Of a DNA stretch of 32,699 nucleotides, positions 1-32,699 are shown in pieces. The notes under the pieces are model-generated. The model made no database searches. It was not told the DNA's origin and saw only the letters and a program-made list of their open reading frames with translations. Location: positions 1 through 32,699 of the forward strand of contig JAGCVN010000046.1 in the NCBI GenBank assembly GCA_017962315.1. The letters are read 5' to 3'. A program made the translations under genes and the position numbers. Source of the DNA: Kiritimatiellia bacterium. GTDB lineage: Bacteria; Verrucomicrobiota; Kiritimatiellia; RFP12; UBA1067. Every line of letters begins with the position of its first letter. Within the stretch, counting starts at the first letter, position 1.

Positions 1-351
1 CCGTGAGCGCGGCCGACTTGTTACGGAAGCGCGGAAAGGAATCCGGATCGCGCCAGATGTCAACGAGCGGACGCCGCCGATGATTTTCGCGTAAAGATCT
101 TGATACCGGCTCCACATCCGCACTTCTTCCAGATTGGAATTACCTTTCCCACATTTCTCCATCACCGGCACGAGTTCGTCGTGGATGCGTCTGAACGTCT
201 CCTCGTCGCCGAGGAGCTGGCGGCAGGTACCGTAGAGCATCTTCGCTTGGAGGTTGTCCGGCTCCGCCGCCAGCAGCTCCTTCAGCGCCTCGTCGGCCTG
301 GGCGATCCCGCCATCGGCCATCAACTTCTTGATTTCATCGAGTGTCTGCAT
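1..351 (-). CDS. TPR-like protein, partial (3' end beyond left edge)
   Basis: The frame opens at an ATG at 351 and stays open for 117 codons to the left edge, so the C-terminus is missing. A GGAG lies about 11 bases upstream. The first 60 residues look like one or two alpha-helical tetratricopeptide-like hairpins: DEIKKLMADG, ALKELLAAEP, then an Asn-Leu-Gln-Ala-Lys helix. There is no signal peptide or membrane segment in the visible part. It follows the Flp-like pilin gene by 32 bases on the same strand, so it is probably the next gene of the Tad operon. TPR-like proteins often accompany Tad loci, but I cannot assign a specific role. A cytoplasmic protein-protein adaptor is a guess. Confidence 0.6.
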   Translation of the reverse strand, partial: MQTLDEIKKLMADGGIAQADEALKELLAAEPDNLQAKMLYGTCRQLLGDEETFRRIHDELVPVMEKCGKGNSNLEEVRMWSRYQDLYAKIIGGVRSLTSGAIRIPFRASVTSRPRSR

Positions 352-383
352 TTCTCGTAGTCTCCAGCAATTAGGCGACATCT

Positions 384-683
384 TCATCGCTTAGGAGCGG
401 CTGCATTCATATCAGAAAATTCGTCGGAGAATTTCTTCGCCTGTTCAAAATCGTCCGATGCCTGTTTTTGATAACCCTCCTGTGGACAACTTACTGCTTT
501 GGCCGCGAGGTTTCCTTGTCCAGTAACTCCTTTGCCCATAAGGTCAGAATGGCGAACCAAAAGTCTCCCGATTGCGACAACCGCAACAAGTACAGCCGTC
601 GCGATCAGGACAGAGAGAATTACCGTCTCCATCGCAACCGCTCCACACATTCGTTGCCGCGTCCTTAACCATCTAAAAGACAT
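384..683 (-). CDS. second Flp-like pilin (type IVc prepilin)
   Basis: A 99-residue protein with a class III prepilin leader: a basic N-terminus, then Gly followed by AVAME, placing Glu at mature position +5, then a hydrophobic helix (TVILSVLIATAVLVAVVAI). This is the form cut by TadV/CpaA-type prepilin peptidase. The tail (VTGQGNLAAKAVS, then KKFSDEFSD) resembles that of the Flp pilin at 7899-8225 (ATGKGNEATTTLS, then DKFSD), so the two are probably paralogues. Two ATGs lie six bases apart. I chose the inner one (683) because AAGGAG is 7 bases upstream of it but only one base from the outer ATG (689). It sits near the promoter-distal end of the operon, 22 bases after an unknown secreted protein. 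It may be a minor or alternative pilin subunit. Confidence 0.8.
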   Translation of the reverse strand: MSFRWLRTRQRMCGAVAMETVILSVLIATAVLVAVVAIGRLLVRHSDLMGKGVTGQGNLAAKAVSCPQEGYQKQASDDFEQAKKFSDEFSDMNAAAPKR

Positions 684-705
684 AACCATGCTCCTTTTTC
701 TTCAT

Positions 706-1629
706 TCAGAACAAGTGGATCGGCTTCAACCCTTGATAGCCGTCGTTCTTGCCTCCAGATCCATTCGACGGGCCGTTGCCCGTGTTGCCTCCCTGATTCT
801 GCGGATCGGAATTGAAGGGATCGTCGGGATTATCGCCGGGCTTGCACACCATGTCGTCGCCATTCCTTCCTGTGTCGGATTCCCGATCGGTATCACCGCT
901 CGTGATACGCACGATTAGGTTATTGACCCCCTGAAGAATGCCAACCGAAATTTGTACATTTCCCTCGCCCCCGTATCCCCATACGACAGACGCGCCGAGA
1001 TTCAGCGTCAATTCGCCGGTTTCCATATTGAAACTTAACCCAGCCTCGGCACCAGCCTTCGCTCCCGCCGAGAGTCCGCCTTCGGCCTCTACCGTAACGG
1101 GGATGAACAAGATGTTCGTCTCTGCGGTCCATTTTGCGAAAGCCGTAATCGCCGCCCCGATTTCAGCCTTGGCAACATTGAGTTCGATTTCATCACCATT
1201 TTTGCTGATTCTCAACAAATCCAATTCAGCATCGGCCTCCTCCTTTATCCCAACCTCGAACTCGTTCTTGACATTGAGATACTCGTTTCCGAATTCCGGG
1301 GATTCGATGATGAAAGAGTCTATGTTATGCCACTTCCCCTCAAGACCGATCCCAAAACCATCTTCGTTTTTACCGATTGAGACCTCTCTTTCTGGTCCGT
1401 ATTCATAATGAAGTCGTCCAGACCAATGTCCATTGTCATCTTCGTTTCCCCAAAGGTATCCGTCTTCGGACTGGACATTTCCATCCTTAATATGGATTCC
1501 TATATCGTTCTTAGCGCCGTCATCCAGCGGTCCACCACCATGTGAACCCGTTGCGCCAACCTCGATCGCATCCGTGGGGAGGCACAACGCGGAAAAACAG
1601 GAGAGAGCAAAAAAGATGAATCGTTTCAT
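706..1629 (-). CDS. secreted protein of unknown function, Gly/Asn-rich tail
   Basis: 307 residues. The first 20 or so form a clear signal peptide (MKRFIFFALSCFSALCLPTD), so the product is exported. The mature part begins with a Gly-rich segment, then a charged, beta-rich middle. Around residues 180-215 is a small-residue stretch (GLSAGAKAGAEAGLSF) followed by LGASVVWGYGGEG. The last 60 residues are low-complexity Asp/Asn/Gly/Ser and look disordered. The ATG overlaps the stop of the upstream TPR gene (ATGA) and has GGAGG six bases upstream, so translation is probably coupled. I do not recognise the family. Alternating Ala/Gly stretches of this kind also occur in secreted repeat and polymorphic-toxin proteins, but no toxin domain is visible. 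An accessory surface protein of the Tad system is plausible from position only. Confidence 0.75.
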   Translation of the reverse strand: MKRFIFFALSCFSALCLPTDAIEVGATGSHGGGPLDDGAKNDIGIHIKDGNVQSEDGYLWGNEDDNGHWSGRLHYEYGPEREVSIGKNEDGFGIGLEGKWHNIDSFIIESPEFGNEYLNVKNEFEVGIKEEADAELDLLRISKNGDEIELNVAKAEIGAAITAFAKWTAETNILFIPVTVEAEGGLSAGAKAGAEAGLSFNMETGELTLNLGASVVWGYGGEGNVQISVGILQGVNNLIVRITSGDTDRESDTGRNGDDMVCKPGDNPDDPFNSDPQNQGGNTGNGPSNGSGGKNDGYQGLKPIHLF

Positions 1630-2573
1630 TTCGCACCTCCCTCCGTCTTGGCGATTTTTCGAAGTTTCAAAATTATCTTCCTCGCCTCGTGCGATGCCCG
1701 CCCCTCTCCATTTGCAGCGGAACGAATGAGCGGATAACCGTGTTCCAAATCTTGGAGTTTCAAGAAAAGGAATCTTCCCAGATTATATTCTGAGAGCGGC
1801 GTCCGTTTCACCGCCACGGCTTTCTCAAAACACCTACGCGCCTGTTCCATCTTTCTCTGGTTTTCGTAAAGAACGCCAAGGTTCACCCACGTCTCATCGT
1901 CTTCCTTGATCTCAAGTGCCCGTTTATACGACTTCTCTGCGATTTCCGGTTTACCTTGTACTTCCGCAACCCGTGCGTGGTTGAACCAGACGACCTGACT
2001 GTTTCCATCGACCGCAATTGCACGATCTACTGCCTCTCGTGCCAAATCCGGTTGGCCGACAGCCAGAAATGTACTGGACAGGCTTCCCAGAACATCAGCA
2101 CGTTTTTCCTTTTTAAACAACTCGAGTGCGTGAATACAATCGGATTTACGCCCATCCATCCCATTGATTTGCGCCAATTGAACACGACAACCCAGATCCT
2201 CCGGAAGAATCTTCAAAGTCCGCTCCAAAACCGCTCTTGCCTGACTGTACTGTTTCGCGGCACCGAATAATTTAGATAGATTATGGGCGGCCCCGACGCA
2301 TTCGGGAGAAATATCCAATGCCGTTTGGAAGGCTTGAACGGCTTCTTTTATTTTCCCCTCATGCATCAACCTCACACCGGAATTGTTCCATTCCAGAGCT
2401 TCCTTCATCTTATTGGCATCCCCCGGCCGCTGCACAACTGTTCTCATCCTTTGTACTCCTTCGCAGACTGTTTTCTCCCCGCCGCCCGCCGAACAGCACA
2501 AAAAGGCCTGCGACATCAAGGTCAACATGGTTACAGACAAACCAATCCGTTTATCCAACACCTTCCCATTCAT
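1626..2573 (-). CDS. exported TPR protein, TadD-like
   Basis: 315 residues from the ATG at 2573. A hydrophobic N-terminal segment (LSVTMLTLMSQAFLCC) suggests export or an inner-membrane anchor. Tetratricopeptide repeats then run from about residue 55 to the end, with typical spacing: AVQAFQTALDISP, RAVLERTLKILPEDL, AREAVDRAIAVDG, AEKSYKRALEIKEDD, ARRCFEKAVAVK. In Tad loci a TPR lipoprotein, TadD, is needed for secretin and pilus assembly, and this is the best candidate here, although no convincing lipobox is visible (FLCC is poor). A GTG at 2606 overlapping the previous stop would add 11 residues. I prefer 2573 because AAGGA lies a few bases upstream and the signal segment then sits at the N-terminus. 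The stop overlaps the next gene's ATG. Confidence 0.8.
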   Translation of the reverse strand: MNGKVLDKRIGLSVTMLTLMSQAFLCCSAGGGEKTVCEGVQRMRTVVQRPGDANKMKEALEWNNSGVRLMHEGKIKEAVQAFQTALDISPECVGAAHNLSKLFGAAKQYSQARAVLERTLKILPEDLGCRVQLAQINGMDGRKSDCIHALELFKKEKRADVLGSLSSTFLAVGQPDLAREAVDRAIAVDGNSQVVWFNHARVAEVQGKPEIAEKSYKRALEIKEDDETWVNLGVLYENQRKMEQARRCFEKAVAVKRTPLSEYNLGRFLFLKLQDLEHGYPLIRSAANGEGRASHEARKIILKLRKIAKTEGGAK

Positions 2574-2602
2574 ACTCGTTTTCCTTTTTCTGACTTTGAC
2601 CG

Positions 2603-2965
2603 TCACTTACCGCTCTTGGATACTCCCCAAGAGAAACCCGTACGCCCCACGTCGATCCGCCAGAGCATCAACGTCAGTTCCTGTGAACCGCGTCTCCACG
2701 TGTAGAGCGAATGCCCAACAGATAACGTAAGCGGAACAGCATGAACAAACTGCCAACCATTTTTTGCACATGCAGATCGAAATTGCTTCTGTGCATTCAC
2801 AAACGTAACCCCGACTACACCTCGTTCTTTCCACCCTTTCCCGCTCTCCGAGGAATCCGTGATTTTTGCCCCGACAGGTAGGGCAAACGGACGTTTCAAA
2901 GCGAACTGTGCCGCATGAACACTCAATTGCAACACTACGGAACAGAAAAGCAACAACTTCAACAT
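2603..2965 (-). CDS. small secreted protein of unknown function
   Basis: 120 residues with a clean signal peptide (MLKLLLFCSVVLQLSVHAA, likely cut after HAA). The mature protein is about 100 residues, basic, beta-rich and Trp/Val-rich, with two Cys overall, one of them in the leader. The start codon overlaps the stop of the TadE-like gene as TAATG, and GGAG sits six bases upstream within the end of that gene, so it is translationally coupled. I do not recognise a family. Its position after three TadE/TadG-type genes suggests a periplasmic or surface accessory of the pilus, but nothing in the sequence proves this. Confidence 0.7.
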   Translation of the reverse strand: MLKLLLFCSVVLQLSVHAAQFALKRPFALPVGAKITDSSESGKGWKERGVVGVTFVNAQKQFRSACAKNGWQFVHAVPLTLSVGHSLYTWRRGSQELTLMLWRIDVGRTGFSWGVSKSGK

Positions 2966-3729
2966 TATTCACTCCAGTTTATAAATCCCGAAAAACGCTC
3001 ATACTCACGAAGTCCGCTTGGCATGGATGGGAGCATATCGCTTCCCTGCCGTAAACCGTCAGCATCAAGTTTTTTCGCACTCGTATCATTTCTGTCCGGG
3101 TTTCCAAAAGGTTCTTTGTAGATTCCTTCTTTGAAAACTCCTTCGTACCAAAACTGCTGCGAGTCTTTACCGTCAACGATCTGACTATCCTTCCAATTCC
3201 GATAAGCGCCGGTTTTCCGAGCAAGTTCAGTTCGCTTTAGGGTATAATAACTATAGACTCTCTCTCTACCCATTTCTTTACTCCTAACTTCCACACTTCC
3301 GTTATTTACTAGAATCCGCATAAGTTCATCCGATGCCCCCCCCCCATATCGATAATAAGGGTAGGCTATGAGACCAGAAAACCATCCTGGAAGTTTATAA
3401 TCGAATATCTCAAGTCCACCGGCAAACCAATACCAAGACCCGTTAAATTTTTTATCTGCACGATAAGTCGAGGTTCTCGGCGTCTGCAAACCTGAGTCCG
3501 CGAACTGCTTTGTTTTGAAGGGCGAATACGATTTCCACATTCTATCCCCCGCGTCCATGGCCACCGTCCGGTCGCCTACAGCGAGCGCCCCAACCTTGAT
3601 ACCCATATCTCCCAAGAGGAAAACAGCCCCCAACAGAAACAAATATAATGGAAGGACGAGTACAAATTCCATCAGTACAGACCCTGTTTCTCTGGCCATG
3701 CGTGTTTTTGCGTTAGTGGTAAATGACAC
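2965..3729 (-). CDS. TadE/TadF-like pseudopilin with G10 tract
   Basis: TadE-like pseudopilin. The leader ends in Gly, then SVLMEF gives Glu at +5, followed by a membrane helix (VLVLPLYLFLLGAVFLL). The periplasmic part is about 220 residues, longer than many TadE proteins, with many Tyr/Trp. TadE-type proteins are processed by the prepilin peptidase and form minor components of the pilus or its base. Start choice: a GTG at 3729 has GGAGAGGA seven bases upstream and gives a 16-residue leader. The ATG at 3762 would add 11 residues inside tadG, and the ATG at 3699 has no ribosome site. The GTG start overlaps the end of tadG by 17 bases. Codons around residue 129 form an uninterrupted run of ten G on the coding strand (3336-3345), a possible slippage site. 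Confidence 0.8.
   Translation of the reverse strand: MSFTTNAKTRMARETGSVLMEFVLVLPLYLFLLGAVFLLGDMGIKVGALAVGDRTVAMDAGDRMWKSYSPFKTKQFADSGLQTPRTSTYRADKKFNGSWYWFAGGLEIFDYKLPGWFSGLIAYPYYRYGGGASDELMRILVNNGSVEVRSKEMGRERVYSYYTLKRTELARKTGAYRNWKDSQIVDGKDSQQFWYEGVFKEGIYKEPFGNPDRNDTSAKKLDADGLRQGSDMLPSMPSGLREYERFSGFINWSE
3336..3345. repeat. homopolymer tract C10 (G10 on coding strand)
   Basis: Ten uninterrupted C on the plus strand, inside the TadE-like gene, encoding three Gly and the first base of Ala. A one-base slip would shift the frame well before the C-terminus. Confidence 0.95.
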
Positions 3730-6157
3730 TGCCGAGTCCTCTCCAATCAAGATACTGACCATTCATTCCAGACGGTGCTTTGATTCGATCTGAACCACGA
3801 ATATTTCTTGCAGGATTCCCGTTCGACAACGACCTCCAACAATCGGGATTCCGTACCCAATCTTCGAGTATCCCCGATTCACCTTCCAGCCAAGCATCGA
3901 TTATGGCTTGCGAATAAGACCTGCGCACAGGAACAAATACGGCATCCCAATCGGATTGACAAAGATTCCAACTTTGGATGAGGGGATTCCAGTGGACTTT
4001 ATACATCCTTGAAACGGCAGATTCATTCTTATACTTATAACCGGCCTTGGCCGAAGAGAACGCATACGAATACGTAGTCCCGTTCCAATCAGGATCGAAA
4101 GCTTTAAAAATTCCTGCGATTTCCCCGAGCAAGCGGAGAAATACATTTTCATTTTCACGTCGTATACCCACGCTAATCGTTCCGAACTTTCCAAAATAAC
4201 TGGCATCGAGGACAAGCGGCATCGCCTTAAACCCGACGTATGTGCCATTGTACAGATGGGGGTCGTCCGCATACAGACGCGAGTATCCCGTAAATTTGAA
4301 GAAACTGTCTCTTGGACTTAACAAATCCGGCCAGATAAAACACCCGTCGTGGTACTTTTCAATCGCCTCGTAATTCCCAAGAAGATTGTCTATTGCAGCA
4401 AGTTTGCGGAATAGCGACCCTAAACCAAAATCAAGATTCGGCGTATAGTCGTGACTTCGGAATTTGGGAGGTCTCCATTTTCTCTTTTTTATACAAGCTT
4501 TTTTTGCCTTTGATGTCAAACTTCCCACATTGAAAAATGAACGCCAATCCGGTGTCGTAAGTTGACCCGATTTCAACCCCAACAATCCGGGCTTTGAATG
4601 ATGCGGACAGGAAGGTTTGGATGGCCAGATTTCTTGATAGTGGGGGAAATTCAAATGAATCGTGATATACCCTGGTGGATATGGAATGTATATCCGAAAA
4701 CAATACCATGTATCAGACCACCACATCCATTCCGAAAACAACGCACATGAAGGATCGGCATCCTCCAGCTTTTTTGTATTCCAACTTGTCGGCTCAAGGG
4801 GACTGTGGGTCGCGTGATATGAAGAAAGAGGCTCTGCGGCATCGTTGCTTCGATCATGTGCGATCCAAGATTTTGTCATGTGTTTGTAGCAACGTTGAAT
4901 ACCGTATGCACCTTCCGTGCGTTGGGATCCATCGCCCCTCACGAACCACTGGTTAATCCCTGAATCGAAGGTATCATAAATGTCACCATGCCCTGAAAAA
5001 CCCAAGAAACGGTTCTCATCTGAGGTCGTATTGAAAATATCACGCAAATACCCCAAGTCCCTGCCGAAATTCATCGCATACGGCAATTGCCCGACAAGTT
5101 CTTCGGCAATCGCTTTTGAACGATCCACCATATACTGTATTTGTTTTCGATCTATTGTAAAAATCGTGTCGCCAAGATGTGCGTCGATTACATTGTGGAC
5201 GCATTTATCAATACGGTCTGGAAGGTCTAGCGCAAGATACCGCTCGCAGACATTCATTTTCGCGATCGCAAGTTTATCCAGATTAATCTGCGTTTTCATC
5301 ATCGCAGAAACAACAGACTCGTTACCCATAGAAAGATCAAGCTTTCCGACCTGCGCCAAATTATCCAGCAGGACAAGTCGTGTACTAGACGGCATATCTG
5401 CGCTTCCGAGTACTTTCGCGGTCAGGCGCGCGATGTCACTTACATCCTGATAGAGACGAGGCAATTGCCTAGGCAATTGATCAGCATATTTCCGCAAATA
5501 ATCGTCATAAGCATCTAAAAGCCTTGCTCGAATCTCTGCCTCAAATACGGTATGCCCAGACGAAATTTTGGGGAATTTTGTTTTCCCCGCACCTTTCGGA
5601 AGTCGGTACTTTGAGGCATCCCGGCCATTCAAATGAACCATTAAGGGGGATATCTCATCCGCACCGATATAATAACCAATACCAAATGATTTGTGCCTAC
5701 TGCATGGTGCGTTGGGGCCAAACGGCGAAGCTATTATATGTAGTTTGTAAAGGAAACTGTTCTTATTATACTCTTTCAAACTGTCCCGTTTACGACCTTT
5801 CTCATCTGTTCCGCCATTCATGTCCCGCTCATAATGTTCACAGGTATGCTCCAGCCACCGACATACGATATAATCCATCTGAAGCTTGGTCATGTCGGCG
5901 TACGTCCACGACATTGCCCGGTTGATCGTCGCGATACGGGAAAGGGTATCAGCCTGGACGACGGCAGCGGAATAGGAGGCCGCATCGGCGGCATTTTGGA
6001 GATGAATTCTCTCGCGGACGGCTGTGCTGACGGCGTACACACCCATGCACATGAGGTACATGAACATGAATACCGCCAGGGTTGTGACCAATGCGACACC
6101 CGACTCATCTTTCCCTAGAGCCAGAAAACGGCAACACGCAATGTCCCAGAGGTTCAT
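3713..6157 (-). CDS. tadG: TadG-like pilus assembly protein, unusually long
   Basis: About 814 residues from the ATG at 6157. Near the N-terminus is a single membrane helix (ALVTTLAVFMFMYLMCMGVYAV), followed at once by the TadE/G-like signature LQNAADAASYSAA, as in the Flp pilus-assembly TadG family. Unlike the true pseudopilins here it has Thr rather than Glu at the +5 position, so it is probably not cleaved. The large periplasmic part, rich in Tyr, Trp and His, has no domain I recognise, and the protein is longer than the few hundred residues usual for TadG. Start: AGGAG lies six bases before the ATG at 6157. ATGs at 6199 and 6226 are possible and would sit closer to the previous stop (6213). 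Base composition is low in G+C compared with the core Tad genes. Confidence 0.8.
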   Translation of the reverse strand: MNLWDIACCRFLALGKDESGVALVTTLAVFMFMYLMCMGVYAVSTAVRERIHLQNAADAASYSAAVVQADTLSRIATINRAMSWTYADMTKLQMDYIVCRWLEHTCEHYERDMNGGTDEKGRKRDSLKEYNKNSFLYKLHIIASPFGPNAPCSRHKSFGIGYYIGADEISPLMVHLNGRDASKYRLPKGAGKTKFPKISSGHTVFEAEIRARLLDAYDDYLRKYADQLPRQLPRLYQDVSDIARLTAKVLGSADMPSSTRLVLLDNLAQVGKLDLSMGNESVVSAMMKTQINLDKLAIAKMNVCERYLALDLPDRIDKCVHNVIDAHLGDTIFTIDRKQIQYMVDRSKAIAEELVGQLPYAMNFGRDLGYLRDIFNTTSDENRFLGFSGHGDIYDTFDSGINQWFVRGDGSQRTEGAYGIQRCYKHMTKSWIAHDRSNDAAEPLSSYHATHSPLEPTSWNTKKLEDADPSCALFSEWMWWSDTWYCFRIYIPYPPGYITIHLNFPHYQEIWPSKPSCPHHSKPGLLGLKSGQLTTPDWRSFFNVGSLTSKAKKACIKKRKWRPPKFRSHDYTPNLDFGLGSLFRKLAAIDNLLGNYEAIEKYHDGCFIWPDLLSPRDSFFKFTGYSRLYADDPHLYNGTYVGFKAMPLVLDASYFGKFGTISVGIRRENENVFLRLLGEIAGIFKAFDPDWNGTTYSYAFSSAKAGYKYKNESAVSRMYKVHWNPLIQSWNLCQSDWDAVFVPVRRSYSQAIIDAWLEGESGILEDWVRNPDCWRSLSNGNPARNIRGSDRIKAPSGMNGQYLDWRGLGSVIYH

Positions 6158-6212
6158 TGCACGCTCCTGTCGATCCAACCTGTCGCGATTTATCTCCATT
6201 TCCCATCTTCCG

Positions 6213-6833
6213 TCAAGGATAAGCATAACTGTTAAGCGGCAAAGATTCCGTTGAATACGGTAATGGAAGGACACACGTCTCCGTCAAGTCTATGTACGGC
6301 TTTCCGGCAAACTCTTCCTTCTCCCCCGTCCAACCAGGGAAGAGGATACCTCGATCCGCATATTGGACATACCGGCTTTCTTCTGCCTGATGCTGCGCAA
6401 GAAAACTAATCATCGCCCCCGCGACAGGAACCAAGAGAGGCATTGAATAAACAACTGTCGAATATACGTATCCGTCTCCGGCCAAAGACTCGACCTTCAG
6501 ACGCTTATCCACAGCCCCCGATTCCGGAATCGGGCCCCATCCTGGAATCTGGACAAGTTTACCAGATGAAGACGCACTACCCATCCAAGCCAAAACTTGG
6601 CGCGCTGCGGCATGGTCGCAACGTTCTGTCATCTGCCGAAGAAACGGATTTCGTTCACACGTGTTCGCGCTAAGCAGAGACCGTGCGGAACAAAATGCCG
6701 CATACGCCACCATCTGACGCGCAATCCAAATCTGGGCAAACTGCACAACCGACATAATCAAAATGAAGAGGATCGGCATCGTCAATACAAACTCTAACAT
6801 CATGGAACCTTGGTTTCGTGAACTATTATTCAT
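6213..6833 (-). CDS. tadE: TadE-like pseudopilin
   Basis: About 206 residues. Short leader MNNSSRNQG, then SMMLEF with Glu at +5 and a hydrophobic helix (VLTMPILFILIMSVVQFAQIW): a standard TadE architecture. The leader should be cut after Gly by the prepilin peptidase encoded at 7345-7890. The following segment (ARQMVAYAAFCSARSLL) matches the usual TadE pattern of an Ala-rich helix after the membrane. The C-terminal periplasmic part contains two further short hydrophobic stretches. The ATG at 6833 follows the previous stop by two bases. A TTG at 6839 has the better-spaced AAGGAG and would add two residues, so the start is uncertain by two codons. Together with tadG and the second TadE-like gene it forms the pseudopilin block. 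Confidence 0.85.
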   Translation of the reverse strand: MNNSSRNQGSMMLEFVLTMPILFILIMSVVQFAQIWIARQMVAYAAFCSARSLLSANTCERNPFLRQMTERCDHAAARQVLAWMGSASSSGKLVQIPGWGPIPESGAVDKRLKVESLAGDGYVYSTVVYSMPLLVPVAGAMISFLAQHQAEESRYVQYADRGILFPGWTGEKEEFAGKPYIDLTETCVLPLPYSTESLPLNSYAYP

Positions 6834-6835
6834 AC

Positions 6836-7348
6836 TCAATATCTCTCCTTTCTGGAAATCGCTTGAAACCGCCTGACCGCTCTTTGCATTTTCAATATGT
6901 TTTTTTTCGTAACCTCGCCATTCTGAATACTTGTCCGCTCTTCAAGACTCAACCCATCGCCATCAGATTCCCTTTCGTCGTCTGTTGTATCCAAATCCGT
7001 ATCTCGGTTTAAATTATCCACAAAATCGCCCTTTAATTGCCGCAACTGATTGATAAGTAGCCCCTGCTGCGAAATCAACTCCCTCAACCGTTTCCCCTCC
7101 TTATCCAAAACGGCAGATTTCGGTCCTCTCGCTTGTACAGCCAACCGCTGTAGTTTCCGACGTACCTCAACCGAAACCGACTGCGTATCACAAGAAATTC
7201 GACCATTCCCTTGTGCAACGATTTGTCCATGAAATACACGCCTTACTCCTTGTTCTTGTTGTTGAGGCGGAGAAGCGAGGGATGAAAAATTAAAAATGAC
7301 GATGGCACCAAAGGTACCAATACCCAACCGAACAGAAACCATGTTCAT
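6836..7348 (-). CDS. exported coiled-coil protein with a TSP3-like acidic motif
   Basis: 170 residues. An N-terminal hydrophobic segment (GIGTFGAIVIFNFSSLA) looks like a signal peptide. Residues 55-105 are helical and charged, probably a coiled coil (LRELISQQGLLINQLRQLK). Then comes an acidic motif, DLDTTDDERESDGDGLSLEE, which fits the bacterial thrombospondin type 3 pattern (spaced Asp followed by DGDGLS..E), a calcium-binding loop in known proteins. The C-terminus is basic. The ATG overlaps the stop of the prepilin peptidase gene (ATGA), with GGAGG seven bases upstream. It lies between the peptidase and TadE, so a periplasmic accessory role in pilus assembly is likely. The specific function is unknown. 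Confidence 0.7.
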   Translation of the reverse strand: MNMVSVRLGIGTFGAIVIFNFSSLASPPQQQEQGVRRVFHGQIVAQGNGRISCDTQSVSVEVRRKLQRLAVQARGPKSAVLDKEGKRLRELISQQGLLINQLRQLKGDFVDNLNRDTDLDTTDDERESDGDGLSLEERTSIQNGEVTKKNILKMQRAVRRFQAISRKERY

Positions 7349-7890
7349 CCGAGAACCTCCAGCGCGACTGTGGTGACCGTTCCTATAGCGATCGCGAGGC
7401 CGAACGGGACACGGTTTCCTTCGTCCTCCTTTGGAGGTAGGGCCGCACGGCCAGCCGCGCGGTCATACCGCCAATCGAAAAGAGTACGGAAGGCGTGCTT
7501 CATGCGAGCGGCACCGACCTTCCCCGTAACCAATAGGGCGAGAGCGACGAAAAAACCGGCAAAGGAGACGGCAATGAGGAGCAGAAGCACCTGCTTCATC
7601 CCCACGAACGCCCCGCAAGCCGCCAGCATTTTCACATCGCCCCCGCCCGCCGCGCGGACAAAGAACGGGATCAGGAGGAAGAGGATGCACACCCCCGCCG
7701 CCGCCAGTCCGTCCGTCAACCCGGCACCTCCACCCTGGACAAAATCCAAGACCAACGCACACGCCAGTCCGCCCAATGTCCAAACATTGGGCAGACGGCG
7801 CGTCTTCAGGTCTTTGACGCACAGTACTGCCAACCATGGAAGTAGCAGTAACATACGCAAGAATGTCCATGTGGTTGAAGTCAAAACCAT
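7345..7890 (-). CDS. cpaA: prepilin peptidase, TadV/CpaA type
   Basis: 181 residues, several membrane helices, the short form of the aspartic prepilin peptidase (peptidase family A24) without the N-terminal methylase domain. The two catalytic aspartates are visible: Asp27 in KDLKTRRLPN and Asp85 in the GGGDVK motif. It cuts the Gly|xxxxE leaders of the Flp and TadE-type prepilins at the inner membrane. All its likely substrates (three Flp-like and two TadE-like proteins) are encoded in this window. The gene starts eight bases after the flp stop and its own stop overlaps the next ATG. The ribosome site is weak, consistent with coupled translation. Confidence 0.93.
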   Translation of the reverse strand: MVLTSTTWTFLRMLLLLPWLAVLCVKDLKTRRLPNVWTLGGLACALVLDFVQGGGAGLTDGLAAAGVCILFLLIPFFVRAAGGGDVKMLAACGAFVGMKQVLLLLIAVSFAGFFVALALLVTGKVGAARMKHAFRTLFDWRYDRAAGRAALPPKEDEGNRVPFGLAIAIGTVTTVALEVLG

Positions 7891-7898
7891 TAATCTCG

Positions 7899-8225
7899 CT
7901 ATTTCGTTTTTGTTTGTGTGGACGCATCCGAGAACTTATCCGCCGTTTGTCCAGCTTCGATAAATCCCTTATTCTTGTTACCCTGCACAGTCGATAGAGT
8001 CGTTGTTGCTTCGTTTCCTTTTCCGGTCGCCCCATCCCCCGCCACAGAAAACATTCCAACAATGGTCTTTCCGAACATCGCAACACCAATAACGGCAGCC
8101 GCCGCAATCAGCACCGCGACGATGACGTACTCCATCATCACCGCACCTTTTTCCTCGCCGAATAGGCGGCAGACCGCCTTGCCGTACCAGGAATCCTTCA
8201 TTCTCTGAACCATTGTGTTCTTCAT
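7899..8225 (-). CDS. flp: Flp major pilin
   Basis: 108 residues. Leader of 27 residues ending in EEKG, then AVMMEYVIVAVLIAAAAVIG: Glu at +5 followed by Tyr, the classic Flp pilin signature, then one hydrophobic helix. The tail is longer than in short Flp pilins and polar (GATGKGNEATTTLSTVQG). This is the probable structural subunit of the Tad pilus, cut by the peptidase encoded eight bases downstream. A gap of 42 bases precedes it, the largest in this part of the operon; I saw no clear promoter or terminator there. A paralogue lies at 384-683. Confidence 0.9.
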   Translation of the reverse strand: MKNTMVQRMKDSWYGKAVCRLFGEEKGAVMMEYVIVAVLIAAAAVIGVAMFGKTIVGMFSVAGDGATGKGNEATTTLSTVQGNKNKGFIEAGQTADKFSDASTQTKTK

Positions 8226-8267
8226 CTCTGTACCTACCTTCTTGTTTATCGCTTGTTGTTGAAAGGC

Positions 8268-8648
8268 TCACGGGACGGGAAGCGATAACCCGCCGAGGAG
8301 CCGTTGGAAAAAGTACTTGACCTCAAGGCCAAGCTTCACCAAAGAACCGGATGACCAGTTGTAAAACAACGCATTCATGGCAAGCATGAGGAAACACGCC
8401 ACAAGAACCTGCACAAGGATGTATTCCATCAGCATCGAGCCGCCAGAAGAGCGGATTACACCCGAAAACGCACATCCCGACCAAGTTGCAGACAGGCGCC
8501 GAAACACGCGAGACACACCGGTTATCCTGTTCGTTGCGAAGCGGGAGATGAAACGAAAAACAACAGGAACAACCGCGAACAACAAGGACCAGATTGCCCC
8601 CGGTTGTCCATGTCGTTGAAATAGCAATCCTTTGTTCTTTACTTTCAT
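8268..8648 (-). CDS. atypical Flp-like pilin with a very long leader
   Basis: 126 residues. The prepilin motif is present (Gly70, then SMLMEY with Glu at +5, then the helix ILVQVLVACFLMLAMNALF), but 70 residues precede the cleavage site, whereas Flp leaders are usually 10-30 long. That leader itself has a hydrophobic stretch (IWSLLFAVVPVVF) and many Arg. The start at 8648 is well supported: GGAGG lies six bases upstream and ATGA overlaps the stop of the FHA gene. No in-frame ATG lies nearer the motif. After the helix only about 35 residues remain. It may be a minor pilin or a pilus initiator. The long leader could hold it in the membrane or slow its processing (inference). Confidence 0.8.
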   Translation of the reverse strand: MKVKNKGLLFQRHGQPGAIWSLLFAVVPVVFRFISRFATNRITGVSRVFRRLSATWSGCAFSGVIRSSGGSMLMEYILVQVLVACFLMLAMNALFYNWSSGSLVKLGLEVKYFFQRLLGGLSLPVP

Positions 8649-10990
8649 TCCTGCCCTCCGTCGTACTTCGCCGCCCATTTCGCCTGAACCTTGGGGTCTC
8701 CCGGAATCCCGGTTTCCAGGATTCTCGCTCGGAGCGCGATCTGCTCACTCGGTTCGGCGCTCTCGTATTGTTCGCAAAGCCTGCCGATTTCACGATCTAT
8801 CCGCTTGAATTCCTCGGCGAGTTCGGAACGATGACGCGAATCAAGCGAAGACGGGATCAGGTAACCGGCGTAAAAACCTGCGACCAGCCGCTGCCGAGGC
8901 TGTCCCTGATAGGAAGCCAACGCCTCCGCGATCACTTTTCTCTTATCCAGAAGAGACAGGCAATATTTGTAAAAAACGCCCAACTCCCCGTGCATCAGCC
9001 ACTTCCAATTATGGCGGCTCACACATTCGGTGATGAAGTCGACGAATGCCTCCACCGCCTCAAACACACTTTTGACCTTTACAATATCAGGCGCAAACTC
9101 GATCCGGCGCAGACAGTCTCCGGTATACGCTTTCGGAAGCGCTATCAGCGATTGATACGTGAACTCCACGCCCAGTAAGGCATCATACGTGCCGCACGGG
9201 GTCTTGCGCGTACGTGCGGGCACCTTTCCGTCCAGGCAGTCGAACGTCAACGCCTTTTTCCATGACACGGCATCCAATACCCGTTCAAGCGAAACGCCGC
9301 AGCTATCCTTTTCCACTCCCTGGTTATGAAGCGACTCTACGATCGTCTGGAGATTTTTCGCCAAATCCTGGACATCCGCATGGTGCCCGTCCAGCTTTGT
9401 ACGATGTCCGGACAGACGGGGATGCCTGGCACACAGTTCTTTCTCGGGAAGCCGCAACCGCCCGGCCCGCGCCTTCACCTCTTTAAACCGCATCGCGGTG
9501 ATGTCCGCGAATTCGTCGGCTATAAACCGCCTGGCTTCCGCAAGCCCGGAACAAGGTTGCCTGTATTTCTCGGCGTAGGCGCGTACGGTCGGATGCTGCC
9601 CCTTGTCGTTCATAACCTCTTCCAATTGTTTCGCGAGACGTTCAAAGTCGGGATTGAGGGAATCGAGCTTGGCGATGCAGTCATCGACACGCCCGAAACC
9701 AGTCCGTACCTCCTCCATCCGGCGGCGCACATCGACGAGCGCGTTCGTCAGGGAGACCAGATTCTCCGGCTGGGCCGCAATCTCATCCTGCGACTCTTCC
9801 AGAAATGCGGCGAGCGGTTCGACCGCCTCGCGTATCGATTCGGCCTGCTGTTCGGGTTGTCCCGAACTTGTGCCGGACAACACCCCCTCCGCATCCTGAT
9901 ACCGCCTAAGCAAATGGCAGGCGAACTCGGCCTTACGCTTGTCTTTAAACGCCGTCGTCCCGTTCCACGACCAGGCATCGACGCCAGCTCCCGTCAATGT
10001 CTCCAGAATTTTCCGGGCACGCAGAAACGAGCCGTCGCGCAGAGACTGCTGCGCCTCCTTCCAGTCCGAAACCGTCTTTTCCCAGCGGTCGATCTTCGCG
10101 TCAAGCGCATCGATCCGCGCGCGACACTTGTCGGCGTCCCGGGCCAGTCTGGCGGTTACCAATGTCTTCCGCGCCTCGTCGAACTCCAGTTCAGCCGCCA
10201 GCCGTTCGGCACTTAATAGATATTCCGACGCCTTCACCTGTGTACTGACCATGACGTACGCCACCGCCATCACGGAGAGCGTCGCGGCAACGGCGAACAC
10301 CTTCAGCCAAAGGAAGAGGCGAGGGTGCGGCTTGGAACGATCCAGAAACCGGAAATCGAAATAGGCGATCCTGATCTTGTCGTCGTTTTTGAGCAGACGA
10401 CCTTTTGCAGGAACAACCTCCCCGTTGACCTTCACCTCGCCCCGCGCCCCCTTGATCCAGCACTCCGAACCATCTTTATCCAGCCACAGCAGCGCATGCC
10501 TCCGCGAAACACACGTATACGTTGTAGAATCCGGAAGGTAGAGGTCGCACGCAGGATCACGTCCAATCACAAATTCTGTCTCTCCGTCCTTGAGGCGGAT
10601 GTCGACCATTTTCCCGGCATGATCCCCATTCAGGTACTCCAGCTTGTGAGGTTTCGATGCGAGGTTTTCTTTTTTTGAATCCAGCTTTTTAAACTGTAGG
10701 GCGCAAGTTCCGATTCCAAAAAGATTCCCGCCAGAGATTTTCTGTACCTTCGTGATCCGTTTCCCCTTGAAATAAACCCCATTCCGGCTGTTGTCTTCCA
10801 GATAGAGCGAATCCCCCTTCCAGAACAGGCGCACATGGATGCCGCTGACAGAATGATCGTATTCAGGAGTCCGCAGCACGCATTGCTCGGAACGCCCCAC
10901 TTTCACCTCTTGGCAGCCGACCGACATACGCAAGGTCTGAAGCGTATTCCCTTTGCTCTTCAACTCGACCAGATAGACCGTATGCGCCAT
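8645..10990 (-). CDS. membrane protein with two FHA domains
   Basis: 781 residues. FHA domain 1 (about 20-105) shows GRSEQC, SVSGIHVRL and DNSRNGVYF. FHA domain 2 (about 130-220) shows GRDPACDLYL, SRRHALLWL and VKVNG. FHA domains bind phosphothreonine peptides. A membrane helix follows near residue 230-250 (VFAVAATLSVMAVAYVMV). The remaining 530 residues lie on the other side, presumably periplasmic, and are helical and charged with no family I recognise. The start codon overlaps the preceding stop as TAATG with GGAGG seven bases upstream, so it is coupled to the other FHA gene. Located between tadC and the pilins, it is a candidate scaffold linking kinase signals in the cytoplasm to the pilus apparatus. 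TadZ, a usual Tad protein, is absent here. Confidence 0.88.
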   Translation of the reverse strand: MAHTVYLVELKSKGNTLQTLRMSVGCQEVKVGRSEQCVLRTPEYDHSVSGIHVRLFWKGDSLYLEDNSRNGVYFKGKRITKVQKISGGNLFGIGTCALQFKKLDSKKENLASKPHKLEYLNGDHAGKMVDIRLKDGETEFVIGRDPACDLYLPDSTTYTCVSRRHALLWLDKDGSECWIKGARGEVKVNGEVVPAKGRLLKNDDKIRIAYFDFRFLDRSKPHPRLFLWLKVFAVAATLSVMAVAYVMVSTQVKASEYLLSAERLAAELEFDEARKTLVTARLARDADKCRARIDALDAKIDRWEKTVSDWKEAQQSLRDGSFLRARKILETLTGAGVDAWSWNGTTAFKDKRKAEFACHLLRRYQDAEGVLSGTSSGQPEQQAESIREAVEPLAAFLEESQDEIAAQPENLVSLTNALVDVRRRMEEVRTGFGRVDDCIAKLDSLNPDFERLAKQLEEVMNDKGQHPTVRAYAEKYRQPCSGLAEARRFIADEFADITAMRFKEVKARAGRLRLPEKELCARHPRLSGHRTKLDGHHADVQDLAKNLQTIVESLHNQGVEKDSCGVSLERVLDAVSWKKALTFDCLDGKVPARTRKTPCGTYDALLGVEFTYQSLIALPKAYTGDCLRRIEFAPDIVKVKSVFEAVEAFVDFITECVSRHNWKWLMHGELGVFYKYCLSLLDKRKVIAEALASYQGQPRQRLVAGFYAGYLIPSSLDSRHRSELAEEFKRIDREIGRLCEQYESAEPSEQIALRARILETGIPGDPKVQAKWAAKYDGGQE

Positions 10991-13107
10991 TACCAGACCT
11001 CCCCGTTGCCGACCAAGGAGAAATAACGTTCATCCCGATTGCTGAATATGCTCTTGACATCTTGGAGGATCCGGCCCATTTTCTTTTCGTCCCGGTTGTC
11101 CTTCGCCGTCTGGAAAGCATTGTACTCCTGATAGTAAAACACACTCAACTTCTCCCGAAATTGCGACAGCAGTTCCATCGCACGGTAGCGGACATCTGGA
11201 TTTTTATCCCAACTCCTCACCAAAACCGAATCGATCGCCTGGCGGACGGAAATCCACTCGCTTGGGCGATTCTTGCCGAGACTGTTCCTACTCGATCTGA
11301 TAAGTTCGTCAACCGTCGCGTCGGTCATTTGAAGAGAAGAAAGCCCGGGCGACTCCCAGTACGCCTCCGTGAACCGTTTGTAAATCGCGAGATTGGAGTC
11401 GATTTTCAGATAATACCCGCCACGCGCCCAAAACGTTTCCGGCATCTCCCGGCGCAAGAGATAGACCGTATCGCCACAGCGGAAATAGATCCCGATACCT
11501 TGCCAGACCTGGGCATCCCCGCCCCGGGTACGTTTGTACTCGAACTGGACGAAGCGGACACCGTAGAGGGACTCCTCCTGGCAAGACCCCGGATAGACAT
11601 CTTCAAAAAACTTCGACTCCACTTCTTGTTTCATGCGTTCGTCAAAACTGAACCCATTCCCCGCTTCTTCGGTTCGCTTAAACCAGCGTGCAACGGACTC
11701 TTCCAGCCCGATTTTAAGTTCCTCGGGATCGGCATGGGTTTCCAATTGCAGATAATACGGGACATCGCGGTTGCGGCCCATCGCGCTCACCACGGTCACG
11801 CCGTTCGAACCGGCGGCAATCGACACATCGGCGTTTTTATTCCAGGGATAATCCACCTTCAGCAATAGCTCACCACTCTCATCACGCAGACCGAACTCGT
11901 GTATCGGCTCTGGATAGCTCAGCCCCGCCTCCCCGCCGGGACGGGTCAGATACCACCAGAAGCCAACGCCTACGAAGACCAACCCCACAACAACCCCCAT
12001 CACTACACGGCGCAACCGACGTTTCCGATCAATTGCATCGATAATCTCATTTAACACCTCCGGAGGGGGGGGGGGAGGAGTAGGTCTATCATCATCAGGG
12101 GGGTAATCACCTGGAATAAATGGACGTGTCACATCCTCATTGTCACTTGGTCCCGAAGGACCATCTCCCCTAGGCTTTCCCTCACCAAAGATATTCGTTA
12201 CGTCTCCAGTGGGAAACTTATCTGTAGAGGACGGCGCAGAAGGTTGATCAGGCGGATCTGTAACGGATGGGATAAAATCCGTCGCTCCAGCATCATCCTG
12301 TTTCTCTTGCCTAATAAAGATTGGCGGACCGAGCCCGGTTATCGGCGAGGGAAAACGTCGCGTCGGCTCGCCAGACGGAGAAAGCTCCACCTTTTTAGCA
12401 GTCTGTATAGACGACAAGTTTTCTGGCAACCCCGTTTCGGAGACTTCCGTCGAGGTGACGTCCGGTCGGGCAGATGAACGCACATTCTCTTTCGATGGTG
12501 TGGATTCCACCACAGGCGGAGAAGGCGTTTGAACAGGGGCAGGGGGAATCCCTTCCGCCCCCTCCGAAGGTTCCGGCGCGGGATCATACCCGGAATCCAA
12601 CTCGTCGACCGTAAGGTCTTCCGCCCCATCCGAAGGGGAATCGATTTCCGGCGCGGGATTCGCCTCCTCTTCCGGAACCACCGGTGCAAAATCCAATGCG
12701 GCGGGACCGAAAAACCGGGTCTCACCTGTCTCAGGATCTTCCTGTCGAGGCGGATCGACGGGAATCTCATCCAGACGCACCCTCACCGTCCGGCCAAGCG
12801 TAATCGTGTCGCCGACCTGTACTCGGGCACATTCCTTCAACCTGACTTTCTCGTCATTCAGGAGCGTAACCGAACGCTCGCTAACGTTCCGAACAAAAGC
12901 TTCTCCGTCTTTGACAAATAGTTCAAGGTGTTTTCCAGATACATCGGTATGTTCTTTGTCAAGTTGCAGAGCAGCATATTTCTTCGTGTCAACCTCCCGA
13001 TAATGTGAACGTCCGATCAAGACGGTCTTATCCGCCGGGAACGAATACTCGTTCCCGTTCTCGGGACCGCCCACAATCGTAATTTTCCACATTCTTTCCG
13101 TCGCCAT
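10990..13107 (-). CDS. membrane FHA protein with Pro-rich linker and C11 tract
   Basis: 705 residues. An N-terminal FHA domain (about 5-115: VLIGRSHYRE, DVSGKHLEL, NVSERSVTL) is followed by a 230-residue Pro/Glu/Asp/Ser-rich, probably disordered linker. A membrane helix comes near 365-385 (RVVMGVVVGLVFVGVGFWWYL), then a folded domain of about 315 residues on the far side, which I do not recognise. Many Thr/Ser in the linker could be phosphorylation sites. Just before the membrane helix, six Pro codons include a run of eleven C on the coding strand (12065-12075). The gene begins 12 bases after tadC with GGAG nine bases before the ATG. Its stop overlaps the next FHA gene. FHA proteins with a transmembrane segment could couple phosphorylation state to the periplasmic part of the pilus machine. 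Confidence 0.87.
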   Translation of the reverse strand: MATERMWKITIVGGPENGNEYSFPADKTVLIGRSHYREVDTKKYAALQLDKEHTDVSGKHLELFVKDGEAFVRNVSERSVTLLNDEKVRLKECARVQVGDTITLGRTVRVRLDEIPVDPPRQEDPETGETRFFGPAALDFAPVVPEEEANPAPEIDSPSDGAEDLTVDELDSGYDPAPEPSEGAEGIPPAPVQTPSPPVVESTPSKENVRSSARPDVTSTEVSETGLPENLSSIQTAKKVELSPSGEPTRRFPSPITGLGPPIFIRQEKQDDAGATDFIPSVTDPPDQPSAPSSTDKFPTGDVTNIFGEGKPRGDGPSGPSDNEDVTRPFIPGDYPPDDDRPTPPPPPPEVLNEIIDAIDRKRRLRRVVMGVVVGLVFVGVGFWWYLTRPGGEAGLSYPEPIHEFGLRDESGELLLKVDYPWNKNADVSIAAGSNGVTVVSAMGRNRDVPYYLQLETHADPEELKIGLEESVARWFKRTEEAGNGFSFDERMKQEVESKFFEDVYPGSCQEESLYGVRFVQFEYKRTRGGDAQVWQGIGIYFRCGDTVYLLRREMPETFWARGGYYLKIDSNLAIYKRFTEAYWESPGLSSLQMTDATVDELIRSSRNSLGKNRPSEWISVRQAIDSVLVRSWDKNPDVRYRAMELLSQFREKLSVFYYQEYNAFQTAKDNRDEKKMGRILQDVKSIFSNRDERYFSLVGNGEVW
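12065..12075. repeat. homopolymer tract G11 (C11 on coding strand)
   Basis: Eleven uninterrupted G on the plus strand, inside the single-FHA gene, encoding Pro codons just before the membrane helix. A slip would cut off the membrane segment and the far domain while leaving the FHA domain intact. Confidence 0.95.
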
Positions 13108-13119
13108 CGGCCATCGCTC

Positions 13120-14025
13120 CTAGTGTCCGCCTATCCCCGAAGACTTCATCTGCATAATCACCGGCGTGATCACGATAATAAACACGGCGGGCATGATGAA
13201 AACAGCCATGGGAAAGATCATCAGGGACGGCGCCCGGGCCGCTTTCCGCTCCGCCAGATGAAACCGTGCGCGGCGCAACTCTTCGCCGTGTATGCGCAAC
13301 GTCTCGGAAATGGACGCACCGATTTCCGTGCCGTACGCCACCACACCGACGAACGCGGTAAACGCCTCAACCTGCACCCGCTGCGCCATGTCCTGCAAAG
13401 CCTCCGTGCGGGTCTTGCCCAACTCGATCTGCTGTAGAACCTTTCCAAACTCTTCTGTCAGCGGGCCGGGGATTTTCAATCCTTCAAAATACCGCATGGC
13501 GGCACCGAACTCCAACCCGGAGCGCATCGCGCTACCGATCAAATCAATCGCGAACGGGAGCTGGCGCGTAAGCTCCGTCTGACGCCACTGCACATACTTT
13601 TCAAGGGCGATCGACGGATACGCCCACCCTGCGAATGCAAGGAACAAAAAGAGCAGGACACACACACCCAGCTTCATACCGGGGATCAAGAAAAAGAACA
13701 ACCCGATCACGACACCACCCAACAACGTGAAGGATTGCAAAGTAAAAATCCGTGCGGGAGTAAGGGGAAGTCCGGAAGCCGGAATCCACTTCTCGTATTT
13801 TCGCGTCTTCTCTGCAAACAGGCGTACAAGGGGAGCGCCCAGAGGAAATTCAAAGAGCAGGATGACGTTCCAGCAAAACTGGAATATTCCGGGAAGGTGC
13901 GCCCATCCCGCGCCGTGCTGCTGAATTTGCACGGTATCGTCCCTCGACCAGAAAATGACCGGCAGGACAATCGCAAGAAACACGCACCCGTAGACAAAAT
14001 AGTGATTGAGAAGGATCTCCATCAT
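13120..14025 (-). CDS. tadC: Tad inner-membrane platform protein TadC
   Basis: About 301 residues of the type II secretion F (GspF-like) family. An N-terminal hydrophobic helix is followed by two more around residues 95-135. The cytoplasmic four-helix region has the typical FAIDLIGSAMRSGLEF start and GTEIGASISETLRIHGEELR end, and there is a last long membrane segment (MIFPMAVFIMPAVFIIVITPV). With TadB it forms the platform on which the CpaF ATPase acts to extrude pilins. I start it at the ATG at 14025, one base after the tadB stop and preceded by GAGG. A TTG at 14037 is the upstream alternative. Confidence 0.9.
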   Translation of the reverse strand: MMEILLNHYFVYGCVFLAIVLPVIFWSRDDTVQIQQHGAGWAHLPGIFQFCWNVILLFEFPLGAPLVRLFAEKTRKYEKWIPASGLPLTPARIFTLQSFTLLGGVVIGLFFFLIPGMKLGVCVLLFLFLAFAGWAYPSIALEKYVQWRQTELTRQLPFAIDLIGSAMRSGLEFGAAMRYFEGLKIPGPLTEEFGKVLQQIELGKTRTEALQDMAQRVQVEAFTAFVGVVAYGTEIGASISETLRIHGEELRRARFHLAERKAARAPSLMIFPMAVFIMPAVFIIVITPVIMQMKSSGIGGH

Positions 14026-14026
14026 G

Positions 14027-14731
14027 TCACACCTCAATCGTTATCAGTTTCTTAATGATCACAAACCCGATGGTCTCCAGCGTCAATGCGATGCCGATCG
14101 CAATCCATCCGCCCACCGTCGTCACCAGCGGACGCATCAGGTCCGGCTGAATGAAAAACAGGAGCAGGAATGCAGCCACCGGCGCCGAGGCCATTGCCAT
14201 CGCCTCAAACTTTCCCTGCGCCGTCAACGTCTTCAACTTCGCCTGAAACTCCGTACGGTTGCGGATCATCTCCACCATCGAGGACAACACATCGACCAGA
14301 CTACCCCCCGTCTGCATCGTCAGCCGGATCGAACTAACCAACAGGTTCATATCCTCGCACGGCATCCGTTGCGCGAGACGATCCATCGCGTCGGTAATAA
14401 CCATACCGAGACGATATTCACGCAAGACCGTCGCGATTTCCTCCTGCATCACCCCGCCAAGCTGGGTACTGACCTTATCCAGCGCCTGCGGAAGCGCCAT
14501 GCCGGCTTTCATCGCATTCGCCAGCCCCATCGTCAAATCCAGAATGTGCGACTCGAAGGTAAGCTTACGTTTGCGTTCCCGCATGACCGCCATCCAGCGG
14601 GGACCGAGATACCCGAGCCAGGAGGAGCTATCGACCGAACGCAGGATCGACACCACAGCAGACACGATCGCGCAGATCGCGGCAAACACAAGGACATAAA
14701 CGCCGATCGCCTTCAGCAACTGTTCCGACAC
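14027..14731 (-). CDS. tadB: Tad inner-membrane platform protein TadB
   Basis: 234 residues, type II secretion F family. An N-terminal membrane helix (VYVLVFAAICAIVSAVVSI), then the F-domain helices (LDLTMGLANAMKAGMALPQAL through the LTMQTGGSLVDVLSSM signature), and two C-terminal membrane helices. It is rather shorter than many TadB proteins, missing part of the usual N-terminal region, but the core is intact. The start is a GTG with AGGAGGTG immediately upstream, which makes the assignment firm despite the rare start codon. It lies nine bases after cpaF and one base before tadC, the standard Tad order ATPase-tadB-tadC. Confidence 0.9.
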   Translation of the reverse strand: MSEQLLKAIGVYVLVFAAICAIVSAVVSILRSVDSSSWLGYLGPRWMAVMRERKRKLTFESHILDLTMGLANAMKAGMALPQALDKVSTQLGGVMQEEIATVLREYRLGMVITDAMDRLAQRMPCEDMNLLVSSIRLTMQTGGSLVDVLSSMVEMIRNRTEFQAKLKTLTAQGKFEAMAMASAPVAAFLLLFFIQPDLMRPLVTTVGGWIAIGIALTLETIGFVIIKKLITIEV

Positions 14732-14740
14732 TTACACCTC

Positions 14741-16447
14741 CTACACCTTCGGCACGAACACGGACATATCCAGCCGCAGGACATTACGCTGCCGCTGTTC
14801 CTCGATAAAAAAGGGAATGTTCCCGGTCGCAGAATACTCCCCCTGCACGTTCCCCTTGGAGTCGATACTGGATTGTCTAAACTCGAAAATGTCCTGCATC
14901 TGAATAACCTCGTTCTCCCTTCCTGTTATCTCCACGATTTTCACGATCTTGCGCGAGCCATCCCCCAGACGGGTTTGTTGCACGATCAGATCGATCGCGC
15001 TGGAAATCTGCTCCCGGATCGCGTTGGACGGCAAATCATATCCCGCCATCATCACCATGTTCTCCAGGCGGGAAAGCGCGTCGCGGGGATTGTTCGCATG
15101 GGCGGTCGTCAACGAGCCGTCGTGCCCCGTGTTCATCGCCTGGAGCATATCGAGCGCTTCGGCTCCGCGGCATTCGCCGACGATGATCCGATCGGGGCGC
15201 ATACGGAGGCAGTTGATCACCAAATCGCGGATGGTGATCTTTCCCTTACCCTCCACGTTCGCTGGGCGCGCCTCCAGGCGGACGATATTCCGATGGGAAA
15301 GCTTCAGTTCGGCAGAATCCTCCACTGTGACGACACGCTCCCCCTCCGGTATGAACTGCGAGAGGATGTTGAGAAGCGTTGTCTTACCAGACCCGGTACC
15401 ACCGGAAACCAAAATGTTCTGGCGCGCACGGACTGCCTCCGCAAGGAACAGTGCCATATCCTTCGTCATGGAACCGAAACCGATCAAATCCTCCGTCGTC
15501 AATTTCTTTTCTGCGAACTTCCTGATGGTCAAGGAGGCGCCGTCAAGCGCCAGGGGCGGGATGATCGCGTTGACACGGCTCCCGTCGGGAAGGCGTGCGT
15601 CCACCATCGGGCTGGCGTCGTCCACATGGCGCCCCAACGGCTCGACGATCCGCTGGATGATCTGGATCAGGTGCCGTTCGTTGAAGAAACGGACGCCGGT
15701 TTCGTAAAGCTTGCCCTTCGACTCGACAAAGATCCGGTCGGGACCGTTCACCATGATTTCCGTGATTTCCTTCATCCGGATCATCGGCGAAAGCGGTCCG
15801 AACCCTGTCAATTCATCCAGCAGGGACTGCCGCAGGACGGTGTGCGGAACATGATCCGGCAACTCATGGCTAACCTCCCGGAGAACCTGATCCAGACAAT
15901 GCTCCGCATCCGCAGCCAGTTCTTGGTTGTCAGCGAGGTTCGCGTTCTTCCCCATTGGGTCGATGCGGGACAACACCAGATTGTGGATACGCGACTTGAG
16001 CGACATCATCTCGTTCGTACAGAGGAGCATGGCGTCCCGAAAAACCGAAACGAAATCATCCGGGCGACTTGTGTCGCCCCCCGGCATACCGATCGACACG
16101 AAACTTGATACGTCGCGGTCATCCTCCCTGCCAGTCATCACCGGTTGTGCCGTGCGTTCAAGCGACAGGCAGAAAGTCCCGATACGGATGGTATCATCCT
16201 CCCCAACGGGCATTATGTCGACAACCCGCGTCTCGTTCACGTAGGTTCCGCCGCGACTCCCCAGGTCTTCCACAAACAGGGAACCTTGGCTGCAGGTCAA
16301 TCGCGCATGAAAACGCGAAACGGAAGAGTCTCTGTCGAGACACAACTCGTTGTCCCGGTGGCGGCCAACGCTCAAACTCCCTCCGGAAGAGGGCAGATCC
16401 GCATAACGGGTCTGCCCCGTTGTTTGTGATGTGACGAGAATCCGCAT
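14741..16447 (-). CDS. cpaF: FHA-domain CpaF/TadA secretion ATPase
   Basis: About 568 residues. The N-terminal 100 residues are an FHA domain (SVGRHRDNELCL, SVSRFHARL, DLGSRGGTYVNE) that should bind phosphothreonine. From about residue 150 follows a type II/IV secretion ATPase of the CpaF/TadA family: Walker A GGTGSGKTTL near 347-356, Walker B RIIVGECRGAEALDML near 417-430, then the His box HDGSLTTAHANNP. It powers pilin extrusion with TadB and TadC. The start ATG overlaps the secretin stop as TAATG; there is no strong ribosome site, so coupling is likely. A TTG at 16471 is a less likely alternative. FHA-CpaF fusions are known in other bacteria. Here the fusion stands next to kinase and phosphatase genes, so direct phospho-control of the motor is plausible. 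Confidence 0.95.
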   Translation of the reverse strand: MRILVTSQTTGQTRYADLPSSGGSLSVGRHRDNELCLDRDSSVSRFHARLTCSQGSLFVEDLGSRGGTYVNETRVVDIMPVGEDDTIRIGTFCLSLERTAQPVMTGREDDRDVSSFVSIGMPGGDTSRPDDFVSVFRDAMLLCTNEMMSLKSRIHNLVLSRIDPMGKNANLADNQELAADAEHCLDQVLREVSHELPDHVPHTVLRQSLLDELTGFGPLSPMIRMKEITEIMVNGPDRIFVESKGKLYETGVRFFNERHLIQIIQRIVEPLGRHVDDASPMVDARLPDGSRVNAIIPPLALDGASLTIRKFAEKKLTTEDLIGFGSMTKDMALFLAEAVRARQNILVSGGTGSGKTTLLNILSQFIPEGERVVTVEDSAELKLSHRNIVRLEARPANVEGKGKITIRDLVINCLRMRPDRIIVGECRGAEALDMLQAMNTGHDGSLTTAHANNPRDALSRLENMVMMAGYDLPSNAIREQISSAIDLIVQQTRLGDGSRKIVKIVEITGRENEVIQMQDIFEFRQSSIDSKGNVQGEYSATGNIPFFIEEQRQRNVLRLDMSVFVPKV

Positions 16448-18048
16448 TACCAACAAAACCAGTTCAGCCAAGACCAGAAACCGTGAAACCTCTTCTGCCG
16501 TTCGTCAATCCGCTGCTCGGTTGTTTTGCCCCCTTCCGTCTGAACCGGGATCGTGACATCGTTTTCGACATCAATCGTCCCCTCCTGGGACGGATCCAAA
16601 ATTTCAGGGCAAACCATGATGATCAGGCGGCGGTCGCTCATCTCTTTCCCGTTGGACGCGACGAACCAACTGAGCAGCGGCACATTGCGCAGGACCGGAA
16701 ATCCCTTCAACGCACGAGCATCCATCAACTGCCCGAATCCACTCAGAAGCGTTGTCCTTCCAAGCGGGCAACGAACCTTCTGCTGAGTCGAATCCTCCTT
16801 CTTGTCGATGTCATCACCTTGCCCGTATGGCTGGATCGCGGATATGCTGATGTCCATGTCCATATCTACGACATTGGTTTCCACCAGTCCGCCGGTGGTT
16901 TTGACATCGAATCCGTACGGAATCTCTTTCAAATCGGCGGCATCCGCCCCCGCAACACGGACGAAAACGGTACCCCCGCTTTTGAAATGGGCGCCTTTCG
17001 CATCCCAGTTCTGGAAAACCGTATAAGCCTTGGAGGAAACCCGGTTGATCCCGTTCTGCGCCATCAACCTGATCACACCGTCCAGCCCAAGGCTAAGCGT
17101 AGCCGTATTACCGTGGTTTCCGCCTCCGTGAAGAAGGTTCTGGATAGTCTGGAACACGCCGCTCAGGACAACCCCCCCGTTGTTCTGGTCACCCAACTGC
17201 CGAAAGTCTTCTTCGCCGATCGCCATATACGCCACGCTGAGACGGATCGTGGGCTTGTCAACAATCAGTTTGGGGCGGAGACGAACCGCGTAGTCCGCCT
17301 TTTCCCGGGCTCTCCCGGCATCCTTCTCCTCTTTTTCCGAACCCGCCCCCACCAACCAAGGCTCGTCGCCCAAGACAGACAGAATCGTATTCTTCTGTTC
17401 CTCGTTCAATAAACGGGCATGGACAAACAATTCGGCCGGACTGGTTTTTTTATTGAGGTTCAGGGCGACCGTGCCGATCGGCCATTTCTTCTCCTGTTTC
17501 TCCTCGAACGGACGAAACTGAACCGTAAGCCCGTATTGCTCCAACGTGGTCTGAAGACGTGCGAGGACTTCCGGGGCGGGATAGAATTTGACGTAGTTTT
17601 CGACAATCTCGCCATACTTCCGGAGGGTCTTGCTAAGCGCCTCCCATTTCTGGATACTGGAAATCTCTCCGTCCAGACGGATAATATGTCCGACGATTTG
17701 GGCGCTCACCCCCGGCAGCGGAATGAAGTCTAATTCCTTCAGCAGGGTTTCCAACGTCAGCGCAAGATCGTCCACAACCATGATTTCATATTTTTTTGAA
17801 AGCCCGTTGTCCCCCATGACGTCCAGATCGCAACGGCCGCGCCTCACACCGGTGATGCGGAGAGACGTCGTCTCCAGAAGCTCGATACGCACCACGTCCT
17901 TGTTGGACGGTGCATAATTCTTCACGGCAAATGGAACAGTGACCGTGCGGGACTCGTTTTCGACAACCGAAATTTCCTCGATATCCCGTGCTTGGGTAAA
18001 CAAAGCCGCAACGGCGGCGAACATGAACAGAAGCAAACCCTTTTTCAT
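16447..18048 (-). CDS. cpaC: Tad secretin (CpaC/RcpA)
   Basis: 533 residues. A signal peptide (MKKGLLLFMFAAVAALFTQA) is followed by the pilus N-terminal domain seen in CpaC/RcpA (about 25-95: VENESRTVTVPF, ending GLSKKYEIMVVDD). A BON-like segment follows to about 180. The C-terminal secretin domain ends with the conserved LLSGFGQLMDAR, GFPVLRNVPLLSWFV and DRRLIIMVCPEI motifs. It forms the outer-membrane ring through which the pilus passes, which makes the host a diderm. It follows cpaB by 21 bases with AGGA eight bases before the ATG. Its stop overlaps the cpaF start. The last 45 residues extend beyond the secretin fold, as in other CpaC proteins. Confidence 0.94.
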   Translation of the reverse strand: MKKGLLLFMFAAVAALFTQARDIEEISVVENESRTVTVPFAVKNYAPSNKDVVRIELLETTSLRITGVRRGRCDLDVMGDNGLSKKYEIMVVDDLALTLETLLKELDFIPLPGVSAQIVGHIIRLDGEISSIQKWEALSKTLRKYGEIVENYVKFYPAPEVLARLQTTLEQYGLTVQFRPFEEKQEKKWPIGTVALNLNKKTSPAELFVHARLLNEEQKNTILSVLGDEPWLVGAGSEKEEKDAGRAREKADYAVRLRPKLIVDKPTIRLSVAYMAIGEEDFRQLGDQNNGGVVLSGVFQTIQNLLHGGGNHGNTATLSLGLDGVIRLMAQNGINRVSSKAYTVFQNWDAKGAHFKSGGTVFVRVAGADAADLKEIPYGFDVKTTGGLVETNVVDMDMDISISAIQPYGQGDDIDKKEDSTQQKVRCPLGRTTLLSGFGQLMDARALKGFPVLRNVPLLSWFVASNGKEMSDRRLIIMVCPEILDPSQEGTIDVENDVTIPVQTEGGKTTEQRIDERQKRFHGFWSWLNWFCW

Positions 18049-18069
18049 CGCATAGTTCCTTTCCTTGCT

Positions 18070-18879
18070 TTAGTTGGCCTTCTTGGTTGTTGAACCGGAA
18101 GCGTTATCCGGAATCACAACTGGTTCCAGATTCGCCTTCAATCCTTCCAGCGTCGAATCGTTGACAATCCCCACGTCCCGGCGCTTCAGTGAACTCATGT
18201 CGCTTGAGCGGCGAAGCGCCGGGTAAAGTTCCATGATCCGCTGTGCAGCGACTAGAGTCGCAGCCTGCTGGGGATTGAGGGCAACGATTATCGTCCCGTT
18301 CCCCCCTGCGTCTTCACCGCGACGGATCGCGTCCCCTTTCCCGATGTCCAAGATACGGACACAGGGAAAGATTACACTCGTAGAGCGTTCCTCTTCCACA
18401 TCCGCTTGTTCCGTCACATCCGCCTTCTGGATTTTTTTCTGGGAAACGGAAGTTGCGAGAATGGCGATTTCGTCCCCCGGCTGCAGGAACAAGACGAGGG
18501 ACGGATCGGAAAACGTGACCGGAACCGCCCATTCTCCTTCGGATAGCGCCCCCGCCAATCGAATCTCCATCCCTTTGACATCACTGGAGAGAATGTAGTC
18601 GTTCCTGGCGATTGTGCGGATCGTCGTCTGCCCGACCACCTGATTGCGCTGCGACCAGGGAATCGCTTTCGTAGGCAAGGAGGAAAGCTCAACCCGCCGC
18701 GGCACCAGCCAATCTTCTTTGATCGCATCGTCTTTCGGTGTGATTTCTTTCGACGCGGAAACCACCTCGACATACTGGCTTTCCCTCTCCGAATCCTTCG
18801 GACGGATCATCCTGCTGACCGCGAACACGGCGATCAGACCAAGCACCACTGCTATCACCAACGGTATCGTATTTTTCAT
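18070..18879 (-). CDS. cpaB: Flp pilus assembly protein CpaB
   Basis: 269 residues. An N-terminal membrane anchor (IPLVIAVVLGLIAVFAVSRM) is followed by an SAF-like/CpaB region: VVSASKEITPKDDAIKEDWL, then IARNDYILSSDV, then WAVPVTFSDPSLVLFLQPGD, the usual CpaB order. A C-terminal segment has NPQQAATLVAAQRIMELYPALR, also typical. CpaB is a periplasmic partner of the secretin. It is the first gene of the Tad operon, about 60 bases downstream of the promoter at 18938-18966. The ribosome site (AAGG, ten bases upstream) is modest. Confidence 0.93.
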   Translation of the reverse strand: MKNTIPLVIAVVLGLIAVFAVSRMIRPKDSERESQYVEVVSASKEITPKDDAIKEDWLVPRRVELSSLPTKAIPWSQRNQVVGQTTIRTIARNDYILSSDVKGMEIRLAGALSEGEWAVPVTFSDPSLVLFLQPGDEIAILATSVSQKKIQKADVTEQADVEEERSTSVIFPCVRILDIGKGDAIRRGEDAGGNGTIIVALNPQQAATLVAAQRIMELYPALRRSSDMSSLKRRDVGIVNDSTLEGLKANLEPVVIPDNASGSTTKKAN

Positions 18880-18937
18880 GCGCCACTGCCTTTCGAAACG
18901 AGCGAAACACGCCCTGACAAATCGAAGAAACGAGGAA

Positions 18938-18966
18938 ATTGTAGTGCATTGCTATACCTAAAACAA
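18938..18966 (-). promoter_or_regulatory. sigma70-type promoter of the Tad operon
   Basis: On the minus strand TTGTTT (18966-18961) and TACAAT (18943-18938) are separated by exactly 17 bases. This gives a transcription start near 18931 and a leader of about 50 bases before cpaB. It is the only promoter in the divergent gap that matches both boxes well. The prediction comes from sequence only. Confidence 0.7.
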
Positions 18967-18978
18967 GTGGAAAGTTGT
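18963..18978. promoter_or_regulatory. possible operator, short inverted repeat over the -35 box
   Basis: The plus strand reads ACAA, eight bases, TTGT: a small dyad lying across the -35 box of the Tad promoter. It sits in the gap shared with the divergent ribbon-helix-helix gene. Such regulators bind short dyads, often in their own divergent promoter. Four-base arms can arise by chance, so this is a weak call. Confidence 0.3.
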
Positions 18979-18991
18979 ATTTTTTCGGGTG

Positions 18992-18997
18992 TATACT
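18992..18997 (+). promoter_or_regulatory. possible -10 box of the ribbon-helix-helix gene
   Basis: TATACT lies seven bases before the first candidate ATG (19005) of the plus-strand regulator gene. Transcription would then start at or beside the ATG, giving a leaderless mRNA, which agrees with the absence of a ribosome site. No good -35 box is present at 16-18 bases. Confidence 0.3.
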
Positions 18998-19004
18998 TGA
19001 ACAC

Positions 19005-19217
19005 ATGATGAAGAAGGGAGCAGCCATACCCGTTCGTTTGGACGAGGAAGAGAAACGTCAATTATCAAAAATTGCAACAGAAACCGGGCTTACTCCTTCC
19101 ACGTTGATTCGTCTATTGATCTCCGCCTTGGTCGCATCCTATCGCGATGACGGACAAAAACTCACCCTCCCTCTTTCCCTTAACCACCTTCTCTCGGCAA
19201 TCGGAAAGAGGGGTTGA
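19005..19217 (+). CDS. ribbon-helix-helix DNA-binding regulator
   Basis: 70 residues. A basic N-terminal strand (AIPVRLDEEEKRQL) is followed by two helices separated by a turn (SKIATETGLTPSTLIRLLISALV): the CopG/MetJ ribbon-helix-helix fold, which binds DNA as a dimer through the strand. A charged tail follows (PLSLNHLLSAIGKRG). It is the only convincing plus-strand gene in the window and is transcribed away from the Tad operon, with the shared gap containing the Tad promoter. Control of the Tad operon, of itself, or both is the natural inference. No toxin or relaxase gene is adjacent, which argues against an antitoxin or plasmid role. Two consecutive ATGs (19005, 19008) are possible starts; neither has a ribosome site. 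Confidence 0.75.
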   Translation: MMKKGAAIPVRLDEEEKRQLSKIATETGLTPSTLIRLLISALVASYRDDGQKLTLPLSLNHLLSAIGKRG

Positions 19218-19251
19218 ATACTGGCTCTTCAGGCATACGTGTGGGTGTTTT

Positions 19252-19269
19252 ATACCGACTTTCGGGTAT
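19252..19269 (+). terminator. weak hairpin after the regulator gene
   Basis: ATACCGA, a three-base loop, then TCGGGTAT form a seven-pair stem with one bulged G, followed by two further T. It lies 35 bases after the regulator stop. The T tract is too short for a strong intrinsic terminator. Confidence 0.3.
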
Positions 19270-19314
19270 TTCGCTGAAACATGGATTCTCCTTTTCCCGT
19301 CTTTCCGTTTGATT

Positions 19315-19465
19315 AAAACGCAGGGACGCGGAGGCGCAGGGAATGCAAGTAAAAGGGGATAGGCTGTCGTCGGCGATGTTTCCGGGAGGGGCAACGTCCC
19401 CGACGTCTTCGTTCCGGCGGGGCGGGCGTTTTATTTCTGTGTCTCTGCGCCTCGGTGTTCAAAAA
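19315..19465. repeat. inverted pair of GAGGCGCAG-type intergenic repeats
   Basis: The non-coding stretch 19218-19607 contains, on the plus strand at 19315-19346, a run built from units like CGCAGGGACGCGGAGGCGCAG. On the minus strand at about 19465-19432 there is a related run, ACCGAGGCGCAGAGACACAG. The two face each other around about 85 bases that hold a GC-rich dyad (GGGGCAACGTCCCC). Degenerate runs of this CGCAGAGAC style occur between genes in several bacterial genomes. Whether this is a mobile or structural element here cannot be decided from one copy. Confidence 0.5.
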
Positions 19466-19496
19466 CTCGCACGCTTTTCCTTCCGTTGTTTTCTCG

Positions 19497-19514
19497 GAGA
19501 AACCGTCGTTTCTC
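19497..19514. other. perfect 7-bp hairpin in non-coding gap
   Basis: GAGAAAC, a four-base loop (CGTC), then GTTTCTC. No T run follows on either strand, so it is not a typical intrinsic terminator. It sits between two convergent genes and could still help end transcription. Confidence 0.4.
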
Positions 19515-19561
19515 ACCTCGAAAATGCGCTTTTCTGGTTGAATCAGGCCCACACTCATGCA

Positions 19562-19581
19562 CGAAGTACCGGAATACTTCG
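19562..19581 (-). terminator. possible hairpin downstream of the kinase gene
   Basis: CGAAGTA and TACTTCG pair perfectly around a six-base loop, 27 bases beyond the kinase stop on the minus strand. There is no T tract, so termination is possible but not shown. Confidence 0.35.
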
Positions 19582-19607
19582 CATTGCAGCCTGCGGGACG
19601 ATTCGTT

Positions 19608-22600
19608 TCAAGGTTTTTCACCCGGGAGCAGTTCCTCAAACAAGCCCTCTAATTTCTTTAAGTACTCCTTGGCTGATTTCCCCATCCGTTCGCTAGAGGA
19701 CTTGCGTTCGAGATCCTCTTTCCCGGACTGGTACATTTCACGAATCTTTTTTTCGTCGTCGCCGCTCAACCGGTATTCCAGTTTCACAATCTGCTGATAC
19801 TTCTCCAACGTGTAAATGCTATCGCGGCCAGCCGATTCATCCGATTTATTCTGTATCAGATTGTCAATTTCATCCAGCGTCCTGCCCCACATCTTTGAAT
19901 TCGCCACCTGTGTCTCCAGTCTGGTCTTGCGTTTTTTGTTGTCTTGCCCCCGGACATCCGCGTTCTTCAAGAAACCTTCCGCACCGTCCCAGTCGCGGTC
20001 ATTCACGGCCTTCTCCGCATCTAGCAGGTTGCGCAATCCAGCCGTAGGCAGCCAATCCTCCGGAGAGGGAAGCGTGAGCGGCTGATTCACTTCAACGATC
20101 AATCTGCGAGGCTGATCCTCATAGTCCGTTTTCCGGTAGGCATACTCGTACGGTTGCCCCTTCGGTGTCAGTTCGAACACCTCACCCGTCCGATACGCAG
20201 TGCCGGCCACCTCGCAGGAGACATCGGGGGGCAGATCCGGCGGCACGGTCACCTTCACCGGGAGGGGTGTCCACTCCGTCGGTGCCGGGAGTACGCTGTT
20301 CACGCCAACCGAAAGCTCAAAGGGCTTCTTCTGTTCATAATACCCCGCCCTCATGTACACGCAGCTATATTCCCTTCCCGGCCGCAACTTCAATGTTCCG
20401 TCCACCTTGCGCACCTCGCCGTCCAACGTCATCTTGCAGGCCACGTCATCGGGCAATTTCGGCACGGCCACCTCCACCGGCGACGCCACCCACGCACCGG
20501 GGTTGGGGAAACGCGCGTCCGTCTCCCCGATCTTCACCGTGAACCGCAGACCTTCCCGTCTATCATACCCCGCACGACGGTAGGCGCACGTGTACTGTCC
20601 CGGCTTCACCGCCTTGCCGGACACCGGTACATCCTTTCCGTCTAGCTCGCAGACAACGCCTGCATCCAACCCTTGCGGCGGCTTCACGAGCACGTCGCTT
20701 GGGGTGAACGCATCGTCCGCCAGCGTCACCTTCTTTCCGTCCAGCGTTTCCCGGTTCACCGTCACGGGGTCATAGCCGTGGCGCGTGACCGTCCAGGACG
20801 CCCCTTCCTTGAAGACAACCGTCGCGGTCGCACCCGCCGCCACGTTCGTCCCGCCGATGGACAGCGGACCTCCCGTGCGGTTGACGATCTCTCCCGCCGT
20901 CCAGGCCAGCCGCGCTTCAATCTCCGCAAGCCGCCGCCCCGTCTCCTCCTCCGCGAACAGCTTTTCTTTCCTGGACGCCTCGAGCATCCCCTTCACATCT
21001 TCCAGACGTTTCCGCCTGGACGCAACCGGCTCATCTTTCATCGCCGCACCGTACACCTTCAGGATGCCCTTGCGTTTCCGCTCGATCTCCGCGAGGCGTC
21101 TCTCCGCATTCGTCCTGGCCCCCGCGATCCCGCCATCGGCTTCCTTGTACCCCGACTCACCGGCCAGATCCTTCCATTTTTCCTGCCATTCCCGCCGCGC
21201 CGCGTCCGCCTTGTCCAGCTCCTGCCTTGTCGCGACCGAGCCGAACGCGCGGGCGACGACGGCGGCCGCTTCCCGGCACGCCGCCACCTTCCGGGCCAGC
21301 TCCGCCTTCTCCACCCGGGCCGCCGCGTCCGCCCTGGCCTCCGCGATCCCGCCGTCGGCTTCCGCATACCATGCCTCTCCGGACAGGTCCTTCCATCTCT
21401 TCTGCCAGTCCCGATACGCCGCGTCCGCCTTCTCCAGCTCCTCGCGCCCGTTCGCCTTGCCGAATACATCGCCCAACTTCGCTGCGGCAGTCTTGCACGA
21501 GACGCGGGCGTCCGCGGTATTGCGGCAGGCCTGCACCTCTTCGTCCAGCCCGGCATAGCCGTCCACCTTTTGCGGCCTCCATTCGTCCCGCCACGCCTGC
21601 AGCGCCTTCTCCGCCGCCGCCAGCCCGGCTTCATCCGTCGCGGACTGGAAATCGCCTTTCAGTTTCGTCGCCGACTCCTCGCACGCCTTCTTCAGCGCGG
21701 CCGCCCGTTCCGCCGCTTCCGCGTCCGCGATCCGTCTCGCGGCGGCGGTGCGCGCCTCCCGGATTTCCTCGTCGAGTCCGGCGTATGCCGCCGCCGCCAG
21801 TTTCAAACGCCACGTGTTTTGCCACGCCGTGTACACATCGTCGGCCACGGCCAGCCCGGCACGGTCCGGTACACGCGCAAACGCGTCGGCTATCTTCTTC
21901 GCGGCCTCTGAGGACTCCGCAATCGCAACCCGCCTTTCCGCATCGTCGTGCGATGTCCGGATCCTCTGGTCGAACCCCTGGTAAACCTTGCCGTCGATCT
22001 GTGCGGCCCAGCGCCCCTGCCATTTCTGCCAAGACTCCTTCGGTTGGCGGAGGTCGTTCCGCGCTTTCACCCTTGCGAAAGCGGCGGCAAGCTCGTCCAC
22101 CTCCGCTGAACACGCTTGGACTTTCTGATTCTTGATCAGGGCGATTCGCGTCCCAGCCGCGTCACGGGCCGTCTGGATCTGGCCGTCGTGGGCATTGTAA
22201 TCGTCGTTCCCGATTTCCCCGCGCCATTTCTTCCAGTCTTCACTCGCCTCTGCGAAAGCATCGTTATCGGCCGCTTTGTCGAAGGCTTCAACCACTTTTT
22301 TCTTCGCGGTCTCGGCTTCCTCGGACTTCCTCCGCCGCTCGACCGCGCGTTCCCCGTTTACGACCCGCGCCTCCGCCGCGTCGTGGGCATCCCGTATCCG
22401 GCCATCACACTCGGCGTATACCGCTTCATCGAGCGCCCGTTCCTGCTTCCATTTCTCCTGCCACCCTTTCCAGCGTTCGGAAGCGGCGTTCAGCGCGCTT
22501 TCGCCGTCTGCGGCGTCGAAAGCCTCCTCCACGGCCTTGGCGGCGGACGCGCACTCCTCCTGAAGGCGGATCCGCCCGTCCGCCTTGTTCCGGGCGGTCA

Positions 22601-25600
22601 GCACTTTTTCTTTCAGTTCTTTGTATTTGTTCTCGCCAAGGAGTCCCTTGTCCCATTTCGTCATCCGGGCAAGCCGTTCTTTTTCCACTTTTTCCCAGGT
22701 CTCGCGGTCTGCCGCAGACTTGAACCGCTCCACCAGGATGTCCGCGTCTCGAAGCGTCCCACGAATTTTATCTGTCCGCGCTTTATTCTTTTCAACCGCC
22801 TGGTTGCAGCTTGATTTGGCGGCTTCCAGCTCTTTTTCCCAAATGCTGAATTGCTCGTTCGGAATCCTTTTCCACCAACCGGCGAGATTCGGGGTCCACG
22901 TCTTTATCCATTCGTCCTTTCGCGTATCCAATGTCTTCAATGTCTCTTCGTGTTTCTCCGTATCGAGGACCGGCTCGCCCTTCGCATATACTTCCTCTAT
23001 ACTCTTGTACGTTTCCACAATGGCGTTTTTTTCTCGCGCGGCACAACGTCTCTGGAAGGAGAATGCGCCGAAAAGAATTCCGGCGGAGCCGCCCGAGACC
23101 GCAACCAAAAGTCCTGCGGCAAGCGCCCACTTGCGCAAACGATCCGATGGCGGCACCAACGGGGCGATAACAACGAAGTCATCCCGAGGGTTCAATGGCA
23201 GAAGATTTTCTTTTACCCCCGCATCCACCGCCAGTCTGCGCAATTCTTTGTACACATCCTCGGCAGTCCCCCGCTTCTTCGCGACGAGGTTTGTCATCTG
23301 TTCGAGAAGCGCGAGAAGCCTTTTGTTTTTGCGTACTCGCGGGTCTTCAAAAACGGGTGGGGTTTCCCTTTGCTTAAGCCAAGCCTCCCACGGACTGTTT
23401 TTGGGCAGCCTCGGATACCCCGATTTTGCCGTCAACGCCTCGTAGAGGCACAGCCCCAATGCAAAGATGTCTCTGCTTTTATCGTCGCGATTCTCCCTGC
23501 TATCGGCCGGCATGTAGTCGGGCGTTCCGCAAAGGGGGGTCGGGGTTCCGGTCGCATCAACATCGCGGGCGATACCCAGGTCCATGATTTTGGATTCTTC
23601 GGGACGTCCTGCCGGATAATATAAGTTGCTCGGTTTGATATCGCGGTGGATAATTCCCTTTTCATGCAACACGTGCAACCCGCTGGCATACCGCGCAAAG
23701 GCGAAGAGAACATCACGGGGCGACAATCCGGTACGACTCCTTTTGATCGCACCGCGCAAGGTGTTTGCGGGCATCCCGTCCAGAAACTCCATGACGAGAA
23801 ACCCCCTGCCCGATGCCAATGGAGGCTGGAAGAAATCGATGTACCGTGTGAAACACCCGTTCCCGTCCAGTTTCATCATCATGCGGGCTTCTTGCTCAAA
23901 TTTTTTTATACCTGATACATTTTCGAGTTGTTTGACCGCCACGTGTTCTTCAAGTGTTCTCTGGGTACGGATGTTAATCCGTTTTGCCTCGTACACCGTT
24001 GCGTATCCGCCCTGATCGACATAACGCAAGATCCGGTATGTGTATATTCCATTTCTCAGCTCCCGGGGTCTGAGATCTTTTTCAAAACTCTCGAAATCCG
24101 GATAACGCAGATTCCGGTCCAAATGGAGTGCGGACTCGAAGACTTTTGCCCCGTTTCCCAACAGGTCTTCGATCCGTCTGTCGGTATGGATCGGACTCTC
24201 CTTGCCGCCGTCGAGGACCCCCTCCCACAGCCTGCCGAATTGCCCTACGTCCCCGATCGGGGCATGTGGGAGTTTTCCCGCCAGCAATTCATATAACACC
24301 ACACCCAGTGAAAAAATGTCGCTTTGGATATCCCCCTGGAACGATCCATCGCCGAGAAAGTCGGGCGCCATGTAATTCCACGACCCCCGCATGTTTCCGT
24401 CCCCGGTAGTTGTCGGCGTCGTTTCTTCCCCCGAGTCCTGCCGTTGTTGCAACGCGATCTCGAAATCGATTACCTTGACACTCCCGTCATCGCAAATGAA
24501 AATGTTCGCTGGTTTGATGTCGCGGTGGACGATGCCCGCCCGCGCCGTTGCCTGCAATCCATGGATCGCGGCGCGGATGATTCTCAAAGCCTCTTCCACG
24601 TCTAGGCGGGGAAGGGATTTCTCTCTCTGTTCCTCGAGAATTTCCCACAGGCTCTTGCCTTCCAGAAACTCCTGAACGACAACGTAGTAACGCCCTGACC
24701 CGTACTTTTCATCAGTATATTGGAAACAACCGTAATAGCGGACGACATTCGGATTCTGGAGTCGCACCAGCGTGTCCGTGATCTTCTGAAGCTTCGGCCA
24801 CAGGTCTTTCGTGCCGCCAAGGTATGGCATAATCTTGAGGGCGACCCGTGTCCCCACCGGAACAAGATGCGAGGAATCATTCACGCAGACAGCTTCAAAA
24901 ACCGTCCCTGTGCCGCCCGAACCGTTGTGGACTTTCGCCCGCACCTCGAATCCACCGATTACAGGACGCTCTTCCTTTGTCTCTTCCGTCGGCGATTCGG
25001 TCGGCGGTTCCGTTACGGTCAGATCCTCCGTTTCAGGTTCGTCCGCTTCCGGAAACGCATCCGTTTCCGCGCCCGCTTCCAACGCCAGCTTTCGCAGACG
25101 CGCGACAACCTGCCGGATTTCCCCCTCGCGTTTTTCCGATGACGGATTGGTCATGTCGCAGAGCAGGGCGAGAATGTCGCGTGACCCCTGGACCCTGGGA
25201 TCGTCGAAAACCGGCGGATCTCCGTTTTTCGCCCGCTCCAGGAAGGCGGGCAGGGCCGCATTCCCCGTCGGCAGACGGGGATACCCCGTTTTCCCCGTCA
25301 ACGCCTCATAGAGACACAGCCCGAGTGCGAAAATGTCCATCCTCGCGTCGCCCCGGTTTTTCGTGAGGATCACCTCCGGCGGCATATAGTCGAACGTTCC
25401 GGGAACTCCGCCATCCTTCGTCTGCGTCCCGTGGATGTCGCGAATGATTCCGAAGTCCATAATCGCGGACTTATCGGGCGCACCCCTTGGGTAATACAGG
25501 TTGGACGGTTTGATGTCGCGGTGGTAAATCCCTTGTCCGTGCATCAGGCTCAACCCGTATGCATACCGCCTGAATGCCAGGAATACATCCTTCGGCGGAA

Positions 25601-26828
25601 GCCCCGTGCCAGATTCTCGAATCGCGTCACGCAGGGAATTGCCGGGCATCCCGTCGAGGAAGGCCATGACGAGAAAGGCCTCGCGGTGCTTCACATCCCC
25701 GCTCTCGATGTAAAAGAAATCTACGAACTGGACAAAACAGGGATCCCTTAGCTTCTTCAGCGTCCGGGCCTCCCGGTAAAAGCGGTCTGCATAGGAATCC
25801 TTCAACAAATGTTTCACGGCAACCAACTGTCCCGTCTGCCGGAGACGCGCCTTGAAGACCTCCCCGAAGCCACCCTTGCCGATGTATTGGAGCATTCGGT
25901 AGGTATTCGCCCCGTTTTTCAAATCCCGGAATCGGATCTTCTTGAAATCCGCGTCGAAACTCGCGAAATCCGGATAGCGATCCTCCCGTCTCGGCGCGAG
26001 CGCGCGCAAGAGTACCTCGTCCGCATGCGCCAACAGGCGACGGATCCGGCCGCTGATTCGGATTGGGTTGACGGTCTGCCCGTCTCCGGATTTCGCCCAG
26101 CGGGCGAGGAACGCAAAATTCGCCTGTTTCTCGTCTCCGGGAAGTCTCTGGTAAGGCGTCTTACCCGTCAATACTTCGTGTATCACGACGCCGAGCGAGA
26201 ATACATCGCTCTGTTCGTCCCCGTGAAACAAAGGATCGGTAAAGTCCGGCGCCATATAATCAAATGAACCGCGTATATTCCCGGAGACCGAAACGCTCGT
26301 CCCTCCTTCCTGTCTCGCGATCTCGAAGTCGATCAGTTTAACCGCACCGTCATCACAGATAAAGACATTCCCCGGCTTGATGTCGCGGTGGATAATTCCC
26401 GACTTTGCCGTATAATTCAGGGCGGAGAGCGCCTCATGGATAATCCGCATTCCCTCGTCGACATCCAGACCGGCGGGGAAATCGTCCTTCAGCCGTTGTT
26501 TCAGTGTCTTCCCGTTCAGGTGCTCCAGTACCACGACATGAAGGTCGTTGAAATCCCCCGCCTCGGAAAAACAGCCATAATAACGGACCACGTTGGGATG
26601 TTGCAGATGCGCCAGTTCCTGCGTCCGCCTTTCCAGTTTCCGCCATTGATCCCCGGTGTCGTCCTGGACCGGCATGATTTTCAGTGCGACGACCGTACCC
26701 ACAGGGACGAGACCGTGCCGATCTTCCTCGCACACCGCCTTGTAGACGGTCCCCTGACTTCCGGAACCACCGTGTATTTCATGGAGGATCTTGAATCCTC
26801 CTACCCCCCTGTCTCTCTTCTCGGCCAT
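19608..26828 (-). CDS. membrane Ser/Thr kinase with four kinase domains, W..W repeats and PEGA-like modules
   Basis: 2406 residues. Four eukaryotic-type kinase domains lie in series (about 12-300, 310-590, 625-930, 935-1215). Each has HRDIKP (His147, 436, 768, 1061), the following Asn, a glycine loop and the VALK/AVK lysine. Domains 1 and 3 are alike (DFE instead of DFG, MAPD instead of APE). Domains 2 and 4 are alike (DFG and DLG). So the array is an A-B-A-B duplication. A membrane helix (about 1231-1255) is followed by about eight 70-residue helical repeats (C..A, AF, W..W...W, Y, D..I..AR), then three or four PEGA-like beta modules (1975-2260) and a helical C-terminus. The part after the membrane is probably periplasmic. 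It starts three bases after the phosphatase stop with no clear ribosome site, so it is coupled. Likely targets are proteins read by the FHA domains nearby. Confidence 0.93.
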   Translation of the reverse strand: MAEKRDRGVGGFKILHEIHGGSGSQGTVYKAVCEEDRHGLVPVGTVVALKIMPVQDDTGDQWRKLERRTQELAHLQHPNVVRYYGCFSEAGDFNDLHVVVLEHLNGKTLKQRLKDDFPAGLDVDEGMRIIHEALSALNYTAKSGIIHRDIKPGNVFICDDGAVKLIDFEIARQEGGTSVSVSGNIRGSFDYMAPDFTDPLFHGDEQSDVFSLGVVIHEVLTGKTPYQRLPGDEKQANFAFLARWAKSGDGQTVNPIRISGRIRRLLAHADEVLLRALAPRREDRYPDFASFDADFKKIRFRDLKNGANTYRMLQYIGKGGFGEVFKARLRQTGQLVAVKHLLKDSYADRFYREARTLKKLRDPCFVQFVDFFYIESGDVKHREAFLVMAFLDGMPGNSLRDAIRESGTGLPPKDVFLAFRRYAYGLSLMHGQGIYHRDIKPSNLYYPRGAPDKSAIMDFGIIRDIHGTQTKDGGVPGTFDYMPPEVILTKNRGDARMDIFALGLCLYEALTGKTGYPRLPTGNAALPAFLERAKNGDPPVFDDPRVQGSRDILALLCDMTNPSSEKREGEIRQVVARLRKLALEAGAETDAFPEADEPETEDLTVTEPPTESPTEETKEERPVIGGFEVRAKVHNGSGGTGTVFEAVCVNDSSHLVPVGTRVALKIMPYLGGTKDLWPKLQKITDTLVRLQNPNVVRYYGCFQYTDEKYGSGRYYVVVQEFLEGKSLWEILEEQREKSLPRLDVEEALRIIRAAIHGLQATARAGIVHRDIKPANIFICDDGSVKVIDFEIALQQRQDSGEETTPTTTGDGNMRGSWNYMAPDFLGDGSFQGDIQSDIFSLGVVLYELLAGKLPHAPIGDVGQFGRLWEGVLDGGKESPIHTDRRIEDLLGNGAKVFESALHLDRNLRYPDFESFEKDLRPRELRNGIYTYRILRYVDQGGYATVYEAKRINIRTQRTLEEHVAVKQLENVSGIKKFEQEARMMMKLDGNGCFTRYIDFFQPPLASGRGFLVMEFLDGMPANTLRGAIKRSRTGLSPRDVLFAFARYASGLHVLHEKGIIHRDIKPSNLYYPAGRPEESKIMDLGIARDVDATGTPTPLCGTPDYMPADSRENRDDKSRDIFALGLCLYEALTAKSGYPRLPKNSPWEAWLKQRETPPVFEDPRVRKNKRLLALLEQMTNLVAKKRGTAEDVYKELRRLAVDAGVKENLLPLNPRDDFVVIAPLVPPSDRLRKWALAAGLLVAVSGGSAGILFGAFSFQRRCAAREKNAIVETYKSIEEVYAKGEPVLDTEKHEETLKTLDTRKDEWIKTWTPNLAGWWKRIPNEQFSIWEKELEAAKSSCNQAVEKNKARTDKIRGTLRDADILVERFKSAADRETWEKVEKERLARMTKWDKGLLGENKYKELKEKVLTARNKADGRIRLQEECASAAKAVEEAFDAADGESALNAASERWKGWQEKWKQERALDEAVYAECDGRIRDAHDAAEARVVNGERAVERRRKSEEAETAKKKVVEAFDKAADNDAFAEASEDWKKWRGEIGNDDYNAHDGQIQTARDAAGTRIALIKNQKVQACSAEVDELAAAFARVKARNDLRQPKESWQKWQGRWAAQIDGKVYQGFDQRIRTSHDDAERRVAIAESSEAAKKIADAFARVPDRAGLAVADDVYTAWQNTWRLKLAAAAYAGLDEEIREARTAAARRIADAEAAERAAALKKACEESATKLKGDFQSATDEAGLAAAEKALQAWRDEWRPQKVDGYAGLDEEVQACRNTADARVSCKTAAAKLGDVFGKANGREELEKADAAYRDWQKRWKDLSGEAWYAEADGGIAEARADAAARVEKAELARKVAACREAAAVVARAFGSVATRQELDKADAARREWQEKWKDLAGESGYKEADGGIAGARTNAERRLAEIERKRKGILKVYGAAMKDEPVASRRKRLEDVKGMLEASRKEKLFAEEETGRRLAEIEARLAWTAGEIVNRTGGPLSIGGTNVAAGATATVVFKEGASWTVTRHGYDPVTVNRETLDGKKVTLADDAFTPSDVLVKPPQGLDAGVVCELDGKDVPVSGKAVKPGQYTCAYRRAGYDRREGLRFTVKIGETDARFPNPGAWVASPVEVAVPKLPDDVACKMTLDGEVRKVDGTLKLRPGREYSCVYMRAGYYEQKKPFELSVGVNSVLPAPTEWTPLPVKVTVPPDLPPDVSCEVAGTAYRTGEVFELTPKGQPYEYAYRKTDYEDQPRRLIVEVNQPLTLPSPEDWLPTAGLRNLLDAEKAVNDRDWDGAEGFLKNADVRGQDNKKRKTRLETQVANSKMWGRTLDEIDNLIQNKSDESAGRDSIYTLEKYQQIVKLEYRLSGDDEKKIREMYQSGKEDLERKSSSERMGKSAKEYLKKLEGLFEELLPGEKP
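20905..21340 (-). repeat. DNA block shared with the phosphatase gene
   Basis: This part of the kinase gene (last W..W repeat, the KRLEDVKGMLEASRKEK segment and the start of the PEGA region) closely matches 27550-27990 in the phosphatase gene at the DNA level. Over about 135 bases (20900-21034 against 27557-27690) I see only a handful of differences. This indicates recent duplication or gene conversion between the two neighbouring genes. Confidence 0.85.
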
Positions 26829-26831
26829 CGG

Positions 26832-29792
26832 TTATTTCAGTGTGGATGCTTTCTCAACTGCATCGAAAAAGTTCTTCATGCGGGAGATGTTTGATCGTTT
26901 GCCATTCCCTTTCGAATCGAAGAACTCATTGCAAGCCGCATGAAGCGCAGTATATCTCTCTTTCCTGCTGTTAACCTGGTCTTGTTCATTCTCATCCACT
27001 CCTACCACCTGCAATTCCTGCTCCGCAACCTCGCTTAAATTTTCAGCGATCTGGTCCAGAAGCGATATGATTTCCCCATACTGATTCGTGCCCGACATCC
27101 CGGTAACGCCGAGTTTTTTCACTTCCGCCTCGAATCTCTCCAAAAGTTCGTTCTCGCCGACAACCTGTCTCAACTCTTCAATAAACCGTTCCGCCTGTGC
27201 TTTGGAAACAGTCTGGTCCGGTTTCTTTGCCCCAGACGGTTTCTGTTCCTTGACGGGCGTCTGCGCCGCGACTTGCTTCTTCGGCAGCGCTTCCGGTTTC
27301 TTCACGTTGCCCGGTTTCTGTGGCTCTGCGGATTTCTGCGCCGGCAACGCTTTCCATCTGCCTGGCTCCAGCGTCACCGTCTTTCCGTCCAGCTCTTCCC
27401 GTGTTACCGTAATTGGTTTGTACCCGCGCCGCGTAACCGTCCAGGACGTCCCTTTTTTGAAAACGACCGTCAACGTCCCGCCGGGTTGCACCGACACTTT
27501 ATCCGCTCCGAAGACGACCGCTTCAGCGGCACGGTTTTCGATCACCCCGACCGTCCAAGCCAGCCTCGCTTCAATCTCCGCAAGCCGCCGCCCCGTCTCC
27601 TCCTCCGCGAACAGCTTTTCTTTCCTGGACGCCTCGAGCATCCCCTTCGCATCTTCCAGACGTTTCCGCCTGGACGCAACCGGTTCATCGGTCAATGCCA
27701 GATTGTATATCTTCAGAATGTTTTGGCGCTTCTGCTCGATCTCCGCGAGGTGCTTCTCCGCGTCCGCCCTGGCCCCCGCGATCCCGCCGTCAGCTTCCTT
27801 GTACCCCGCCTCGCCGGTCAGCTCCTTCCATCTTCCCTGCCAGTCCCGCCGCGCCGCGTCCGCCTTGTCCAGCTCCTGCCTTGTCGCGACCGAACCGAAC
27901 GCGCGGGCGACGACGGCGGCCGCTTCCCTGCACACCGCCATCTTCCGGGCCAGTTCCGCCTTCTCCACCCGGGCCGACGCGTCCGCCCTGGCCCCCGCGA
28001 TCCCGCCGTCAGCTTCCTTATACCCCGCCTCGCCGGCCAGCTCCTTCCATCTTCCCTGCCAGTCCCGCCGCGCCGCGTCCGCCTTGTCCAGCTCCTGCCT
28101 TGTCGCGGCCGAACCGAACGCGCGGGCGACGACGGCGGCCGCTTCCCGGCACACCGCCATCTTACGGGCCAGTTCCGCCTTCTCCACCCGGGCCATCGCG
28201 CCGTCGCGTGCCGTCTGCATCTCTTCGTTCAGCCCGGCATAGCCGTCCACCTTTTGCGGTTTCCACTCGTCCCGCCATGCCTGCAGGGCCTTCTCCGCTG
28301 CCGCCAGTCCGGCTTCATCCGTCGCGGACTGGAAAACGCCTTTCAGTTTCGCCGCCGCCGCCTCGCATTCCTTCTTTAGCACGGCTGCCCGTTCCGCCGC
28401 TTTCGCACCCGCGATCTTGTGTGCCGCGGCTTCGCGCGCCGCCTGTATCCGGGCGACGAACTCGGCGTATACCGTTTTGTCAAGAGCCTGTTCCTGCTTC
28501 CATTTCTCTTGCCAGCCCTTCCAGTTCTCGGAAGCGGCGTTCAGAGTATTCTCGTTGTCTGCGGCGGCGAAGGCATCCTCCACGGCCTTGACGGCGGATG
28601 CGCACTCTTCCTGAAGGCGGATCCGCTGAAACTTCGCCCGCTGAACGTAATTCAAGCCCGTAATTGCACCCAACACCAGAACGATTCCAAAGGAGCACCA
28701 GATCCAGCGACGGGAACGGCTCCCTTTTTTCCCCGATATGGGAGCATTGGAGGGCGTCGGTACCCCGGGGTCACTAGCATCGTCTACCTCGTCTTGCGCC
28801 TCCGGCACTGTCACCGTTGAACAAGTCTGCGAGTCATCGTCGCTGAATCCGATTGTCGGCGCCGCCGAAAAAAGCTCTTCCGTTTCTGATTCAAACGGTT
28901 CAACACTCCCGTTTGCGCTGGTGGCGTCAACCGTCTCCGTTCCGTTGATGCCTGTCCAGGTAACGCTTGTACTGGAATCCTCGTCCGGGGCGTCAGACGA
29001 CGGGGGTGCAACCTGAAGGGGAATCGCCGGGATCGGCATCGGCAGTTGTCCAATCTCAATCAACTCTACCGTGATATTGTCAACGCCACCCGCTGCATTG
29101 GCAGCGGCGACGAGGGCATCCACCGCCACCTGTGGCGATCCGTTTGCACGGACGATCGAGAGAAGCTGCTTGTCAGGAACCATGCGCGACAAGCCGTCAC
29201 TACAGATCAAGACGCGGTCGCCCTCCCGTACCGGGAATTCCGTCGCCTGAAGTTCCACCGACGGTTGGATTCCGACAGCGCGGAGAATCATCCCCCGGAA
29301 CATCGGATTAATGTCTTTCTCATTCTTCGCGCCGATCAACTCCGCCGCAGAATGGTCGATGGTAATCTGCTGGATGGTCCGTCCGCGGATACGGTAGAGG
29401 CGGCTGTCGCCCGCATGAAGGGCAACCGCTTGATCCGGACGGGCGGCATCAAACACGACCCCGACGAACGTCGAACCGCATCCTTTCAACCCCCGCTCCT
29501 TCGTACGCCGGAAAATCCATGCCGACGCGGTGTTGACACTGGCGCGGATCCCGGCCAGGATATCATCGCGCGTGTAGGTCAACTGCGGGGGAAGCTTGTG
29601 CGACTCGCAGAAACACTGCACCTCGCGCACGGTGGCGGCGGAGGCGACTTCGCCGTCGTCCCCGCCGCCCATGCCGTCGGCCACGCAAAAGATTCCGGAT
29701 TCAGGGAAAATCCCATAGGCGTCTTCGTTGTTTTTCCTCTTCTTGCCGATATCACTTTTTACGGCAAACCGGATATGGTCGAAAACCGACAT
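26832..29792 (-). CDS. membrane PP2C-type Ser/Thr phosphatase with W..W repeats and a PEGA-like module
   Basis: 986 residues. Residues 1-245 are a PP2C (PPM) phosphatase with all metal-site motifs: NNEDAYG, VADGMGG, CGSTFVGVVF, LHAGDSRLYR, DRVLICSDGLSRMV and GGVDNITVELIEI. A Ser/Thr/Asp-rich linker leads to a membrane helix at about 362-382 (WIWCSFGIVLVLGAITGLNYV). Next come four 70-residue helical repeats that match repeats 1, 5, 7 and 7 of the kinase's last seven, then a PEGA-like module (about 745-800), a Lys/Pro linker and a C-terminal domain of about 130 residues. The phosphatase should remove phosphate from Ser/Thr marks placed by the kinase. It starts 23 bases after the adhesin stop with AGGAG six bases before the ATG. 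The near-identical repeats 3 and 4 look like a recent duplication. Confidence 0.93.
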   Translation of the reverse strand: MSVFDHIRFAVKSDIGKKRKNNEDAYGIFPESGIFCVADGMGGGDDGEVASAATVREVQCFCESHKLPPQLTYTRDDILAGIRASVNTASAWIFRRTKERGLKGCGSTFVGVVFDAARPDQAVALHAGDSRLYRIRGRTIQQITIDHSAAELIGAKNEKDINPMFRGMILRAVGIQPSVELQATEFPVREGDRVLICSDGLSRMVPDKQLLSIVRANGSPQVAVDALVAAANAAGGVDNITVELIEIGQLPMPIPAIPLQVAPPSSDAPDEDSSTSVTWTGINGTETVDATSANGSVEPFESETEELFSAAPTIGFSDDDSQTCSTVTVPEAQDEVDDASDPGVPTPSNAPISGKKGSRSRRWIWCSFGIVLVLGAITGLNYVQRAKFQRIRLQEECASAVKAVEDAFAAADNENTLNAASENWKGWQEKWKQEQALDKTVYAEFVARIQAAREAAAHKIAGAKAAERAAVLKKECEAAAAKLKGVFQSATDEAGLAAAEKALQAWRDEWKPQKVDGYAGLNEEMQTARDGAMARVEKAELARKMAVCREAAAVVARAFGSAATRQELDKADAARRDWQGRWKELAGEAGYKEADGGIAGARADASARVEKAELARKMAVCREAAAVVARAFGSVATRQELDKADAARRDWQGRWKELTGEAGYKEADGGIAGARADAEKHLAEIEQKRQNILKIYNLALTDEPVASRRKRLEDAKGMLEASRKEKLFAEEETGRRLAEIEARLAWTVGVIENRAAEAVVFGADKVSVQPGGTLTVVFKKGTSWTVTRRGYKPITVTREELDGKTVTLEPGRWKALPAQKSAEPQKPGNVKKPEALPKKQVAAQTPVKEQKPSGAKKPDQTVSKAQAERFIEELRQVVGENELLERFEAEVKKLGVTGMSGTNQYGEIISLLDQIAENLSEVAEQELQVVGVDENEQDQVNSRKERYTALHAACNEFFDSKGNGKRSNISRMKNFFDAVEKASTLK
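27550..27990 (-). repeat. DNA block shared with the kinase gene
   Basis: Partner of the block at 20905-21340. Order and orientation are the same, about 6.6 kb apart in direct orientation. A recombination between them would delete most of the phosphatase C-terminus and the kinase domains. Confidence 0.85.
27757..28194 (-). repeat. two near-identical 219-bp tandem repeats
   Basis: Two head-to-tail copies, each encoding 73 residues of the phosphatase repeat region (ELARKMAVCREAAAVVARAF and onward). I see five base differences in about 214 compared. The period is a multiple of three, so gain or loss of a copy keeps the frame. Confidence 0.9.
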
Positions 29793-29815
29793 ACGGGACT
29801 CCTCTCGTCCAATAG

Positions 29816-32699
29816 TTACTGCTTGTCCTCTTTCTTCGCCTTCTGCTCTTTACCCTCGCTCCCTTCAAGCGCGCGTTTCTCGGTCTCCTTGTCATCCTGG
29901 CCGAACCAGAAGGAGGTCGTCGGGCTCAGGCCGATGATATCGACCAGACTGTCCACGTTACGCGGGAAGTCGGCGTCCAACTCGAGCTTTGCGCGATCCT
30001 GCAGGATGAAATCAATCGCGCCAATCGCGATCGGGTTGACCACGTCCAGCTGGTCGTGCAGGAACACGGGGTTGCCGAAGACACCCTGTTCACTCTTTAG
30101 TTCGGGGGTCTGGACCGGGAAGGCTTCCAAGGAACCCAGCTTGTTGATCATCTGGATGTCGCCGCCGGCGAGACGGCCGTCGATGAACACCAGCATGCGG
30201 TTCGGAAGGTTCGCAATCCTCGGATTGCGCTTCCCGCCGGTCGTCTTGAAGATTGCGAGACCGGGGTTCATGCCGTCCTCAAGGTTGTTCACCGTCAGTC
30301 TCCGGCTTGTCGCGATGTTCACCGTGCCGTCGGAATACTCGCCTGCCGTTACGACCACGTCATATCCTTGAATGGTTCCTCCGTTCGACCCCACGTGCTG
30401 AGTCGTATAGACGCTGGCCGTACCACCGGCGTTGACACCGCCGCCGATCGTCAAGGACTCGCCGTTCGCGGCGGCGATCGAGGCATTCCCGCCCGCATTC
30501 ACCGTCACGCTGCCAGCATCGACGGCGACGAACTCGATCCGGTCGCGCCCCACGTTTCCGCCGACATTTCCACCCGCCGTCAAGATGGCCTGGTCTGTCG
30601 CTTCGATCGCGGCGGGGACCGTCGTGTTCACAGTCGCATAGCCGTGCGTAACATCGACGAAGGCGCCGCTTTGCGTGATGTCTCCCCCGACATTCACCGT
30701 GACGGTTCCGCCCGTGAGTTTCCCGGAATCCGCCGTCACGTTGTTGAACGCGAGATCGCCACCCGCCGTGACCGACACATCCTTTCCGGCCTTGATTGTG
30801 CCGTCGCCAATGGAGATTCCGCTCTGGGTCGTTTGACCCTTTGCGTTTAACCGAACCGATCCATTCGCGTTCGAGGCTTCAATTTTGCCGCCACCATCGA
30901 TCGAGATGTTGTTTCCGGCCTCGATATCGACCGCGACCGTGTCGCCGCTGTCGGCGCCTTTACCTTCAACCGTACCCGTCACGGTCACGTCATTCCCGGC
31001 ATCGATATCCACGTTCCCGTTGGACTCAAGCGTACCGCCGACCGTAAGATTTGCCCCGGCGTCGATGTCCGCCGTCGTCCCGGCGCTAACCGTACCGTCC
31101 ACAGTGATGTCCGTTCCGGCGTCGATGTCCACCGTCGTCCCGGCGCTAACCGTGCCGTCCACGGTCACACTTCCGGTAGCGTCAATTTTGGCGGTATCCG
31201 TAGTCGACGCAACCGAACTGCCGTTCGCCACATCAAGGTTGCCGTCCACATGAAGATCAACTTTCCCGGAAGACGCGGTAACCCCGTTGATGGACTCACT
31301 CTGAACCGTCCCGTTGGAGAAATCCTCCTGAACGCGGACAACCTTGAACGCATCGCCGCCGGCCGTCGTAACCGTCACGGATTTGGCATTGTCGACGTAG
31401 ATCCCGGTTGCCGAATTGACCGCGAGCCGAGAAACATCGAACTTCATCTTCGCGTCCTCCGCGCCGACCTGGTTCGCTTTGACGGCGAGTCCGTCCGCCG
31501 TGACCTTCGAGTCGGAAGAGGCGGTGGAAAGGTTTCCGCCGGCATCCAGCGTGACCGAGCCGGTTCCGGCATCGATCTTCTCGATTACGATGTCGCCGGA
31601 AGCCCGATAACGGATGTTCTGGTCCGACGTCCTCGTTGTCACGCCGTCCGCCATTGTAACCGAACCGGACGTAGCCTCGACATCGACCGTGCCGGCGTTA
31701 GCCGTAATGTCCGTGTTCTGCTGGACATCGCCTTTGTCAGCGAGAACGGTCGCGTTGGCCGCGGCGGACACGGTTGTCCCTTCGCCAAGCGAGATTCCAC
31801 CGTCTGCCGCATGGACACGGAGATTCCCCCGCCCGTCGGACGTATCGCCGGTTGTCGTGACAGATGCCGAACCTTCAAGTTGAACGCCCGTATTCGCATT
31901 CAACCCGACGTTGTTGCCGGTGACAACCGCCGTACCGGAAACCGTAATGTTCCCATCCGCGTCGACCGTCACGTTCTTCTTCTCGGACTGAACCGTCGCG
32001 CTGTCCACGGTCACACCGCCGTTCGTCGCGTCGACGTCAACAGAGCCGTTGTCTCCATGCGCCGTAACCGTCGCGCTCTGGACCGTCACCGCACCGTTTT
32101 CGTTGGCGATCGTCACATTGCCATCGTTCGCCGTCACAGCTCCCGTCGTGTCGATCGTGATGTCACCGACGTCGGTCGATGTCGCCGTAACGGACGTACC
32201 GGCCTCGATCGCCGCCGTATCCGTCACCACGATCTCGTTCGCCGCCGTGATCTCCACCGCCCCGACCGTCGCCTTCACCGTGCCGTCGTCAGACACCGTC
32301 GCAGTCGTACCCGCGTCGATGTCCGCCTTGCCGTTCTTCGCAAGCACGTCGCCGTCAACCTCAACTGCCTTTGCTGCGTTGATCATAGCGTTGTTTCCTG
32401 CCTCGACGGTACCGGAAACGCTGATGTCGTTCGCCGCGTTGACCGTCGCGTCGCCCGCAGTCGCCGTCACCGTGCCCGAGATCGTCGCGCCGTCGGTGTC
32501 GTCCGTGCCGTTCGCCGTGATCGTCGCCGCTGTCTGCGCCGTCACATTGCCAGAGTCGGAAACGAGCACCGTCCCGCCCGCCGTCACGTCCGCCGACGTA
32601 GCGGTTGCCTGGACGGCGCCCGCAACCGTCGCGTCGCCCGCGGTCGCCTCGATAGAGACGTCCGCGCCCTGGACTGTCGCGCCGTTCGCGACCGTCGCG
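29816..32699 (-). CDS. giant beta-repeat surface protein, partial (5' end beyond right edge)
   Basis: The frame is open from the right edge to the stop at 29816, giving about 960 residues of the C-terminal part; the start and any signal peptide are outside. About 750 residues are short beta-strand repeats rich in Ala, Gly, Val, Thr and Asp, of the style GTVSAGTTVDIDAG and ITVDGTVSAG. This is the composition of right-handed beta-helix exoproteins such as filamentous haemagglutinin-like adhesins. The last 160 residues differ: NRMLVFIDGRLAGGDIQMIN, an Ile/Asp/Pro-rich part, FWFGQDD and a Lys/Glu tail. No autotransporter barrel is visible, so export may use a separate partner. It is the first visible gene of the adhesin-phosphatase-kinase group. 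Adhesion or surface coating is inferred from composition. Confidence 0.8.
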   Translation of the reverse strand, partial: ATVANGATVQGADVSIEATAGDATVAGAVQATATSADVTAGGTVLVSDSGNVTAQTAATITANGTDDTDGATISGTVTATAGDATVNAANDISVSGTVEAGNNAMINAAKAVEVDGDVLAKNGKADIDAGTTATVSDDGTVKATVGAVEITAANEIVVTDTAAIEAGTSVTATSTDVGDITIDTTGAVTANDGNVTIANENGAVTVQSATVTAHGDNGSVDVDATNGGVTVDSATVQSEKKNVTVDADGNITVSGTAVVTGNNVGLNANTGVQLEGSASVTTTGDTSDGRGNLRVHAADGGISLGEGTTVSAAANATVLADKGDVQQNTDITANAGTVDVEATSGSVTMADGVTTRTSDQNIRYRASGDIVIEKIDAGTGSVTLDAGGNLSTASSDSKVTADGLAVKANQVGAEDAKMKFDVSRLAVNSATGIYVDNAKSVTVTTAGGDAFKVVRVQEDFSNGTVQSESINGVTASSGKVDLHVDGNLDVANGSSVASTTDTAKIDATGSVTVDGTVSAGTTVDIDAGTDITVDGTVSAGTTADIDAGANLTVGGTLESNGNVDIDAGNDVTVTGTVEGKGADSGDTVAVDIEAGNNISIDGGGKIEASNANGSVRLNAKGQTTQSGISIGDGTIKAGKDVSVTAGGDLAFNNVTADSGKLTGGTVTVNVGGDITQSGAFVDVTHGYATVNTTVPAAIEATDQAILTAGGNVGGNVGRDRIEFVAVDAGSVTVNAGGNASIAAANGESLTIGGGVNAGGTASVYTTQHVGSNGGTIQGYDVVVTAGEYSDGTVNIATSRRLTVNNLEDGMNPGLAIFKTTGGKRNPRIANLPNRMLVFIDGRLAGGDIQMINKLGSLEAFPVQTPELKSEQGVFGNPVFLHDQLDVVNPIAIGAIDFILQDRAKLELDADFPRNVDSLVDIIGLSPTTSFWFGQDDKETEKRALEGSEGKEQKAKKEDKQ
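31021..31167 (-). repeat. 60-bp tandem repeats inside the adhesin gene
   Basis: Units starting at 31021, 31081 and 31141 share long identical stretches (CCGGCGTCGATGTCC and CGTCGTCCCGGCGCTAACCG) with a period of exactly 60 bases, encoding 20 residues. More degenerate copies run through the rest of the gene. Confidence 0.85.

Follow-up and report, generated by a model that had tools for sequence, protein, structure and literature searches.

We analyzed a 32,699-nt stretch of DNA from a Kiritimatiellia bacterium (the window, meaning that whole stretch) and found that it encodes, at 19608..26828 on the minus strand, a 2406-aa single-pass membrane protein with four kinase domains in the order A-B-A-B. 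This layout is best explained as a lineage-specific doubling of an older two-kinase A-B unit. The gene lies next to that of a PP2C phosphatase and upstream of genes for a Tad pilus whose motor ATPase carries an FHA domain. Since an A-B kinase beside a matching phosphatase is linked to an FHA-carrying Tad pilus, the tandem kinase probably serves to regulate this pilus.

The translated ORF, which has an ATG start, matched Pkinase (Pfam) over four separate stretches with a whole-protein E of 8.7e-137, and in a whole-genome scan each of the four places scored 106-132 bits against a cut-off of 31.7. Domain A1 (25908..26810, minus; residues 7-307) scored 449 bits with the A-profile and has K50, HRD-D149, N154 and a DFE at 167-169. 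Domain B1 (25062..25907, minus; residues 308-589), with 429 bits for the B-profile, is canonical and has K339, Glu353, HRD-D438, N443 and a DFG at 458-460. The second unit consists of A2 (24045..24965, minus; residues 622-928; A-profile 377 bits), with K665, HRD-D770, N775 and a DFE at 788-790, and B2 (23208..24044, minus; residues 929-1207; B-profile 366 bits), with K966, Glu980, HRD-D1063, N1068 and a DLG at 1083-1085. The catalytic Lys, the HRD-Asp, the Asn and the DFG-Asp were thus present in all four domains. B1 and B2 have both the helix-C Glu and a Gly in the DFG motif. A1 and A2 have neither: both read DFE, and where PknB has its helix-C Glu an alignment to PknB put Arg68 in A1, with Ile683 at that position in A2. 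The original prediction had placed HRDIKP loops at residues 147, 436, 768 and 1061, and we found them to start exactly there. The motifs it had listed for domains 1 and 3 (DFE and MAPD) and for domains 2 and 4 (DFG/DLG and FLVMxFLDGMP) were all present as well, and the Pfam, A-profile and B-profile matches agreed with the A-B-A-B order, on the minus strand. PknB was a sequence match for each kinase domain, and an AlphaFold model of A1-B1 (pLDDT 84, pTM 0.85) matched the PknB fold with both A1 (Z 28) and B1 (Z 27.6).

Hydropathy indicated one transmembrane helix at residues about 1235-1257 (23058..23126, minus), after the fourth kinase domain, in line with the membrane helix predicted earlier. 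The kinases would then lie inside and the C-terminal part outside. No PASTA repeats were detected in this ectodomain by Pfam, which returned no family for it at E up to 5. The NCBIfam PASTA kinase equivalog NF033483 nevertheless scored 480.5 on the protein against a cut-off of 450, probably because the four kinase stretches are summed. Automatic annotation may therefore misname the protein, and we rejected its identity as a PASTA kinase (Stk1/PknB) on the ground that the ectodomain lacks the repeats.

We then considered whether the four domains could be an assembly duplication, an outcome that had been named as a threat to the original prediction. This was ruled out since units 1 and 2 were just 51% identical and a congener (G001) had the same A-B-A-B order, with identities of 85, 83, 77 and 81% for A1, B1, A2 and B2, respectively. 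In this comparison the kinase domains had dN values of 0.10-0.13 (0.10-0.11 for unit 1 and 0.11-0.13 for unit 2), far below the dS values of 0.55-1.09, and all four are under purifying selection between the congeners. No A-B member was seen in two further genomes of this genus, whose completeness is 74% and 66%.

By profile search, the A-B unit was present in 24 of 115 genomes at family level, in 27 of 162 at order level and in 47 of 346 at class level; in an evenly drawn sample of the phylum, just two genomes from outside the class gave a match, a weak one in one case. The A-B-A-B arrangement was limited to two of the 346 genomes, while single A-B proteins occurred in the 45 others, a wide spread that the original prediction had missed. 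All 57 units had the order A-B, and nearly all other proteins of the family were two-domain A-B chains. In a tree of the domains, all A domains fell into one group and all B domains into a separate one. Together with the invariant order, this indicated that the tandem is old and that A-B-A-B is a lineage-specific doubling. The joint A+B tree of the 57 units clustered both units of the genus (bootstrap 96, SH-aLRT 98), with unit 2 on a long branch (0.82), in agreement with the predicted duplication of a two-kinase unit. In the single-domain tree, on the other hand, A1 was closer to other genera than to A2. As the joint tree has more columns and groups units 1 and 2, we preferred a doubling within the lineage. 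The claim that four kinase domains per chain are highly unusual was upheld: four are rare, with one other layout besides the two A-B-A-B genomes, but two per chain are ordinary in the class. The other layout is an independent chain of four kinase folds in G210 (L194:4402-11199), consisting of a degenerate A-like domain, an A, a B and an additional canonical kinase; its gene comes after those for a PP2C and a short TadA. Some genomes carry more than one separate A-B gene (two or three), and in G071 two of its three A-B genes flank a PP2C gene. A scan of GTDB contigs gave other kinases alone among the matches listed; nearly all of those examined had one domain per ORF, with two in L037 and L038. 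No 16S sequence was detected in the genome that holds the window. Plasmid candidates from tblastn were rejected, as the best matches put the A and B halves on one ~800-bp stretch and so represented the same single kinase. We found no tandem-kinase family of this sort in the open-access literature that was searched.

The two domain types differed in their active sites. Among the 57 units, B is a canonical kinase in its residues, with the HRD-Asp retained in all 57, the helix-C Glu in 56 and the DFG Gly likewise in 56. The A domains kept the beta3-Lys in 56, the HRD-Asp in 56, the Asn in 57 and the DFG-Asp in 57, but had the helix-C Glu in only 7 and the DFG Gly in 16; in two A domains the catalytic-loop Lys is replaced by T. 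A simple dead pseudokinase was unsupported for A given that nearly all A domains keep the catalytic residues, and we infer from these residues that each kinase domain may be catalytically active. The earlier suggestion that A regulates B is plausible since the helix-C Glu, like the DFG Gly, is missing from most A domains, although A is not clearly a pseudokinase. The two positions tended to change together in A (helix-C/DFG-Gly pairs R-E in 21, Q-D in 12 and E-G in 7 of 57). This co-change was concentrated in a few clades, leaving too few independent pairs for a statistical test, and we treat it as a lead, not proof.

The gene for the PP2C phosphatase (26832..29792, minus) lies upstream of the kinase gene and its stop codon is 3 nt before the kinase start. 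The PP2C domain (residues 1-260; PP2C_2 in Pfam, E 7e-12; Stp1_PP2C, 174 bits) is followed by a transmembrane helix at about residue 363 and by four spectrin-like repeats at residues 396-683. In about 40 of the 56 A-B loci a PP2C gene was directly upstream on the same strand, and hydropathy placed a transmembrane helix after the kinases in 51 of 56 A-B proteins and in 39 of 43 PP2C proteins. Directly upstream of the PP2C gene we observed an adhesin-like ORF with low-complexity beta-repeats (29816-32698, minus) that runs off the end of the contig and matches no Pfam family; G001 and G026 each have a relative of it at the corresponding position.

The kinase ectodomain contains eight spectrin-like three-helix repeats of ~64 aa (21090..22748, minus; residues 1361-1913), as identified by a repeat profile, and the rest of it (19611..21089, minus; residues 1914-2406) appears by eye beta-rich and then helical and matched no Pfam family. 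The repeats number 8 in the kinase and 4 in the PP2C here, and 14 and 4 in G001. An AlphaFold model of two repeats (pLDDT 97) had a three-helix layout with a long helix running continuously from one repeat to the next. Its best structure match was to spectrin repeats (Z 10.5 over 128 residues), a value that helical bundles can reach by arrangement alone, and Foldseek with the repeat model returned no significant E. Within the window, the kinase and PP2C ectodomains were 66% identical over 413 aa, and 79.7% in DNA over 1109 bp, while the ectodomains of this kinase and that of G001 were only 38% identical although their kinase domains were ~80% identical. Because the ectodomain is closer to that of its own phosphatase than to that of the congener's kinase, the comparison suggests that the two genes exchanged ectodomain sequence or underwent gene conversion, making the locus an apparent example of such exchange between a kinase and its own phosphatase. 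Such similarity within the same locus was found at 5 loci, this genome included.

Downstream of the kinase gene the window carries a set of Tad and FHA genes, all on the minus strand, and the original prediction had missed this Tad pilus/PP2C/FHA module. A 728-bp gap, in which a scan for promoters and terminators did no better than on shuffled sequences, separates the kinase gene from that of a CpaB/RcpC Tad pilus protein (18070..18879; Pfam). It is followed by a secretin of the CpaC/RcpA type (16447..18048; Pfam) and a TadA/CpaF motor ATPase with an N-terminal FHA domain, a class III CpaF (14741..16471; T2SSE E 1.4e-68, FHA E 6.2e-16). In this FHA-TadA, the FHA domain spans residues 34-98, with its G-R and S-x-x-H residues present, and T2SSE spans 221-499; the protein scored 327.9 bits with the NCBIfam TadA family, below the cut-off of 373. 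Two T2SSF ORFs encode the TadB and TadC platform proteins (13120..14731). FHA protein 1 (10990..13107) has an FHA domain, a Thr-rich acidic linker and a transmembrane helix, and FHA protein 2 (8645..10990) has two FHA domains and a hydrophobic stretch near residue 228, which brings the FHA domains in the window to four of the nine found in the genome. A pilin-like Flp (7899-8225) and a prepilin-peptidase-like ORF (7345-7890) were assigned from sequence alone, and TadE (6213-6839) and TadG (3713-6274) by Pfam. In the linker of FHA protein 1, TxxF/I motifs were enriched in this genome (p 0.0015) and not in the homologues of the protein, and the enrichment was consequently not used as evidence. 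A D-x-T-R-x-F-I motif ahead of the transmembrane helix is common to this protein and that of G001. Either linker motif is possibly a candidate FHA target here, though not a general one.

To relate the kinase to this type of pilus, we defined a close FHA-TadA subtype as TadA matches with at least 58% identity, a cut-off set after the gap in identities was seen. Among the 346 genomes of the class, A-B was present in 28 of 34 with the subtype and in 19 of 312 others. Fisher's test gave 5e-23 over genomes and 5e-8 over genera, with kinship corrected only partly, at genus level. Exceptions occurred in both directions, with 19 A-B genomes lacking the subtype and 6 genomes having the subtype and no A-B. 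In at least 2 of these 6, a single-domain kinase lies beside a short TadA, in one case also with a PP2C. About half of the A-B loci have Tad or FHA genes nearby; in G001 the Tad genes and the kinase/PP2C pair occupy separate contigs.

Our preferred reading, which we hold to be about evenly balanced between right and wrong, is that the membrane tandem kinase and the membrane PP2C form an on/off pair for the FHA-equipped Tad pilus, with A tuning B. The canonical B would be the main phosphotransferase of each A-B unit. A, which retains the ATP-site and catalytic residues but has mostly lost the helix-C Glu and the DFG Gly, would bind nucleotide and tune B. The kinase would phosphorylate threonines of the pilus machine or of the FHA proteins, the PP2C would take the phosphate off, and the FHA domains, including that on the TadA/CpaF motor, would read the phospho-threonine marks. 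The two large ectodomains, which in this genus carry the same type of spectrin-like repeat in both kinase and phosphatase, may sense, or be held by, one common envelope partner. It is also in this genus that the A-B unit was doubled to A-B-A-B. The model is by analogy with the threonine phosphorylation pathway of type VI secretion, which consists of the membrane Ser/Thr kinase PpkA, the PP2C phosphatase PppA and Fha (PMC5995506). Both systems encode a membrane Ser/Thr kinase, a PP2C and FHA proteins with a secretion-type machine. Here, however, that machine is a Tad pilus, and the window showed no type VI secretion genes. The kinase domains come as A-B or A-B-A-B tandems, and the PP2C carries a membrane helix of its own along with ectodomain sequence in common with the kinase.

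The active sites also permit a different role for A. It could be an active kinase in an internal cascade, phosphorylating B or being phosphorylated by it, which the doubling would have extended here to a four-kinase series. The almost invariant catalytic residues of A, its predicted fold as a full PknB-like kinase and the paired changes at the helix-C and DFG-Gly positions, which might reflect a rewired but working site, agree with such a cascade; the confinement of those changes largely to a few clades, with too few independent events, and the two A domains with T for the catalytic-loop Lys do not, and we regard it as doubtful. A more specific form, in which an acidic E or D at the DFG Gly position replaces the helix-C Glu in a working A and the A-B units in series make a four-step cascade gating the pilus motor, seems to us quite improbable.

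It is also conceivable that A-B-A-B has no special function, having arisen when adjacent A-B genes fused or through a tandem duplication and then persisted by drift, with unit 2 spare or decaying. The rarity of the layout and the long branch of unit 2 would fit this, as would the genomes that carry two or three A-B genes apart from each other, one of them with a pair flanking a PP2C gene. We consider it unlikely, as the catalytic residues of unit 2 are complete in both species and its dN is on a par with the low dN of unit 1. Alternatively, the pair might act on another envelope function, such as growth of the cell wall or the adhesin-like neighbour, in which case its link to Tad would be one of neighbourhood only. 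In G001 the pair lies away from the Tad locus and beside the adhesin-like ORF that neighbours it here too, and the A-B genomes lacking the close FHA-TadA subtype point the same way. Against this stand the strong co-occurrence of A-B with the subtype and the Tad or FHA genes close to about half of the A-B loci, and we think such a function a tentative possibility that is rather unlikely.

As described in PMC12019362, class III CpaF has an FHA domain on the Tad motor ATPase, and the TadA in the window likewise has an N-terminal FHA ahead of the ATPase. The passages describing it name no kinase, whereas a candidate kinase/phosphatase pair is encoded close by here, and the locus thereby points to the kinase and phosphatase that may write the marks for FHA-domain Tad motors. 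Compared with PknB/Stk1 Hanks kinases, each domain is alike in sequence, and the predicted A1 and B1 also in fold, but a chain carries either two or four of them, PASTA repeats were not detected in the ectodomain here, and A is without the helix-C Glu and DFG Gly. In eukaryotes, pseudokinase-kinase tandems such as JAK JH2-JH1 and the plant tandem kinases place a canonical kinase domain after an unusual one. The A-B tandem resembles them in this conserved order; it differs in being bacterial and of Ser/Thr type and in keeping the catalytic residues of A, and sequence gives no evidence of kinship. A-B offers a conserved bacterial case in which an unusual kinase domain is joined to a canonical one, and it should be useful for learning how such tandems work.

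In addition to the FHA-TadA, a short TadA-like ATPase, of about 340-410 aa in most cases, adjoined the A-B kinase or the PP2C in roughly a dozen loci, among them L029, L173, L176, L196 and L209.
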